The translations under genes and the position numbers were made by a program. From an uncultured Lachnospiraceae bacterium (GTDB lineage: Bacteria; Bacillota; Clostridia; Lachnospirales; Lachnospiraceae), in NCBI GenBank assembly GCA_902797185.1, contig CADBRV010000054.1, forward strand, positions 1 through 64,000: DNA of 64,000 bases. The letters run 5' to 3'. The notes below the pieces were generated by a model that saw nothing but the letters and a program-made list of their open reading frames with translations, searched no databases and was not told the DNA's origin. Of the stretch, positions 1-64,000 are shown piece after piece (the stretch's first letter is position 1; the number at the start of each line of letters is the position of its first letter).

Positions 1-189
1 CGCTTCGGAGCCAGCGGCAGGACCTATGATTATATCTGCGAAGACCCTACCGTGCAGGTGGGCGATACCGTCATTGTGGATGGCTACGACGGCGAGACCG
101 AAGTCGAAGTGGTCAATGTGGCAGTCAAACGGGAATCCGAACTGGGACTGCCCGTGGAACGATATAAGATAATTGTGCGGAAGGCATAA
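1..189 (+). CDS. 3' end of an unrecognised protein gene (partial)
   Basis: Frame 1 is open from the first base to a TAA at 187-189 and gives 62 C-terminal residues. The piece is acidic and strand-like (a VGDTVIVDGYDG stretch, then alternating V/E residues), ending in YKIIVRKA. I do not recognise the family. The start lies outside the window. The last codons and the stop are repeated just downstream (171-198 and 202-229). The open frame and its protein-like composition make it real, but no function can be given. Confidence 0.6.
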   Translation, partial: RFGASGRTYDYICEDPTVQVGDTVIVDGYDGETEVEVVNVAVKRESELGLPVERYKIIVRKA

Positions 190-229
190 AGCTATTTTTG
201 TAATTGTGCGAAAGGCATAAAGCCATTTT
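171..229 (+). repeat. Tandem duplication of a gene 3' end
   Basis: Two 28-bp copies (171-198 and 202-229) match at 26 of 28 positions with a period of 31 bp. The first copy holds the last five codons and TAA stop of the partial gene, and the second repeats them in non-coding sequence, again with a TAA. It is one of several gene-tail duplications in this window. Confidence 0.75.
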
Positions 230-329
230 CTTAATCCGTTTTTGGAAATGAAACCAGCGGAACAGAATTTCGTTAGAGAAGTGGATATCCTGCTTATCCG
301 ATGCTCTCATATATACTTATGTCCATTTC

Positions 330-410
330 TCATATCCTGTCCAGCTCTTCCTGCAGCGCCCACCTTCTCTGGTATTGCTGCCGGTACTTCTCCGCCAGTT
401 TAAGAAACGA
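330..410 (-). pseudogene. Possible relic of a coding sequence (26 residues plus stop)
   Basis: On the minus strand a short frame reads SFLKLAEKYRQQYQ, then RRWALQEELDRI and a TGA. It looks like the helical, charged C-terminus of a real protein. It has no start and is cut on its 5' side next to the inverted repeat at 416-485. This suggests a gene remnant broken by an insertion or deletion. The rest of 190-629 holds only the inverted repeat and the 25-bp tandem repeat; I see no intact gene there. Confidence 0.3.
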
Positions 411-415
411 AAAAA

Positions 416-485
416 TGCCCTAAATCAAGCTTTGAAAAAAAGGGGGTAGGGAGCAGAGGATCTCTCCCTTGCTTGATTTAGGGCA
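416..485. repeat. Inverted repeat, 15-bp perfect arms (mini-element or terminator)
   Basis: TGCCCTAAATCAAGC at 416-430 is matched by its exact reverse complement at 471-485, with a 40-bp purine-rich centre. It could be a miniature transposable element or the ends of a lost insertion sequence, since it directly abuts a truncated coding fragment. It could also act as a hairpin downstream of the large operon. No target-site duplication is obvious. Confidence 0.5.
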
Positions 486-527
486 AAATATTGGATGTTT
501 CATTTTTCATCGATCACGGTAATAGAA

Positions 528-577
528 GGCTCTTATCTACTCCCCCACCCAGGGCTCTTATCTACTCCCCCATCTAG
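528..577. repeat. Two 25-bp tandem repeats echoing the end of the acyl-CoA dehydrogenase gene
   Basis: Units at 528-552 and 553-577 match at 23 of 25 positions. Both resemble 625-650, which holds the last codons and stop of the acyl-CoA dehydrogenase gene at 630-1772 read on the other strand. They therefore look like decayed copies of the gene tail. The segment 578-624 is too degraded to assign. Confidence 0.6.
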
Positions 578-629
578 AAAACACCCCGATAATTGTTCTA
601 TCGTGAAAAGATACGGCTATGGATGCCTC

Positions 630-1772
630 TTATCGGATCCCCATCCAGGAAGAGATCACCATCATCTGCACTTCTGATGTTCCTTCATAGATCTCTGTAA
701 TCTTTGCGTCACGCATCATCCTTTCAATCGGATATTCACTAGTGTATCCATATCCGCCAAAAAGCTGCAGGCATCTCCTTGTCACATCACTTGCATTACT
801 AGCGGCCATGAGTTTTGCTTCTGCAGCAAGGTGGGAATAAGGGATCCCCAAATCCTTTGCATTAGCAGCTTGATAGACAAGCAGCTTGACACCGTCTGTA
901 GCGGCTTGCATTTTTGCCATTTCAAACTGCGTATTCTGGAACTGGCTGATCCGCTTTCCGAATTGGATTCTTTGGGAAATATAATCTTTCGTCACAGCGA
1001 TGGCGCCTTCGGCGATACCCAAGGCCTGCGCCGCGATCCCAATCCGTCCCCCATCAAGGGTCATCATGGCCACTTTAAATCCCTTGTTTACCTCTCCTAA
1101 GAGATTTTCCTTCGGGACTTTCACGTCTTGAAAAATCAGTTCGCATGTGGATGAGCCTCGGATCCCCATCTTTTCTTCATGTTTTCCGAAAGAAAATCCC
1201 GGAAAACCTTTTTCCAGTATAAAAGCAGAGATCCCATGATTTCCCTTTGCCTTGCCTGTCATGGCAAAAACAACGTAAATATCCGCTTCCCCGCCATTTG
1301 TAATGAAGCATTTAGTCCCATTTAGCAGCCAATAGTCCCCCATATCCACTGCTGTAGACTGCTGGCCGGCAGCATCCGTTCCCGCGTTTGGTTCCGTAAG
1401 ACCGAATGCTCCCAGTTTTTCCCCAGATGCCAGCGGGACAAGATATTTCTCTTTCTGCTTTTCCGTACCAAAATGATAAATCGGCCATGCACACAAGGAA
1501 GTATGTGCGGAAAGCCCCACCCCTGTGGAAGCGCATACCTTGCTTATTTCTTCAACACATTGGGCATAAGACAGGTTATCCATCCCTGCCCCGCCATATT
1601 TTTCCGGAAACGGGATTCCTAGCAGGTCCATCTCAGCCATTTTTTCAAATGTTTCCCTGGGGAAACGGGATGCCTTATCGATTTCAGACGCAATCGGGCC
1701 ACATTCCTTTTCCGCAAAATCCCGGTAAAGCTCTACCAGGTCCGCATGCTCTTCATCCATAAAAAAATTCAT
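630..1772 (-). CDS. Acyl-CoA dehydrogenase (last gene of the catabolic operon)
   Basis: This 380-residue FAD flavoenzyme oxidises or reduces the alpha-beta bond of a short acyl-CoA and exchanges electrons with EtfAB. The sequence has full family length, the FGLTEPNAGTDA flavin/substrate motif near residue 125, and IYEGTSEVQ near the end, whose Glu is the usual catalytic base. Its ATG overlaps the etfA stop by one base (TAATG), so the two are translationally coupled. That linkage suggests it is the main Etf partner, in the style of butyryl-CoA dehydrogenase. Chain-length preference cannot be read from the sequence; butyryl-, propionyl- or isobutyryl-CoA are all possible. Confidence 0.93.
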   Translation of the reverse strand: MNFFMDEEHADLVELYRDFAEKECGPIASEIDKASRFPRETFEKMAEMDLLGIPFPEKYGGAGMDNLSYAQCVEEISKVCASTGVGLSAHTSLCAWPIYHFGTEKQKEKYLVPLASGEKLGAFGLTEPNAGTDAAGQQSTAVDMGDYWLLNGTKCFITNGGEADIYVVFAMTGKAKGNHGISAFILEKGFPGFSFGKHEEKMGIRGSSTCELIFQDVKVPKENLLGEVNKGFKVAMMTLDGGRIGIAAQALGIAEGAIAVTKDYISQRIQFGKRISQFQNTQFEMAKMQAATDGVKLLVYQAANAKDLGIPYSHLAAEAKLMAASNASDVTRRCLQLFGGYGYTSEYPIERMMRDAKITEIYEGTSEVQMMVISSWMGIR

Positions 1773-2782
1773 TATTCGCCTTTTTTCTTCCTTATTTCTT
1801 CTGTTAATGCCGGCAGGACTTTGAACAAATCCCCAACGATTCCATAGTCTGCTACCCGGAAAATATTTGCGTCTGGATCTTTGTTGATTGCCACAATGAC
1901 TTTTGAACCGCTCATGCCAGCAAGATGCTGGATTGCCCCCGAGATCCCACAGGCTATGTAGAGCTTTGGTGCAACAGTTTTACCGGTCTGCCCAACCTGG
2001 TGGGAATGTGCTATCCAGCCAGAGTCTACAGCAGCCCTGGACGCACCAACAACCCCGCCCAACACATCTGCGAGAGGTTTGATGACGGTCTCAAACCCTT
2101 CCGGTCCGCCAACACCGCGTCCACCGGAAACAATGATTTCAGCCCCTTCCAGGTCTACGATTTCCCCCGCTGCTTCCCGGATCACATCTATAATACGTGT
2201 GCGTATCTGGTCATTTGCTACATGGAATTCTTCCTTAATAATATCCGCATGGCTTTCACCAGCTTCCGGCTTTTTAAATACCCCGGGGCGTACGGTCCCA
2301 AATTGCGGGCGATGGTCCGGGCAAAGAATGGTGGCCATCAGGTTCCCTCCAAATGCCGGGCGGGTCCACGCGATATTACCGGATTCTTCATCGATATCAA
2401 CACTGGTACAGTCTGCAGTCAGACCAGTACCTACCTTGGCGGTAACCCTTGGAGCCAGGTCACGTCCAATATTGGTTGCACCAATCATTACTGTTGTAGG
2501 TGCATATTTCTCTACCAGGTAAACCATTGCAAGCTGGTAGGCATCTGTTGTATATTGCTGATATTCTGATCCTTCCACCACCAAGACTTGGTCTGCTCCA
2601 TATTTGGCAGCTTCTTCCACCGATTTCTGCACATTCTGCCCAATCACAACGGCAACCAGCCTGCCACCTTGTTTATCCGCAAGGATCCTCCCAGGATTCA
2701 GAAGCTCCAGGCCAACCTTTGCCGGACTCCCATCCTCCCGAGTCTCGATTAACACCCACAAATCCTTCGTCTTTGCTTCCAT
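1772..2782 (-). CDS. etfA: Electron transfer flavoprotein alpha subunit
   Basis: The protein is EtfA, the FAD-carrying subunit that pairs with EtfB to pass electrons to or from the acyl-CoA dehydrogenases. The C-terminal FAD domain is clear ([12 protein letters not shown] near 220, [11 protein letters not shown] near 260, then [21 protein letters not shown] split across the flavin site). The frame stays open upstream to 2824, but ATG 2782 has a GGAGGG six bases upstream and gives the usual N-terminus, so it is preferred (336 residues). It follows etfB by 42 bp. In Clostridia such Etf pairs are often electron-bifurcating with butyryl-CoA dehydrogenase; that is likely here but not shown. Confidence 0.95.
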
Positions 2783-2824
2783 ATATTCCCTCCACCATCT
2801 GTTTGGTCCTGAAAGTGCCTGCAA

Positions 2825-3634
2825 TCAAACGACTTTCTTTTCTCCCAGTAACGCAACAAGCTTTTTCGCGGATTCTTCCTCGGATTCTTCCTGGATGATC
2901 ACGCCTCCTGTTTTCTGCTCCGGTGTAAAAGTAGTCTTTACATGGGTTGGAGAACCTTTTAACCCTATTCTGGATGTATCAATATCCGGAAAGGCATCAT
3001 CACCCAGCACGGGGATATTGGCACGATTTGCTGCAAGTTTTCTCTTTATGGTCGGGAACCTTGGATCAAAGGAAGGTTTCGTAAAGGTGACAAGGCAGGG
3101 GAACTGGATACCGATTACCTGGTTGTAACCATCTCCTTCCTGTACTACCTCAAGCCCGCTCCCATCCGCATTTTTCTCGCAGGTCAATCCATAAGTCACC
3201 TGGGGAAGCCCGAGATGCTCTGCCAGTTCCGGCCCAACCTGCGCGGTATCGCCGTCAATTGCCTGCTTCCCACAGAAAATGGCATCAAATTTTCCTTCTG
3301 TTTCTTCCATTTTACGGACTGCCTGGGAAAGGATATAGGACGTGGCAAGCGTATCAGACCCTCCGAAGGTCCTCCCGGATACCAGGTAAGCTTTATCCGC
3401 TGCGATCGAAAGCGCTTCCTTTAATACGGCCGTCGCCTGCGGCGGACCCATCGTAACGACTACGATCTTGGTACCGGGATCTTTGTCTTTTAACCTTGCC
3501 GCGGCTTCAAGCGCAAACCCATCAAAAGGATTTAAAATAGACGGCACTCCTGCACGGACCAGCGTATGCTTTACCGGATCAATTTTGATTTCCGTTGTAT
3601 CCGGCACTTGTTTCACACAAACCAGAATATTCAT
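2825..3634 (-). CDS. etfB: Electron transfer flavoprotein beta subunit
   Basis: EtfB partner of EtfA. It starts MNILVCVKQVPDT, the usual EtfB opening, and carries NPFDGFALEAA, TFGGSDTLATSY and CGKQAIDGDTAQVGPE, the pattern of clostridial Etf that works with butyryl-CoA dehydrogenase. ATG 3634 has AGGAGG eight bases upstream and is chosen over the longer frame to 3667 (270 residues). The gap of about 200 bp to the upstream acyl-CoA dehydrogenase gene contains a copy of the double stem-loop repeat, the only large intercistronic insertion near the Etf genes. Confidence 0.95.
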   Translation of the reverse strand: MNILVCVKQVPDTTEIKIDPVKHTLVRAGVPSILNPFDGFALEAAARLKDKDPGTKIVVVTMGPPQATAVLKEALSIAADKAYLVSGRTFGGSDTLATSYILSQAVRKMEETEGKFDAIFCGKQAIDGDTAQVGPELAEHLGLPQVTYGLTCEKNADGSGLEVVQEGDGYNQVIGIQFPCLVTFTKPSFDPRFPTIKRKLAANRANIPVLGDDAFPDIDTSRIGLKGSPTHVKTTFTPEQKTGGVIIQEESEEESAKKLVALLGEKKVV

Positions 3635-3698
3635 CTGACACCTCCTATATTTCCAACATCCGATCATTCACTTCTCTTTACAATCACATCCTCGCGAA

Positions 3699-3788
3699 GG
3701 ACAAACGCCGATTCCAAATCGTCCTTTGGACGATGCGGCTAGTGCATCGCAAGGAATCCTCCCGCTACAGCGGGTCCCTCCTTACGAT
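3699..3788 (-). repeat. Double stem-loop intergenic repeat, copy A (short form)
   Basis: Read on the minus strand, the copy starts TATCGTAAGGAGGGACCCGC, folds into a nested stem with TCCTTGCGA, has a short linker, then a second stem GCCGCATCGTCC with GGACGAT and CGGC, and ends GTTTGTCC. It lies inside the operon between two genes. A fragment of a second copy (GGACAGGCGCCGCATTCC) follows at 3792-3809. Confidence 0.75.
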
Positions 3789-3836
3789 AAAGGACAGGCG
3801 CCGCATTCCAAAGGCGGGTCACGCCTTACGTTCTAT

Positions 3837-4985
3837 TTATGTATATTCTTTGATTACCTCTCTGGAAATGACGATTTTCTGGATTTCGGACGTTCCTTCA
3901 TAGATCCTCATGATCCTGGCATCCCGATACATCCTTTCAATAGGATAATCCTTCATATAGCCATATCCGCCGTGCAACTGTAACGAAAGGTCGCAGACAT
4001 ATCCTGCCGTTTCTGAACAGAAATACTTTGCCATTGCAGCATATTTCGTTACTTTTTCTCCCTTTTGGCGTTTATCCGCTGCCTCAAGCATCAGCATTTT
4101 AGCCGCTTCTATCCTTGTGCCCATATCTGCAATGTACCACTGGAGACCCTGGTTAGAACTGATCGGCTTGCCGAACTGGAGCCTTTGGTTCGCGTATTTT
4201 ACACCTTCTGAAAGCGCTGCTTCCGCAAGGCCGGTCGCCTGGGCGGCAATCCCGATCCTTCCCCCGTCAAGACCGATCATTGCGATCTTGAAGCCATCTC
4301 CTGGTTTCCCCAACACTTCTGCTTCTGGTACATAGACATTGTCCAGGATTACTTCCGATACCACAGCCCCTCTTAAGCCCATCTTGTCCTCGGTTTTCCC
4401 AACCTGGACGCCCGGCGTATCACGCCCAATCAGGAATGCCGTCATCCCGCCATGGGTTTTCTTTTCTGGATCTGTCAAGGCAATGATAATCAGATGATCC
4501 CCTTCCTCCGGCCCGAAATTTGAAATGAAAAGTTTAGAACCGTTCAGGATATATCCACCTTCTGTTTTTTCTGCCTTTGTTTTCAAACCGCCTGCGTCAG
4601 AACCGGCATTTGGCTCAGTTAAGCAGAAAGCCCCCAGTTTTCCTTCTACTGCGTTTGGCAGCCATTTTTGTTTCTGCTCTTCTGTCCCCATGCGGAGGAT
4701 GATGTCATTGGTAAGAAGATGGACTGCTACGATTTCTGCCGTACTTACGCAGCACTTGGAAATTTCCGAAATAACGATTGCTTTAGAAATTTCATCCAGG
4801 CCGCTTCCTCCGTACTCTTCCGGAATATTCAGCCCCATGATTCCCATCTCGGCCAATTCTTTGATGGTCTTTTCCGGAAAGCTCCCATTTTTATCCGTAT
4901 CCTGTGCAATCGGACGAATCTCTTTCTCTGAAAATTCCCTCACCATCTCTTGGATAGCGAGCTGATCCTCTGTAAATTCAAACAA
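3837..4985 (-). CDS. Acyl-CoA dehydrogenase
   Basis: Second acyl-CoA dehydrogenase of the operon, 382 residues and full length. It has FCLTEPNAGSDA near 130 and IYEGTSEIQ near the end with the catalytic Glu. The start is TTG at 4983-4985, preceded by AAGGA at about eight bases; no better ATG exists in frame. It resembles short-chain or butyryl-CoA dehydrogenases. It is separated from its neighbours on both sides by copies of the stem-loop repeat (3699-3788 and 5078-5243). Three such enzymes sharing one Etf suggest successive or alternative enoyl-CoA substrates. Confidence 0.92.
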   Translation of the reverse strand: MFEFTEDQLAIQEMVREFSEKEIRPIAQDTDKNGSFPEKTIKELAEMGIMGLNIPEEYGGSGLDEISKAIVISEISKCCVSTAEIVAVHLLTNDIILRMGTEEQKQKWLPNAVEGKLGAFCLTEPNAGSDAGGLKTKAEKTEGGYILNGSKLFISNFGPEEGDHLIIIALTDPEKKTHGGMTAFLIGRDTPGVQVGKTEDKMGLRGAVVSEVILDNVYVPEAEVLGKPGDGFKIAMIGLDGGRIGIAAQATGLAEAALSEGVKYANQRLQFGKPISSNQGLQWYIADMGTRIEAAKMLMLEAADKRQKGEKVTKYAAMAKYFCSETAGYVCDLSLQLHGGYGYMKDYPIERMYRDARIMRIYEGTSEIQKIVISREVIKEYT

Positions 4986-5077
4986 TTGGCCATCCTTCCT
5001 TTCCGTTTTTTAGGATCTCGCGGAGATCACTTTGGGCTTTTTTTCCAGTTTTCACGAATTGAAACTTCATGTATATA

Positions 5078-5243
5078 TCGTAAGAAAGGTCCCTACCAGC
5101 GAGAGGGTTCCTTGCGATGTACTAAGCCGCATCATCCGCCGTCTCGCCTGGCAAGGCGGTAACGCAGGCCTCGCCCTCATGCGAATCGTGATCTTTCATG
5201 GCGCGGCTCTCCTTCCGGACGATGCGGAATGCGGCGGCTGCCC
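5078..5243 (+). repeat. Double stem-loop intergenic repeat, copy B (long form)
   Basis: This copy runs against the direction of the operon, between the hydroxyacyl-CoA dehydrogenase and the acyl-CoA dehydrogenase genes. It begins TCGTAAGAAAG, has the linker TGTACTAAGCCGCATC, and carries the extra internal segment of the long form (CATGGCGCGGCTCTCC). It ends GCGGCGGCTGCCC nine bases from the stop of the neighbouring gene. Confidence 0.75.
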
Positions 5244-5251
5244 TTCCCCAT

Positions 5252-6106
5252 CTATGAATCGTAACGATAAAAACCTCTTCCCGCTTTCTTTCCAAGCCAT
5301 CCTGCTTTCACATACTGCCTTAAAAGAGGACACGGCCGATATTTACAATCCCCATACCCTTCATACATGGTCTCCATAATGGCTAAGACGGTATCCAGCC
5401 CAATAAAGTCTGCCAGTTTTAAAGGACCCATGGGATGGCGCATGCCAAGCTCCATTACCGCATCAATATCTTCTACGGAACCTACGCCTTCATATAAGCA
5501 GTAAATGGCTTCATTAATCATGACCTGGAGGACCCTGTTGGAAATAAATCCAGGGACATCCCTCACTTCGACCGGTGTTTTCCCTAATTCTAAGGAAGCA
5601 TTCTGCACAATACGGAATGTTTCGTCATCTGTTGCCAGTCCTCGGATTATCTCCACCAGCTTCATCACCGGAACCGGATTCATAAAATGCATCCCAATTA
5701 CTTTTTCCGGGCGCTTTGTTGCAGCGGCAATTTCCGTAATCGGAAGGGACGAGGTATTTGTCGCCAGGATACAGGAAGATTTGCAAATTTCATCCAGCTC
5801 TTTAAAAATGGCAGATTTAATTTCCATATTTTCCACCGCAGCTTCTACGACAAGGTCGCAGTCTGCAGCATCCTTTTTATCCGTGGAAGGGATAAGCCTT
5901 GATAAGATCCGGGCTTTTTCCTCTTCTGTAATCCTGCCTTTGCTGACGTCCTTGGACAGCAGCTTATCGATAAAGGCGATCCGCCGGTCGACAAATTCCT
6001 GTTTGACATCATTTAAATAAACAATCTTTCCGGCCTGGGCCATTACCTGGGCAATTCCTCCGCCCATCTGGCCTGAACCGATTACCATTACTTTGCTAAT
6101 GCTCAT
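5252..6106 (-). CDS. hbd: 3-hydroxyacyl-CoA (3-hydroxybutyryl-CoA) dehydrogenase
   Basis: NAD(P)-dependent reduction of acetoacetyl-CoA to 3-hydroxybutyryl-CoA, or the reverse. The 284-residue length fits the Hbd family. A Rossmann motif GSGQMGGG lies at 10-17, the catalytic His is H140 in [11 protein letters not shown], and the C-terminal domain has the [11 protein letters not shown] helix. It lies 24 bp after the thiolase stop, so the two are co-transcribed and probably act in sequence. Confidence 0.95.
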
Positions 6107-6130
6107 TTAAATACGCCCCCCTTCTTCTGA

Positions 6131-7327
6131 CTATTCCACTTCCACCAAAACAGCATCACCCTGTGCCATACCGGAACAGATCGCGGCAACGCCTGTCTTT
6201 TTGCCTTCCCTCTTCAGCTCATAAATTAATGTCATTAATATTCTCGCACCGGTAGAGCCAATCGGATGCCCAACAGCCACCGCGCCACCATTGACATTCA
6301 CTTTTGCGTCCATCTCGGAAGGGGTCATGCCAAGGATCCCTAAAGCGGAAACCAGGGGGACCGAAGCAAATGCCTCGTTAATTTCCATCAGGTCTACATC
6401 ATCGAGTGTCAGATGGTTTTTATTCAGGAGCTTTTGGATTGCCAGCCCCGGAACGGTCGCAATATATCTTGCGTCTCTTGCGACCTGGGAATAATCTTTC
6501 AATGTCGCGAGGACCGGAACTCCTAACTCCTCTGCTTTGTCCCGTGACATGATGACTACGGCAGAGGCCCCGTCATTTGTTCCAGGCGCATTTCCTGCGG
6601 TGATGGTATTGTCTTTTCCAAAAAGGACTGGAAGTTTTTCAAGGGCTTCCATGGTAGTGGAAGGCCTGGGCGGCTCATCAACCGTCACGGTCGTAACCTT
6701 CCCTTTTTTGCCTTCCACTTTGACCGGGAAACGTTCTTCATCGAATACATGGTTCTTCTCGCCGGCTTCCCAGCGCATCTGGCTCCGGTAGGCCCATTGG
6801 TCCTGCATTTGCCTCGTGATGCCATATTCCTTTGCCACATATCCCCCATGTGCGCCCATATGCACATCATATTGCGGGCACCACAAGCCGTCTAAAACCA
6901 TGCTGTCTTTCATAACCGCATCAAACATACGGTGTCCCCATCTCATGTCCTTTGCCAGGAAGGGTGCATTCGACATGCTTTCCATCCCGCCTGCGACAAT
7001 AACGTCTGCATCTCCTGCCTTTATGATCTGGGCTCCAAGCGTGACCGCTTTTAACGCAGACCCGCAGACCTTATTAATCGTAAATGCAGGGACTTCTACC
7101 GGTATTCCTGCATTTTCCGCTGCCTGCCTGGCAGGGACCTGTCCCTGTCCTGCCGCGATGACAGTGCCATAGATCACTTCATCTACCTGGCCGCCCGTAA
7201 TCCCGGCCCTTTTCAAAGCTTCCGCTATGGCCATACCGCCTAATTGGGGAGCCGTTAACGGGGACAGCACTCCTCCGAGCTTGCCATAGGGTGTACGGGC
7301 ACCACTAACAATCACTACCTCTTTCAT
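6131..7327 (-). CDS. Acetyl-CoA C-acetyltransferase (thiolase)
   Basis: Thiolase of 398 residues that condenses two acetyl-CoA or cleaves acetoacetyl-CoA. The nucleophile is C88 in NKVCGSALKAV. GGAVAVGHPIGSTGAR carries the active-site His, and ICSGMAQGDA near the end carries the second Cys. Length and motifs fit the biosynthetic/degradative AtoB-Thl group. Together with hbd, the crotonase and the dehydrogenase-Etf set it would complete a butyrate module, or in reverse a C4 oxidation module. Confidence 0.95.
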   Translation of the reverse strand: MKEVVIVSGARTPYGKLGGVLSPLTAPQLGGMAIAEALKRAGITGGQVDEVIYGTVIAAGQGQVPARQAAENAGIPVEVPAFTINKVCGSALKAVTLGAQIIKAGDADVIVAGGMESMSNAPFLAKDMRWGHRMFDAVMKDSMVLDGLWCPQYDVHMGAHGGYVAKEYGITRQMQDQWAYRSQMRWEAGEKNHVFDEERFPVKVEGKKGKVTTVTVDEPPRPSTTMEALEKLPVLFGKDNTITAGNAPGTNDGASAVVIMSRDKAEELGVPVLATLKDYSQVARDARYIATVPGLAIQKLLNKNHLTLDDVDLMEINEAFASVPLVSALGILGMTPSEMDAKVNVNGGAVAVGHPIGSTGARILMTLIYELKREGKKTGVAAICSGMAQGDAVLVEVE

Positions 7328-7423
7328 TATTTCCTACCTTCTCCCAATTCAACCAGGCAATGACACAGCCTTATCTACGCAGATCCCTGCGTCATCCCCT
7401 GCCTTTCTCTGCCAGAATGCACT

Positions 7424-7536
7424 CCTTGCCGGCCTTCCCCAGTCTTCCAATTCCGGATCCCGCTCTCGCTCCACCTGGATGGCGGACACAGGGACGACCC
7501 TTGCCGATCTTCATCGGTCTTCAAATTTCGGATCCC
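7424..7536. repeat. Duplicated tail of the crotonase gene
   Basis: Positions 7424-7461 and 7499-7536 match at 31 of 38 bases, offset by 75 bp. The right-hand copy contains the end of the crotonase reading frame and its stop; the left-hand copy is non-coding. The rest of the thiolase-crotonase gap (7328-7510) holds no gene. Confidence 0.65.
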
Positions 7537-8293
7537 TCTTCTCCAAAAATGCATTCATTCCCTCTTTTTTGTCATATGTCCCGGAGATGACGCCAAACAG
7601 TGCCGATTCATACTGTGATGCTTCTGTTTCGCCCATTTCAGAGCCATAATCCACCGCACGCTTGATGAAATTAAGGACGGTAGCGCTCTTACATGTTAAA
7701 AGTTCGCTATACTGGAAAACTTCCTCCATCAATTTTTCCTGCGGCACTACTTTCGAAACCAGCCCGATCCGGCATGCTTCTTCAGCGTCTACCATCCTTC
7801 CCGTCATCAAGATATCTTTTGCATAAGCTTTCCCGACAATCCTCGGAAGCCGGATATTTCCACCAAACCCGCAGCATACCCCCAGTTTTGATTCCGGTGC
7901 CCCGAACTTTGCATTATCCGAGCAGAACCGGAAGTCACAAGCCAGGGCGAATTCAATGCCTCCCCCAAGGCAGTATCCGTTTACCGCTGCAATCACTGGT
8001 TTGGGGCTTTTTTCCAAGGTAGAGCAGAAATGATGGCCCGCACGGCTCCACTCAAAGGAGGCCAGCCCATCCATCTGCATCTCTACTCCAATATCTCCGC
8101 CAGATACAAATGCTTTCTTCCCGGCACCAGTCAAAATAATCACCCTCACATTCGGATCTGCAATCATATCTTCCGCTGCCTTCTGAAGGAAGTTTAATGT
8201 ATCCCAATCAATCGCATTTAATACTTTAGGACGGTTAATGGTAATAATGCCTTTCTTGTCCTTGATTTCCGTAATGACTGTTCCCTGTTCCAT
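7511..8293 (-). CDS. Enoyl-CoA hydratase/isomerase family (crotonase) protein
   Basis: This 260-residue crotonase-fold protein has the oxyanion-hole stretch GGGIEFALACDF near 105 and FGAPESKLGVCCGFGGN carrying the first catalytic Glu. At the place of the second catalytic Glu of rat crotonase (in AMEMVLTG) it has Asp (AKDILMTG). It could hydrate crotonyl-CoA, but with that change another lyase or isomerase reaction is possible. It sits directly after the 4-hydroxybutyryl-CoA dehydratase homologue (stop 8294, start 8293), which suggests that they share an intermediate such as crotonyl-CoA. Confidence 0.88.
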   Translation of the reverse strand: MEQGTVITEIKDKKGIITINRPKVLNAIDWDTLNFLQKAAEDMIADPNVRVIILTGAGKKAFVSGGDIGVEMQMDGLASFEWSRAGHHFCSTLEKSPKPVIAAVNGYCLGGGIEFALACDFRFCSDNAKFGAPESKLGVCCGFGGNIRLPRIVGKAYAKDILMTGRMVDAEEACRIGLVSKVVPQEKLMEEVFQYSELLTCKSATVLNFIKRAVDYGSEMGETEASQYESALFGVISGTYDKKEGMNAFLEKRDPKFEDR

Positions 8294-9754
8294 CTATTTT
8301 TCTTCCTTTACCTTTGCAAGCTTTTTGGCCAGCTCTTTCTTTTCTTCAAACTGTCCCTGCCTGGTGATCATAATTTTCTGTGCCTGCGGCGATCCTGCTC
8401 CATGGAGGGATTCGGTCAGATATCCTACTGCCGATGTCCCGAGGGCAAGGTTTTCACAAAGCCTTAAAACACGAAGCCTGTCTTCCGCGTCCACATTATG
8501 GCCTACCAGGTACTTCTCGATATATTTACCGATATCTTTGCTCCTTAAGTCCGCTTCGGAAGGAGCCGTGACCATAATGCCACCGGCGATATCTTCCATT
8601 AACCGAATAATCTCAAAGGGGTACCGGGTAACATTTAATTTGCAGACATTTGCAAGCAGGAGATCCACCATATAGTTTCCGGCTTCCGTCTTCCATCCTT
8701 CTGTCCCGGATGCAATCCCGCACGCATAAAGCTGCTCATTGAGCTGCGTCATTTCCACCAGCTTGTCCTTTACATGGTTTGCCTTTTCAATGCCGTTATA
8801 CTCCGCCATCAAACTGGCTGCCCCAATTACGACGTCTCCCACACCGCTCTTACAGCCACCGTAACTATTTCTATGTCCGCCGGCAAAAAGCTCTACCAGC
8901 ATGCCTGCAAAATCCACTTCCCCATTCAAAAACAGGTTCTCTTTCGGAACAAAAACATGGTCGAAAACAACCATTGCCTCAACTCCGCCAAACCGGGTAT
9001 TTCCCGGGTCAATGTCTGCAAAAGCCTCCATTTTCCTTGTATCGCAGCTCTGCCTTCCAATAATCATGGTGATTCCGGGCGCATCCAGCGGAAGATGGAA
9101 ACCGACCGCATAATCTTCCTGTCCGGGACGCATAGCCTGTGTAGGAAGTACTACGACTTCATGGGCATTTGTAATGCCTGTCAAATGACACTTTGCGCCA
9201 TTTACAACCACGCCGTCAGGACGCCTTTCCACTACATGGAGATATAAGTCCGGGTCCTGCTGGTCGGAACCAATCTTGACCCCCCTGTCCCCTTTCGGGT
9301 CTGTCAAGGCACCCGCTATCACCAGGTCCTCATCCTGTACACGGATCATGAATTTTTTGAATCTTTCAAAATAATTCGTCCCGTATTTCTGGTCAATTTT
9401 ATAAGTGGTAGGATAAAGGGCGTTCGCCATATCTGTAATGACACAGCGCTGGAAACAGCTTCCTGTCACCCTCCCCATCAGCCTCTGCATTTTCGTTTTT
9501 TTATTCAGGTCTTCTGTGCTGTTGTAAATATGGTTAAAACGGTTGATCTTATGCCCCGTCAGTTGGGAAGTAGCCGTCATGATATCTTCATACTGCGGAT
9601 CCAATGCCAATTCATATGTTTTTTCCAGGCACTTCCTGGACGGGATGAGAAGCGGATGATGGATCGGGTCTTCGATTTTTTCTCCCTGGAACCAGATATT
9701 CCGTTTCATTGCCGCCAGCGAATCAACGTATTCCTGCACTGTCTTTAATGCCAT
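8294..9754 (-). CDS. abfD: 4-hydroxybutyryl-CoA dehydratase / vinylacetyl-CoA isomerase homologue
   Basis: This 486-residue flavoprotein of the 4-hydroxybutyryl-CoA dehydratase family has the four ligands known to bind the [4Fe-4S] cluster in the clostridial enzyme: C100 and C104 (SCFQRC), H294 and C301 (GGHRNSYGGC). The known reaction is the radical dehydration of 4-hydroxybutyryl-CoA to crotonyl-CoA, with vinylacetyl-CoA isomerisation. The acyl-CoA dehydrogenase-like fold is consistent (HLTGITNAHE near 190). No 4-hydroxybutyrate dehydrogenase or dedicated 4-hydroxybutyrate CoA-transferase is nearby, so the substrate in this operon may differ. Family assignment is strong, exact substrate open. 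Confidence 0.9.
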   Translation of the reverse strand: MALKTVQEYVDSLAAMKRNIWFQGEKIEDPIHHPLLIPSRKCLEKTYELALDPQYEDIMTATSQLTGHKINRFNHIYNSTEDLNKKTKMQRLMGRVTGSCFQRCVITDMANALYPTTYKIDQKYGTNYFERFKKFMIRVQDEDLVIAGALTDPKGDRGVKIGSDQQDPDLYLHVVERRPDGVVVNGAKCHLTGITNAHEVVVLPTQAMRPGQEDYAVGFHLPLDAPGITMIIGRQSCDTRKMEAFADIDPGNTRFGGVEAMVVFDHVFVPKENLFLNGEVDFAGMLVELFAGGHRNSYGGCKSGVGDVVIGAASLMAEYNGIEKANHVKDKLVEMTQLNEQLYACGIASGTEGWKTEAGNYMVDLLLANVCKLNVTRYPFEIIRLMEDIAGGIMVTAPSEADLRSKDIGKYIEKYLVGHNVDAEDRLRVLRLCENLALGTSAVGYLTESLHGAGSPQAQKIMITRQGQFEEKKELAKKLAKVKEEK

Positions 9755-9771
9755 GTCTAATACCTCCCTTC

Positions 9772-10908
9772 CTATTTCAGGCCAAGCGACCTGGCGATAA
9801 CCATCTTCTGGATGGCATTGGCGCCTTCATAGATCTGTGTGATTTTGGCGTCACGCATCATCCTCTCTACCGGATACTCCCTCGTATATCCATATCCTCC
9901 GTGATACTGGACACATTCTGTCGTCGTTTCCATCGCGGTATCGGATGCGTAAAGCTTCGCCATAGCAGCCTCGGTGCTAAATGCCTTTCCTTCATCTTTC
10001 AAACCTGCCGCACGCCAAATCAGCAGCCTGGCCGCGTCAACCTTTGTCTGCAGATAGGCAAGGCCGAACTGGACATCCTGGAACTGGGAAAGCCTTTTTC
10101 CAAACTGCTCCCTTTCTTTGACATATTCATATGTCACGTCCAATGCGCCTTGCGCAATTCCGACTGCCTGCGTACCCATACAGATCCTCCCGGTATCCAG
10201 CGATGTAAGGGCGACTTTCATTCCCTTTCCAACTTCTCCGAGTACCTGGCTGTCCGGTACAAAACAATTATCCAGGATAATTTCAGCTGTCAGCGAGCCA
10301 TGAATCCCCATCTTATGGATCTCCCGGCCAACAGAAAAGCCTTTTGCGTCTTTATCAACGATAAAGGCCGTGAATTCTTTTTTCCCTTTTTCATTCATTC
10401 CGGTGACAGCGACAATAATGTTAAAATCATTCGCCGGAGCGCTGGAAATAAACATTTTCGCCCCATTCAGGACATAGCCTCCATCTACCTTCACGGCTTT
10501 GGTCGCCATGCCATTGGAATCTGAACCTGCATTCGCCTCTGTCATGGCGAATCCCATCAAATGTCCTTGCACGGTAAGTGGAAGATACTTCGCTTTCTGT
10601 TCTTCTGTGCCGAACTGGCTTACACATGCCATCGCAACCGTGTGGGTGGAAATAATGCTGGACGTGGCACCGCATACCTTTGCTACTTCTTCGTTTGCCA
10701 AGATAAATGAGAGAAAGTCTGTCCCTGCGCCTCCATATTCTTCCGGAAGCCAACATCCCAGGATTCCTGCATCTGCTAATTCTTCGATATTCGCAGTCGG
10801 GAATTCCTCCTTCTCATCATAATCAGCTGCCCTGTCCTTGAAGCTTTTCTGTGCGAGGTCCCTTGCCAGGTCACGGATCATGACCTGGTCTTCTGTCAGC
10901 TGAAACAT
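9772..10908 (-). CDS. Acyl-CoA dehydrogenase
   Basis: Third acyl-CoA dehydrogenase, 378 residues. It has [14 protein letters not shown] near 125 and IYEGANAIQ near the end with the catalytic Glu; the ANAIQ variant differs from the TSE(V/I)Q of its two paralogues. The ATG is 128 bp downstream of the dihydropyrimidinase stop, across a strong hairpin (10979-11015). It is the dehydrogenase closest to the ring-opening genes, so it may act on the first enoyl-CoA of the pathway. Substrate unknown. Confidence 0.92.
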
Positions 10909-10978
10909 ATCCTTGCCTCCTTAAAATCTATCGTCTGCTCTTCCTTAAAAAATTTACCGGAAGTTTTTTTCTTATTAT

Positions 10979-11015
10979 CTATCCGGCAAAGCCCTAAAAA
11001 TGCTTTGCCGGATAG
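10979..11015 (-). other. Intercistronic hairpin between dihydropyrimidinase and acyl-CoA dehydrogenase genes
   Basis: CTATCCGGCAAAG at 10979-10991 pairs perfectly with 11003-11015 over 13 bp with an 11-base loop. No T-run follows on the coding strand, so it is not a typical terminator. It could stabilise or define processed mRNA segments, or cause partial attenuation. Confidence 0.55.
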
Positions 11016-11036
11016 GGGCATCGAAACCCTCTTGAG

Positions 11037-12440
11037 TTAGAGAAGAGGTCCATTGAAACTTAACTTATGGCATCTAACCAGCCTGCCCTGCCCACGGCCG
11101 CCAAGGAACTCCCCATCCTTAAATACAAGGTTCCCTCTGCTATACGTAGCAACCGGGTAGCCCTTTAAATGGAGCCCTTCCCAAATTGTATGGTCCGTAG
11201 CGCCATGCATGGCACTATTTGTAACAGTAAAATCTTTTTCCGGATCATAGATCACAATATCGGCATCCAATCCTACCCGGATGGCGCCCTTTTGATCATC
11301 CAGTCCAAATAATTTAGACGGGTTAGTAGAACAAAGTTCCACTACCCTTGAGAAAGAAATCCTTCCCTGGTTTGCTTCCGAAAGCATATATGGGTACATA
11401 TTTTCGATACCCGCGCATCCATTTGGAATCGTCGTAAAGTTTCCAGGCGTGCCATCTTTCTTGGTGATTCCCCAATCTTTTTCTGCTTTCGAGAACGGGC
11501 AGTGATCCGTTGCGACAACCGTAATATTGCCATTTTTCACGCCGCCCCAGATCGCATCTTGTGAAGCCTGGTTCTTCATTGGCGGGGAACAGACAAAATC
11601 CCTTCCTCTTTCCCTCTTGTACACTTCACTGGTAAAATGCAGGTATTGCGGGCATGTTTCAGCAAAAATCGGATATCCTTCATTTCTGGCTTCTGTTACT
11701 GCCTTCATCCCCATCTCATCTGCTAAATGGGCGATATATAAAGGAGCACCAGCCATTTTTGCAAGGTTCACGGCACGGACATCTGCCTCTCCCTCGACCA
11801 TTTCGTTTTTGGCCATGTAATGCCACCAGGCATCCGTTTTCCCTTCGGACAGGTATTTTTCAATCAGGACGTTATTGACATATTTATTTTCCGCATGTAC
11901 TCCGACAATTGCCCCGATCTCCCTTGCTTTCAGAAGGACCTTATAGAAAGAGCCGTCATCTACGCCGTAATCATAAACCATGAATACTTTAAAGGAGGGG
12001 ATCCCATAATCCACACACTCCTGCATGGATTCAATCATTCCTTCTGTAATGACATCGCTTACCGCCAGATGGAAAGAATAATCAATCGCACAGTCTTTTG
12101 ATGCAATGGCATCCCTGCGTTTGATTGCATCCAGCATATTCTCGGCATGTGCCTGGTTTACAAAATCAAAAACGGTCGTCGTGCCACCACACGCAGCAGA
12201 CCTGGTTCCTGTGTAATAATCATCTGATGAAATGGTTCCACCAAATTCCAGGAAAAGATGGGTATGGCCATCAATCGCTCCAGGAAGGACAAGCTTTCCT
12301 TCTGCATCCACTACTTCGTCAAACCCTGCCGGGTCCATATTCTGCTGGATCCTGAATATTTTTCCCTTGTCAACAGCAACATCTGCCTGATACATTTCTT
12401 TTGCTGTCACAATGGTTCCATTTTTAATTAATAAATCCAT
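11037..12440 (-). CDS. hydA: Dihydropyrimidinase (hydantoinase family cyclic amidohydrolase)
   Basis: Opens the ring of dihydrouracil, dihydrothymine or hydantoins to the N-carbamoyl amino acid. The 467 residues show the metal-binding DGHTHL near 57, a Lys for carbamylation in PSFKVFMVYD near 150, GVHAEN near 180, the IAHLA His near 237, and the catalytic ATDHCPF near 313. Length and motif order are those of D-hydantoinase/dihydropyrimidinase rather than allantoinase or dihydroorotase. It follows preT-preA in the operon, the order expected for reductive pyrimidine breakdown. A hydantoin as substrate is the main alternative. Confidence 0.93.
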   Translation of the reverse strand: MDLLIKNGTIVTAKEMYQADVAVDKGKIFRIQQNMDPAGFDEVVDAEGKLVLPGAIDGHTHLFLEFGGTISSDDYYTGTRSAACGGTTTVFDFVNQAHAENMLDAIKRRDAIASKDCAIDYSFHLAVSDVITEGMIESMQECVDYGIPSFKVFMVYDYGVDDGSFYKVLLKAREIGAIVGVHAENKYVNNVLIEKYLSEGKTDAWWHYMAKNEMVEGEADVRAVNLAKMAGAPLYIAHLADEMGMKAVTEARNEGYPIFAETCPQYLHFTSEVYKRERGRDFVCSPPMKNQASQDAIWGGVKNGNITVVATDHCPFSKAEKDWGITKKDGTPGNFTTIPNGCAGIENMYPYMLSEANQGRISFSRVVELCSTNPSKLFGLDDQKGAIRVGLDADIVIYDPEKDFTVTNSAMHGATDHTIWEGLHLKGYPVATYSRGNLVFKDGEFLGGRGQGRLVRCHKLSFNGPLL

Positions 12441-12481
12441 CTTGTACCTCCTTTCTCATAAAACGGGATTCGGAAAACAAG

Positions 12482-13747
12482 TTAATCAAAATTCTTTTTA
12501 TACACGATTTTTTCCGGTTTCGCGCCTTCATCAAATACCACTTCTCCAGGAGTGATACAATTGATGACCGGGCAGACCTTCTGGCACAGATGGCAGCCTA
12601 CACAGTTTTCTTCAATTAACTGCGGCCTGCGTTCCTCATCCAGCCATTTAATTGCCTGATGTCCGCCGTCGTAACACGAAACATAGCACCTTCCACATCC
12701 AATGCACTTGTCATGGTTAAATGCCGGATGGATTTTGAATGTCCTGGTAAACTGCGATGGAGAAACGATATTCGGCAGGGCCTTTCCAATAAAGTCGTCC
12801 AGCTTTTCAAATCCCTTTTCGTCCATCCAATACGAAAGGCCGGAAGTAATGTCATCAATGATCCTGTATCCATATTCCATAATCGAAGTACATACCTGGA
12901 TATTCGTTGCCCCAAGGAGCAGGTAGTCCACAGCATCTTCCCATGTATAGACGCCTCCAATACTGGAAATCGGGAAATCCTTAAGCCCGGGATTCTGTTT
13001 CATCTCACAAAGGAAACGAAGGCTTATAGGCTTTACGGCGCGTCCGGAAAGACCGGAAATCGCTGATTTTCCATTCACGACAGGTTCTGTTGTAAACAAG
13101 TCTTTATCCAAATCAATGATGGATTTTACCGTATTGATGGCAGACACTCCATCTGCCCCGCCGTTTTTTGCTGCCAAGGCCGATGGCACCATATTGGTGA
13201 TATTGGGCGTCATCTTGGTAATAACCTTAAGGCCGCTCCTTGCTGCCTTTTTTGCAACCCTGGTATACTGTTCCACCAGTGCCGGATTACACCCCACATC
13301 AGCTCCCATGTTGTCGCGTCCCATATGCGGACAGGACATATTTAATTCGACACCATCGATGCCTGCCTGTGCCACGCTCACTACCAGGTTGGTCCAATCC
13401 TCATCGCTTCCGCCCATGATCGTCGCGAAAATCCTGTGCTCCGGATAATGCTCTTTCAACCTGCGCATATAATCCAGGTTCTGTTCCATGGAGTTTTGGG
13501 AAGCGTGCTCACAGTTTTTAAACATCCCCCAGGACCTTCCGACATCTCCTTCCTCTACCCCGAAGATCGGGGAAATCTCATGTTCCGGAACAGAATCCTG
13601 GTTCTTGTAAAATACGCCGCCCCATCCTGCTTCGAACGCCTTTGAAATCATGTCGTAGTTATTCCCAACAGGAGAAGAAGCAAGGAAAAATGGGTTTAAG
13701 CATTTCACTCCTGCAAAATCAACAGATAAATCTTTCTTAAATGCCAT
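12482..13747 (-). CDS. preA: NAD-dependent dihydropyrimidine dehydrogenase, catalytic subunit
   Basis: FMN protein of the dihydroorotate dehydrogenase fold with a C-terminal ferredoxin domain. CIGCGRCYVSC near 343 and CVGCHLCQKVCPV near 378 bind two [4Fe-4S] clusters. The core has NMSCPHMGRDNMGADVGC near 165-185, KMTPNI and AINTVKS. With PreT it reduces uracil or thymine. ATG 13747 (GGGAG nine bases upstream, four bases after the preT stop) is chosen over the longer frame to 13840; 421 residues. The arrangement and sequence closely match E. coli PreA as I recall it. Confidence 0.94.
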   Translation of the reverse strand: MAFKKDLSVDFAGVKCLNPFFLASSPVGNNYDMISKAFEAGWGGVFYKNQDSVPEHEISPIFGVEEGDVGRSWGMFKNCEHASQNSMEQNLDYMRRLKEHYPEHRIFATIMGGSDEDWTNLVVSVAQAGIDGVELNMSCPHMGRDNMGADVGCNPALVEQYTRVAKKAARSGLKVITKMTPNITNMVPSALAAKNGGADGVSAINTVKSIIDLDKDLFTTEPVVNGKSAISGLSGRAVKPISLRFLCEMKQNPGLKDFPISSIGGVYTWEDAVDYLLLGATNIQVCTSIMEYGYRIIDDITSGLSYWMDEKGFEKLDDFIGKALPNIVSPSQFTRTFKIHPAFNHDKCIGCGRCYVSCYDGGHQAIKWLDEERRPQLIEENCVGCHLCQKVCPVINCITPGEVVFDEGAKPEKIVYKKNFD

Positions 13748-13751
13748 CTTC

Positions 13752-15011
13752 TCAGACTCCCTTCTTTTCCAAATAAGCGATGATCTCGGCCGCTGTAAGC
13801 TTTGCATCCGCAACTGCCTGGACGACTGTCTGTCCTCCATTTACAACATCTCCTGCCGCAAATACTTTTCCGCTTACAAAGCCATTCTCCTGCGCTTCAA
13901 TTGTGCCTTTCCCGCTGATCGGGAGGTCATCCAGAATATCTAATTTCTCTGCTTTCTGTCCAGTTGCAAAAACAAGCGTATCCGCACTGAGCGTCATCTT
14001 CGCTTCTTTATCCCTGAAACCAGCAGCCTCTACGATCTCAAGCTTTCCATTTCCTTTTGCGCTGACCGGATAGAAGCCCGTTGTAATGCCTACTCCAAGG
14101 GAAAGGGCATATTTCAGTTCATCCATATCAGCCGGCGCTTCTTCAATCGTACGCCTGTACATGATCCGCACATCTTCCGCTCCGAGAAGCTTTGCGGTAG
14201 TGGCACAGTCAACCGCCACGTCTCCCAAACCTACGACAATGACCGTTTTTCCCGCATGGAAGGCTTCTTTTTCCGTTCCTGCCTTTTTCAGATAATCCAC
14301 TGCGGAATAGACGCCCGGCAGGCCTGCCCCCTCGATCGAAGGAATTTTGGCATCCCAAAGGCCAGTGCCGACAAAAACAGCATCAAAGGGCTCCAGGTCT
14401 TCTCTTTTTACTTCATGTCCGAAAACGAACTGTACCCCGAGGTCCGCGATCAGCTGGATGTCATGGTCCACCACTTTCTGCGGCAGCCTGGACGGTACAA
14501 TGCCATAGGAAGCCATGCCGCCGGCCCTTTGTTCCCTTTCGAAAATAGTTACGCTGTAACCGGCTTTCGCAAGTTCCCTTGCACAGGTCAAAGATGCCGG
14601 ACCTGCGCCAATACATGCTACTTTTCCTTCTTTTTTCTCAGCAGGGGCTTTCACCACATGCATTTTAAAAGCTTCTTCCTGCTCGATCAGGAAACTCTGA
14701 ATTTTTCCGATACGGATCGGTTTATCAATCCCTGTCATAGAGCAAGCTCCCTGGCAGAGCTGGTCATATGGACAGACCTTTGCGCAGATCCCGCCAAGAG
14801 GGTTGTTTTCCCGGATGGTTTCTATCCCGCCCTTTACATTTCGAAACTTTAAAGCACGGATAAACCTTGCAGGATCTGTCCCGGCCGGGCATGCCTTGCT
14901 GCATGGCGCGTCATAACAAACAAGGCATCTGTTCGCTTCATCAAGAGCAGTCCTCAAGTTAAAGGGGCGCTCCGCTTCCTCCATGTACCCTTTTAATTCA
15001 ACTTTACTCAT
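13752..15011 (-). CDS. preT: NAD-dependent dihydropyrimidine dehydrogenase, flavoprotein subunit
   Basis: This 419-residue protein resembles the glutamate synthase small subunit. An N-terminal double [4Fe-4S] domain (CLVCYDAPCSKACPAG near 29-43, then CAKVCPYDQLCQGAC near 76) is followed by an FAD motif (GAGPASLTCARELA near 135) and an NAD(P) motif (GLGDVAVDCA near 258). It takes electrons from NAD(P)H and passes them to PreA. Its stop lies four bases before the preA start, as expected for subunits of one complex. Confidence 0.94.
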   Translation of the reverse strand: MSKVELKGYMEEAERPFNLRTALDEANRCLVCYDAPCSKACPAGTDPARFIRALKFRNVKGGIETIRENNPLGGICAKVCPYDQLCQGACSMTGIDKPIRIGKIQSFLIEQEEAFKMHVVKAPAEKKEGKVACIGAGPASLTCARELAKAGYSVTIFEREQRAGGMASYGIVPSRLPQKVVDHDIQLIADLGVQFVFGHEVKREDLEPFDAVFVGTGLWDAKIPSIEGAGLPGVYSAVDYLKKAGTEKEAFHAGKTVIVVGLGDVAVDCATTAKLLGAEDVRIMYRRTIEEAPADMDELKYALSLGVGITTGFYPVSAKGNGKLEIVEAAGFRDKEAKMTLSADTLVFATGQKAEKLDILDDLPISGKGTIEAQENGFVSGKVFAAGDVVNGGQTVVQAVADAKLTAAEIIAYLEKKGV

Positions 15012-15047
15012 TCGTTTTTCCTCATAATGCCTTTCGCAAGATATCGT

Positions 15048-15123
15048 GGCAGGATCACAGGATCCTGCCCAATATCTTTCCTGCTTCCTGCATCAGGCAA
15101 AATCTCTGCCGGATGCAGGAAGC
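15048..15123 (-). other. Two intercistronic hairpins between ygeY and preT
   Basis: GGCAGGATC (15048-15056) pairs with 15061-15069 over a 4-base loop. GCTTCCTGCATC (15083-15094) pairs with 15112-15123. Both stems are perfect and lack a T-run on the coding strand. They lie in the 137-bp gap between the ygeY stop and the preT start and could split or stabilise the long operon transcript. Confidence 0.5.
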
Positions 15124-15148
15124 GGACTCCATTTTCCGGAAACCTTTA

Positions 15149-16483
15149 TTAGAACTCAAGTTTCTTGAAATCTTCCTTGTCCAGCTGGGATGCTTCCAGG
15201 TAAATTGCCGCATTTCCAGCCATAGCCTTTTCAATTGCATCGATCCTGCACTTGTCATACGGGGTATGCGCATACAGTTCCTGCATGCCGGAATAACCGA
15301 TGGTCGGTTTCTTGTAATATCCTGCTGTCACAGCACAGTCTGTCGCAAAAGACCAGTATCCATACTGTACCGGCTGGCCTACATCCTCGAGCGCCCTTGC
15401 GCATGCCTGGGTAAACGGATGGTCTTTCTTGATTTTCCAGCCTTCGGTAAATTTATATCCGCTCATGACTTCGCCGGTGTAACAATGGTCCACATCCGGT
15501 TTCATCTCAACCGTTGCCTTAAACTCCGGATCTTCTGCCGCACACTCGTCGATCACTTTCTGCAGGATCTCCATCGCGCTCTCAACAGTCTCTCCCATCA
15601 TCGTCCTGCGGTCGAAGGACATCATGCACTTGTCCGGGACAATAGACAGCGCTCCCGGTGAGCACTCGATAATATTAAGGGAAATGGAAGCCTGCTCCAG
15701 CTCCCCCTCCGGATCCTTCGGAAGGTTCGGGATGACGTCATCACGGATCTTCTGGATAACCGGCAATGCCTTGTAAATTGCATTGATCCCATTCTGGGGG
15801 CAGCTTCCGTGGGCCGTCCTGCCATATGTGGTAAGAAGGTATTCAATCCTTCCCCTATGGCCAAGGTACAGCTTCAAACTGGTTGCCTCTGAGGAAACCA
15901 TGGCATCAAAATCCCATCCCTTTTCCGGGAAAGTATGCTTGATCATGTTGCGGGTTCCGGCATTCTGGCCGGATTCTTCATGTACCACTCCGGTATACAT
16001 GAAATTACCTTTGATTTTGTATCCCATTTCGCGCAGCTTCAGAAGGATTGCCCCAGCATAAATCTGGAAGCCATGCCCGCTCTTTACATCCGATGCTGCC
16101 CTTCCATGGATACATTCCGCCTTTTCTGTCTTTGTGTTGTCATCCAGGCACGCAACATCACAAACATCGATCTGGCCTCCATAAGGGTCATAGCCCTGCC
16201 AGTTATTCGGGTCGCCCGGATCTACGTGGTCCATGTGCGAGTTATACATGATCGTAGGACCAGGCTCATCGCCTTTGATAATTCCGATTACATTCCCATA
16301 CTTATCCCTGTAAACTTCGTCATATCCGAGCTTCTCCAGCTCAGCGATTACGACATTTGCCATATTCTCTTCTGTGCCGCTTACAGACGGCGTCTGGATC
16401 ATCTTCTGAATGAATTTTACGCAATCGTCTTTCATTTCCGCTGCAAGCTGGTTTACCAGTTTATAGGTTTTCTCGTCATACAT
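15149..16483 (-). CDS. ygeY: YgeY-type M20 family metallohydrolase
   Basis: This 444-residue M20 amidohydrolase/peptidase has a metal-site YNSHMDHVDPGD near 81, HGRAASDVKSGHG near 132, and HEESGQNAGT near 170 with the catalytic Glu pair. It matches the YgeY group often found beside hydantoinase and selenium-linked purine genes. M20 members also include N-carbamoyl amino acid amidohydrolases, so its likely task here is to remove the carbamoyl group from the ring-opened product. No other beta-ureidopropionase is present in the operon. The role is inferred from context. Confidence 0.88.
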   Translation of the reverse strand: MYDEKTYKLVNQLAAEMKDDCVKFIQKMIQTPSVSGTEENMANVVIAELEKLGYDEVYRDKYGNVIGIIKGDEPGPTIMYNSHMDHVDPGDPNNWQGYDPYGGQIDVCDVACLDDNTKTEKAECIHGRAASDVKSGHGFQIYAGAILLKLREMGYKIKGNFMYTGVVHEESGQNAGTRNMIKHTFPEKGWDFDAMVSSEATSLKLYLGHRGRIEYLLTTYGRTAHGSCPQNGINAIYKALPVIQKIRDDVIPNLPKDPEGELEQASISLNIIECSPGALSIVPDKCMMSFDRRTMMGETVESAMEILQKVIDECAAEDPEFKATVEMKPDVDHCYTGEVMSGYKFTEGWKIKKDHPFTQACARALEDVGQPVQYGYWSFATDCAVTAGYYKKPTIGYSGMQELYAHTPYDKCRIDAIEKAMAGNAAIYLEASQLDKEDFKKLEF

Positions 16484-16560
16484 ATTTATGCCTCTCTTTT
16501 TCCTTCAGGACCTGCTTTTGGCAAATTCCAAATATGGCAGATGACAAAAGCCGGCTTTCC

Positions 16561-16739
16561 AACTATCCAGATCCTGCACAGGCCCTATCTTCTAAAACCT
16601 TCAAGATACGGGCCAGGCGTCCGCTTCAAAAAGCTCCAGTACCCGGATCTGGCCTCTGCTTCAAATAATTTCAGGATCCAAGACAAGCCTTCGCTCCAAA
16701 CATCCTTCCGTATCCGGATCAAGCCTCTGCTTCTTCAAA
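16561..16739. repeat. Degenerate tandem array with a 35-bp period at the end of the NCS1 gene
   Basis: Units at 16561-16595, 16596-16630, 16631-16665 and 16666-16700 are each exactly 35 bp, and a 39-bp unit at 16701-16739 contains the last codons and TGA of the permease gene. On the plus strand several units share an (A/C)CGGATC or GGATC core and an end like CTTCAAA. Similarity fades away from the gene. The remainder of the gap to ygeY (16484-16560) shows weaker traces only. Confidence 0.7.
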
Positions 16740-18254
16740 CGTTTCCGTCATTTCGTCGAATTCCTTTTCACTCACATAAGATTGTTTTTCGTGTTTCATG
16801 AGAAGGAAATACACGATAAAAGAAATAAAGAATCCAACAAGATAACTGTTTGCTGCAAGGAACTTTCCAAATGAGCCCCCGATGCCAACCTTATCCATCA
16901 TTGGTATACATACACCCAGGATCCAGGATAAAATTGCCCTCCAGTTCCAGCCATTTGAATAGTCGTACCGGCTGGGGGTTTCCTCATACAGCCCCTTCAT
17001 GTCCACCCTTGTCTTTTTCAAGACAAAGTAATCAGCAACCAGGATTGCGGCTACCGGTCCTAAAATCGTCCCTAAAGATCCCAGAAAGGTAAATACCCAG
17101 GCTCCTGCTGAACCATAGATGTACCAAGGGCGATATATGATGCAAAGGACTATGGTAAGGACGACGCCCATCTTATAGGAAATCTTTTTCGGTGCCAGTG
17201 AAGCAAACCCATTTGCAGGGGCTGTCACATTAGCAGCCATGTTTGTTGTCAAAGTACCGATAATGATGCCAATGGATACAAGGATCGTAAGCGGCTTGTT
17301 CCCCAGATGCAGGAGGACTGCGGTCGGGTCATACTGTGCTTCCCCATAAGCAACCAAGGTTACCTCTGCCATCATCGCTCCGATAAAAGCAAGAGCCATG
17401 ACAGAAATCGGCATCGCGATCAGCTGTCCTTTTAACTGGGCCTTCTGAGATACTGCATATCTTGAAAAGTCTGGTATGTTCAATGCCAGGGTGGCCCAAA
17501 CGGCAATATTGGAAGTAATGCCACTCATAAAGACCAGGGCAAACCCGCCGTTTTCGGCAAGCATCGCGCTATTGTTCTTCAAGGCAAACATATCCGCAAT
17601 GGAAAGATCAACACTATTGCCCAGCACGACAATCCAAACCACCAGCAAAGCGCAGAGCACAAGCAGGATCGGGCTTCCAATCGCCTCCAGCCACTTAATC
17701 CCTTCGCTTCCTTTAATTCCAAGGAACAGCGTAACGACCAGGAAAATGGCAAAACCTACATACCTTCCGGTCCCTTCCACATCCCATGACGGGACAAAAC
17801 AGCCGATAATCGCGGAAAAAGCAGCACCGCCAACCCAGCACTGGACAGAACACCATCCGGCCGCTACGATCGTCCTAATGAGGGAAGGGATATGCGCGCC
17901 CTTTTTTCCAAAAGAAAGCTCTGAATAAATAGGGAATGGGATCCCATATTTTGTACCGGCATGAGAGTTTAACTGCATCGGGATCAGCACGATCAGGTTG
18001 CCAATCAAAACATTGACCAGCGCAGGGATAAAACCCATGCCCAGGGCGATCATGGCTGCCGCAAAGGAAAATCCTGTGATGCAGATTACCATTCCAACCC
18101 AGAGCATCCCGATGTTATATGCGTTCCAAGTCCTCTCTTCCTTCTTTGTAGGCCTTAGGTCATCATTCACGTATTTGGATCCCTGAAGCTCTGAGAATGT
18201 CTGGTCGCTTAAGTTATACAGCCCTTTTTGAAATTCCACTTGAGATTTTTCCAC
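16719..18254 (-). CDS. NCS1 family nucleobase:cation symporter
   Basis: Integral membrane protein of about 12 helices in the nucleobase:cation symporter-1 family (cytosine, uracil, allantoin and hydantoin carriers). Family-like features are WVGMVICITGF at helix 1, GNLIVLIPMQLNSHAGTKYG near helices 2-3 and RTIVAAGWCSVQCWVGG. The frame is open to 18341, but GTG 18254 has a strong AGGAGGGAGG just upstream and gives 511 residues, the family norm; earlier ATGs lack a ribosome site. It is probably the uptake step for the ring compound used by PreTA and dihydropyrimidinase. The ligand is not predictable at this level. Confidence 0.9.
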   Translation of the reverse strand: MEKSQVEFQKGLYNLSDQTFSELQGSKYVNDDLRPTKKEERTWNAYNIGMLWVGMVICITGFSFAAAMIALGMGFIPALVNVLIGNLIVLIPMQLNSHAGTKYGIPFPIYSELSFGKKGAHIPSLIRTIVAAGWCSVQCWVGGAAFSAIIGCFVPSWDVEGTGRYVGFAIFLVVTLFLGIKGSEGIKWLEAIGSPILLVLCALLVVWIVVLGNSVDLSIADMFALKNNSAMLAENGGFALVFMSGITSNIAVWATLALNIPDFSRYAVSQKAQLKGQLIAMPISVMALAFIGAMMAEVTLVAYGEAQYDPTAVLLHLGNKPLTILVSIGIIIGTLTTNMAANVTAPANGFASLAPKKISYKMGVVLTIVLCIIYRPWYIYGSAGAWVFTFLGSLGTILGPVAAILVADYFVLKKTRVDMKGLYEETPSRYDYSNGWNWRAILSWILGVCIPMMDKVGIGGSFGKFLAANSYLVGFFISFIVYFLLMKHEKQSYVSEKEFDEMTETFEEAEA

Positions 18255-18337
18255 TAGTGCTTCCTCCCTCCTTTCATTTTCTTTCATTTGTTTCATAGTT
18301 ACATCCAACTGCCTGCCATTCCATTGCCGGGCAGGGA

Positions 18338-19519
18338 TCAAATAGCCCCTTCCTCTTTCAAGGCCTTATACTCTTCGTCTGTCAGATGGAAAATTTCCTT
18401 TGTCTGCTGTCCAAGTGACGGGGAAGGTTTGAAAACGCTTCCCGGAGTCGCGGACATTTTTACAACATTTCCCTGGATCGTAAGGGGACCATAGTCCGGA
18501 TGTATTGTTTCTACCAGCATATTCCTTGCCCGGTAATGCGGATGCTCGAAGATATCCTTGATATCCAGTACCGCACCGCATGGCACATTGGCCGGCGCCA
18601 TCATTTCCTCGATTTCCATCTTCCCGTGGCCGCTGCACCATTCCGTAAGGATTTGTTTCAACTCCGGCTCATAATTAGCAAGCCTCAAGTTATTCGTTGC
18701 ATACCTCGGGTCTTTCAAAAGGTCATCCCGCCCTATTACATGGCACAAGTTTTCGAACATTTTATTTGTGCCAGTCCCAAGGGCTACAAAACCATCTTTA
18801 CAGGGATAGACATCAAACGGGGAAAGCGTTGGATCTAAGTTGCCATTTCTTCCCGGTACCTTTCCTGTCATACTGTATAATGGAATTGCATTTTCCAGGA
18901 TGCTCATAATGGTATCCAACATACAGACTTCCACATGCTGCCCTTCTCCGGTCACATCCCTGTGATGCAGTGCAAGAAGTACAGCGATTGCAAGATAGAT
19001 CCCCGTCACATGGTCCGCAACAGAAGGCCCGACTTTTACAGGCATTGGGCTTTCCTTAAATCCTGTAAGATCCAGAATGCCACCAAGTGCCTGGGCTACA
19101 ATGTCGTACGCCGGCCTGTTCTTAAGCGGTCCATACTGGCCGAAACCAGAGCCGGAGGCATATATAATTTTGGGATTAATTTCCCTGACGGTTTCATAGT
19201 CCACTTTCAGCCGTTTTGTTACGCCGCCCTTATAATTTTCAACAATAATGTCCGCGTCTTTTACCAGTCCATAGAACAGGTTGCGTGCCTTTTCATTTTT
19301 CAGGTTTAACGTGACGCTTTTTTTGTTTCGGTTATAATTGGCAAAGAAACCGCTAAAGTTTTTTTCTTCATCATAAGGAGTAAGGTAACGCCCTATTTCG
19401 CCGTCAGGTGTCTCGATCTTAATCACATCCGCGCCATTATCCGCAAGAATCATCGTGCATTGAGGACCATTCAGCGTAGTGGTCAGGTCCAATACTTTCA
19501 GGTTTTCCAGTGCTCTCAT
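18338..19519 (-). CDS. CaiB/BaiF family (type III) CoA-transferase
   Basis: This 393-residue family III CoA-transferase has a catalytic Asp in VGPSVADHVTG at D169, the same position as in CaiB and formyl-CoA transferase. Other family features are LDLTTTLNGPQC at the N-terminus, IIVENYKGG and GQYGPLKNRPAYD. It would move CoA between an acyl-CoA product and the incoming carboxylate, for example a beta-amino acid or hydroxy acid. It is the only CoA-activating gene in the operon. Carnitine-type substrates are an alternative, but no betaine transporter is present. Confidence 0.92.
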   Translation of the reverse strand: MRALENLKVLDLTTTLNGPQCTMILADNGADVIKIETPDGEIGRYLTPYDEEKNFSGFFANYNRNKKSVTLNLKNEKARNLFYGLVKDADIIVENYKGGVTKRLKVDYETVREINPKIIYASGSGFGQYGPLKNRPAYDIVAQALGGILDLTGFKESPMPVKVGPSVADHVTGIYLAIAVLLALHHRDVTGEGQHVEVCMLDTIMSILENAIPLYSMTGKVPGRNGNLDPTLSPFDVYPCKDGFVALGTGTNKMFENLCHVIGRDDLLKDPRYATNNLRLANYEPELKQILTEWCSGHGKMEIEEMMAPANVPCGAVLDIKDIFEHPHYRARNMLVETIHPDYGPLTIQGNVVKMSATPGSVFKPSPSLGQQTKEIFHLTDEEYKALKEEGAI

Positions 19520-19634
19520 TGGTGGCAGATCCTCCCTTCAAGAATATGCTTTCCTTTTCCTTTATCCTGGTCCAATCAACATTCACGCTATTCACGAATG
19601 GGAGCACGATAAAAGTGAAAGGGTTAATGCCTTA

Positions 19635-20438
19635 TTACTTATTAATCCATTTCGGATCACGTTTATGGAAGAATGCATCCAGGCCTTCATTCAGATCTTC
19701 ACTCTCGATGACAATGCCATCCATCATGCTTTCCAATTCCATCACGCAGTTTTCCGGCATGTCATGTGCGCAGCGAAGGGCAATCTTTTCAAACTTGAGT
19801 GCAATCGGTGCATTCTTTAACATTTCCTGGATCAATTCTTCACATGCCGGCAGAAGGTCATCCGCATCTTTTACAACACGTGTCAGAAGACCGATTTTTT
19901 CTGCATAAGCAGAATCAATCTTTTTTCCTGTGTAATACAGTTCCTTTGCCCTGGCTTCCCCGATGATCCTAGGAAGACGTGCGTTTCCTCCCCAATCATC
20001 ATGGAATCCCAAATGTACTTCCGTCATACCGAATCTGGATTTTTCCGTTGCAATACGGAAATCACAAGCGAGAGCTACATTCATGCCTCCGCCAAGGCAC
20101 CATCCATCGATGGCAGCAATTACCGGGAAGGAATATTCTTCAATATCCATCAGCATCCTCTGTCTTGGACGGGTGGCAACCCGCATCCCCCATGCGGAAC
20201 CGAAGGGACTCTGGCTCCAATCATCATTTACATCGTCTCCTGCACAGAAAGCCTTACCGCCAGCTCCGGTGATAATGACAGCAAAGACTTCCGGATCCAC
20301 ATCCAATTTTGCAAAAGCATCCGAAATCTCCTGCGATGTCGGTACATCAATACAGTTCATTACTTTCGGACGGTTGATCGTAATAATTGCGTAGCGGTCC
20401 TTTTTTTCCACCAAAATGTTTTTGTAATCGAATGCCAT
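19635..20438 (-). CDS. Enoyl-CoA hydratase/isomerase family protein (first gene of operon)
   Basis: This 267-residue crotonase-fold protein has GGGMNVALACDF near 112 and FGMTEVHLGFHDDWGGNARL near 130. Both catalytic acid positions are Glu here (TEVHLG and AKELYYTG), unlike the paralogue at 7511-8293. ATG 20438 with AAAGGAG nine bases upstream is preferred to the longer frame to 20480. Being next to the CoA-transferase suggests that it acts on the first CoA ester, as a hydratase or possibly by beta-elimination. Similar to CaiD and MenB-like proteins; function not settled. Confidence 0.88.
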   Translation of the reverse strand: MAFDYKNILVEKKDRYAIITINRPKVMNCIDVPTSQEISDAFAKLDVDPEVFAVIITGAGGKAFCAGDDVNDDWSQSPFGSAWGMRVATRPRQRMLMDIEEYSFPVIAAIDGWCLGGGMNVALACDFRIATEKSRFGMTEVHLGFHDDWGGNARLPRIIGEARAKELYYTGKKIDSAYAEKIGLLTRVVKDADDLLPACEELIQEMLKNAPIALKFEKIALRCAHDMPENCVMELESMMDGIVIESEDLNEGLDAFFHKRDPKWINK

Positions 20439-20670
20439 TGTCTTTTTCTCCTTTCCTTTATTAATAGGATTGAATAACACAAGTTTGTGCTCTCTGCACT
20501 ACTTGTAACGAATTACACTGTATTCTGCAGTGGCGGCCGCCTTCTGCTATCTGCCTATAAACTACTTCATAAAGCCAGTTTAACGTCAATATATACAAAT
20601 TATTTTCTTTTTTCATTTTTATTTTGTTGACATGCAAACATTAAAGCCGCTTTAATCCTGTGATTTTTCA

Positions 20671-20774
20671 ACAAAGTCAAACTTCTTACTTTATAATCAT
20701 CATCCCATCTTGTTCTTTTTATAGATAGACAATTATATATAGGCTTTGACAAAGTCAAAAACGAATGTATAATT
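20671..20774. promoter_or_regulatory. Divergent control region between the operon and the MerR-type regulator
   Basis: On the plus strand TTGACA (20746-20751) and TATAAT (20768-20773) are 16 bp apart, a near-ideal promoter toward the regulator. The -35 lies in the perfect dyad TTTGACAAAGTCAAA (20745-20759). On the minus strand the same dyad gives TTGACT with a TATAAT 15 bp further (20732-20737). The 11-mer ACAAAGTCAAA recurs at 20671-20681 and 20749-20759. These are good candidates for operators of the MerR-type protein. The rest of 20439-20997 is AT-rich and gene-free. Confidence 0.6.
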
Positions 20775-20997
20775 GCACTGTAATGATTTTTTATATCCAT
20801 AATTGTGCTAATATTCAGTTACTGCTTTGAAATAAAGAGATTCTTTTTATAGAAATCCGTCTCCTTTTTATTTTATTTTTATAAAAATGTCTCAAGCTGG
20901 TTGAAACTTATTTCTTTTTTTATAAGCTACCTGATTATTAAGCCACCTGGCGGCAAATAGTCCTTAAATTAGATTGGGATATTTATGAGGAAGCCTT

Positions 20998-21888
20998 ATG
21001 CGAGAAACGGATTTTTATTCAATTGGAAAAGCTTCTTACTTATCAAACATAACGACATCTACGCTCCGCTACTATGACTCCATCGGGCTGGTGACTCCGG
21101 ATTATAGAGATGAGTCCAGTAATTACCGGTTTTATTCCCGAAAGCAGATTGTAGACCTCATGGTCATAAAGAAGCTGAAATCTTATGGCTGCAGCCTCGA
21201 TGAAATAAAGACCATCCTGCAGGTGGATGACCTGAAAAAAGTCCGGGATGAAATTTCTTTACGATGCCTTAAAATCCAGGGCAAAATCGACTCCCTGGAG
21301 GAAACATTAGATAACGCCAAGCATCTGCTCGATAATCTGAATGCCGCATTGCTCTTAAAACAGAACTCTACGTCGTCGGACCCGGTCAACCACTTTGAGA
21401 TAGAATTTATCCGTCCTAGGACTTTATTTGCAGTAAAACGGGTCATCGAAGATTATGATAATTCAAGGACATCTGTAGGGTTCTGGTCTGAATGTTTGAA
21501 GCGCTGTGAAAATTTCCACTGCCATGCCACTGGTTCCTTTATCACGACTTACAACACGCAGCTTTTAGGGCAGTTTTTTATGAAGGACTGCGAACTTCAA
21601 TGTGGTGTAGAAATAGAATCACAAGAAACAGGAGATTCTCTCCTCAAAAATAATGAGGGGGTAGTCCAGTATGGAGGATTTTACGCAGCCACTGCTTTTC
21701 ATTTTGGTACTTTTAAAAGAATCATAGATACTTATCTTGCACTGGCGAAATGGATCAGCACGGAACATTATGAAATCTGTGGCAAGCCATCTGAGGAATA
21801 TGTCGTATCCCCTATAGACGTATCTCAGGAGAAGTTATGCATAACAAAAATCATTATCCCGGTTGCTGATAAAAATCATAAAGAATAA
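20998..21888 (+). CDS. MerR family transcriptional regulator with effector-binding domain
   Basis: This 296-residue protein has an N-terminal MerR helix-turn-helix (YSIGKASYLSNITTSTLRYY near 6-25, then NYRFYSRKQI), a coiled dimer helix near 80-120 and a C-terminal region of the GyrI-like effector-binding type (IEFIRPRTLFAVKR near 135). GAGGAAG precedes the ATG. It is transcribed divergently from the 16-gene operon and is the obvious candidate activator, probably sensing a pathway compound. The BmrR/BltR-like layout is clear; the ligand is not. Confidence 0.9.
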   Translation: MRETDFYSIGKASYLSNITTSTLRYYDSIGLVTPDYRDESSNYRFYSRKQIVDLMVIKKLKSYGCSLDEIKTILQVDDLKKVRDEISLRCLKIQGKIDSLEETLDNAKHLLDNLNAALLLKQNSTSSDPVNHFEIEFIRPRTLFAVKRVIEDYDNSRTSVGFWSECLKRCENFHCHATGSFITTYNTQLLGQFFMKDCELQCGVEIESQETGDSLLKNNEGVVQYGGFYAATAFHFGTFKRIIDTYLALAKWISTEHYEICGKPSEEYVVSPIDVSQEKLCITKIIIPVADKNHKE

Positions 21889-21938
21889 AGTTTACACGAA
21901 TGGTAAGAAATTGAACCAGATATATAAGGATTGCACAG

Positions 21939-21990
21939 AAAACTGATCCACTTTCATTTTCAAGCAATAAACGAAAAGTGGATCAGTTTT
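21939..21990. terminator. Bidirectional terminator after the MerR-type gene
   Basis: AAAACTGATCCACTTT (21939-21954) pairs with 21975-21990 around a 20-base AT-rich loop; the stem ends in AAAA/TTTT on both sides. It lies between the convergent MerR gene and the 79-residue gene. Confidence 0.75.
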
Positions 21991-22065
21991 ACTTAACAGT
22001 CTTCAAATATTTGACGCAATCAGAAACAACATGGATGGATGGGAAAAGCCAGGCCGTGGAAATAA

Positions 22066-22305
22066 TTAAAGCATATTATGCTTCTTCATCCTCTGCTCGA
22101 AGATCTCATTGATGATCTGGCTCATCTTCTGCTTGGCCTCATCAGCTACCGGATCGTTTTCAAATTCCGCATACAAATCGGCATGTTCCCTTTCGATCAG
22201 GCGGCAGGTATTTGCCGTCGCATGCTTGCGGAAAGGAGCCGGGATTTTCTTCCTATACTCCGGTTTTACCAGTTCCAAAATTTTATCATCTGCCGTTTTG
22301 CTCAT
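22066..22305 (-). CDS. Small conserved-looking hypothetical protein (79 residues)
   Basis: ATG 22305 has AAGGAGG eight bases upstream, which strongly supports translation. The 79-residue product is charged and helical, begins MSKTADDKILELVKPEYRKK and ends in a lysine-rich tail. No membrane segment, signal or known motif is visible. It lies about 200 bp downstream of rarA in the same direction; the gap 22306-22504 holds no supported gene. Confidence 0.75.
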   Translation of the reverse strand: MSKTADDKILELVKPEYRKKIPAPFRKHATANTCRLIEREHADLYAEFENDPVADEAKQKMSQIINEIFEQRMKKHNML

Positions 22306-22504
22306 GATATATCCTCCTTATCAGCACATTCATGCCTTTTTCCTGTACTTTGATAACGCCTTCTATTTGTTCTTTGTCCCATTCAATAAAGGTCCCTATG
22401 ATATTAAATAATGGGATCGTACAGCCATACAATATATACGGCACCACGCTATGTGCCTCGTTGAGCAGGGTTCTCCATAGTATCAATATAAAAACCGGAT
22501 ACGA

Positions 22505-23842
22505 TCACTCTTTCCTGTTCTTCAAATGTTCCAGCCACTGGCCGATCTGTTTTTCTTTTCCATTTTCACTAGGATTGTAAAATACCGTGCCTTCCAAACC
22601 GTCGGGCAGGTACTGCTGCTTTACATAATGCTCGGGATAATCGTGGGCGTATTTGTAATCCAGCCCATGGCCCAGCTTGGCGGCGCCGCTGTAATGGGAA
22701 TCCTGCAGATGGGCAGGGACCGGCGGCGTCTTGGTTTCCCGCACCGTCTTCATAGCGGAAAAGATCGCTTCGGTGCAGGCATTGCTCTTGGGCGCGCTGG
22801 CTACATAAATGGCAGCCTGCGACAGGATCAGCTGCGATTCCGGCATGCCGACCCGTTCCACTGCCAGCGCCGCGCTGGTGGCCACCTGGATAGCCTGGGG
22901 ATCGGCGTTTCCCACGTCTTCTGACGCGCAGATCATGATCCTGCGGGCGATAAAGCGGACATCCTCCCCGCTGTAAAGCATCCTGGCCAGGTAATAAACC
23001 GCCGCGTCCGGGTCGGAGCCTCGCATGCTTTTGATAAAAGCTGAAATCGTATCGTAATGCTGGTCGCCGTTTTTATCATAGGAAACGGTGCGCTTCTGGA
23101 TGCATTCCTTTGCCACGTCCAGCGTGATATGGATCTTCCCGTCCTCCGAAGGCGGCGTGGTCAAGGTGCCCAGCTCAAAAGCGTTTAACGCTGCCCTCGC
23201 GTCACCGTTGCAGAAATCCGACAAAAAGTCCGCCGCGTCCTCCTCCAAAACCACGTTATAGACGGCAAGCCCTCTTTCCCGGTCCTTTTCCGCCCGGCGC
23301 AGCAGGGTCTTGATGGACTCCGGGGAAAGTTTTTTGAGCTCAAAGATCATGGACCGGGAAAGCAGAGCCGCGTTGACCTCAAAATACGGGTTCTCGGTGG
23401 TGGCGCCGATCAGGATGATGGTGCCGTCCTCCACAAACGGGAGCAGGTAGTCCTGCTGCCCTTTATTAAAGCGGTGGATCTCGTCGATAAAGAGGATCGT
23501 CTTTTTCTGGTACATGCCCAGGTTGTCCTTGGCGACCTGCACCACTTCTTCCATTTCCTTTTTACCGGCGGAAGTGGCGTTGATCTGGCGGAACTCGCTT
23601 TTCGTCGTATTTGCAATCACCCGCGCCAGGGTGGTCTTGCCGGTTCCGGGCGGCCCGTAGAAAATGACGGAGCTCAAATGGTCCGCCTTAATGGCGCGGT
23701 AAAGGAGCTTGCCTCTACCCACGATATGGTCCTGCCCCACCACTTCTTCCAGCGTCCTCGGGCGCATGCGGGCAGCCAGCGGGGCTTCCTTCTCCGCAGT
23801 CTTCTCCCTCATAAAATCAAAAAGGTCCGGTTCTTTTGACAT
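22505..23842 (-). CDS. rarA: Replication-associated recombination protein A (RarA/MgsA AAA ATPase)
   Basis: This 445-residue AAA+ ATPase acts at stalled replication forks. Walker A GPPGTGKTT lies near 69, Walker B FIDEIHRF near 128, and sensor 1 GATTENP near 157. The C-terminal tetramerisation region is typical (MRGSDPDAAVYYLARML, NACTEA, VPAHLQDSHY). Full length; it starts right after the clpB terminator, so it has its own promoter or relies on readthrough. Confidence 0.96.
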   Translation of the reverse strand: MSKEPDLFDFMREKTAEKEAPLAARMRPRTLEEVVGQDHIVGRGKLLYRAIKADHLSSVIFYGPPGTGKTTLARVIANTTKSEFRQINATSAGKKEMEEVVQVAKDNLGMYQKKTILFIDEIHRFNKGQQDYLLPFVEDGTIILIGATTENPYFEVNAALLSRSMIFELKKLSPESIKTLLRRAEKDRERGLAVYNVVLEEDAADFLSDFCNGDARAALNAFELGTLTTPPSEDGKIHITLDVAKECIQKRTVSYDKNGDQHYDTISAFIKSMRGSDPDAAVYYLARMLYSGEDVRFIARRIMICASEDVGNADPQAIQVATSAALAVERVGMPESQLILSQAAIYVASAPKSNACTEAIFSAMKTVRETKTPPVPAHLQDSHYSGAAKLGHGLDYKYAHDYPEHYVKQQYLPDGLEGTVFYNPSENGKEKQIGQWLEHLKNRKE

Positions 23843-23853
23843 ATCTTCTCCAA

Positions 23854-23887
23854 CAAAAAAGGTCCCGCCTTTTTCAGACGGGACCTG
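23854..23887 (-). terminator. Rho-independent terminator downstream of clpB
   Basis: On the minus strand AGGTCCCGTC pairs with GGCGGGACCT and is followed at once by TTTTTT. It lies between the clpB tail repeats and the rarA start. Confidence 0.85.
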
Positions 23888-23910
23888 TAATCTTTCTTAT
23901 TGATCCGCTA

Positions 23911-24030
23911 ATCGGTAACAGCTTGTGCTCGCGTTTTCGCTTAACCGTCAGCAGCTTATGCTGTTAACACGTTATTCCGAAACGCCTCTAGCTGTTGTGC
24001 CTGATTTCTGCTCAATCGGTAACAGCTTGT
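23911..24030. repeat. Degenerate tandem copies of the clpB gene tail
   Basis: ATCGGTAACAGCTTGT at 24015-24030 spans the stop-proximal codons of clpB and is repeated exactly at 23911-23926. Degenerate copies begin near 23944 (ACCGTCAGCAGCTTATGCT) and about 23977, giving spacings of 33, 33 and 38 bp. None is part of an open frame downstream of the clpB stop. Confidence 0.65.
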
Positions 24031-26606
24031 ACGCGTCCGGTGAGCTCGCCGTTTTCCACATCGATGATGATCTGGTCGCCTTCGGAGACCTTGTCTTCCA
24101 GGATCAGTTTCGCGCTGATGGTTTCCACGGTCTTCTGCAGGTAACGCTTCAGCGGCCTTGCGCCGAATGCCGGGTCATAGCCAGCGTCAGCGATAAAGCT
24201 CTTGGCGGCATCGGTCAGTACCACGGTGATGTCACGGTCAGCCAGCCGTTTGTTCAAGTCTTCCATCTGTAAATCGATAATATGGGAAATATTATCCTTT
24301 GTCAACGGATGGAACATGATGATCTCATCGAGCCTGTTCAGGAACTCCGGACGGAAGTTCTGCTGCAGTTCGTTCATGACACGTTCACGGCAGTCACCTG
24401 TAATGGTGCCATTCGTTTCAATGCTGTTCAGCAGTTCCTGTGCACCCAGGTTGCTGGTCAGGATGATGATCGTGTTCTTAAAGTCCACGGTACGGCCCTG
24501 GGAATCCGTGATCCGCCCATCGTCCAATACCTGAAGGAGGATATTGAAGACATCCGGGTGTGCTTTTTCGATTTCATCAAACAGCACGACGGAGTACGGT
24601 TTCCTGCGGACGGCTTCGGTCAGCTGGCCGCCTTCCTCGTATCCGACATATCCGGGAGGTGCACCAATCAGACGGGAGACGGAATACTTCTCCATGTACT
24701 CGGTCATGTCGATCCGCACCATGTTGTTTTCATCATCAAACAGGTTGGCAGCAAGTGCCTTTGCCAGCTCGGTCTTGCCGACGCCGGTTGGACCAAGGAA
24801 CAGGAAGGAACCAATGGGCCTTGACGGGTCTTTGATACCTGCCTTGGAACGGATGATGGCTTCGGTCACTTTCGTGACGGCCTCGTCCTGCCCGACGACA
24901 CGTTTCTTAAGCGCTTCGTCCAGATGCAGGGTCTTGTTCCGTTCGCTTTCGTTCAGCTTGGTAACCGGGATGCCGGTCCAGCGGGACACGATGGCCGCGA
25001 TTTCATCCTCGGTGACATTTTCATGTACCAGGGAGCGGTCTACATCCTTTACCCGGCTTTCCTCTGCTTCCAGCTGTTTCTTTAATTCAGGCAGCTTGCC
25101 GTACTGCAGCTCTGCTGCCTTGTTCAAATCGTAATTCTGCTGTGCTTCCTGGATCTGCTTGTTTACATTTTCAATGTCTTCACGAAGCTTCTGGACTTTC
25201 TCCACGTCCTTCTTTTCGTTATCCCATTGTGCCTTGCGGTTTGCAAACTCGCTCTTCTTTTCGGCCAGCTCTTTTTCCAGATCTTCCAGACGCTCCTGGC
25301 TGAGGTGGTCGTCCTCTTTCTTAAGGGCTGCCTCCTCGATTTCCAGCTGCATGACTTTACGCCGCAACTCATCCAGCTCTTCGGGCATGGAATTCAGGTC
25401 GGTCTTAATCATGGCGCAGGCTTCATCCACCAGGTCGATTGCCTTGTCCGGCAGGAACCGGTCGGAAATATAACGGTTGGAAAGCACGGCCGCGGAAACC
25501 AGCGCGCCATCGGTGATCTTGACGCCGTGGAACACTTCGTAGCGCTCCTTTAAGCCTCTCAAGATGGAAATGGTATCTTCCACAGAGGGCTCGTCCACCA
25601 TGACCGGCTGGAAACGACGTTCCAGTGCTTTATCCTTTTCAATATATTCCCTGTATTCATCCAGCGTAGTTGCACCGATGCAGTGCAGCTCGCCCCTTGC
25701 CAGCATGGGCTTTAACATGTTGCCGGCATCCATGGAGCCTTCGGTCTTGCCGGCGCCCACGATGGTATGCAGTTCATCGATAAACAGGATGATCTCGCCT
25801 TCGGAGCTTTTGACTTCGTCCAGGACGGCTTTCAGACGTTCCTCAAATTCACCCCTGTATTTGGCACCCGCAATCAGGGAACCCATATCCAGGGCGAAAA
25901 TCCTCTTATTCTTAAGGCCTTCCGGTACGTCGCCTTTGGCGATCCTTTGTGCCAATCCTTCGACGACTGCCGTCTTGCCGACGCCAGGCTCGCCGATCAG
26001 CACCGGGTTGTTCTTGGTTTTCCGGGAAAGGATCCGGATGGTATTGCGGATCTCCTGGTCCCTGCCGATGACAGGGTCCATTTCCTGGTTCCTTGCCTTG
26101 GCGACCATGTCATAGCCGTATTTCTCCAGGGAGTCATAGGTCTCTTCCGGGTTGTCGGAAGTGACTTTGACGTTGCCGCGGACATCGGAAAGGGCTTTCA
26201 AAAAGCTCTCCCGGTTGATACCGTATGCCTGGAACAGGTCTTTGACTGCCTTGTCCGGATGGCGGATCATGCACAGGAACAAATGCTCGACGGAGACGTA
26301 TTCATCTCCCATCGCCTTCGCTTCGTCCTCTGCACTAGTCAGCACACGGTTCAGGTCACTGCTCATGTAAACCTGGCCGCCGGAAACTTGTGGCAGTTGT
26401 TTGATCTTTTCAATGGTACTATTTGTAAACTGCTTTGTATCAATGCCCATCTTTTCCAGGAGTTTGGGGATCAGCCCGTCGTCCTGCTGCAGGAGGGCCA
26501 GCAGAAGATGCTCTTCTTGTATTTCCTGGTTGCCGTAATCATAAACCAGCTTCTGGCTGTCATTTACGGCTTCCATTGATTTCTGTGTAAATTTCGTGAT
26601 GTTCAT
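24012..26606 (-). CDS. clpB: ATP-dependent chaperone ClpB
   Basis: This 864-residue Hsp100 disaggregase has an N-domain, a first AAA module with [13 protein letters not shown] near 203, a long middle coiled coil (about 400-530), and a second AAA module with [14 protein letters not shown] near 603 and [17 protein letters not shown]. The middle domain separates it from ClpC/ClpA. ATG 26606 has GGGGAGG nine bases upstream. It works with DnaK to recover aggregated proteins. No CtsR or CIRCE operator was recognised upstream, only a sigma-A type promoter. Confidence 0.97.
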
Positions 26607-26665
26607 GAGATACGCCTCCCCTCGTCATGACAGACTACCTGTGCATCTCTTTTACTGTTCTATAT

Positions 26666-26696
26666 ATTATATATCACATATAACTTGGTAATGCAA
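26666..26696 (-). promoter_or_regulatory. Promoter of clpB
   Basis: On the minus strand TTGCAT (26691-26696) is followed by the AT-rich run TATATAAT, giving a -10 hexamer at 17 or 19 bp spacing. It lies 60 bp upstream of the clpB ATG and just after the terminator of the preceding gene. Confidence 0.6.
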
Positions 26697-26744
26697 TAGG
26701 GTATTGGGAAAAATTTGAGAAACTTTTCAAAAATTTTCTATATA

Positions 26745-26777
26745 AAAAAGCCCGCGGGATTTCTCCCACGAGCTTTC
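26745..26777 (-). terminator. Terminator after the citrate synthase / small membrane protein pair
   Basis: On the minus strand AAAGCTCGTGGGA and TCCCGCGGGCTTT form a stem with a GAAA loop, followed by TTTTTA. It begins four bases after the stop of the 68-residue gene. Confidence 0.85.
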
Positions 26778-26780
26778 CTG

Positions 26781-26987
26781 TTATCTGCCTTTACTTTCCT
26801 GGTCGTAGAGCGTTTTCATCAGCACGAAAACGACACATCCAACTACGACCAGTATGCTGTCTACCAGCTGCAGGTTATGGTTTGCGACTTCGAACGCAAA
26901 GTTTATAAGGGTCAGGATAAAAGCTACGGCTGCCAGGTAATAACGGAACCGGTACTTGGAATCCCCTCTATTCCTGTTCCTGCTCAT
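26781..26987 (-). CDS. Small two-helix membrane protein (hypothetical)
   Basis: This 68-residue protein has a basic N-terminus (MSRNRNRGDSKYRFRYY) and two hydrophobic segments, about 18-34 and 41-58. Its ATG overlaps the citrate synthase stop by one base (TGATG), so it is translationally coupled to that gene, and a terminator follows directly. I do not recognise a family. Such coupling supports a real gene. Confidence 0.7.
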   Translation of the reverse strand: MSRNRNRGDSKYRFRYYLAAVAFILTLINFAFEVANHNLQLVDSILVVVGCVVFVLMKTLYDQESKGR

Positions 26988-28486
26988 CAGCCCTGCCCTC
27001 CTTCTGTACTCTTGTCTCTTCCGGATGCCGGCTGGCTATCAGCGCCTGATGCCTGGGCATTTGCTGTATCCGCTCCTGTGCCATCGCTGCCCTGTGCTTT
27101 GCCTTCCGGCATGTTGTAAAGCACCGGCTTCCTCTTTTCAATGGGGACATAAGCGCGATGCTGGCCGACATACTTGTAAGCCGGACGGATGATCTTGCCT
27201 GCGTTAACCAGCTCTTCGAGGCGATGGGCGCTCCATCCAGAAATTCTGGCAATGGCAAAGATCGGTGTGAACAGCTCCTGCGGGATATCCAGCATGGAAT
27301 ACAGGAAACCGCTGTAAAAGTCCACATTCGCGCAGATCGGTTTGAACAGGTGGCGGCTGTGCATCAGCTTGTCGCCGGCGATCCGTTCCACGGTCTGGTA
27401 CAGCTCGAACTCTTCCATCCGTCCCTGGGTCATGGCCATCTTTTCCGTATAGGCTTTCAGCACCACTTCCCTGGGGTCAGACAGGGTATAAACCGCATGG
27501 CCCATGCCATAAATCAGACCCGCATGGTCAAATACTTTCTTGTCCAGGATATTCTGGAGGCAGTTGCTGACTTCGGCTTCGTTGGTCCAGTCGGAAACAT
27601 TCTCCTCGATGTACTGGAACATCTGCAGCACTTTCAGGTTGGCGCCGCCGTGTTTCGGTCCCTTCAAAGAAGAAATAGCCGCGGCGATCGCGGAATACGT
27701 ATCCGTGCCAGAAGAAGTAACCACGTGGGTGGTAAACGTGGAGTTGTTACCACCGCCGTGCTCCGCGTGGAGTACCAGGGCCGTATCCAAAGCTTCGGCT
27801 TCCAGGTCGGTAAACTGCCCGTCCGGACGCAGCATCCGCAGGATATTTTCCGCTGTGGAAAATTCCTTTTTCGGGTTACGGATCAAAAGCTCGCCATTCT
27901 TTAAGAAATGCAGATAAGCATAATATCCGTACACTGCCATCAGCGGCATCTTGGCGATCAGCTGCAGGCACTGGCGCAGCACGTTTTTCACCGAAGTGTC
28001 CTCCGGGTCCTTGTCATAGGAATAAAGCGTGATGACTGCTTTCTGCAGCGTGTTCATGATGTTCTTGGAAGGTGCTTTGAGGATGACGTCCCGGACAAAC
28101 TGGGCGGAAAGCTCCTGCAGGTCCGTCAGGATGTCCACAAAATCCGCCAGCTGGTGCTCAGTTGGCAGGTTGCCAAACAGCAGGAGGTAGGTGGCTTCCT
28201 CGAATTTATAGCGTTTTCCTTTCCTTCCTGCCAGAAGGTCCCTCACATCATAGCCCCAGTAGTACAGATGGCCGTCGGCCGGCACCTGTACGCCCTGCTC
28301 GATTTCGCTGTAAGTGACATCCGAGATCTCGGTAAGACCGGTCAGGACGCCCTTTCCGTTGGAATCACGAAGCCCCCTCTTGACATCATATTCATAATAA
28401 AGGCTGCGGTCGATGACCGTATTTTTTTTGCAGTAGGTAACGAGGTTGTCCAGCTCCTTATCCAGGTCCTTAGACAACGCCATCAT
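26987..28486 (-). CDS. Citrate synthase family protein
   Basis: Condenses acetyl-CoA with oxaloacetate (or a related 2-oxo acid). The catalytic His residues lie in HAEHGGGNNSTFT near 236 and GMGHAVYTLSDPR near 320, and GPKHGGANLK near 277. At 499 residues it is longer than usual: the last 45 or so are a low-complexity G/S/A/D/Q-rich tail beginning after NMPEGKAQ. The ATG-ATG start at 28486 has no ribosome site next to it; a strong AAGGAGGGG lies 45 bases further up, directly after the engB stop, in front of a possible 16-codon leader. Confidence 0.9.
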   Translation of the reverse strand: MMALSKDLDKELDNLVTYCKKNTVIDRSLYYEYDVKRGLRDSNGKGVLTGLTEISDVTYSEIEQGVQVPADGHLYYWGYDVRDLLAGRKGKRYKFEEATYLLLFGNLPTEHQLADFVDILTDLQELSAQFVRDVILKAPSKNIMNTLQKAVITLYSYDKDPEDTSVKNVLRQCLQLIAKMPLMAVYGYYAYLHFLKNGELLIRNPKKEFSTAENILRMLRPDGQFTDLEAEALDTALVLHAEHGGGNNSTFTTHVVTSSGTDTYSAIAAAISSLKGPKHGGANLKVLQMFQYIEENVSDWTNEAEVSNCLQNILDKKVFDHAGLIYGMGHAVYTLSDPREVVLKAYTEKMAMTQGRMEEFELYQTVERIAGDKLMHSRHLFKPICANVDFYSGFLYSMLDIPQELFTPIFAIARISGWSAHRLEELVNAGKIIRPAYKYVGQHRAYVPIEKRKPVLYNMPEGKAQGSDGTGADTANAQASGADSQPASGRDKSTEGGQG

Positions 28487-28533
28487 CGAATAATTATTGG
28501 TCTGCAGCGCAGTTTCTTCGTCGATCGTAACAA
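28483..28533 (-). CDS. Possible 16-residue leader peptide upstream of citrate synthase
   Basis: TTG at 28531-28533 follows GGAGGGGC closely and opens a frame (MLRSTKKLRCRPIIIR) whose TGA overlaps the ATGATG of citrate synthase. This could couple translation of the two. It may be chance; an unusual start codon for an extended citrate synthase frame is the alternative. Confidence 0.25.
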   Translation of the reverse strand: MLRSTKKLRCRPIIIR

Positions 28534-28543
28534 GCCCCTCCTT

Positions 28544-29134
28544 TCATTCCTCAGGGAGGAAGGACTCGATCTGTGCCAGTACTTCTTCCGTCCCCTGTTT
28601 GCTTAGGGCGGAAAAAGGAATCAGCGTCCCCTCCGGTCCCATGGACAGCGTCTTTCGGATCGCTGCCTGCTGCTTTGCCAATTGGCTCCGTTTGATTTTG
28701 TCTGCTTTTGTGGCAACCACGATGGGCGCATAGCCGCTCTGGACGATCCAGTCGTACATCATCTGGTCGTCCTTGGTGGGGTCGTGGCGGATGTCCACCA
28801 AAAGGAAAACTGCCTGCAGCGCCTTGGAAGTATGCAGGTAGCGCTCAATCACAGCGCCCCATTTCTTGCGCTCTTCCATGGGGACTTTGGCGTAGCCATA
28901 GCCCGGCAGGTCCACCAGATAAAAAGAGTCATTGACGATATAATAATTGATGGTGCGGGTCTTACCCGGCTGGGCAGAGATCCGCGCCAGTTTCTTGCGG
29001 TTCATCAAAGTATTCAGGAGGGAGCTTTTCCCCACATTGCTGCGGCCGGCAAAAGCGATTTCCGGCAGATGGTTCTGGGGCAGTTTGCTGGTATAGCCGC
29101 ACACTGTCTCCAATTCCACGCTTTTAATGACCAT
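28544..29134 (-). CDS. engB: Ribosome biogenesis GTP-binding protein EngB (YsxC/YihA)
   Basis: This 196-residue TRAFAC GTPase acts in large ribosomal subunit assembly. G1 AGRSNVGKSS lies near 29, G2 in PGKTRTINYY near 55, G3 DLPGYGYAKV near 74, and G4 TKADK near 142. Full length. It lies 24 bp after the clpX stop in the same direction, and the ribosome site of the next gene overlaps its end. Confidence 0.96.
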   Translation of the reverse strand: MVIKSVELETVCGYTSKLPQNHLPEIAFAGRSNVGKSSLLNTLMNRKKLARISAQPGKTRTINYYIVNDSFYLVDLPGYGYAKVPMEERKKWGAVIERYLHTSKALQAVFLLVDIRHDPTKDDQMMYDWIVQSGYAPIVVATKADKIKRSQLAKQQAAIRKTLSMGPEGTLIPFSALSKQGTEEVLAQIESFLPEE

Positions 29135-29158
29135 GCTTTATCTCCTTCCTTCATAAAA

Positions 29159-30421
29159 TTAAGCCGATGTCTTGTATTCCAGATGCGGCTTCTCCTGCAT
29201 GTCCACGGTTTCTTTCGTGATAATGCATTTGGTCACGTCATCGTTGGACGGTACTGTATACATAACGTCCATCATGACGCTTTCCATAATGGAACGAAGG
29301 CCCCTGGCGCCGGTTTTGCGCTCCAGCGCTTTCTTGGCGATCTCGCGGATGGCATCATCTTCGAATACCAGCTCCACGCCGTCCATTTCCATGAGCTTCG
29401 TGTACTGTTTCACCAGCGAGTTCTTCGGCTCGGTCAGGATATGCACCAAAGCGTCCTCATCCAGCGCGTCCAGGGATACGGTAATCGGCACACGTCCGAT
29501 AAATTCCGGGATCAGGCCGTATTTGACGAAGTCTTCCGGCATCGCCTTCTTCAGGATCTCGCCTACGTTCTGGTGCTCCCTCTTCTGCTTCAGCTGGGAT
29601 TGGAAGCCGATCGCGGACTGGTCCAGCCTGGATTCGATGATCTTGTCGAGCCCTTCGAAAGCGCCGCCGCAGATAAACAGGATGTTGGTGGTGTCGATCT
29701 GGATCAGCTCCTGGTGCGGGTGCTTCCTGCCGCCCTGTGGCGGTACGGAAGCGATGGTGCCTTCCAGGATCTTCAGCAGCGCCTGCTGTACGCCCTCGCC
29801 GGAAACATCCCTGGTGATGGATACGTTTTCGGACTTCTTGGTGATCTTGTCGATTTCGTCGATATAAACGATGCCGTATTTCGCGCGGTCCACGTCATAG
29901 TCGGCAGCCTGGATCAGCTTCAGCAGGATGTTCTCCACATCCTCGCCTACATAGCCGGCTTCTGTCAGCGTGGTAGCATCGGCAATCGCGAACGGCACGT
30001 TCAGCATCCTGGCCAAAGTCTGTGCCAGCAGGGTCTTGCCGGAACCGGTGGGCCCCAGCATCAGGATGTTGCTCTTCTGGAGCTCCACATCCATGTCCTT
30101 GTCGGCGGTCACCCTCTTGTAATGGTTGTAAACCGCTACCGCAAGGGCTTTCTTTGCCTCATCCTGCCCGACCACATAGTCATCCAGGAATGCCTTGATC
30201 TGCATGGGCTTCATCAGGCGGATTTCTTTGTCTTCTTTCCTCTTGCGATAGTCCCGTTCCAATTCTTCGTCTACGATTTCCGCGCAGATGTCCACACATT
30301 CATCGCAGATGTATGCCCCGTTGGGGCCGGCAATCAGCCGGTTTACCTGGTCCTGCGTCTTCCCGCAGAAAGAGCAGCGGATCTTGTTCTTGTCATCTGT
30401 GGTTTTTCCTGCCAATTTCAT
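29159..30421 (-). CDS. clpX: ATP-dependent protease ATPase subunit ClpX
   Basis: AAA+ unfoldase that feeds ClpP. The N-terminal zinc finger has CSFC at 16-19 and CDEC about 20 residues later. Walker A GPTGSGKT lies near 118, Walker B IVYIDEID near 182, and the RKHPHQ and IGF loops are visible. The ATG at 30421 lies only two bases after AGGAGG; the third codon is TTG (30413-30415) with about eight bases spacing and would give an MAGKTTDD start, so translation may begin there. It follows clpP in the usual tig-clpP-clpX order. Confidence 0.97.
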
Positions 30422-30606
30422 GGCCTCCTTTATGATAAATCATCCTCTGAAGGGGATGCCTATGGCCGCGCGCACGATTGAAACGCGGGCAGGCCGCAGC
30501 TCCCATAATATGCAGAATATGTGTGCATTGCCATGCCGCTTCCATACGCAGCGCGTGCGCGGGCATAGCATCCTGCCCTGCCTTCCGGGTGGGTTAATGC
30601 AACAAT

Positions 30607-30638
30607 AGGGACAGCTGTGCTTTCACACTTCTGTCCCT
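30607..30638. other. Hairpin in the clpP-clpX gap
   Basis: AGGGACAG (30607-30614) pairs with CTGTCCCT (30631-30638). No T-run follows on the minus strand, so it is more likely a processing or stability element than a full terminator. The rest of the 241-bp gap shows no gene. Confidence 0.4.
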
Positions 30639-30662
30639 GTCTTTTGTACCTTTTACTGGAAT

Positions 30663-31244
30663 TTACCGTTTTGTGACAACGCTGTCAATGAGCCCGTATT
30701 CCAGGGCTTCCTGCGCGTCCATGAAATGGTCCCTCTCGGTATCTTCACAGATTTTTTCGTAGGGCTGCCCGGTCCTGTCAGCCAGGATGTGGTTCAATTT
30801 TTCCCTTGTCTTTAAAATGTTCTCCGCCACGATGCTGATCTCGGTTGCCTGTCCCTGGGCGCCGCCGGATGGCTGGTGGATCATGATCTCGCTGTTGGGA
30901 AGGGCAAACCGTTTGCCCTTGGCACCGGCAGCAAGAAGGACTGCGGCCATGCTGGCTGCCATGCCGATGCAGATCGTGGAAACGTCACATTTGACGTAAT
31001 TCATGGTATCAAAGATGGCCATGCCGGCTGTCACCATGCCGCCCGGGCTGTTGATGTAAAGATGGATGTCCTTGTCCGGGTCTTCCGACTCCAGGTAAAG
31101 GAGCTGGGCGACAATCACGCTGGCCGTGGTTTCGTTAACCTCTTCTCCCAGGAAAATAATCCTGTCCTTGAGCAGGCGGGAAAAAATATCGTAGGAACGT
31201 TCTCCCCAAGTGTTCTGTTCAATTACATAAGGCATGCTAGGCAT
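30663..31244 (-). CDS. clpP: ATP-dependent Clp protease proteolytic subunit
   Basis: This 193-residue serine protease forms the ClpP barrel. The catalytic triad is S98 (GMAASM), H123 (MIHQP) and D172 (TERDHFMD). The first ATG (31244) has GGGAGG ten bases upstream; a second ATG three codons later is also possible. It lies between tig and clpX, the standard firmicute arrangement. Confidence 0.97.
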
Positions 31245-31300
31245 GTATCAAATACCTCCCGCAGGCCTTTGGCCTGCCGCCTCCGGCAAAACCGGGGCGA

Positions 31301-32755
31301 TTATTTTTCTTCCTCAGACGGGGCTTCTTCTGCCTTCGCTTCTGCATCATCAGCCTTAGCTTCTTCTGCCGGAGCTTCCTCAGCCTTTGCTTCTGCTTTC
31401 TTCTTGGTGGCCTTCTTCTTTGCAGGAGCCTTCTTTTCTTCCTTCTCGTCCTTGGATTTTTCTTCCGGAGCATCTACTACAACGGCGCTCTCCAGCAGCA
31501 GGTCAAGTGCTTTCTGGTGCTTCTTGTCGTTGCGGATGTTCTTCTTGTCTTCATCGCGTGCTACTTCCAGCAGGGTCTTCGGGTCCATGCCGTAGGATTC
31601 TGCCATCTTCTTGAGCTCGTCGTCGATTTCGTCATCAGACACTTCGATCTTCTCAGCGTCTGCGATGGCATCCAGTACCAGGGTCTGGCGGATGGTGTCG
31701 ATAGCGCTGTCACGATACTGCTCTTTCAGGGAGTCCTCGGTGGTACCGGTGTACTGGTAGTACATGCTCATCGGGATGCCCTGCTGTGCCAGGTTCTGCT
31801 CGATCTCGTTGATCATGGAACGTACCTGGGTATCGATCATAGCGTCCGGGATATCCATCTCGGCTTTTTCTGCCACCTTGCGAAGGGCTTCTTCCTGCTG
31901 TGCTGCCTTGGCGTTCTTTTCTTTGCTTTCGGCAATCTTCTTCTTCAGGCTGTCCTTGTATTCATCCAGGGTGTCAAATTCGGAAACATCCTGTGCGAAT
32001 TCGTCGTCTGCTTCCGGAAGCTGTTTTTCCTTCACCTCTTTGATCTTGGTCTTGAAGGTAGCTTCCTTGCCTGCCAGGGATTTCTCCTGGTAGTTCTCCG
32101 GGAAGGTAACGACTACGTCCAGCTCTTCGCCCGGCTTGTGGCCGATCAGCTGGTCTTCGAAATTGTCTACGAAGCTGTGGGAGCCGATGACCAGGGAGTA
32201 GTCCTCGGCCTTGCCGCCGTCGAACTGCTTTCCATCGCAGTATCCGTCAAAGTCGATGACTGCGGTGTCGCCGTCCTTGATCTCGCGGTCAACGGAAACC
32301 TGGCGGGCATTGTTTTCCCTTTCACGGTCCAGGGCTTCTTCGATATCTTTGCCGGTAACTTCGGTTTCCACCTTGGTTACTTCTACGCCTTTATAATCCG
32401 GAAGCGTAACAGGCGGCTTTACAGCAACTTCTGCAGAATAGATGAAAGGCTTGCCTTTCTCGATCTGTACCAGGTCTACCTTCGGGGTGGAAACGATTTC
32501 CTCGCCGCTTTCCTTTACGGCATCTTCATAGGTTGCCTGAAGAAGGTCATCGGCTGCATCGTTGTAGAAAATAGACGGGCCGTACATCTTTTCAATCATG
32601 ACATACGGAACCTTGCCCTTACGGAAGCCCGGGATGTTAAAATCCTTCTTCTGCTTATTGAAAACTTTCATGATGGCCTTGTCCAGCTCCTCTGCCGGGA
32701 CCTCCACCGTCAGCTTCACCATGTTGTGTTCCAACTTCTCGACCTGTACGCTCAT
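31301..32755 (-). CDS. tig: Trigger factor (ribosome-associated chaperone, prolyl isomerase)
   Basis: Binds the ribosome exit and nascent chains. The N-terminal ribosome signature GFRKGKVP lies near 44, a FKBP-like domain around 150-240, then the helical substrate domain. It is 484 residues, longer than the usual 430 or so, because of a C-terminal tail of Lys, Ala and Glu that begins near 430 (KAPAKKKATKKKAEAK and acidic repeats after it). AAGGAGG precedes the ATG. Confidence 0.96.
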   Translation of the reverse strand: MSVQVEKLEHNMVKLTVEVPAEELDKAIMKVFNKQKKDFNIPGFRKGKVPYVMIEKMYGPSIFYNDAADDLLQATYEDAVKESGEEIVSTPKVDLVQIEKGKPFIYSAEVAVKPPVTLPDYKGVEVTKVETEVTGKDIEEALDRERENNARQVSVDREIKDGDTAVIDFDGYCDGKQFDGGKAEDYSLVIGSHSFVDNFEDQLIGHKPGEELDVVVTFPENYQEKSLAGKEATFKTKIKEVKEKQLPEADDEFAQDVSEFDTLDEYKDSLKKKIAESKEKNAKAAQQEEALRKVAEKAEMDIPDAMIDTQVRSMINEIEQNLAQQGIPMSMYYQYTGTTEDSLKEQYRDSAIDTIRQTLVLDAIADAEKIEVSDDEIDDELKKMAESYGMDPKTLLEVARDEDKKNIRNDKKHQKALDLLLESAVVVDAPEEKSKDEKEEKKAPAKKKATKKKAEAKAEEAPAEEAKADDAEAKAEEAPSEEEK

Positions 32756-32873
32756 TTAAAATTTGTCCTCCTTATATAGTACGCTGTACTGCAGTGCAGA
32801 ACAGATAGAACCTCGCCCAAAGGGGCACAAAAGTCCCTTCTTTGCCTAAACAGCACGGCATATTATATCATAA

Positions 32874-33431
32874 TCAGCCTAAATATGCCACACCCTTTTT
32901 TACCTTGTCAAGGGGCTCTTCGCCGCCCAGCTTCTTAATAATCGCAAACGCGAAAGGCAGTGCCGCCGCCATGCCATTGCCGGTGATGACCATGCCGTCC
33001 TCTTCCACCTGGGCTGCGGTATAAGTAATGGAGCTGTTAAACTCGCTCTCGCATCCCGGATAGCAGGTGGCGCGCTTTTTATCCAAAAGCCCTACGGATG
33101 CCAGGACCGTCGGTGCCGCGCAGATGGCTGCCACCAGCTTCCCTTCCGAAGCTTTCTTTACAATTTCTTTCCGGACGCCTTCGTGGGCTTTGAGGTTCTG
33201 GGTGCCGATGCCGCCGCCCGGAAGCACCAAGGCATCAAACTTCTTAAAATCATCCACGTCCTCGAACAGGGTGTCCGCGTAAACCTTGATGCCGTGGGAG
33301 CCGTTAATGACTTCCCGCTTCATAATGGAAATCGTAGTGACTTCAAAACCTGCCCGGCGCATGGCGTCGACGGAAGTAAGCCCTTCAATTTCTTCAAACC
33401 CATCTGCCAGGAATAATCCGACCTTGACCAT
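32874..33431 (-). CDS. DJ-1/PfpI family protein
   Basis: This 185-residue protein of the DJ-1/ThiJ group has the nucleophile elbow VAAICAAPTVLA near 102 with the conserved Cys, GGGIGTQNL near 73 and an early Glu in GFEEIE. Members act as deglycase-like or stress-related proteins; the exact reaction is debated. It runs in the same direction as tig, with a short gap. Confidence 0.9.
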   Translation of the reverse strand: MVKVGLFLADGFEEIEGLTSVDAMRRAGFEVTTISIMKREVINGSHGIKVYADTLFEDVDDFKKFDALVLPGGGIGTQNLKAHEGVRKEIVKKASEGKLVAAICAAPTVLASVGLLDKKRATCYPGCESEFNSSITYTAAQVEEDGMVITGNGMAAALPFAFAIIKKLGGEEPLDKVKKGVAYLG

Positions 33432-33580
33432 TGTCTTCTCCTCTTCCGTCCCTTCGAGAGGGGCTGTTTTCGCTTCTATTCTATTCTATATTTATTTTAT
33501 TATACGTTATCCTGTTTACATTGCTGTAAGCTGGGATGTTTATTTATTAGAGCCTGTCCGGAAAAGCAGGACCCGCCTGC

Positions 33581-34939
33581 TTATTCGTTAATCTCCGCTT
33601 CCACCTTCTGCTCCTCCTGAGCTGCATATTCCGCGTCCAGCTTGGCACGTTCCTCCGGGGAAAGGCGTTTTGCCTTCGGGTACATGAATTCCGGAAGCCT
33701 GCGTCCCTTTTTCTCCCAGTCATAGAATTCCGCGGTCGCAGTAAACATGGCATCACCGGAAGAATTCAGGGCGGTTTCCACGGAATCCTGCACGACGCCG
33801 ATGATAAATCCTACCGCTACGACCTGCATAGCGATGTCGTTATTGATGCCAAACAGGGAACAGGCCATCGGAATCAGCATCAGGGAACCGCCGGCAACAC
33901 CGGATGCGCCGCAGGCACCCAAGGTGGCAAGTACGGAAAGCACCAGGGCCGTCGGGAAGGTGACGTCAATGCCAATCGTGTTCGCCGCAGCCATGGTCAT
34001 GACCGTGATGGTAATAGCCGCGCCGTCCATGTTGATCGTTGCACCCAGCGGGATGGAAACGGAATAGAAATCCCGGTCCAGCCCCATGGATTCGCAGAGG
34101 TTCATGTTGATCGGGATGTTGGCGGCAGAACTCCTGGTAAAGAAGGCTGTAACGCCGCTTTCCTTTAAGCATTTGAATACCAGAGGATACGGGTTCCTGC
34201 GCAGGGTGATCCAGGATACCAGCGGGTCGACCACCAGTGCCACCAGGAACATGCAGCAGAGCAGCAGGATCAAAAGTTTCACATACCTTGCCATGACGGA
34301 AATACCGTTGGTGGTGATATTTTTATAAATCAGGCCGCAGATTCCGAAAGGCGCCAGGTTGATGATCCATTTTACAATCTGGGATACGCCCCTGGAAAGG
34401 TCCGTAAAAGCCTGCACCGTGGTTTCGCCGGCAAGGGCTTTTAACGCAAGGCCGATCAAAACTGCCCAGAACAGGATGCCGATGTAGTTGGCGCTGGCCA
34501 GGGCTTCCACCGGATTAGCCACCATGTTCATGACCAGGTTGCCCAGCACTTCCACAATGCCGCCGGGCACCGCGTCCGCTTCTGCCGCCCCCTCCAGGAC
34601 CAAAGTCTGCGGGAACAGGAAGGATCCCACCACCGCTACAAAGGCAGCCAGGAAAGTGCTCAGCATGTACAAAAATAATACGGTCCCGAAACGCTGGTCC
34701 AGTTTGGTGCCTTTCTGCATCAGGGAACTGGAAACCAGCACGAATACCAGGATGGGCGCTACGGCTTTCAGGGCGCCTACAAATACATCGCCCATGCCGC
34801 CAATCCAGGTCCATCCCGGGATCAGGAACGCCAGGACGATACCGATGATAAGGCCGATCAGGATCCGCAGGATCAGGCTGGTATCATTGTACTTTCGGAC
34901 TACGCGTTTAAACGCATTTGGTTTTTTCATTTCTTCCAC
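33581..34939 (-). CDS. sstT: Serine/threonine:sodium symporter (SstT-like)
   Basis: Dicarboxylate/amino acid:cation symporter family member. It has about eight membrane helices, the re-entrant [11 protein letters not shown] near 300 and [10 protein letters not shown] near 325. The frame extends back into the tRNA at 34979, so the start must be later: GTG 34939 has GGGAG nine bases upstream, and ATG 34930 is the alternative. The acidic C-terminal tail ([14 protein letters not shown]) is cytoplasmic. Confidence 0.9.
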
Positions 34940-34978
34940 AATAGTACTCTCCCTTTTTTCTCTCTTATTAATAAAAAA

Positions 34979-35058
34979 TACGGGCAACAGGACTTGAACC
35001 TGCACGGTCTCCCACCAGAACCTAAATCTGGCGCGTCTGCCAATTCCGCCATACCCGC
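34979..35058 (-). tRNA. tRNA-Leu (anticodon UAG)
   Basis: The 80-nt cloverleaf starts GCGGGTATGGCGGAATTGGC. Its anticodon stem CCAGA/TCTGG carries a TTTAGGT loop, so UAG. It has a class II variable arm and a T-arm GCAGG-TTCAAGT-CCTGT. CCA is not encoded. Confidence 0.95.
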
Positions 35059-35088
35059 ATAAATCAATATTTATATAATAGCGTTAAT

Positions 35089-35117
35089 ATTCTATCGCAT
35101 TAGCCCTGTTTCCGCAA
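35089..35117 (-). promoter_or_regulatory. Promoter of tRNA-Leu(UAG)
   Basis: TTGCGG (35112-35117) and TAGAAT (35089-35094) on the minus strand are 17 bp apart, about 30 bp upstream of the tRNA 5' end. Confidence 0.6.
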
Positions 35118-35228
35118 CTCTAAAGCATTTGTCCGCGTCTGAGAAATATTCCTACAGCACTGCCGAGATATCCATAGGGAAAATCATTACTTGCAATATC
35201 AATATGGAAGCTGCTATCTCAAAGCGAA

Positions 35229-35390
35229 ATGTACAAAACCAAACAGATGGAAACTCCGGCCGAAGAGGATAAAATGGTGGCAGCTCAATTTTCTCCGCCG
35301 AAAAAAAAACGAATTTTCAATGGAGGTCGTATTAAGCCCAAGTCTGCCCATAGCGGACCTATTGAATTCATGAAGAGGCATATCAAATGA
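35229..35390 (+). CDS. Small hypothetical protein, coupled to the next ORF
   Basis: A 53-residue frame reads MYKTKQMETPAEEDKM and later PPKKKRIFNGGRIKPKSA; it is basic and without membrane segments. Its TGA overlaps the ATG of the next frame (ATGA), which favours a real pair. No clear ribosome site precedes it, and I do not recognise it. It may be a remnant of an accessory element. Confidence 0.35.
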   Translation: MYKTKQMETPAEEDKMVAAQFSPPKKKRIFNGGRIKPKSAHSGPIEFMKRHIK

Positions 35391-35650
35391 AAGCTTGCAG
35401 AGAAATGAGTGAAGAAATCTTCATGGCAAATCTTGAGACAGCTCTGGGAGAAAGAGGGCTAACTTCTGCACAATGCCAGTTTCACATTAAGCCATTCATT
35501 TCTAGCAGCAAATTACCTAATGCCAAAGATGAAATGTTTAAGAATATTGTTCTTAGTGATACGAATATGAAAGGAAAGCTATTTACGGCAGCCCAGTTTT
35601 CTGCGCTACTATGCTGCATGGTGCCGCTCGTTCCATCCCAAATGGCTTGA
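35387..35650 (+). CDS. Small hypothetical protein (87 residues)
   Basis: This frame overlaps the previous one by four bases. The product starts MKACREMSEEIFMANLETAL and ends in a hydrophobic stretch (AALLCC-like, ending VPSQMA). AAGAGG lies about eight bases before the ATG. No family recognised; the end may be truncated against the convergent MATE gene. Confidence 0.4.
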   Translation: MKACREMSEEIFMANLETALGERGLTSAQCQFHIKPFISSSKLPNAKDEMFKNIVLSDTNMKGKLFTAAQFSALLCCMVPLVPSQMA

Positions 35651-35680
35651 TACCATATGGCATGTGGTGCACTGCATGCC

Positions 35681-37045
35681 TTACTCCGCCGCCTGCCCGT
35701 TCTTTACAACAGCTTTTTCTTTCCACTTTCCTCTCTTATAGCGCGCGTAAGCGGCAATGGTTACATAAATCCAGGCGATCAGCATGGAATATGGCAGTGC
35801 CAGGAACCCTGTCACGGTTGCCAGCGGGTAGCTGATCACAACCCTGGCGGCGAGGGAACTCAAAGAGAAGAACATGGTCCACATGACGTCGCCAGCTCCC
35901 TGCAGGACCCCGATAGAAGTCTGGTACAGGGAAAACAGCAGGAAACAAGGTGCCGAATATAAAAGGTAGGCAATGCCGGTGTTTAAGCTTTCTCCGGATA
36001 CGCCAAACAGGGATACTAACGGCCTTCGGAAAAGCACTGCCAGCGCTACCAGGCCAAGGGTCAGGAAGAAGGACATCTTCCTGGTCGTGCCATAGCCTTT
36101 TTTCACCCGGTCCATCCTGCCGGCACCAAGGTTCTGGCCGGTAAAGGTGGAATAGCCTACGGAAAAGCCGATGGGCGGGATGACCAGGAAGCTCTCCAGC
36201 CTGGTGCCTGCCGTGTAACCTGCCATGGCTGCTTCGCCGAAAGAGTTGACCAGCCTCTGCAGGAAAATATTCCCCATGGAAATCACGCACTGCTGCAGTG
36301 TCGTAGGGATGCCCATTTTCAAGGAAAGGGAACATTTTTCTTTACTGAATGTAAGTTCCTTTGGGGTAAAGCGCAGGATTTCATAGCGCTTGAACATATA
36401 GATGACGCTGACGATGGCGGATGCCGCCTGGGAGATTACGGTAGCCCAGGCTGCCCCTGCCACTCCTGCGTGAAGCACGATGACGAAAACCAGGTCCAAC
36501 CCGGTGTTCATGCAGGAAGAAACCAGGAGGAAATAAAGCGTTGCCTTGGAATCTCCCAGTGCCCGCAGGATCGCGGCGGCAATATTATAAACGAATTGGA
36601 AAATCAAGCCGACGCAGTAAATCCGAAGGTATAAAACTGCGGCGGGCAGCTCCGCTGCCGGAACGCCTAAAAGATATTTCATCAGGGGCCAGGTAATAAG
36701 CGCCCCTACGACTGCAAATACCAGCCCTAAAGATGTTAAAAGGATCAGATCCGTGGAGACCGCTTCCCGCAGGTCTTCCCGAAGGCCGGCGCCGAAATAC
36801 TGGGCGATGATAATGCCGCTTCCGGTGCTAAGCCCAAGGGCCAATGCAATATAAAGGAGGGTAACCGGCGTGCAGGTGCCGACTGCCGCCAGCGCGCTTT
36901 CGCTGACAAACTGCCCCACCACGATGCCGTCCACAGTGGAATAAAGCTGCTGCAGGAAGTTCCCCGCCATGATCGGCAGTGTAAAAAGAAAAATCTGCTC
37001 TGCCGTGTTTCCCTGTATCATGGCATTTGTGCCTGAATTACCCAT
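35681..37045 (-). CDS. MATE family efflux transporter
   Basis: This 454-residue protein of 12 helices resembles the multi-antimicrobial extrusion family (DinF/NorM-like), exporting drugs or metabolites in exchange for Na+ or H+. Family features are PIMAGNFLQQLYSTVDGIVVG at helix 1 (split by the loop) and the mirrored second half from about 235 (MGIPTTLQQCVISMGNIF). GGAGG precedes the ATG. Substrate unknown. Confidence 0.92.
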   Translation of the reverse strand: MGNSGTNAMIQGNTAEQIFLFTLPIMAGNFLQQLYSTVDGIVVGQFVSESALAAVGTCTPVTLLYIALALGLSTGSGIIIAQYFGAGLREDLREAVSTDLILLTSLGLVFAVVGALITWPLMKYLLGVPAAELPAAVLYLRIYCVGLIFQFVYNIAAAILRALGDSKATLYFLLVSSCMNTGLDLVFVIVLHAGVAGAAWATVISQAASAIVSVIYMFKRYEILRFTPKELTFSKEKCSLSLKMGIPTTLQQCVISMGNIFLQRLVNSFGEAAMAGYTAGTRLESFLVIPPIGFSVGYSTFTGQNLGAGRMDRVKKGYGTTRKMSFFLTLGLVALAVLFRRPLVSLFGVSGESLNTGIAYLLYSAPCFLLFSLYQTSIGVLQGAGDVMWTMFFSLSSLAARVVISYPLATVTGFLALPYSMLIAWIYVTIAAYARYKRGKWKEKAVVKNGQAAE

Positions 37046-37275
37046 TCCCTTTGTTCCTCCAAAGCTTTGCGGCCTTTATCTTCTATCTGCTTCTTTTTCA
37101 GATTTGTGCTCCTGATTTCAAGAAGTGCTGCCGGACCGGCCGCTGCCCGAACAGAGAAGGCACGACCTAACAGCTATAAAAACGGATCCCGGTACTTACG
37201 AATACCATGTCACTGGAAGGCAGCCGTTCTGCTTTTCCAGCAGGCAGCCGGTCAGTCCGCTCACGCAACCAGTCT

Positions 37276-38358
37276 TTATGCCGTCTTATCCATCTTCCCT
37301 AATTTTGCTGCCTGGTCCGCGGCGATGCAGGCATCGATGATTTCCTGCAGGTCGCCGTCCAAAATCTTGTCCAGCTTGTACAGCGTAAGGCCGATGCGGT
37401 GGTCGGTGACCCTTCCCTGGGGGAAGTTGTAGGTACGGATTTTCTCCGAACGGTCCCCGGTGCCGATCTGGCTTCGCCTTGCCTCCGCTTCCGCGTCATG
37501 GGCTTTCTGCTGCTCCAAGGCGTAAAGCTTTGCGCGAAGGACTTTCAAGGCTTTGTCCTTGTTCTTGATCTGGGATTTTTCATCCTGGCAGGAAATGACG
37601 ATTCCGGTGGGGATGTGGGTCAGACGCACGGCGGAATCTGTGGTATTGACGCACTGCCCACCGTTTCCGGAAGCACGGAACACGTCAAATCGGCAGTCGT
37701 TCATATTGATCTCCACGTCCACTTCTTCTGCCTCCGGCATAATGGCCACGGTGCAGGTGGAAGTATGGATCCTTCCGCCGGATTCGGTTTCCGGCACCCT
37801 CTGCACACGGTGCACGCCGCTTTCATATTTTAACATGGAATAGGCGCCTTTGCCTTTGACCATGAAGCTGACATATTTCATGCCGCCGATGCCGATTTCC
37901 TCGGCGTCCATGGTTTCCACCTGCCAGTGCTTGCTTTCCGCATAATGCACGTACATGCGATAAATTTCCATGGCAAAAAGGGCTGCCTCATCCCCGCCGG
38001 CACCGGCACGGATTTCCACAATGACATTGCGGTCATCGTTGGGGTCCTTGGGCAGGAGCAGGATTTTCAGCTTCTGCTCCAGCTCTTCCTGGCGCTTTTT
38101 CGCGTCGGAAAGCTCTTCCTTGGCCAGCTCAGTGAGTTCCGGATCGTTTTCCTCGTCCAGGACCGAAAGGGCGTCTTCCTGGTCCTGCCTGGCTTTGGTA
38201 TATTCCTGGTAAGCTTCCACGATGGGGGAAAGCTCCGCCTGTTCCTTCATCAGGTCCTGGAAGCGTTTTTGGTTATCGGCCACGCCCGGTTCGCTGAGGG
38301 CATTCATGACTTCCTCGTAGCGGTGCTGCGTGACTTCCAAATGGTCGTACATATTCAT
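37276..38358 (-). CDS. prfA: Peptide chain release factor 1
   Basis: Recognises UAA and UAG and releases the peptide. The 360 residues have the GGQ motif in [18 protein letters not shown] near 230 and a PxT-type anticodon region in domain 2. The frame continues to 38595, but ATG 38358 has GGGAG seven bases upstream and gives the standard N-terminus. It lies just after prmC, which methylates the GGQ glutamine. The 230-bp gap downstream (37046-37275) holds no gene. Confidence 0.96.
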
Positions 38359-38362
38359 AAAA

Positions 38363-39196
38363 TCACTCCCTTTTCCTGGCGCATACCACCCGGTCGTTGC
38401 CGGCAAGGTCTTTGCGCACGTTGATATGTTCCCAACCCTCGGCTTCCAGAAGCCCGCAGACTTCCCTGGCCTGGGTATTTCCAATTTCCAAATAAAGTTT
38501 CCCGCCATCCGACAGGTAATCCTGCCCTTCCGCGGCAATGCGGCGGTAAAAAGAAAGCCCGTCCCCGCTGCCGTCCAGCGCCAGGTGGGGCTCAAAATCC
38601 CGCACTTCCGGCATCAGGCCTTCAATATCCCCGGTGGGGATGTAGGGCGGGTTGGATACGATGAGGTCATAGGTGCCTTCCACGTTTTCAAACAGGTCGC
38701 CCTGCACAAAATCGGCATGTGCCCCGTTGCGCTCCGCGTTTTCCTTTGCCAGGGCAAGGACCTTGGGCGAAATGTCCGTACCGGTGCCGGCCAAACCCTT
38801 CCCTTCGCAGAGGATGCTGACTAAAATGCATCCGCTGCCGGTGCAAAGGTCCAAAACCCTGCTGCCCGGGGCAAGGCCTTTCAGCGCCTCTTCCACCAGC
38901 ACTTCCGTATCCTGGCGGGGGATCAGCACGCCCGGCTCCACCCGGAAAGGCCTGCCGTAAAAGTCCTGTTCTCCCAGGAGGTACTGCACCGGCTCCCGCT
39001 TTGCCCGGCGGGTCGCCATCTGGCCTAGCGTTTCTTCCTTTTCTTTGGGGAATGGCTTATCCTCATCCAGAAGGTAACGGCTGCGGCTCAGCCCGGATGC
39101 GGCGGAAAAGAGCAGCCAGGCGTCCGTCTTCCATTCTTCCACGCCGGCTTCTTTCAGGCGCTGGCGGGTTTCCATCAGTTTTTCCCGATAGGTCAC
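38363..39196 (-). CDS. prmC: Release factor glutamine methyltransferase
   Basis: This 277-residue SAM-dependent methylase acts on the GGQ motif of release factors. It has a SAM site [11 protein letters not shown] near 115 and the catalytic NPPY ([11 protein letters not shown]) near 185. GTG start at 39196; its GTG overlaps the yqhQ stop (GTGA), so the genes are coupled, and prfA follows. Confidence 0.95.
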
Positions 39197-40116
39197 GCTG
39201 CCTCTACCTCCTTCGGGAAGCAGCTGGAGGCGTCTTTCCCGGCAAGGAAACCTTCCCAGTCAAAGACCGCTTCCACAGAGGCAATGGCGACTTCCACCAT
39301 GTCGTCTTCCGGCTCTTTGGTGGTCAGGTGCTGCAGCCAGATGCCCGGCTGGGTCAGCGCCAAAGCGAGCTTGTTTTCCGTTTTTCCTGAAAAGCGGATC
39401 ACCTCATAAGAGAGCCCTGCCACCACCGGCACCAAAAGGAGCCTTAAAACCAGCCGCATGATAGGCGACGGCGTACGGATGCAGGCGAACACCAGGATGC
39501 TGATGACCATGACGATCAGAAGGAAGCTGGTGCCGCACCTCCTGTGGAAGCGGCTGCTTTTCTGCACATTTTCCACAGACAATGGCATCCCGTGCTCCAC
39601 GCAGTTGATGCATTTATGCTCTGCCCCATGGTACATATAAACCCGGCGGATATCCTTTGTCAGGGAAATCGCCCAGACATAGGCCAGGAAAATCACCATG
39701 CGGATGGCGCCTTCAATCAGGGAAAGCACCGTGATATTTGTTACAAATTTCTGGAAAAGCAGGGAAAGGGCATATGGAAGCACCATGAAGATGCCTACCG
39801 CCAGAAGGATGGACACCGCCAGGGTGAGGGTAAGCTCCCCTTTGGTCAGCTCCTGCTCGTTCCCGTCCTCGTCCTCATAGAAAGAGGCGGAAAAGCTCAA
39901 AGTCTTCATTCCCAGGATCAGGGAATTGAGGAAGCTGATGACGCCCCTTAAGATCGGAAACCTTTTCATAGTGGAAACCGCCCTTGAATCCTGTACTTTC
40001 TCTACTTTTGTCTGGATCGTGCCGTCTGGCTTGCGCACGGATACCGCATAACGGTCCCGGTTCTGCATCATGACCCCTTCGAGTACGGCCTGCCCGCCGA
40101 TCCCGGATGCCTTCAT
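39193..40116 (-). CDS. yqhQ: DUF1385 family membrane protein (YqhQ-like)
   Basis: This 307-residue protein starts MKASGIGGQAVLEGVMMQNR, the family hallmark. It has several membrane helices in the N-terminal half and a YMYHGAEHKCINCVEHG motif near 170 with paired Cys and His. ATG 40116 has AAGGAGG nine bases upstream and is preferred over the frame to 40194. The function is not known; in Firmicutes it often lies beside prmC-prfA, as here. Confidence 0.92.
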   Translation of the reverse strand: MKASGIGGQAVLEGVMMQNRDRYAVSVRKPDGTIQTKVEKVQDSRAVSTMKRFPILRGVISFLNSLILGMKTLSFSASFYEDEDGNEQELTKGELTLTLAVSILLAVGIFMVLPYALSLLFQKFVTNITVLSLIEGAIRMVIFLAYVWAISLTKDIRRVYMYHGAEHKCINCVEHGMPLSVENVQKSSRFHRRCGTSFLLIVMVISILVFACIRTPSPIMRLVLRLLLVPVVAGLSYEVIRFSGKTENKLALALTQPGIWLQHLTTKEPEDDMVEVAIASVEAVFDWEGFLAGKDASSCFPKEVEAA

Positions 40117-40129
40117 AAGCAATGGCCTC

Positions 40130-40213
40130 CTTGTTTTATCCCGCCGCCTGCAAAGTGACGGCCCAGCCACGCTCTCAACTGCGTGCCGCTGCATTCTTGT
40201 TTTATCCCGCCGC
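40130..40213. repeat. 18-bp direct repeat upstream of yqhQ
   Basis: CTTGTTTTATCCCGCCGC occurs exactly at 40130-40147 and 40196-40213, 66 bp apart. The yqhQ-proximal copy borders the ribosome site. The gap 40214-40328 holds small hairpins (GCCTTG...CAAGGC near 40303-40320) but no gene. Confidence 0.7.
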
Positions 40214-40328
40214 TTTCAAGGCGGCAGCACGGCCGCACATCGTCACACAAAAAGCGCCCTGTACAGCCTGGTTCTCTTACTGGAAATATTTTAGAAAAAG
40301 AAGCCTTGCACACACAAGGCCTTATACG

Positions 40329-40357
40329 AAAAAAAGCCTGTCCTTACCGGACAGGCT
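40329..40357 (-). terminator. Terminator of rpmE
   Basis: On the minus strand AGCCTGTCC and GGACAGGCT form a stem with a short loop, followed by TTTTTT. It begins about ten bases after the rpmE stop. Confidence 0.85.
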
Positions 40358-40369
40358 TCAAAAATTCGA

Positions 40370-40570
40370 TTATTTAATACCGTATTTTTTATTGAATTTC
40401 TCAATACGTCCACGGGCTGAAGCCGCCTTCTGCTGTCCGGTATAGAACGGATGGCATTTGGAACAAATTTCAACGTGGATGGATTCCTTCGTAGAACCAG
40501 TTACGAAAGTATTACCGCAGTTGCAGGTAACAGTAGCCTGGTAATATTTTGGATGGATTCCTTCTTTCAT
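40370..40570 (-). CDS. rpmE: 50S ribosomal protein L31
   Basis: This 66-residue L31 starts [14 protein letters not shown]. It is of the zinc-binding type, with CNCG near 17 and [10 protein letters not shown] near 36. ATG 40570 has GAGGTG six bases upstream; the longer frame to 40579 is less likely. It is read from the tRNA-Leu promoter and ends at a strong terminator. Confidence 0.97.
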
Positions 40571-40616
40571 GATTTTCACCTCGCCATTCTGTTTTTGCTA
40601 GAGTCCTTATCAATAA

Positions 40617-40701
40617 TGCGGAAGATGGGACTTGAACCCACACGTTCGCAATGAACACAAGATCCTTAGTCTTGCTCGTCTGCCAGTTCCGACACTTCCG
40701 C
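40617..40701 (-). tRNA. tRNA-Leu (anticodon AAG)
   Basis: An 85-nt class II tRNA with acceptor stem GCGGAAG/CTTCCGC, anticodon stem CAAGA/TCTTG and loop CTAAGGA, so AAG (A34 normally becomes inosine). It has a long variable arm and a T-loop TTCAAGT. CCA is not encoded. Confidence 0.95.
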
Positions 40702-40730
40702 ATGCCGTCTAATTGCTTGACGCAATGGCT

Positions 40731-40759
40731 ATTATAACAACAGTCCATGCCAATGTCAA
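40731..40759 (-). promoter_or_regulatory. Consensus promoter for tRNA-Leu(AAG) and rpmE
   Basis: On the minus strand TTGACA (40754-40759) and TATAAT (40731-40736) are perfect hexamers 17 bp apart, about 30 bp before the tRNA. Confidence 0.9.
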
Positions 40760-41190
40760 ACGCTTTTTTCAAAATTCTGCAGAGAAATTTTCTGGGTCCG
40801 GTGTGGGTCTATTATTACTTCGCGGATTCCGGTGTAAAAGTCTGCTGCCCAGCAGATTCCCACATAAAACTTTGTTACTTAGCCAGTTCCGGCGCGGGCT
40901 ACCCCTACTATTACTTAGCGGATCCCCTCCTGAAATCATTGCCGCGGTTTTTAACATCTTTCACACAAAAAGTGCAAAAACGAATCAGCAAAAAAAATTA
41001 TCCCCTCTACAGGTCATTCTTTTTCTGCTATATTAAATACCGGTTTCGAAATGAATAGCAAGGATATTAATATTATTCCGTGTCCAGGATAGGTCTCATC
41101 CCACTTTTCCGGCTGGTTCTCTTTCCCGTGTCCCGGTTCCTATTATATGCCTTTTACCCGGTCCCAAAATTTTGGAAAGAAGTATAAAAA
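40760..41190. other. Gene-free gap with degenerate internal repeats
   Basis: No supported gene. Around 40797-40930 related blocks of the type TATTACTT(C/A)GCGGAT recur, and the plus-strand translation shows YYYFADSG and PYYYLADP, like a decayed repeat-containing protein. This may be a relic or simple repeat drift. Confidence 0.3.
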
Positions 41191-42222
41191 ATGCAGCAGA
41201 AAAGGATCGCTTTAATCGACTACCTGAAAGCGATAGCCACCATATTGGTCATCATCACCCATTTCGGGTTTAATACGAAAAATTTCCCCCTGTTTTCTTA
41301 TGTGGTGCAGGGCAGCGTGCCGATTTTCCTGTTCCTGTCCGGCTTTAACTCCGCCATGTCCTTCAGCAGGAAAAATTACACTTCCTTAAAACAATTTTAC
41401 CACCCGCTGCGGATCTGGAAAAGCGCCGAATGGCTCCTGATCCCGTATGCTGTCGCTTATTTCTTCGAAGTATGGCGCCGGAACGCCTGGGAATATGTCT
41501 TAAACCCGAAAAGCTTCCTGTATACCTTTTTCACCGGCGGCATCAAGGGCGGCATCCACGGTGGTTATTTTATCTGTGTCTACTGGCAGTTCATCCTGCT
41601 GGCGCCGCTGTTTTTCCTGCTGGTCCGAAAATGGAAGGAAAAAGGGCTGCTGCTGCTTCTGGGTCTGGATCTTCTTTATGAGCTTTCCGTCCATATGATC
41701 CCGGTGCCCCAGGAAACGAACCGGCTGTTGATTTTCCGTTACTTGTTTTTGATCGGCTTTGGCATGTACTTTTTCTACCACAGGAAAATCCACCCGGTGG
41801 TGCTGGCAATGCTGTTTGCCTGTGGGTTTACCTATATCACGGCAATTGATTACTTTAAGTTCCGCTGGTTCCTCAACACTTACTGGAGGAACACCAGCGT
41901 GTACTCCATCGGTTACTTTATCGCGATCCTGGTGGTCTGCTTCCATCTGTTCGAAGACAAGCGGCTTCCGGGCATCGCCCATAAAATCGTAACCCAGGTG
42001 GGCATCTCCAGCTTCCACATTTTCCTGGTCCAGATGGTCTTTTACCGGATGGAATGGAACAACCGCTTCCATCTGGCCGGCCTGCCCATGGGGCTGCACA
42101 TACTGGCAAACTGCCTGGTCTGCGTCCCCATCGGGATGCTGTGGCATTACCTGGAATCCCTCCTGCGCAGGCGCTTTTCGAAAAAACCGGCGAAAAAGCA
42201 GGCAGAGGCAGGAAAAGCATAA
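41191..42222 (+). CDS. Acyltransferase family 3 membrane protein
   Basis: This 343-residue protein of about ten helices is of the OafA/acyltransferase-3 type. The catalytic-type His lies in LVIITHFGF near 25, after the opening RIALIDYLKAIAT. These enzymes usually O-acetylate surface polysaccharides or peptidoglycan, or acylate lipids. The C-terminus is basic (KKPAKKQAEAGKA). Its 3' end is echoed downstream. No polysaccharide genes are adjacent, so the target is unknown. Confidence 0.87.
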   Translation: MQQKRIALIDYLKAIATILVIITHFGFNTKNFPLFSYVVQGSVPIFLFLSGFNSAMSFSRKNYTSLKQFYHPLRIWKSAEWLLIPYAVAYFFEVWRRNAWEYVLNPKSFLYTFFTGGIKGGIHGGYFICVYWQFILLAPLFFLLVRKWKEKGLLLLLGLDLLYELSVHMIPVPQETNRLLIFRYLFLIGFGMYFFYHRKIHPVVLAMLFACGFTYITAIDYFKFRWFLNTYWRNTSVYSIGYFIAILVVCFHLFEDKRLPGIAHKIVTQVGISSFHIFLVQMVFYRMEWNNRFHLAGLPMGLHILANCLVCVPIGMLWHYLESLLRRRFSKKPAKKQAEAGKA

Positions 42223-42267
42223 AAAGCCGGCTCAGAAACGATCTGAGGCAGAATAAGCATGCAAAGC
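42205..42267. repeat. Duplicated tail of the acyltransferase gene
   Basis: GAGGCAGGAAAAGCATAA with its flank (42205-42227, including the stop) is repeated at 42245-42267 with 19 of 23 bases matching and a 40-bp period. Confidence 0.55.
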
Positions 42268-42328
42268 TCTCTATACCCATCAGCCTGGTCCGACCAGATT
42301 TCAGCTGCCTAAACCTTTGCTTTATCTA

Positions 42329-42410
42329 TCGTAAGGAGGTCCTTCAGCGGGAGGATCCTTTACGATGTATATTAGCCGCATCGTCCGAAGGCGATCTGGA
42401 ATGCGGCGCC
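42329..42410 (+). repeat. Double stem-loop intergenic repeat, copy C (short form)
   Basis: It begins TCGTAAGGAGG, has TCCTTTACGA closing the first stem, the linker TGTATATTA, and the second stem GCCGCATCGTCC with GGCGAT and GCGGC. It lies between the acyltransferase gene and the convergent mrp gene, six bases from the mrp stop. Confidence 0.7.
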
Positions 42411-42415
42411 CGGCC

Positions 42416-43261
42416 TTAGTCCAGCCCGGCCAGCTCTTCTACTGCCTTGTCCAGTTCCGGGATACGGATCTCGTCGAAGCGCCCCTGGTCCACCAGTTTG
42501 GCAAATTCCGGATTCATGGGGAGTTTTGCCAGTACTTCCGTGCCCAGCTCGTTTGCGGTCGTATCGATATCACTCTCGCCGAAGACAGAGATCTTTTCCC
42601 CGCAGTGCGGGCATACCAGGTAGCTGTAATTTTCCACGATGCCCAGGACGGAAATGTTCATCATTTCTGCCATGTTGTATGCCTTCTTTACGATCAGGGA
42701 AACCAGGTCCTGTGGAGAGGTAACGACTACGACCTGCTCCACCGGCAGGGACTGGAATACCGTAAGAGGCACGTCACCGGTTCCGGGCGGCATATCCACG
42801 AAAAGATAGTCGATATCGCCCCAGTAAACCTCGGACCAGAACTGCTTTACGGTGCCGGCAATGACCGGGCCTCTCCATACCATCGGCGCTTCCTCGTCAT
42901 CTACCAGAAGGTTGATGGACATCGCTTTGATGCCATCCTTTGTAGGGATCGGCAGAACGCCTTTGTCATTCCCTACAGCCGGCCCGTGGAGGCCGTACAT
43001 TTTCGGGATGGACGGCCCAGTAATATCAGCATCCAGGATGCCGACCCTGTATCCTTTCCTTGCCATGGCAGATGCCAGGGCGCCTGTTACGAAGGACTTG
43101 CCGACCCCGCCTTTGCCGCTGACAATGCCGATGACATGTTTTACAGAGGAGTAAGCATTGAGCTGCTCTGCAAAGGGATTTTCCTGCTTTGCGGGATCCT
43201 GCTCATTTGCCTCCACCTGCTTTTTAATTTTTGCGAATTTTTCTTTACTGCTTTCTGCCAT
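42416..43261 (-). CDS. Mrp/NBP35 family iron-sulfur cluster carrier ATPase
   Basis: This 281-residue P-loop NTPase has the deviant Walker A GKGGVGKSF near 49, FVDMPPGTGD near 150 and a CPHC pair near 217 for cluster binding. Members of this family move [4Fe-4S] clusters to apoproteins, which fits an anaerobe rich in Fe-S enzymes. The ATG has GGAGG a few bases upstream. N-terminal charged helix without a MIP18 domain. Confidence 0.92.
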   Translation of the reverse strand: MAESSKEKFAKIKKQVEANEQDPAKQENPFAEQLNAYSSVKHVIGIVSGKGGVGKSFVTGALASAMARKGYRVGILDADITGPSIPKMYGLHGPAVGNDKGVLPIPTKDGIKAMSINLLVDDEEAPMVWRGPVIAGTVKQFWSEVYWGDIDYLFVDMPPGTGDVPLTVFQSLPVEQVVVVTSPQDLVSLIVKKAYNMAEMMNISVLGIVENYSYLVCPHCGEKISVFGESDIDTTANELGTEVLAKLPMNPEFAKLVDQGRFDEIRIPELDKAVEELAGLD

Positions 43262-43716
43262 GAAAGTTCCTCCTGCATTGGATATTTTTCATTATCCTTC
43301 TTCTATATTTCATCACCTGGCGGATGATGAAACAGCCGTACCCGCGCACACAGGGCGCATTGATATGGCACGGCTTCTATCTCATGGTTTTAAATATAAC
43401 CCTAAACGTGGAAAATCACAACCGCTGGGGAACTCCCCTCTTGCATTTCTATCCCACTGTGATACATTTAGGCAGATGCCTGAAAAAAGCTATGCGGACT
43501 GTGAAATGGCCTGCCATGCCGGCACTGCCCTCTGATGAAACCAGGGCGCCTTGTGCCAGGACGCAATGGCGCGGCCTGCGCTGCCTCCATGCCGCCGGAG
43601 CGGGACGTTCCACAAGCGGCTGCAGGAAACAGGAATATTTCTGCCCACCCAGGAATGGCTCCCGGGTGCGGAGGTGTAAGAAAAAATGAAACCCGCAACA
43701 AGAAAGAAGAAGACCC
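43262..43716. other. Gap between mrp and the cation transporter, no supported gene
   Basis: Both flanking genes diverge, so promoters must lie here, but none is strong by eye. Frames in this stretch lack ribosome sites and protein-like composition. Confidence 0.4.
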
Positions 43717-44892
43717 ATGATCACGCTGCTTGCGAAATTATTTAAGAAAAAAGGGATGTCCGAAAGCGAGACCCGCACTTTTTACGGGCAGATTTCCGGT
43801 ATTGCCGGCGTCATCCTGAACATCCTGCTATTCTTAGGAAAATATATGGTCGGTACCATCACCGGTTCCATCTCGATTACCGCCGATGCCTTCAACAACT
43901 TGTCGGACTGCGGTTCCTGCATCGTGACGCTGCTGGGCTTCCGCCTGGCAAAGGCAAAGCCGGACCCGGAGCACCCTTACGGGCATGGGCGCATTGAATA
44001 TATCGCGGGGCTTGTCGTCTGCGGCATCATTTTTGTCATGGGCTACCAGTTAGTCGTAAGCTCTGTCAAAAAAATCCTGCACCCGGAGAGCGCTGCGTTT
44101 AACGCTGCCGTGGTCCTGGTACTGGTGGCATCGATCCTGGTAAAGCTCTACATGGCTTCTTACAACCGCTCGCTGGCAAAGCGCTGGGATTCCCCCGTCA
44201 TGAAAGCCGCCTCCCTGGACAGCCTCAGCGATACCATTTCCACCTCGGTGGTTTTGGCCGCTGCTATTCTGGAAAAAACCACCGGCCTGCACCTGGACGG
44301 CCCTGCCGGCCTTGTGGTAGCCGCTTTCGTCCTTTATGCCGCTTTTGACTCCGCCAAGGAAACCATCAGCCCCCTGCTGGGCACCGCCCCTACCCAGGAA
44401 TTTGTAGACAAGATCCGTGAAATCGTCCTGTCCTATCCCGAAATCCTGGGAATGCACGACCTGATGGTCCACGATTACGGTCCCGGCAGGGTCATCATCA
44501 GCCTCCACGCGGAAGTGGACAGCCGGGGGGATTTGATGGGGCTTCATGACACCATCGACCAGGCGGAAAAGCAGCTGAACAAAGAGCTGGGCTGCACCGC
44601 CGTCATCCATATGGACCCGCTGCAGATTGATGACCCGGCTGTAAATGAAACTCGGGAAAAAGTCCTCTCCATCCTCCAGGAAATCGACCCGCGCCTGCGC
44701 ATGCACGACTTCCGCATGGTAGAGAAGCGCAAAGGCGCAAACCTGGTTTTTGACATCGAAGTGCCGTACGATTTCTTTTATACCAACGAGCAGATCCGCT
44801 CCTGCATCACAAAGGAAATAAAGAGGAAAATGGGCGAGGAATACGATACCGCCATCACAGTAGACAAGCAGCTGGTAGCAAGAAAAGAATGA
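43717..44892 (+). CDS. Cation diffusion facilitator family transporter
   Basis: This 391-residue CDF protein has six helices and metal-site motifs ADAFNNLSDCGS near 50 and DSLSDTISTS near 168 (the D-x3-D type), then a cytoplasmic dimer domain of about 200 residues with MHDLMVHDYGPG. It exports Zn, Mn, Fe or Co ions. The long C-terminal domain is typical of a subgroup in Clostridia. The metal cannot be fixed from sequence alone. Confidence 0.92.
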   Translation: MITLLAKLFKKKGMSESETRTFYGQISGIAGVILNILLFLGKYMVGTITGSISITADAFNNLSDCGSCIVTLLGFRLAKAKPDPEHPYGHGRIEYIAGLVVCGIIFVMGYQLVVSSVKKILHPESAAFNAAVVLVLVASILVKLYMASYNRSLAKRWDSPVMKAASLDSLSDTISTSVVLAAAILEKTTGLHLDGPAGLVVAAFVLYAAFDSAKETISPLLGTAPTQEFVDKIREIVLSYPEILGMHDLMVHDYGPGRVIISLHAEVDSRGDLMGLHDTIDQAEKQLNKELGCTAVIHMDPLQIDDPAVNETREKVLSILQEIDPRLRMHDFRMVEKRKGANLVFDIEVPYDFFYTNEQIRSCITKEIKRKMGEEYDTAITVDKQLVARKE

Positions 44893-45071
44893 CCATGCTG
44901 CGCCTGTAAAAAGCATGTACATGTCACGGAAAATAGCAGGCAGTGTATGTCTCGTATGAATCCCATTTTGCAGGGCACACACTCAAAAACAGGCGGCGGG
45001 TAACCCCGTTTGCAGATAATCCATATGCGTGAAACATGCCGTTCATAAGAAAATAGAAATAGATCCATATA

Positions 45072-45131
45072 CATGTAACAAGGTGCTTTGGAAAAGCGAT
45101 TTATCGCTTTTCCAAAGCACCTTGTTACATG
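45072..45131. repeat. Perfect 60-bp palindrome (29-bp arms)
   Basis: The arm 45072-45100 is the exact reverse complement of 45103-45131, with two central bases. The core is GCTTTGGAAAAGCGA. It lies between the convergent cation transporter and gdhA genes. No T-run follows on either strand. A related palindrome is at 49219-49282. The rest of 44893-45492 holds repeat copy D and no gene. Confidence 0.85.
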
Positions 45132-45251
45132 GCCTTCCTATTGTTGATGAACTGGCTAAAAAGGGCGTCCTGCTATCCTTCCGGATTGCGGGGCGCCCTC
45201 ATTTTGGTTTAAGATATTTTTTCTTTCATCGGAGAGCCATGCTATTTTATA

Positions 45252-45417
45252 TCGCAAGGAGGGACCCGCTTCAGCGGGAGGATTCCTTGCGATGCACTAG
45301 CCGCATCGTCCGCCGTCTCGCCTGTCAAGGCGGTGACGCAGGACGCGCCCTCACGCGAAGCGTGATCTTTCATGGCGCGGCTTTCCTTATGGACGATTGG
45401 GAATGCGGCGTCTGTCC
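45252..45417 (+). repeat. Double stem-loop intergenic repeat, copy D (long form)
   Basis: It begins TCGCAAGGAGGGACCCGC, closes with TCCTTGCGA, has the linker TGCACTAGCCGCATCG, the long internal segment with ACGCGAAGCGTGATC, and ends GCGGCGTCTGTCCTTTTT. It lies downstream of gdhA in opposite orientation and is almost identical to copy E. Confidence 0.8.
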
Positions 45418-45492
45418 TTTTTACGCCTGCGGCGCTGGCATGGCCTATGTCATCCCTCTTTGAGTGATGGCATTTATTAGGAGAAACAGGTA

Positions 45493-46857
<1,365 letters not shown>

Positions 46858-46917
46858 TCATCACAAAGGAAATTTTACAACCGGCGTTATGCACTGTCAA
46901 CAAATCCCAAAATAAAA

Positions 46918-46966
46918 TTTGTGCCAAAGCACGGATTCTACAAGCTTTCCAATGCTTTGGCACAAA
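46918..46966 (-). terminator. Terminator downstream of the cytidylate-kinase-like gene
   Basis: TTTGTGCCAAAGCA (46918-46931) pairs with 46953-46966; on the minus strand it is followed by a T-rich run (AAATTTTATTTT). The rest of 46825-47113 is gene-free. Confidence 0.7.
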
Positions 46967-47113
46967 GTTATCTTTCCCTCTAATATTATCAACCAGGAGT
47001 CCTTGGCACTCCATTATCCGTCCAGTAACGGCGCACTGTTACCGCTGTCCTTCCGTCTCGCCGCCATGGATCCTGTGTCTATCGCGCCTCAATATCGTGG
47101 ACTGGGCGCCCTG

Positions 47114-48088
47114 TTATTTTGCCTCGTCACCATGGGCCAGCTTCAGCATATGGAGGATCATTTCCAGCGTCTTGGGAATGCCATAGGTGGCGCTGTTGAT
47201 GCACAGGTCGTAATTGGAGGCATAGCCCCATTCCCGGCCGGTGTAATATTTGTAATAATCCTTCCTCTGCTTATCCATCTTCTTGACCAGGCGCTCCGCG
47301 TCCTGCTGGGAAATGTTTTCAATCTGCATTTTCCGCTGGACACGGGCAGCCGTGGGAGCCCCGATGAAAATGCTGCAGCAGGGGATATTCTGCTGCTGGA
47401 GCACGACGTCGGCACAGCGTCCCAGGAAGATGCAGTCCTGCTTCTGGGCCAGCTCGATAATCATCTGGCTCTGCTTAAAATAGACGGCATCACTGGAGGA
47501 AATGCCCACATAGTTCATCTTCTTTTTTCCGGCAAAGGTGTTGGCGAAGGATTCCTTGGAAAGTGCTTCATCCACGTCTTCCTTCATCTGGTCCTCCGGC
47601 TCTCCCAAAGCATCGGCCGTCATCTCAAAGATTTCCTTATCATAAAAGGCATATCCCAGTTCCTTGGAGAGGAGGTAGCCGATCTCGTGGCCGCCGCTGC
47701 CGAATTCACGGCTGATGCAGATAATGTCCTTGTATTCCTTTCCCGATTCGTAACGGGACTGCAGGTTGAAGGCTGACATGGAAATGTCCGAAACGCTGGC
47801 ATGCTCATCAATATATTTCATGACTGCGTTGTTCAGTTCGTCATATTCCGCTTCCAGTTCCCGGTAGACTTTCCCCTCCGGGATCGTCTTGATCATGTTC
47901 CCGATGACCGTCATGGTATTGGCGATGGTTTTCCGGTCCGCCGTTTCCAGGCTGACGATGATCTCCTTCACCGACATCGGAAGGGAGGCCGGGAAGGTCT
48001 TCCCCATGGTGCTTTTGGAATTTTCATAGGCCTTGGAGTCCAGGTTGTAAATCCGCTCCGCAAGTTCTTTTATAGCAAGATCTGTCAT
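47114..48088 (-). CDS. Cytidylate kinase-like family protein with N-terminal extension
   Basis: In this 324-residue protein, from about 118 onward it is a cytidylate-kinase-like P-loop domain (ISREFGSGGHEIG, then FLGRCADVVL near 218). The first 115 residues are an unusual extension, mostly helical and without a known motif. The nucleotide substrate is not established for this family. It is probably monocistronic: a terminator follows and repeat copy E lies upstream. Confidence 0.85.
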   Translation of the reverse strand: MTDLAIKELAERIYNLDSKAYENSKSTMGKTFPASLPMSVKEIIVSLETADRKTIANTMTVIGNMIKTIPEGKVYRELEAEYDELNNAVMKYIDEHASVSDISMSAFNLQSRYESGKEYKDIICISREFGSGGHEIGYLLSKELGYAFYDKEIFEMTADALGEPEDQMKEDVDEALSKESFANTFAGKKKMNYVGISSSDAVYFKQSQMIIELAQKQDCIFLGRCADVVLQQQNIPCCSIFIGAPTAARVQRKMQIENISQQDAERLVKKMDKQRKDYYKYYTGREWGYASNYDLCINSATYGIPKTLEMILHMLKLAHGDEAK

Positions 48089-48107
48089 AACACGCTTCCT
48101 TTTTCTA

Positions 48108-48273
48108 TCGTAAGGAGGGACCCGCTTCAGCGGGAAGATCCCTTACGATGCACTAGCCGCATCGTCCGCTGTCTCGCCTGTCAAGGCAGTGACGCAGGAT
48201 GCGCCCTCACGCGAAGCGTGATCTTTCATGGCGCGGCTCTCCTTATGGACGATTGGGAATGCGGCGTCTGTCC
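48108..48273 (+). repeat. Double stem-loop intergenic repeat, copy E (long form)
   Basis: Nearly the same as copy D: TCGTAAGGAGGGACCCGC, closing TCCCTTACGA, linker TGCACTAGCCGCATCG, long internal segment, and end GCGGCGTCTGTCC followed by TTTTTTT. It lies 20 bases upstream of the cytidylate-kinase-like gene start, pointing away from it. Confidence 0.8.
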
Positions 48274-48446
48274 TTTTTTTCAGACGATAACTCCTTTTGT
48301 ACCTATTTTAACATAAAGTTTCTATGAAAAAAACGTGCCGCAAGTTTCTGTGGAAAAAATCTGCATAAACTTTTTGCGAAAAAATCCGCCTTATCCGTAT
48401 TTCTTCTGAATCTTTCCAAAACCTTGAAAATCGGGTTCTGCCCCAA

Positions 48447-48483
48447 TTGTAATTCCTACTATTTCAATATATAATAGTAGGAA
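48447..48483 (+). promoter_or_regulatory. Promoter with overlapping operator dyad, upstream of the ECF gene
   Basis: TTGTAA (48447-48452) and TATAAT (48470-48475) are 17 bp apart. The dyad TTCCTACTATT (48453-48463) and AATAGTAGGAA (48473-48483) is perfect and covers the spacer and -10. A repressor bound here would block transcription. No known vitamin-regulator box was matched. Confidence 0.65.
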
Positions 48484-48489
48484 ATTTAG

Positions 48490-48588
48490 GGAAGACAGTC
48501 CACGCCATCCTGATTCGCACTGCGTACGAAGGCGTGGCCTGCGTCATCGCCCTAAAGGCGATGACATTGTGGGAAGGAGTATCCTATT
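48490..48588 (+). promoter_or_regulatory. Structured leader of the ECF transporter gene
   Basis: The approx. 105-nt untranslated leader has two stems: CCACGCC (48500-48506) with 48531-48537, and GTCATCGCC (48543-48551) with 48557-48565, the latter close to the GGAAGGAG ribosome site. I could not match it to a known riboswitch class. Confidence 0.35.
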
Positions 48589-49191
48589 ATGAAAAAGACG
48601 CGTAACATAATCATTGCAGCGTTAATGGCTGCTTTTACCTGTGTCGCAACGATGATCATCCGTTTTCCGACACCTACCTTCGGTTATATCCATCTGGGCG
48701 ACGGGCTGGTACTGCTTTGCGGCATCCTGTTAGGGCCGTCCGTAGGCGCCCTGGCCGCCGGCATCGGTTCCATGTTTTCTGATATTTTCAGCGGTTATGC
48801 TGTCTGGGCACCTGCCACGCTGATTATCAAAGCGTTCACTGCCGCCATCGCGGGAGCGCTTTACCGCTCACTGGCACGCCACTTTGGGAAAAGCGAGAGC
48901 CTCACGGAAGGGCATGCAGGCCGCTCCAGCGTCCCTATTTCCTTCCTGATCCTCAGCGGCGTCGCAGCAGAAGCTTTCATGGTAGTGGGATATTTCTTCG
49001 CAGAAATCATCCTGATCCTGATCGGCGCGGAAACCGCGGCCAAATCCGGCTTTGCCGCTGCCGCCATCGCAGCCGCCAGCGGGATCCCCTTCAACATCAT
49101 CCAGGGCATTACCGGCGTCGTGATCTGCACGGTACTGGCACCGATCCTGAAAAAGATCCCGCAGGTCAAGGAATTGTCTGCACAGAACTGA
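48589..49191 (+). CDS. ECF transporter S component (substrate-binding membrane protein)
   Basis: This 200-residue protein with five or six hydrophobic segments has the ECF S-component N-terminus (ALMAAFTCVATMIIRFPTP) and GYIHLGDGLVLLCGILLGP near 37, a motif typical of vitamin-uptake S proteins. It would work with a shared energising module encoded elsewhere. The vitamin (for example pantothenate, thiamine precursor or folate) cannot be read here. The operator at 48453-48483 suggests repression by a specific regulator. Confidence 0.88.
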   Translation: MKKTRNIIIAALMAAFTCVATMIIRFPTPTFGYIHLGDGLVLLCGILLGPSVGALAAGIGSMFSDIFSGYAVWAPATLIIKAFTAAIAGALYRSLARHFGKSESLTEGHAGRSSVPISFLILSGVAAEAFMVVGYFFAEIILILIGAETAAKSGFAAAAIAAASGIPFNIIQGITGVVICTVLAPILKKIPQVKELSAQN

Positions 49192-49218
49192 ACGAGAAAA
49201 CGAATGAACTCATGTTAA

Positions 49219-49282
49219 CTCATGCAACAAAGGGCTTTGGAAAAGCGATGGCTCGCTTTTCCAAAGCCCTTTATTGCATGAG
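49219..49282. repeat. Near-perfect 64-bp palindrome related to 45072-45131
   Basis: Arms 49219-49248 and 49253-49282 are complementary at 29 of 30 positions with a 4-base loop. The core GCTTTGGAAAAGCGA is shared with the palindrome at 45072. It lies between the convergent ECF and hslO genes. Confidence 0.85.
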
Positions 49283-49388
49283 CTCATAATTCTGATGAGC
49301 CGGAATACAAAACAATTTGCATTGTCTGCATGATGCAGACGAACTGGAATTTAAAACAGCTGGCTCTCTAAAGGAACGCGGCTGTTTC

Positions 49389-50267
49389 CTATTTATTCCT
49401 GCGCGCCAGGATTTCCCGGAGTTCATCCGGCGTAAAGGTATATTTGCTGTTGCAGAAATGGCAGACCACTTCGATGGGCTCCCCATCATCGATCATTTCC
49501 TGCAGGTCCTTTGCCTGGATCCCTTCCAGGGCTCCCGCAAAGCGCTCCTTGGAGCAGCCGCAGTAAAAGGAAACCGGCATTTTGTCCGTAATTTCCAAAG
49601 ACATGCCGTCCAGCACTTTTTCCAAAAGCATTTCCGGTGTATAGCCTTCCTGCAGGAGGTCTGTCACAGAGGAAATGGCGCCTACATTCTGCTCCAGTTT
49701 CTCAATGGTCCCTTCTTCCGCAAAAGGCATCAGCTGCACGATAAAGCCGCCTGCCGTCAGGATGCTCCAGTCTGTATCCACCAGGACGCCCAGCCCTACC
49801 GCGGAGGGCACCTGCTCGGACATGGCAAAATAGTAGGTCAGGTCATCCCCGATCTCGCCGGTCTGCAGCGGCACCTGGCTGGAATAGGGCTCTTTGAGCC
49901 CCAAGTCCCGCACTACCTGCAGGATGCCCGGGCCTACCGCAGCCCCTACGTCCAGCTTTCCTGCGTATTTGGGTGGTACGTCCGCTGTAGGGACGGTCAC
50001 GCTGCCCTTGGCATGTCCCTGGGAATCCGCCGTCACGATCATGCCTTTCAGCGGTCCCTCCGACCGGACCTGCAGGGTCAGCAGGTCGCCTTCGTCTTTC
50101 ATCATGGAACCCATCATGACCCCGCCGGTCAGGAGCCTGCCCAAAGCGGCAGATGCCACCGGCGTCGTGCCATGCACCTTCTGCGCGTAGGAAACCATGT
50201 CTGTGGAATTGACGGCAAAGGCACGGACCTGCCCTTCTGCCGCTGTCGCCCGTACTAAATAATCCAT
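49389..50267 (-). CDS. hslO: Redox-regulated chaperone Hsp33
   Basis: This 292-residue holding chaperone is switched on by oxidation. The C-terminal zinc site has CGC near 237 and CHFC near 268, all four Cys present. It starts MDYLVRATAAEGQVRAF, the family N-terminus; ATG 50267 has GGAGG just upstream and is preferred to the frame to 50312. Its terminator may be the palindrome region downstream. Confidence 0.95.
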   Translation of the reverse strand: MDYLVRATAAEGQVRAFAVNSTDMVSYAQKVHGTTPVASAALGRLLTGGVMMGSMMKDEGDLLTLQVRSEGPLKGMIVTADSQGHAKGSVTVPTADVPPKYAGKLDVGAAVGPGILQVVRDLGLKEPYSSQVPLQTGEIGDDLTYYFAMSEQVPSAVGLGVLVDTDWSILTAGGFIVQLMPFAEEGTIEKLEQNVGAISSVTDLLQEGYTPEMLLEKVLDGMSLEITDKMPVSFYCGCSKERFAGALEGIQAKDLQEMIDDGEPIEVVCHFCNSKYTFTPDELREILARRNK

Positions 50268-50473
50268 AAATCCTCCATCCCGCAGGCGCTGCCGGAAAGG
50301 CATCTCCTGCACAAGGTTTATACATCTAAGGGATGCTGCCTACAAAGGCGCATCCCTTTTCCTTACCTCTTTTTCTATCTGATATAAAACGCCCGCCCTG
50401 CCTTCCTTGTTCATGAAAGCGAAGCGTCTGCAAGGCTTTTGCCTATTTCATCAAAGCAACCCCCTGTCCTGCC

Positions 50474-50974
50474 TTAATGCAACAGCGCGCCTAAAAGCCC
50501 GTAAGAAACAAACGACATAATGACAGTAGCGATGGCGACGCCCAAAAGTTCTGCCAGGACCGCTTTCTTAAAATCAATGTCCAGAAGGGCGGCTACCAAA
50601 GAGCCTGTCCAGGCCCCGGTCCCCGGAAGGGGGATCCCTACGAAGGCTACCAGCCCCCAGAATTCGGCATTCTTTACGGAGTCGCTGCGTTTCATTGCCC
50701 GTGCTTCCAGTTTTTCCGCCAGCTTTTTCAGGTGCTTCGTCTTTTTCATCCAGTCCAGGATCTTGCGGATGAGAAGCAGGATGAACGGGATGGGCAGGAT
50801 ATTCCCGATGACGCACAAAGGGATCGCCTGCAGGATCGGCACTTCCAGAAGGCTGGAAGCCAGAAGTCCTCCCCGGCATTCCAGGATAGGCAGGATGGAA
50901 ATGATAAAAACGCAGACCTGTCTGGAAATATATTTCCCGATTGTCGAAGTAAACCAAACGACCAAGCTTTCCAT
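50474..50974 (-). CDS. Small multidrug export family protein (COG2426-like)
   Basis: This 166-residue membrane protein has four to five helices, ILPILECRGGL near 28 and GIPLPGTGAWTGSLVA near 115, the hallmarks of this small export family. The substrate is unknown and the family name rests on weak functional data. The 205-bp gap to hslO holds no gene. Confidence 0.85.
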   Translation of the reverse strand: MESLVVWFTSTIGKYISRQVCVFIISILPILECRGGLLASSLLEVPILQAIPLCVIGNILPIPFILLLIRKILDWMKKTKHLKKLAEKLEARAMKRSDSVKNAEFWGLVAFVGIPLPGTGAWTGSLVAALLDIDFKKAVLAELLGVAIATVIMSFVSYGLLGALLH

Positions 50975-51008
50975 AAAATTCGGTAAGTTCTCCTTTATAT
51001 GCCATAGT

Positions 51009-51113
51009 TCAAAAAGCGATGGCGCCGGCCACGACCCGCCGCAGCGCGGTCTTTCCCGGCATGGCTCTCCTTAGACCAATGTCCTCGCTCAAAAAGCGAT
51101 GACGCCGGCCACG
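51009..51113. repeat. 25-bp direct repeat between exporter and hisC
   Basis: TCAAAAAGCGATGGCGCCGG and flank at 51009-51033 recurs at 51089-51113 with one mismatch, 80 bp apart. The later part (CTTCATGGCGTGGCTCGCCC) recalls the internal segment of the long stem-loop repeats, so this may be a decayed copy. Confidence 0.6.
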
Positions 51114-51174
51114 CCTTCGCCCGCAGCCGCGCTCCTTCATGGCGTGGCTCGCCCATTTATTGCCATCCCAGGAC

Positions 51175-52245
51175 TTAGTCCTGGCTGTAATTTTCCAGGA
51201 AATGGATCAGGGCCTGCATCTCTTCCTGCGTGCCGATAGTGATACGCAGGTACTGGTTGATCCTGGGCTTGTCAAAATAGCGCACATAGATCTTTGCCTG
51301 CTTCAAGTCCTCAAACAGCTTTTTGGCATCCAGTTTCGGGTTGGTCACGAACAGGAAGTTAGCCTTGGAGTCCGGGAACGTGAAGCCCAGGCGGGCCAGT
51401 TCCTTCTTGGACCATTCCCTGGTCTCGATGATCTTATTCCTGGTCGTCTCGAAATAATCCTTGTCTTCCATAGCGGCGGTACCGGCTTCGATGGCCGTCC
51501 TGCTCATGGTATAGGAGTTGAAGGAATATTTGACGCGATTCAGGTATTCGATGAGCTTCGGGCTGCCGATGGCATAGCCGATGCGCATGCCGGCCATGGA
51601 ACGGGACTTGGAGAAAGTCTGGACTACCAGCAGGTTGTCATATTTCTTTACGAATGGCAGCGCGCTGGTGCCGCCGAAATCCACATAAGCCTCATCCACG
51701 ATGACGACAGAATCCGGATTGTGCTGGATAATGTCTTCCACCATGTCCTGGCTCTCTTCAATGCCGGTGGGCGCGTTGGGGTTCGGGAAAATGATGCCGC
51801 CGTTTTCCGTATAATAATCTTCCTTTTGGATGTGGAAGTGTTTGTCCAATGGCACTGCCAGATATGGTATCCGGTAAAGCTGTGCCCATACGTCATAGAA
51901 CGAATAGGTAATATCCGGGAAAAGCAGCGGTTTTCCGGACTGGAAAAAGGTCATAAAGCACATGGACAGGACATCATCGGAGCCTACGCCCGGATAAACC
52001 ATGTCCGGGGTTACGCCGCACTGCTGCGCGATGGCATCCACCAGCATTTCCGCGGTGGGATCCGGATATTTCCTAAGGTCTGCCACCTTTTCCCCTCTCA
52101 GGGCTGCCTCCACCTTCGGGGAAGGCGGATAGGGGTTTTCATTGGTATTTAATTTGATAACGCCGTCTTCCTTTGGCTGCTCGCCCGGTACATACGGCAC
52201 TACCTGCCTGACATTTTCTTCCCAGCCTGCTCTTGTTTCTTTCAT
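51175..52245 (-). CDS. hisC: Histidinol-phosphate aminotransferase
   Basis: This 356-residue fold-type I PLP enzyme carries the PLP Lys in TFSKSRSMAGMRIGYA near 216, LNTNENPYPPSP near 33 and NPNAPTG near 154. It acts in histidine synthesis; phenylalanine or tyrosine transamination is possible since other his genes are absent here. Its ATG overlaps the stop of the upstream aminotransferase (ATGA). Confidence 0.92.
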   Translation of the reverse strand: MKETRAGWEENVRQVVPYVPGEQPKEDGVIKLNTNENPYPPSPKVEAALRGEKVADLRKYPDPTAEMLVDAIAQQCGVTPDMVYPGVGSDDVLSMCFMTFFQSGKPLLFPDITYSFYDVWAQLYRIPYLAVPLDKHFHIQKEDYYTENGGIIFPNPNAPTGIEESQDMVEDIIQHNPDSVVIVDEAYVDFGGTSALPFVKKYDNLLVVQTFSKSRSMAGMRIGYAIGSPKLIEYLNRVKYSFNSYTMSRTAIEAGTAAMEDKDYFETTRNKIIETREWSKKELARLGFTFPDSKANFLFVTNPKLDAKKLFEDLKQAKIYVRYFDKPRINQYLRITIGTQEEMQALIHFLENYSQD

Positions 52246-53426
52246 CCCAGTTTACATTCCTTTGCCAATGCTTCAAACGCCGGCATAGAAGCGGCGATTT
52301 TTTCATAAGAGGTACAATACGCGATGCGGACATAGCCCGGGGCGCCGAAGGAAGTGGTGCCCACTAAAAGGATATGGAATTTCTTCGCCAGGCCAACAAA
52401 ATCCGCTTCTTCCATAGGCGTCTTCATCAGAAGGTAAAAAGCGCCCTGGGGCATGACGCATTCAAAGCCCAGGTCCTTCAGATGGCTGTATAAGAATTTC
52501 CGGTTCCGGTCATAATAAGCCACATCTGTCTTTTCATCCAGGCACTTTGCCACCGCCTTCTGGATCAGGGACGGCGCGTTGACGAAGCCCAGGATCCGGA
52601 TGGCCACCGATGCCGCCTGGATCATCATGTCGCTGTCCGCCGCTTCATCGGGGATGGCCAGGTAGCCAATCCTCTCGCCCGGCAGGGACAGGGACTTGCT
52701 GAAGGAATAGCAGATGATGGTGTTCTTGTAATAATCCGGCACGAAGGGGTTTGTGATGCCATCATAAACCAGCTCCCGGTAAGGCTCGTCGGATACCAGG
52801 TAGATGTCCGTGCCGTATTCCTTTTCCTTCTTCTCCAGGATCTCGCCCATCCCCTTGAGCACCTGGGGCGTATAAACTACGCCGCTGGGGTTGTTGGGGG
52901 TGTTGATCAGCACGACTTTGGTCTTCGGCGTGATCTTGGCTTCAAAATCCGCAAGGTCAGGCATAAAGTCTTTATCGCAGGCAGCTTCCACATATTCCGC
53001 GTCAAAGTTGCCTACATAGTTACGATATTCGGTAAAATAGGGACGGATGAACAGGACCTGTTCGCCCGGGTTCAGCAGGGTCTTCAGGATGCAGTTTAAA
53101 GCACAGGCCGCGCCCACCGTCATCAGGATGTTGTGGGCAGTGTAATGGGAACCGAAGCGCTTGTTCAGGTTGTCCGCAATGGCCTGGCGGACATCCGGAA
53201 AACCTTCGTTATCCGTATAGCCATGAAGCGTCGTGGTATCCTCCGTATCCAAAAGGGTGCGGATGGCGTCCGCAAAGGCTGCCGGCGTAGGCGTATAGGG
53301 GTTGCCCAGCGTAAAATCATATACATTTTCCGCGCCGACTTTCTCGGCCATTTCTTTTCCTTCCCGGAACATGGCACGGATCTGGGAGCCGTTTTCCACG
53401 TTCTTTCTCATTTTATCTGATATCAT
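52242..53426 (-). CDS. Pyridoxal phosphate-dependent aminotransferase (aspartate-type)
   Basis: This 394-residue fold-type I enzyme has the PLP Lys in YSFSKSLSLPGERIGY near 236, NTPNNPSGVVY near 174 and DEPYRELVYDG near 205. It is similar to class I aspartate or aromatic aminotransferases. It is translationally coupled to hisC, so the two probably serve linked amino acid steps. Amino acid preference unknown. Confidence 0.92.
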   Translation of the reverse strand: MISDKMRKNVENGSQIRAMFREGKEMAEKVGAENVYDFTLGNPYTPTPAAFADAIRTLLDTEDTTTLHGYTDNEGFPDVRQAIADNLNKRFGSHYTAHNILMTVGAACALNCILKTLLNPGEQVLFIRPYFTEYRNYVGNFDAEYVEAACDKDFMPDLADFEAKITPKTKVVLINTPNNPSGVVYTPQVLKGMGEILEKKEKEYGTDIYLVSDEPYRELVYDGITNPFVPDYYKNTIICYSFSKSLSLPGERIGYLAIPDEAADSDMMIQAASVAIRILGFVNAPSLIQKAVAKCLDEKTDVAYYDRNRKFLYSHLKDLGFECVMPQGAFYLLMKTPMEEADFVGLAKKFHILLVGTTSFGAPGYVRIAYCTSYEKIAASMPAFEALAKECKLG

Positions 53427-53815
53427 AATTTACCCTCGTAATTTCCCGCCGAAAGGCGGTAAAAGATGAAATGCCATTAACGTTTCCAATTTAGCATGTT
53501 TACCCTTTAAAGTAAAGAAAACGGGGACATCCGGCACGCCGCGGGATCGTGAAAGAAGAGGTATCTGCACGGCTGTCCGGCCAGGCCGGCTGCGGGCTTT
53601 GGAAAGCAAACGGCCTCCTGCCCTCTTCACAGGCCTATCCTGCCCTTGTGCTGCCCGCGCCGACGGAAGGACAGCCTGCCCTGAAGTGGCTGTGAAACGC
53701 GGACAGACGGTGCTGTCTGTGCTTTGACTTCTACCCCTTTTGGGAGTAACATAATGCCAAACGGGATATGCTGCTGCGGCTGCAGGGCAGTCCCGCCGAT
53801 CGGAAAGGAAGTCCA
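53427..53815. other. Gap between divergent aminotransferase and deacylase genes
   Basis: No supported gene. Frames crossing it lack ribosome sites. A short hairpin (CCGCC/GGCGG near 53447) follows the aminotransferase start on its 5' side. Confidence 0.4.
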
Positions 53816-54301
53816 ATGGCGAAAGAAAAAAAGACCAACGCCATGCGTATGCTTGAGCGTGCAAAAGTCCCTTATCAGGAATATACATACGAATGTGAAG
53901 ATTTTAAAGACGGCATTTCCAGTACAAAGGAGCTGGGGCTGCCTCTGGAAGGTTCCTTCAAAACGCTGGTCGCCATTGGGAAAAGCGGGCAGCACTATGT
54001 GCTGGTCATCCCTGTTGCGGAAGAGGTGGATTTTAAAAAAGCTGCAAAAGCGGTAGGGGAAAAATCCATTGAACTGATCCATGTAAAGGACCTGACGCCT
54101 CTGACGGGCTATGTCCGGGGAGGCTGCAGCCCCATCGGCATGAAAAAGCAGTTCCCTACCGTGATCCATGAATCGGCACAGCAGTTTGATACCATCCTGA
54201 TCAGCGGAGGGCGCATCGGCTTGTCCCTCTCCCTTTCCCCGGCAGACCTTCTGAAAGTGACAAGAGGGTCCTTTGCCGATTTGATCCAGCATCTGGGATA
54301 A
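53816..54301 (+). CDS. ybaK: Cys-tRNA(Pro)/Cys-tRNA(Cys) deacylase (YbaK family)
   Basis: This 161-residue editing protein starts MAKEKKTNAMRMLERAK. It has Lys in FKTLVAIGKSGQHYVLVIPV near 47-65 and GGCSPIGMKKQFPTV near 103, the family core. It hydrolyses Cys mischarged on tRNA-Pro. ATG 53816 with GGAAAGGAAG upstream is preferred to the frame to 53768. The 214-bp gap downstream holds no gene. Confidence 0.94.
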   Translation: MAKEKKTNAMRMLERAKVPYQEYTYECEDFKDGISSTKELGLPLEGSFKTLVAIGKSGQHYVLVIPVAEEVDFKKAAKAVGEKSIELIHVKDLTPLTGYVRGGCSPIGMKKQFPTVIHESAQQFDTILISGGRIGLSLSLSPADLLKVTRGSFADLIQHLG

Positions 54302-54515
54302 CAATCCGCTGCCAGAAGATGCTGGCTGCCAATAAAGGCAGGGGACCAGGCAGTATGGCTCCAGTGACTGTTTTTCCTGCTGGGTAAACAGGAAACGGGG
54401 CGCCTGCTTTTTACCGTGCCTGCTTTTCCGGCATATGGCGTATTTCCTGCCACTCTGTTCTTTCGGAAGGTCTTTCTGCCCTGCATCCGCGCTTTATGCG
54501 AAAGGATGCGTTTCC

Positions 54516-57500
54516 ATGCTGCAGATTAAACACTTATCGAAAATTTACCGCACAGGGTCTACAGAAGTCCACGCGCTGGACGATGTGAGCCTGGACCTGC
54601 GTGACAACGAATTTGTCGCCATATTAGGTCCCAGCGGTTCGGGAAAAACAACCCTTTTAAATATCATCGGAGGGTTAGACCGCTATGACAGCGGCGACCT
54701 TATCATCAATGGCACTTCCACCAAAAAATACAGGGACCGGGACTGGGATTCCTACCGGAACCATGCCATCGGCTTCGTTTTCCAAAGCTATAACCTCATC
54801 ATGCACCAGAGCGTCCTGTCCAATGTGGAACTGGCCCTGACCATTTCCGGCATTTCCGGCGCGGAGCGCAGGGAGCGGGCAAAAGAAGCGCTGCGGAAAG
54901 TCGGGCTGGAACGCCATATGGACAAACGCCCCAACCAGCTTTCCGGCGGCCAGATGCAGAGGGTGGCCATCGCCAGGGCTTTGGTCAACAACCCCCGCAT
55001 TGTGCTGGCGGACGAGCCCACCGGCGCGTTGGACACGGCTACCAGCGTGCAGATCATGGATATCCTAAAGGAAGTGGCCAAAGACCGCCTGGTGGTCATG
55101 GTCACCCACAACCCTTCCCTGGCCAAGCAGTATGCCACCAGGATCGTCACGATCCGGGACGGGAAAATCACGGATGATTCCAACCCTTATACAGATGCCC
55201 CGGAGGAAAAGGTGGTCTCCGGCCGCTCCTTCGGCAAATCCTCTATGTCTTTTTTTACTGCCATCACCTTGAGCTTTAACAACTTGAAAGCAAAGGCGGC
55301 ACAGACCTTCCTGGTGTCCTTCGCGGGCTCCATCGGCATTATCGGCATTGCGTTGGTCCTGGCATTATCCACCGGCATTTCCCAGTATGTCAGCTCTGTG
55401 GAAGCGGCTACTTTGTCCATGTACCCTCTGGAAATCACCCAGACCGGCATTGATTTATCCACCCTGGTCACCCAGACTTCCTCCAGCCTCTTTGGCACAG
55501 AGGATAACGGGGACGCCGTGGTAAACAAAGTCGGCGTAAACAACCTGGCAAAGCAGCTTTTTTCCGGCGCCAGCCAGAACGACCTGGCATCCCTGAAAGC
55601 TTACCTGGACAGCGGGAAGAGCGATATCATGGATTACGCTTCTTCCATCCAGTACAATTACAATGTAAAGCCCCTGATTTACCGGCAGGACGAAACCGGC
55701 ACATACCAGCTGAACCCGAACACCATGCTTTCCTCCATGCTCACCTCCATCATCGATGTCAGCAGCCTGATGGACGGCGCCATCGGGGAATCCCTGTTCC
55801 ACCCCCTGCCGGATGACTCTTCCCTTTATATGGACAATTACGACCTGAAAAGCGGCAGGTGGCCCCAAAACGACCATGAGCTGGTGCTGGTGCTTTCCTC
55901 CAAAGGCGAAGTGACAGACTTCCTGCTCTATGAACTGGGCATCCTGGACCCCACCAAGCTGCAGGATATGATCAACAATTTCTCCGGCAGCAGCTCCAAT
56001 TCCATCCTAGGCATGGCACAGTCCGCCCTGGGGAGCACGGCACAGGTAGGGGACGGGAGCAGTGACGGCAGTTCCGGCAGCGGGTCCGGCACCGGTCCTG
56101 GCAGCAGTTCTGCCGGGGGCGGCAGCGTGGACCCAGGGTCCGAAGGAAGCGGCGCTAACGGCGCTGCCGCCACGTCTTCCGGAAATGCCTCTGCTGCAGC
56201 GGCTTCCTCCGGCTCTTCTTCCACTTCTGGGGATGCCTCCGGAAATGCTTCCGGGGACGCTTCCGAGCAGCAGTATTACTCCTATGACACCTTTATCGGC
56301 AGGAAATTCAAGCTGGTGGACAGCAGCAACCTGTATGAATACAACTCCGAATATGGGACATGGACAGACCGTTCCGATGACGAAGACTATGTGGCAGACG
56401 CGGTATCCAAGGGCGAAGACCTGACCATCGTAGGCGTCATCCAGCCGAAGGATACGGAAAATTCCGATACGCTGCAGACCGGCATCGCCTATCCCCACCA
56501 GCTGGTGACGGACCTGATTAACCGGGCGGAAAGCAGCGACGCGGTACAGGTCCAGATGGCGGACCCGGATACGGATCTTTTCACTGGCAAGCCTTTTGGG
56601 GATAACAGTTCTTCCGGCCTGGACTTAAACGGGATTGTCACGCTGGACCATGACGCTGTGGCAAAGGCTTTTTCCATTGACACGGACGCGCTCAAATCCT
56701 CCGGGCTGGCGGATACTTTGAAAAACACCATTGTAAACGGCATGGGGTACAACCTTCCAGATTTCACCCATTTCAACCTGGCGGACTTGGTTGACGAGGA
56801 TTCCTTAAAAAGCCTGATGCCGTCCCTTACGGACCAGCAGGTCCGGCAGTGGATAGGCAAAGTCAAAATCCACGCCACCCAGGACCAGATGGAGGACCTG
56901 TTCAAATCCCTGGCCAAGGGATATTTAAGCTATGCCGCAAACGACCCGTCCACCAACTACTCTGCCCTCTCCGACTCCTTCCGGGAATATTTAAAGTCGG
57001 ACGACGCCCAGTCGCTTTTAAAAGAAGAATTAGGCAAGATCATAAAGGAAAAATCCGGCAGCTTGATAACCCAGGACCAGATAAAGCAGGTCCTGACAGA
57101 CACCGTGCAGGCCTATATCAATTGGGTAGATGAAACCAACGCCGGACGTTCCCAGGACGACCAGCTGGATATTTACAGCGCGGGCACGTTCCAGCAGTTT
57201 TTAGGCAGCCAGGAAGGCCAGTCTGCCATCGAAAACGCGGCCGCCCAGCTTACGCCATCCAATATCGACATTACGGATGAGGATGTTGCCGAATTGACAC
57301 AGGCGGTCGCGAACGGATATGAATCCTATGCCAAGGACCACAGCATGCCCCAGCTCTCCAAGCTGACCAGCTCCTTTGCGGACTACCTGGATACGGATGA
57401 CGCGGCCGCCATCCTGGAAGATGCCGCGTCAGAAATGATCGATAGCTCCGCCCTTCAGGACGATCTCCAGCAGGAAATACAGTCTGCAGCCAAAAACACG

Positions 57501-58358
57501 GAAGACCAGGTTTCCTCCCAGGTGCAGGATGCCGCTTCCGCCGTCATCGCCCAGGCCACCAGCAACCTGGAAAACGTGCTGATGCAGGCCATGGTGACGG
57601 TTTCCGGCTATGTCAACACCAATATGAATGACTTCTTCAAGATCGACCAAGGGCTTTTCGCCCAGGCGATCCGTACGAACCTGTCTCCCAGCCAGCTGAA
57701 GGACCTGCTTAGCCAGCTTTTAACCGGTGGGCAGGACTCTTATACCTCCAACCTGGAAAAGCTGGGCTATGAGGATTTGAACTCCCCCTACTCCATCGAT
57801 ATCTACGCGAAGGATTTTAACAGCAAGGGGCAGATCAACAAGATCCTGGACCATTACAATGACCAGATGCGGGCTGCCGGAGAAGTCGACAAAGTCATCA
57901 CCTATTCCGACATCGTGGCTTCCATGATGCAGTCCGTCACGGACATGGTCCATACCATCAGCAAGGTCCTGATCGGCTTTGTGGGCATCTCCCTGGTGGT
58001 TTCCTCCATCATGATCGGGGTCATCACTTATATCAGCGTGCTGGAGCGGAGAAAGGAAATCGGGATCCTCAGGGCTCTGGGCGCCTCGAAGAACAACATC
58101 TCCCAGGTCTTCAACGCGGAAACTTTCCTGTCCGGCACATTGTCGGGGCTTCTGGGCGTCGGCATCACCTACTGCCTGCTGCCGCTGGTAAACCACATCA
58201 TACGGCATAAGACCGCCCAGCCGGTAACCGCCATGCTGATGCCCAAGGCAGCCATCCTGCTGGTGCTTTTAAGCATCGCGCTGACGCTGCTGGCAGGGCT
58301 GATTCCCTCCGGAAAGGCAGCCAAGAGCGACCCGGTTACCGTGCTGCGGTCGGAATAA
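54516..58358 (+). CDS. ABC transporter with fused ATPase and FtsX-type permease, large extracellular domain
   Basis: This 1,280-residue protein has an N-terminal ATPase (Walker A GPSGSGKTT at 38-46, LSGGQMQRVAIARA near 143, ADEPTGALD) followed by a helix near 275-300, about 850 extracellular residues and three C-terminal helices with the FtsX-type ERRKEIGILRALGA. A linker rich in Gly, Ser and Ala (about 510-590) divides the outer part. The layout recalls MacB-type mechanotransmission exporters. ATG 54516 is preferred (AAAGGA nine bases upstream, family N-terminus). It may serve in peptide resistance, lipoprotein or cell-wall functions; no partner gene lies beside it. Confidence 0.9.
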   Translation: MLQIKHLSKIYRTGSTEVHALDDVSLDLRDNEFVAILGPSGSGKTTLLNIIGGLDRYDSGDLIINGTSTKKYRDRDWDSYRNHAIGFVFQSYNLIMHQSVLSNVELALTISGISGAERRERAKEALRKVGLERHMDKRPNQLSGGQMQRVAIARALVNNPRIVLADEPTGALDTATSVQIMDILKEVAKDRLVVMVTHNPSLAKQYATRIVTIRDGKITDDSNPYTDAPEEKVVSGRSFGKSSMSFFTAITLSFNNLKAKAAQTFLVSFAGSIGIIGIALVLALSTGISQYVSSVEAATLSMYPLEITQTGIDLSTLVTQTSSSLFGTEDNGDAVVNKVGVNNLAKQLFSGASQNDLASLKAYLDSGKSDIMDYASSIQYNYNVKPLIYRQDETGTYQLNPNTMLSSMLTSIIDVSSLMDGAIGESLFHPLPDDSSLYMDNYDLKSGRWPQNDHELVLVLSSKGEVTDFLLYELGILDPTKLQDMINNFSGSSSNSILGMAQSALGSTAQVGDGSSDGSSGSGSGTGPGSSSAGGGSVDPGSEGSGANGAAATSSGNASAAAASSGSSSTSGDASGNASGDASEQQYYSYDTFIGRKFKLVDSSNLYEYNSEYGTWTDRSDDEDYVADAVSKGEDLTIVGVIQPKDTENSDTLQTGIAYPHQLVTDLINRAESSDAVQVQMADPDTDLFTGKPFGDNSSSGLDLNGIVTLDHDAVAKAFSIDTDALKSSGLADTLKNTIVNGMGYNLPDFTHFNLADLVDEDSLKSLMPSLTDQQVRQWIGKVKIHATQDQMEDLFKSLAKGYLSYAANDPSTNYSALSDSFREYLKSDDAQSLLKEELGKIIKEKSGSLITQDQIKQVLTDTVQAYINWVDETNAGRSQDDQLDIYSAGTFQQFLGSQEGQSAIENAAAQLTPSNIDITDEDVAELTQAVANGYESYAKDHSMPQLSKLTSSFADYLDTDDAAAILEDAASEMIDSSALQDDLQQEIQSAAKNTEDQVSSQVQDAASAVIAQATSNLENVLMQAMVTVSGYVNTNMNDFFKIDQGLFAQAIRTNLSPSQLKDLLSQLLTGGQDSYTSNLEKLGYEDLNSPYSIDIYAKDFNSKGQINKILDHYNDQMRAAGEVDKVITYSDIVASMMQSVTDMVHTISKVLIGFVGISLVVSSIMIGVITYISVLERRKEIGILRALGASKNNISQVFNAETFLSGTLSGLLGVGITYCLLPLVNHIIRHKTAQPVTAMLMPKAAILLVLLSIALTLLAGLIPSGKAAKSDPVTVLRSE

Positions 58359-58540
58359 AAAAGCGCTGCAGGCGCCCGAAAACCGGTGCTGCGGGCAGCT
58401 GGCTTGAGTCTGTCCTGTTCAAGCCGGTACTTGGAATAAGCCGAAACATCTGATGCCTCTGCTGCCTTCCGTGACACAGCCTTCATGGATCATCCGAAGA
58501 CGGCATGGGCAGCATTCCGCGATCAGAAGAACGGAAACAA

Positions 58541-58585
58541 AAAGACCGTGCCCATGCACTCTTTCTGTACATGGACACGGTCTTT
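58541..58585. terminator. Bidirectional terminator between ABC transporter and htrA
   Basis: AAAGACCGTGCCCATG (58541-58556) pairs with 58570-58585 with one mismatch; A-run and T-run flanks suit both strands. Between it and the ABC stop, a degenerate echo of the gene end (ACCGTGCTGCGG at 58338, ACCGGTGCTGCGG at 58382) is visible. Confidence 0.8.
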
Positions 58586-58640
58586 CTTATCTCTTATTTG
58601 GTCTCTGGAATGTATAATACGGAAATCCGCTTATATCTCC

Positions 58641-60266
58641 TTAGAATGCGTACGCTGATTTCTTAGCCAACGTAACCGTCACGGTCTTTTCCTTATATTC
58701 CGTCTTTTCGCCAGACTGCTGCGGCCGTTCAATCGTGACTTTGACTTTCGTCCCGGCTGCATAATACTGCATCAGGTCTTTCAAAGTGCTCATGCTGTCA
58801 ATGGAATGCCCATCAAAAGCAGTCAGGACATCGCCGGACTGGATGCCCGCGTCTTCTGCCGGGGAGCCGCTGACGACATCGGAAACATAAACCCCTTCCG
58901 GAAGCCCGTAATACTGGGATACGTCGCTGGTGACATCCACGCCGCTGATACCCAGGTAAGAAGCATCCGCGGAAGCAACCGACTCCCTGTCAATCAGTTC
59001 CTGGATAATCGGGATCGCGGTATTGATGGGGATGGCATACCCCATGCCCTCGACGCTGGTATCGCTGAACTTCGAGGAGTTGATGCCAATGACCTGCCCG
59101 TCCTTATTCAAAAGGGCGCCGCCGCTGTTGCCGGGGTTGATGGCCGCGTCGGTCTGGATCAGGGTCTGGCTGGTGCCGTCTTCGGTCTCGATCTTACGGT
59201 TCAGTGCGCTGATAACGCCGGTGGTAACGGACTGGCCATAGCCCAATGCGTTGCCGATGGCAATGGCAGTTTCACCTACTTTCAGGTTATCCGAATCACC
59301 CAAGGTGGCGATCTTCAGCCCGCTCAAGGTATCCGAAGAAACATCCTTCACTGCAACACTCAGCACTGCCAGATCGTTATCCGCGTCAGTACCTTTGATC
59401 TGGGCATCCACTTCGCTGCCATCATGAAAGGTAACGCTGATGGAAGAAGCATTCTCCACTACGTGGTTGTTGGTTGCCACATACAAGGTATCGTCGGTCT
59501 GCGCCACCAGGATGCCGGAACCTGCCCCGGTATATTCCCCGCTGGTATTGAAGAAGTTGTTGGTGCTCTCGAATACGCTGTTGATGGACACGATGGAAGG
59601 CATTACATTGTCGACAACGGAGGAAACATCGATCGCGGTAACGCCGCTGCTTCCGCTGTCATCCTTGCTTCCGGAAGAACTGTCCCCAGAAACCGTTTTC
59701 AGCACGGCTGTATGCCCGCCGGAAGACTCTTCCTCGGTCTCTACTTGTCCTTTCTTTCCACCGCCGATCAGGCCTGTAACACCGCCAAAAGTTAAGGAAG
59801 AAACCAGCCCGAAAAGAAGGGCTGCAGCTACGACCTTTCCGATAAATTTCCAGGTCTTCTTTCCTTTCGGTCCCATGCCGTGGTGCTGTCGCTTTGGCTT
59901 TTTGTCTTTCTTTTTACCGGTCTGGAAGGGCTGCCCGTTCATGCCCTGGCTTTGGAAGTTCTGTCCCTGGGATCCCTGGTTCTGGCTGCTTTGCCCCTGA
60001 TCACCCTGGCTTTGATAACCTTGTCCCGGATTGCCTTGATTCTGGTAACCCTGGCTGCCGGTACCTTGGCTTTGACAGCCTTGCCCTTGGCTGCCATAGT
60101 TGTCATAACCTTGGTTCCCGGTACCTTGGCTTTGATCGCCTTGATTTTGATAGCCCTGGCTGCCGGCGTTTTGATTTTCTCCTGCGGCACTGCTGCCTGC
60201 GGAGGAAAGGTCGTCCTGCTGGATATCATCCTTATGAAAACGGTAAACGTTGTCTTCTTCCGACAT
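58641..60266 (-). CDS. htrA: HtrA/DegP family membrane-anchored serine protease
   Basis: This 541-residue protein has an N-terminal cytoplasmic region of about 85 residues (roughly 25-110) built of Gly, Gln, Asn and Ser repeats such as NQGYQNQGDQ, a basic stretch, then one membrane helix (VVAAALLFGLVSSLTFGGV near 151). The trypsin-like domain has the catalytic His in NNHVVENA, Asp in DADNDLAVL and Ser in GNSGGALLN, followed by one PDZ domain with YLGISGV. ATG 60266 with AAAGGAG nine bases upstream is chosen over the frame to 60308. Role: cell-surface protein quality control. Confidence 0.95.
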   Translation of the reverse strand: MSEEDNVYRFHKDDIQQDDLSSAGSSAAGENQNAGSQGYQNQGDQSQGTGNQGYDNYGSQGQGCQSQGTGSQGYQNQGNPGQGYQSQGDQGQSSQNQGSQGQNFQSQGMNGQPFQTGKKKDKKPKRQHHGMGPKGKKTWKFIGKVVAAALLFGLVSSLTFGGVTGLIGGGKKGQVETEEESSGGHTAVLKTVSGDSSSGSKDDSGSSGVTAIDVSSVVDNVMPSIVSINSVFESTNNFFNTSGEYTGAGSGILVAQTDDTLYVATNNHVVENASSISVTFHDGSEVDAQIKGTDADNDLAVLSVAVKDVSSDTLSGLKIATLGDSDNLKVGETAIAIGNALGYGQSVTTGVISALNRKIETEDGTSQTLIQTDAAINPGNSGGALLNKDGQVIGINSSKFSDTSVEGMGYAIPINTAIPIIQELIDRESVASADASYLGISGVDVTSDVSQYYGLPEGVYVSDVVSGSPAEDAGIQSGDVLTAFDGHSIDSMSTLKDLMQYYAAGTKVKVTIERPQQSGEKTEYKEKTVTVTLAKKSAYAF

Positions 60267-60383
60267 CTCTGTCATCTCCTTTTTCTTTTGTTTCTCTCCA
60301 CTACCCATTCCAATCCAAGGAGCCTAGGTTTTCCTGCCATGCCTCTTCTGTCCATCACCTGCAAAACGGCGGGCCATGCCATG

Positions 60384-60440
60384 CCTTACGATGTACTTGC
60401 CTCATCGTCCGAAGGATGGTTTGGAATGCGGCGCCTGTCC
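60384..60440 (+). repeat. Double stem-loop intergenic repeat, copy F (5'-truncated)
   Basis: Only the closing part of stem 1 (CCTTACGATGTACTTGCC) and stem 2 (TCATCGTCCGAAGGATGG, ending GCGGCGCCTGTCC) are present. It lies in the 525-bp gap between divergent htrA and the first CDP-glycerol transferase gene; I see no gene in 60267-60791. Confidence 0.65.
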
Positions 60441-60791
60441 ATTATCTTCATTTTCCCGGACGTCTCATCCCTCCTCCTTTACAGGCCTCTATCTCCTTAT
60501 CTCAATTTCATAATGTACCCTTAATTTGTGATAAATCTGTGTCTATTTCATTTGTTATTTATGTTTCCGGCGCAATTAAATGATATACTTTTTCAGAGAA
60601 CCTTGCCACTAACAGGGCAGGCCTTAAAAGTATGTACTTCATTTGGGAACGGGCTGCCCTATCAATCCTTAGGTAGTAAAATGTCTGGAAGCGCATGCCC
60701 TGAAGGAACATGCTTTGCAGGCATGGGCTGCCCTGCCACTCTTTGGGTGATGGAAGATTCTTGAAATATTACGATACGCGCGGAGGCTGAA

Positions 60792-61976
60792 ATGAAAAAA
60801 CAAGCGATCGCCAAGCTTTTCCACCTTGTATACGGGCTCTACTGCCGCATGACGCCCTTGTCCAAAACTGCCATCCTTTTCGAAAGCAGCACCGGCAACA
60901 ACTGGACCGGCAGCCCCCGGGCCATCTACGAAAAAATGGTGGAACTGGGCCTGGACCGGAAATACGAAATCTATATTTCCATGAAGCATCCTGAAAATGC
61001 CAAAGTGGAGGGGCAGGCAAAGCTGATAAAACGGCGGACTTTCCCCTATTTCCGAGCTTTCGCCAAAGCAGGCATCTGGGTGACAGACAGCAGGATGCCG
61101 CTTTACCTGATAAAAAAAGACGGTGTCACCTGCATCCAGACCTGGCACGGGACGCCTTTAAAAAAGCTGGCTCTGGATATGGACAAGCTGGACATGGGCG
61201 GCTCTGTAGACCTGCAGAAGTACCAGGAAAACTTCCGGAGGAATACCAGCCGGTGGGACTACCTGGTTTCCCAGAACCCTTATTCCACGGAAATTTTCCG
61301 CCGCTGCTTCGATTTCCATAAGGAAATGCTGGAAACCGGCTATCCCAGGTGCGACGTGCTGTTCCAAAAGAATACGCCGGAGCAGGTCCTGGAGCTGAAG
61401 AAGGAATTAGGTCTTCCCACGGATAAAAAAATCATCCTCTATGCCCCCACCTGGCGGGACGATGAATACAGCCAGAAGGGAAAATACAGCTACCATGACG
61501 CGCTGGACGTGGATGCAATGCGGCAGGCGTTCGGAGGCGAGGCCGTCCTGATTATCAAATACCATTACCTGGTCTCTTCCAATACCGACTGGTCCAAATA
61601 TGAAGGGTTTGTCTACAATTTTTCCCAGACCGCGGACATTTCTCCCTTGTACCTGGTCTCTGATATCATGATTACCGATTACTCCTCGGTCATGTTTGAT
61701 TATGCCATCCTGGACCGCCCTATGTACTTTTTCTGCTATGACCTGGAGCATTACCGGGACACCCTGCGGGGCTTTTACTTTGATTTCGAAAAAACAGCCC
61801 CCGGGCCGATTGTGAAAACGACCCGGGAGCTGGTTCGCGCGATCCAAAGGGAAAAGGATTCCCCGGACCCGGTTTCTTTGCAGCGGCGCGCCGCTTTCCG
61901 GAGAAAATTCCTTCCCTTTGACGACGGTCATGCGTCTGAAAAAATTGTAAAGCTGATCGAGGAAATAAGAAGTTAA
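60792..61976 (+). CDS. CDP-glycerol glycerophosphotransferase family protein
   Basis: This 394-residue TagB/TagF-type transferase adds glycerol phosphate from CDP-glycerol to a teichoic-acid-like chain. Family motifs are QTWHGTPLKKLALDM near 116, TGYPRCDVL near 181, YAPTWRDDE near 216 and ITDYSSVMFDYAIL near 292. GGAGG lies six bases before the ATG. Its stop overlaps the stop of the convergent paralogue. Confidence 0.92.
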   Translation: MKKQAIAKLFHLVYGLYCRMTPLSKTAILFESSTGNNWTGSPRAIYEKMVELGLDRKYEIYISMKHPENAKVEGQAKLIKRRTFPYFRAFAKAGIWVTDSRMPLYLIKKDGVTCIQTWHGTPLKKLALDMDKLDMGGSVDLQKYQENFRRNTSRWDYLVSQNPYSTEIFRRCFDFHKEMLETGYPRCDVLFQKNTPEQVLELKKELGLPTDKKIILYAPTWRDDEYSQKGKYSYHDALDVDAMRQAFGGEAVLIIKYHYLVSSNTDWSKYEGFVYNFSQTADISPLYLVSDIMITDYSSVMFDYAILDRPMYFFCYDLEHYRDTLRGFYFDFEKTAPGPIVKTTRELVRAIQREKDSPDPVSLQRRAAFRRKFLPFDDGHASEKIVKLIEEIRS

Positions 61977-63184
61977 TTCTCCTTCTTTTCTGAAAAGGAT
62001 TTGATCAGCTCCACTACTTTTTCCGAAGCGGTGCCTTTTTCCCAGCTGCAGAACTTCTCCCGGAAGGCTTTATATTTTTCCTGATAGGGTGTAAAGTCCG
62101 GATGCTTCAGGAAGGAAATGAGGCTTTCCGTATCTTCGATAAACGGTCCCGGCGCGTCCTTCTTAAAGTCAAAATACATGCCGCGGCCGGAGGCATATTC
62201 ATCAAAATCGTAGGTATAGAAAATCAGCGGGCGGCCAAGCAGCGCATAGTCAAACATGGTGGAGGAATAGTCCGTCATGTGGATGTCGCTGACCAGGTAA
62301 AGGTCCGTAATATCCGTATTGATGGTACGGATAAAGCCGCGGAACCTGGCAAAATCCAGCTGGTTGGCAATCAGGTAATGGTACTTCACGATGAAGACAT
62401 ATTCATCGGAAAGCTCCCAGTACAGCTTGTCAAAATTGATATGGGGGTTGAAGATATATTTCCCCCTGGAAATGCTCTGGTCATCCCGCCAGGTGGGTGC
62501 GTAGAGGATGATCTTCTTATCCTGCGGCAGGTTCCATTTTTCCTTTAATTTGCGGATGTATTCCTCATTGTTGCAGTTTACCAGGGCATCGTTCCGAGGA
62601 TACCCGGTTTCCAGCATCGTCTTGCGGAAATCAAAGCACCTGCGGAAAATCTCGCTGCTGTAGGCATTGGGGGCAATCAGGTAATCCCACCGCCTGGTAT
62701 GGCGCCAGAAATTGGACTTGTAACTCTCAATGCCGCCGTTCCCTGCCATATGGACTTCTTCCATGTCCAGCGCCAGCTTTTTCAGCGGCGTGCCATGCCA
62801 GGTCATGATATAATGCTGGTCTTTCTTCTTTACGATGTAATCCGGCTGGCGGGTATTGAAGACCCAGATGCCTGCCTTGCCCATGAGCTTGTGGTAAGCC
62901 ATGGAATTGCGAGTGACAATCTTCGCGTTGCCCGGGACTTCGAAATTCTCCCCCCGGTCCCGGATCCAGTAGATTTTGTACTTTTTATCCAGGCCCTCTT
63001 CCACCATCTTTTCATAGATGGCCTTGGGGTTGCAGCTGTAGTTCCTGCCCAGCATGCTCTCAAATACAATAATATTTGGGTCTACTTTCTGCTTCAGGAA
63101 GCATTTCCGGTAAACCCCGATCTGGAAACCATTATGCACGGCCCAATAATAGCCGTTTAACCTCTGCCTGATTGTCTTCGCCAC
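61973..63184 (-). CDS. CDP-glycerol glycerophosphotransferase family protein
   Basis: This 403-residue paralogue of the previous protein has MTWHGTPLKKLALDM near 130, TGYPRNDALV near 195, YAPTWRDDQ near 230 and MTDYSSTMFDYALLGRP near 307. GTG start at 63184 with GAAGGAG about ten bases upstream. It converges with the previous gene and shares the four bases TTAA for both stop codons. Its role is probably in the same polymer, perhaps as primer or polymerase enzyme. Confidence 0.92.
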   Translation of the reverse strand: MAKTIRQRLNGYYWAVHNGFQIGVYRKCFLKQKVDPNIIVFESMLGRNYSCNPKAIYEKMVEEGLDKKYKIYWIRDRGENFEVPGNAKIVTRNSMAYHKLMGKAGIWVFNTRQPDYIVKKKDQHYIMTWHGTPLKKLALDMEEVHMAGNGGIESYKSNFWRHTRRWDYLIAPNAYSSEIFRRCFDFRKTMLETGYPRNDALVNCNNEEYIRKLKEKWNLPQDKKIILYAPTWRDDQSISRGKYIFNPHINFDKLYWELSDEYVFIVKYHYLIANQLDFARFRGFIRTINTDITDLYLVSDIHMTDYSSTMFDYALLGRPLIFYTYDFDEYASGRGMYFDFKKDAPGPFIEDTESLISFLKHPDFTPYQEKYKAFREKFCSWEKGTASEKVVELIKSFSEKKEN

Positions 63185-63401
63185 GTCCTATAAGCTCCTT
63201 CTATCCCTATTTTCTTCTTAATCCCTTTATCTTTTTCAGCTGCTGCCTGAATCTGCCTGCCTGTACGCCTTCCTGGTTTTCCCGGTAGACGAAAGCATCT
63301 TGTGACAGAAGCTTGAAAATACCTGTTTCATTTCCCGCTGCCTGGGGCAATTGCTTTATGATACCTCTTTGGGACGGATTCCCGCAGCGCCCTTCTCTAT
63401 A

Positions 63402-63493
63402 TCGTAAGGAGGGTCCCGCTTTAGCGGGAAGATTCCTTACGATGTACTAGCCGCATCGTCCGTAGGACGATTTGGAATGCGGCGTTTGTCCCT
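63402..63493 (+). repeat. Double stem-loop intergenic repeat, copy G (short form)
   Basis: The cleanest short copy. Stem 1 is TCGTAAGGA with TCCTTACGA enclosing TCCCGCT/AGCGGGA. Stem 2 is GCCGCATCGTCC with GGACGAT and GCGGC. The end is GTTTGTCC. Positions 63437-63493 also encode the last 18 codons and stop of the neighbouring gene on the minus strand. Confidence 0.85.
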
Positions 63494-64000
63494 CTCTATG
63501 GCATCCCACACCCTCTCGCTGGACGGCCCAGGCATGGGATTGAAGACCCGGTTGAATTCCCGGATCTTTTCGAGATCGCCGCCTTCTGCCAGTGCCTGGC
63601 GCAGCACCGGGTAAAGCTCCTCTTCCTTCGTCACCACCGGTCCCGGAAGGCGGGATGGCGGGAAATAGAAATCCCGGACATTCTGGTAGGATTCCAGGTC
63701 GTACATGTAAAAGACGATAGGCCGCTCCAGGATGGAATAATCAAACAGCACGCTGGAATAATCCGTCAAAAGCACGTCGCTGGCCAGGTAAAGGTCGTTG
63801 ATGTCCGGGTAACGGCTCACATCCAGGAGCCTGCCGCCATAATCTGAAAAACGGATCTGGTCAGACACGAAATAATGGGTCCGCACCAGCACTTTGGTAT
63901 TTTCCCCCACTTCGTCCAGAAGCCTCTTAAGGTCCAGCCCCAGGTGGAAGGCGATGCCATTGCCATAAGTGGAACCGCTTTTGGGGTCCAGGGCATTTTC
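63437..64000 (-). CDS. CDP-glycerol glycerophosphotransferase family protein (5' part beyond window)
   Basis: The frame is open from the window end to a TAA at 63437. The 187 residues seen include VRTHYFVSDQIRF, LLTDYSSVLFDYSILERP and FYMYDLESYQNVRDF, the C-terminal part of the family. The last 17 or so residues (DKRRIPNRPTDDAASTS) come entirely from the stem-loop repeat, so the original end has been replaced. The start lies beyond 64000. Confidence 0.88.
   Translation of the reverse strand, partial: ENALDPKSGSTYGNGIAFHLGLDLKRLLDEVGENTKVLVRTHYFVSDQIRFSDYGGRLLDVSRYPDINDLYLASDVLLTDYSSVLFDYSILERPIVFYMYDLESYQNVRDFYFPPSRLPGPVVTKEEELYPVLRQALAEGGDLEKIREFNRVFNPMPGPSSERVWDAIERDKRRIPNRPTDDAASTS

Follow-up and report, generated by a model that had tools for sequence, protein, structure and literature searches.

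A member of a derived subclade of the 4-hydroxybutyryl-CoA dehydratase family encoded together with reductive pyrimidine genes in a Lachnospiraceae operon

The protein encoded at positions 8294-9754 of the 64 000-nucleotide stretch of uncultured Lachnospiraceae DNA analysed here (the window, whose first position is also that of contig C54) is, as judged from its sequence and phylogeny, a member of a rare, long-stemmed and derived subclade of 4-hydroxybutyryl-CoA dehydratase (AbfD). We use the name AbfD2 for this subclade, which comprises the window protein and those of ten further loci. The gene lies in an operon that joins a pyrimidine module (MerR, CaiB, NCS1, M20, PreT, PreA and HydA) to a second module built around AbfD2 (ACAD1, AbfD2, ECH2, thiolase, HBD, ACAD2 and EtfBA). 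Our current working hypothesis, which we consider about as probable as all other readings together, is that AbfD2 would eliminate the gamma group of a 4-substituted butyryl-CoA, in all likelihood 4-hydroxybutyryl-CoA, to give crotonyl-CoA, and that the two modules share the operon and are paired by redox. We infer these reactions from sequences, phylogeny, gene contexts and missing genes, which were obtained directly.

Sixteen genes run in the same direction on the minus strand, from ECH1 (19635-20480) to ACAD3 (630-1772). The neighbours were assigned to families by NCBIfam, Pfam and PDB matches, which are often below curated cut-offs. In the order of transcription of the operon, the features are as follows.

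20998-21888, plus strand: MerR-family regulator, divergently oriented; all 12 CaiB stretches fetched have a homologue close to CaiB
19635-20480, minus strand: ECH1, crotonase-family protein and candidate ammonia-lyase, with GGGMN in place of the expected GGG-x-E
18338-19519, minus strand: CaiB/BaiF-type CoA-transferase, whose relatives adjoin beta-alanyl-CoA ammonia-lyase-type proteins
16719-18341, minus strand: NCS1 transporter
15149-16483, minus strand: M20 (YgeY-like) hydrolase, probable N-carbamoyl-beta-amino acid amidohydrolase
13752-15011, minus strand: PreT-like NAD(P)-binding subunit
12482-13840, minus strand: PreA, dihydropyrimidine dehydrogenase subunit, above the NF006183 cut-off
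11037-12440, minus strand: HydA, dihydropyrimidinase/D-hydantoinase, above the TIGR02033 cut-off
10979-11015, minus strand: perfect 14-bp hairpin, not followed by T residues in a run on the sense strand, in the HydA/ACAD1 gap that forms the module junction
9772-10908, minus strand: ACAD1, acyl-CoA dehydrogenase, 17 bp upstream of AbfD2 and 69-80% identical to its counterpart in loci L004, L006, L011 and L013
8294-9754, minus strand: AbfD2, 4-hydroxybutyryl-CoA dehydratase-family protein of 486 amino acids (PDB phmmer, ligand alignment, tree)
7511-8293, minus strand: ECH2, enoyl-CoA hydratase with intact GGGIE and FGAPE motifs
6131-7327, minus strand: thiolase, above the NF006086 (acetyl-CoA C-acetyltransferase) cut-off
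5252-6106, minus strand: 3-hydroxybutyryl-CoA dehydrogenase (HBD), above the NF004474 cut-off
3837-4985, minus strand: ACAD2, acyl-CoA dehydrogenase of the AbfD2 module
2825-3667, minus strand: EtfB, 87% identical to the partial EtfB of AbfD2 locus L013 and 43-45% to the EtfB of pyrimidine loci L184-L188 and L192
1772-2824, minus strand: EtfA
630-1772, minus strand: ACAD3, acyl-CoA dehydrogenase, the final gene of the operon
404-484, minus strand: intrinsic-terminator-like hairpin at the operon end (14-bp outer stem followed by ATTTTTT; -32.5 kcal/mol)

The operon appears complete, since the terminator-like hairpin lies below ACAD3 and, apart from a short convergent frame at 1-189, no reading frame of any length runs out through the contig end. 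A cut operon with an AbfT gene hidden past the contig edge was ruled out by the same hairpin. The GC content is 0.39-0.51 with strong negative GC skew over positions 1-22000 (0.46-0.51 over 1-20000), and beyond 22 kb it is mostly 0.49-0.57 with weak skew; given this contrast, the operon region is possibly acquired DNA.

The AbfD2 reading frame starts with ATG behind a good ribosome-binding site and contains no internal stop. When compared with the PDB by phmmer, the protein matched 1u8v, a dehydratase/isomerase of GABA metabolism that we take to be AbfD of Clostridium aminobutyricum, at 646 bits, and 6vjr, a vinylacetyl-CoA delta-isomerase, at 538 bits, with oxygenase members of the HpaB family scoring at most 155 bits; identity over aligned columns is 60.2% to 1u8v and 51.6% to 6vjr. 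The four [4Fe-4S] ligands that the initial annotation had read from the sequence (C100, C104, H294 and C301) all align with the AbfD ligands Cys99, Cys103, His292 and Cys299. Also conserved are Gln101, Thr190, Glu257, Tyr296, Lys300, Glu455 and Ala460, which we take to be catalytic positions of AbfD, and ligands and presumed catalytic residues alike are invariant in all 11 AbfD2 and all 21 ordinary AbfD sequences. Amino-acid-changing divergence from three relatives amounts to 0.13-0.16 per site with silent sites saturated, which fits purifying selection on AbfD2. The gene thus is, on this evidence, real and intact, and we read its product as a genuine radical lyase with [4Fe-4S] cluster and FAD that belongs to the 4-hydroxybutyryl-CoA dehydratase family; the earlier description of an intact homologue agrees with the 646-bit match and the uninterrupted frame, and the suggestion that its radical chemistry is plausible gains from the retention of the whole presumed machinery.

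A pattern scan of one genome per species (84 980 species), which relied on exact eight-residue words, so that members will be missed, returned 34 loci, 10 of them at 71-82% and 24 at 30-37% identity to the window protein. The ten close loci come from MAGs or genomes labelled Lachnospiraceae, Oscillospiraceae, Christensenellaceae, Eubacterium, Pseudoflavonifractor and Firmicutes. A class-wide search found matches in 21 of 391 genomes including our own, the remaining 20 being at 50-65% and none closer; both this sample and the 344 genomes of the order used below were even draws and partial sets. The window protein and the ten loci form a single clade (FastTree 1.000; IQ-TREE UFBoot 100) on a stem of 0.42, within which the window protein is the longest tip (0.21). 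FastTree places AbfD2 as the sister group of ordinary clostridial AbfD. The IQ-TREE maximum-likelihood tree nests it in AbfD with L107, L109 and L110 as nearest sister (support 81), deeper nodes that exclude the 1u8v lineage having support of 98-100 and weaker intervening nodes 42-59.

More distant relatives were also seen. Same-genus genomes (L043-L052) carry one or two copies of a 32-36% AbfD/HpaB paralogue in which the four cluster ligands, Tyr296 and Lys300 are kept, Glu455 is changed to Ala and Thr190 to Ser; an HpaB_N fragment cut by the contig edge in our own genome (C32:1-279, L067) is possibly its copy. The 34-35% relatives of Candidatus Binatia and related MAGs (L015-L020, L029) have all three cluster cysteines replaced and so are probably not cluster enzymes.

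Several substitutions are fixed or nearly fixed in AbfD2. Gly105, immediately after the second ligand, is replaced by Ile or Met, Gln189, adjoining Thr190, by Leu or Ile, and Gln294, near His292, by Asn; others include Met149 to Leu and Ser195 to Ala. A change of Tyr291 to Gly, adjoining His292, is common to the window protein, L008 and L011. Changes beside ligands and catalytic residues, together with the loss of Tyr291, suggest a changed or larger substrate.

The gene partners of AbfD2 differ from those of ordinary AbfD. Among 21 ordinary loci with context (about 9 kb; L157 spans only 3.6 kb), a sigma-54-type regulator is found in 13, AbfT in 16, AbfH in 9 and SucD in 6, at least one of the four in every locus, and an acyl-CoA dehydrogenase directly upstream in none. 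Among the ten AbfD2 loci, none has the sigma-54-type regulator, AbfH or SucD, and an acyl-CoA dehydrogenase lies directly upstream in at least seven (gaps of 14-125 bp), a nitroreductase-type gene downstream in at least six and an AbfT-like transferase in at least three, these counts being lower bounds because the L005, L009 and L010 stretches are truncated or of limited length. L004, L006, L011 and L013 share the block ACAD1-AbfD2-ECH2 with the window; in the last three it continues into thiolase and HBD, and in L011 and L013 further into ACAD2 and the AbfT-like CoA-transferase, which is missing from the window operon. Upstream partners vary: a CaiB-like transferase, an old-yellow-enzyme-type reductase and a metallo-beta-lactamase fold in L013, aldehyde dehydrogenase, MaoC-type and CaiB-like proteins in L006 and L011, 2-hydroxyacyl-CoA dehydratase genes in L007 and three further acyl-CoA dehydrogenases in L008. 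In another AbfD lineage (L158 and L159, 50-52%) the gene is followed directly by thiolase, HBD and enoyl-CoA hydratase, with ACAD and EtfBA also present in L158. No pyrimidine genes occur in the AbfD2 neighbourhoods of the relatives, which suggests that the AbfD2 substrate is generally not ring-derived. At the level of whole genomes, co-occurrence was not seen for M20, of which none of the ten AbfD2 genomes has a relative above 37% identity; PreA, at 47-53%, is present in two of them, away from AbfD2.

It might be supposed that the window protein is an ordinary AbfD supplied with 4-hydroxybutyryl-CoA from 4-hydroxybutyrate by CoA-transferases encoded elsewhere in the genome, its neighbours being coincidental. 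Like C. aminobutyricum AbfD (1u8v), to which it is 60% identical, it keeps the ligands and presumed catalytic residues and has crotonyl-CoA-using genes downstream, and in the maximum-likelihood tree it is nested among clostridial AbfD. The genome (98.97% complete, 136 contigs) also holds two PF13336 CoA-transferases, one above the butyryl-CoA:acetate transferase cut-off (C50) and one 37-40% identical to AbfT-type proteins (C25). Nevertheless, AbfD2 differs from the C. aminobutyricum system in lacking AbfH, SucD and the sigma-54 partner, in the acyl-CoA dehydrogenase directly upstream, in the changed residues beside catalytic sites and in its distinct, long-stemmed clade, and our searches of the genome turned up no close homologue of AbfH or SucD. 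None of its Fe-ADHs (eight places) exceeds 32% identity to the AbfH proteins from ordinary AbfD loci, which are 40-45% identical to one another, and the stretches with aldehyde dehydrogenases (four places) and related genes gave no SucD match at E<=1e-8; the negative result for 4-hydroxybutyrate dehydrogenase covers AbfH-type and SucD-type homologues. Three class III aminotransferases are present, so a GABA transaminase is possible. We regard an ordinary AbfD with coincidental neighbours as distinctly unlikely. Of the outcome that the initial annotation had set against a different substrate, placement within standard AbfD is what the maximum-likelihood tree gives, but no canonical AbfH/SucD route was found in the genome.

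The claim that no gene in the window forms 4-hydroxybutyrate holds: the apparently complete operon contains none, AbfT, AbfH and SucD are lacking from it, and a tblastn search of the window for AbfT or nitroreductase gene remnants gave a best value of only E 0.17. That no gene was found for making 4-hydroxybutyrate, nor a gene in the operon for activating it specifically, casts some doubt on 4-hydroxybutyryl-CoA as the substrate.

The pyrimidine half of the operon is best understood from the relatives of its CaiB. When searched against the 344 genomes of the order, the window CaiB had 33 matches besides its own, 11 at 56-61% and 22 at 41-47% identity, and we examined 13 of these loci, namely the whole close group of 11 (ten as 20-kb stretches, one as a short locus) and two from the group of 22. 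Every one of the 13 has an Acl-type protein next to CaiB or close by. The Acl-type proteins tested match 3-aminobutyryl-CoA ammonia-lyase models below the cut-off, and the sole PDB match of the one compared with that database is beta-alanyl-CoA:ammonia lyase 2 (4mtu, E 2.8e-15). The ten close stretches carry a HydA homologue in every case (32-64% identity), a HyuC-type carbamoylase in nine, ACAD-EtfB-EtfA in six, NCS1 in five and PreT and/or PreA in five. Reductive pyrimidine genes accompany CaiB, an Acl-type ammonia-lyase and ACAD-EtfBA in L184-L188 and L192, with a nitroreductase-type gene in L184-L188 and the lyase domain fused ahead of CaiB in L192; CaiB, HydA, PreT/PreA, NCS1 and MerR are common to these loci and the window, except that L192 has no NCS1 match. 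The ACAD of L184, the one tested, scores 684 bits against an acryloyl-CoA reductase (AcrC) cut-off of 640. Fermentation of beta-alanine of the Clostridium propionicum type uses a CoA-transferase, beta-alanyl-CoA ammonia-lyase (4mtu) and acryloyl-CoA reductase AcrCBA. The relatives of the window CaiB resemble it in their adjoining Acl-type lyases and, in L184, in the ACAD above the AcrC cut-off, and these CaiB-Acl operons read as a putative route from pyrimidine through beta-alanine, beta-alanyl-CoA and acryloyl-CoA to propionyl-CoA. The window differs from the C. propionicum type on both counts. No Acl match at E<=1e-4 was found in it, nor in the remainder of the approximately 200 kb of its own genome, window included, that the check spanned, and its three acyl-CoA dehydrogenases score 440, 520 and 497 bits, all below the AcrC cut-off. 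HyuC was likewise not found in the window.

Clostridial reductive pyrimidine cassettes (L101-L105 and C112 of our own genome) also have PreA and HydA in common with the window, and L101-L105 have M20; the window M20 is 57-60% identical to the M20 of ABC-transporter-type pyrimidine cassettes. Unlike the window operon, L101 and C112 pair these genes with a class III aminotransferase, Fe-ADH and ABC transporters rather than with CoA-ester genes. The C112 cassette appears complete (class III aminotransferase, Fe-ADH, ABC transporter, HydA, PreA and HyuC), so ordinary use of uracil probably does not depend on the pyrimidine set of the window.

If an ammonia-lyase is required here, ECH1 is the first candidate, since it adjoins CaiB where the relatives have Acl, and we consider it the likeliest stand-in. 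It has Asn at what we take to be the first catalytic Glu of crotonases (the GGG-x-E position), keeps the second Glu, and has 3-hydroxypropionyl-CoA dehydratase as its closest solved structure; no relative at E<=1e-65 was found in the other 390 of the 391 sampled genomes of the class. The pairing of CaiB with an Acl-type lyase in 13 of 13 loci and its lack in the window could mean that AbfD2 itself deaminates beta-alanyl-CoA or 3-aminoisobutyryl-CoA. We think this very improbable: beta-elimination adjacent to the thioester does not need a radical enzyme, yet AbfD2 has kept all its radical-site residues, and ECH1, next to CaiB and with the structural affinity just noted, offers a simpler lyase; an Acl may also be encoded elsewhere in the genome. 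Uracil feeding AbfD2 directly through beta-alanine is retained solely as this low-probability rival.

In our preferred reading, that of two modules paired by redox, AbfD2 would remove the C4 leaving group of a 4-substituted butyryl-CoA, yielding crotonyl-CoA, and 4-hydroxybutyryl-CoA would enter separately, from 4-hydroxybutyrate that is imported or made by an unrecognized enzyme. Crotonyl-CoA as the product of gamma-elimination is what the ACAD1-AbfD2-ECH2-thiolase-HBD block points to, and C4 chemistry is supported by the thiolase and HBD scores above curated family cut-offs. ECH2, HBD and thiolase would then convert crotonyl-CoA to two acetyl-CoA with one NADH, ACAD2 or ACAD3 with EtfBA could reduce crotonyl-CoA to butyryl-CoA, and ACAD1 might reduce a 4-substituted crotonyl-CoA ahead of AbfD2. 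On the pyrimidine side, NCS1 would import the ring, PreTA reduce it, HydA open it and M20 decarbamoylate the product; the beta-amino acid would be converted to its CoA ester by CaiB and deaminated, with ECH1 as stand-in, and the resulting ester reduced with the acyl-CoA dehydrogenases and EtfBA, which both modules would share. One module could supply NADH and reduced Etf, and the other the acceptors for them, uracil and acryloyl-CoA, although such a redox pairing instead of a shared intermediate is conjecture. The occurrence of the AbfD2 module alone elsewhere, and the likeness of the pyrimidine module to the CaiB/Acl operons, argue for separate histories of the two.

The same genes may be arranged as one linear pathway. 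A substituted pyrimidine or hydantoin would be converted to a C4 beta-amino acid with a gamma leaving group and activated by CaiB; ECH1 would remove the beta-amino group, ACAD1 reduce the enoyl-CoA, and AbfD2 form crotonyl-CoA. Sixteen genes in one operon closed by a terminator-like hairpin are in keeping with this, as is the C112 cassette, through which the window set may be left with a different substrate, and a single pathway fits better than two parallel ones the finding that Acl and an AcrC-grade reductase are missing with the AbfD2 module in their place. CaiB, ECH1 and ACAD1 are, at the family level, the same kind of set as the carnitine genes, which take carnitine through crotonobetainyl-CoA and gamma-butyrobetainyl-CoA to crotonyl-CoA. 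A precedent for gamma-elimination of an amine from an acyl-CoA is given by BbuA of the gut anaerobe Emergencia timonensis, a gamma-butyrobetainyl-CoA TMA-lyase; this flavoenzyme of the acyl-CoA dehydrogenase type is about 10% identical to 4HBD, and the authors of the work stress both its analogy with 4-hydroxybutyryl-CoA dehydratase and the very low sequence identity (PMC8364193). As in the pathway proposed here, CoA-transferase activation is followed by gamma-elimination to crotonyl-CoA, and the carnitine route ending in BbuA indicates that the linear order of steps can occur; ring-opening genes, present in the window operon, are absent from bbu. The NCBIfam models gave no sign that ACAD1 is a homologue of BbuA.

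Against the linear pathway, we identified no common natural ring compound that fits, and the AbfD2 relatives work without ring genes. On paper, thymine, orotate, imides, ectoine and nicotinate-type rings gave no obvious 4-substituted butyryl-CoA. The missing Acl and AcrC and the altered residues keep the pathway in consideration, and the want of a suitable ring compound leads us to hold it unlikely. Correspondingly doubtful, if slightly less so, is the broader proposal that AbfD2 is a substrate-changed dehydratase, performing gamma-elimination on a ring-derived C4 acyl-CoA (for example 4-amino- or otherwise 4-substituted butyryl-CoA) formed via PreTA, HydA, M20, CaiB, ECH1 and ACAD1, so that a cyclic ureide would be fermented through crotonyl-CoA. 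The suggestion in the initial annotation that the substrate is a CoA ester made from the opened ring is upheld in part: a CaiB group paired with Acl in the loci examined lacks that partner in the window, but the evidence from the AbfD2 relatives (pyrimidine genes in no neighbourhood, M20 in none of ten genomes, PreA in two) and the simpler candidacy of ECH1 count against it.

Among the papers searched, none links 4-hydroxybutyryl-CoA dehydratase with uracil or beta-alanyl-CoA with dihydropyrimidine dehydrogenase, and none combines dihydropyrimidinase, beta-alanine, ammonia lyase, propionate and uracil; a paper on acrylic acid in yeast mentions beta-alanyl-CoA, uracil and acryloyl-CoA.

4-Hydroxybutyryl-CoA dehydratase catalyses a demanding radical reaction at a carbon that is not activated, and we know of just one natural substrate for it. 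The presence in gut bacteria of AbfD2, with intact chemistry, altered cluster-side residues and entirely different gene partners, suggests roles for the family in further pathways. Related genomes contain an apparent operon type for the use of pyrimidines via beta-alanyl-CoA and acryloyl-CoA, of which the window would be a version that has lost the ammonia-lyase. Should the substrate prove to be ring-derived, AbfD2 would be, to our knowledge, the first enzyme of the family with a natural substrate besides 4-hydroxybutyryl-CoA, and the operon would encode a new route of anaerobic ring breakdown.
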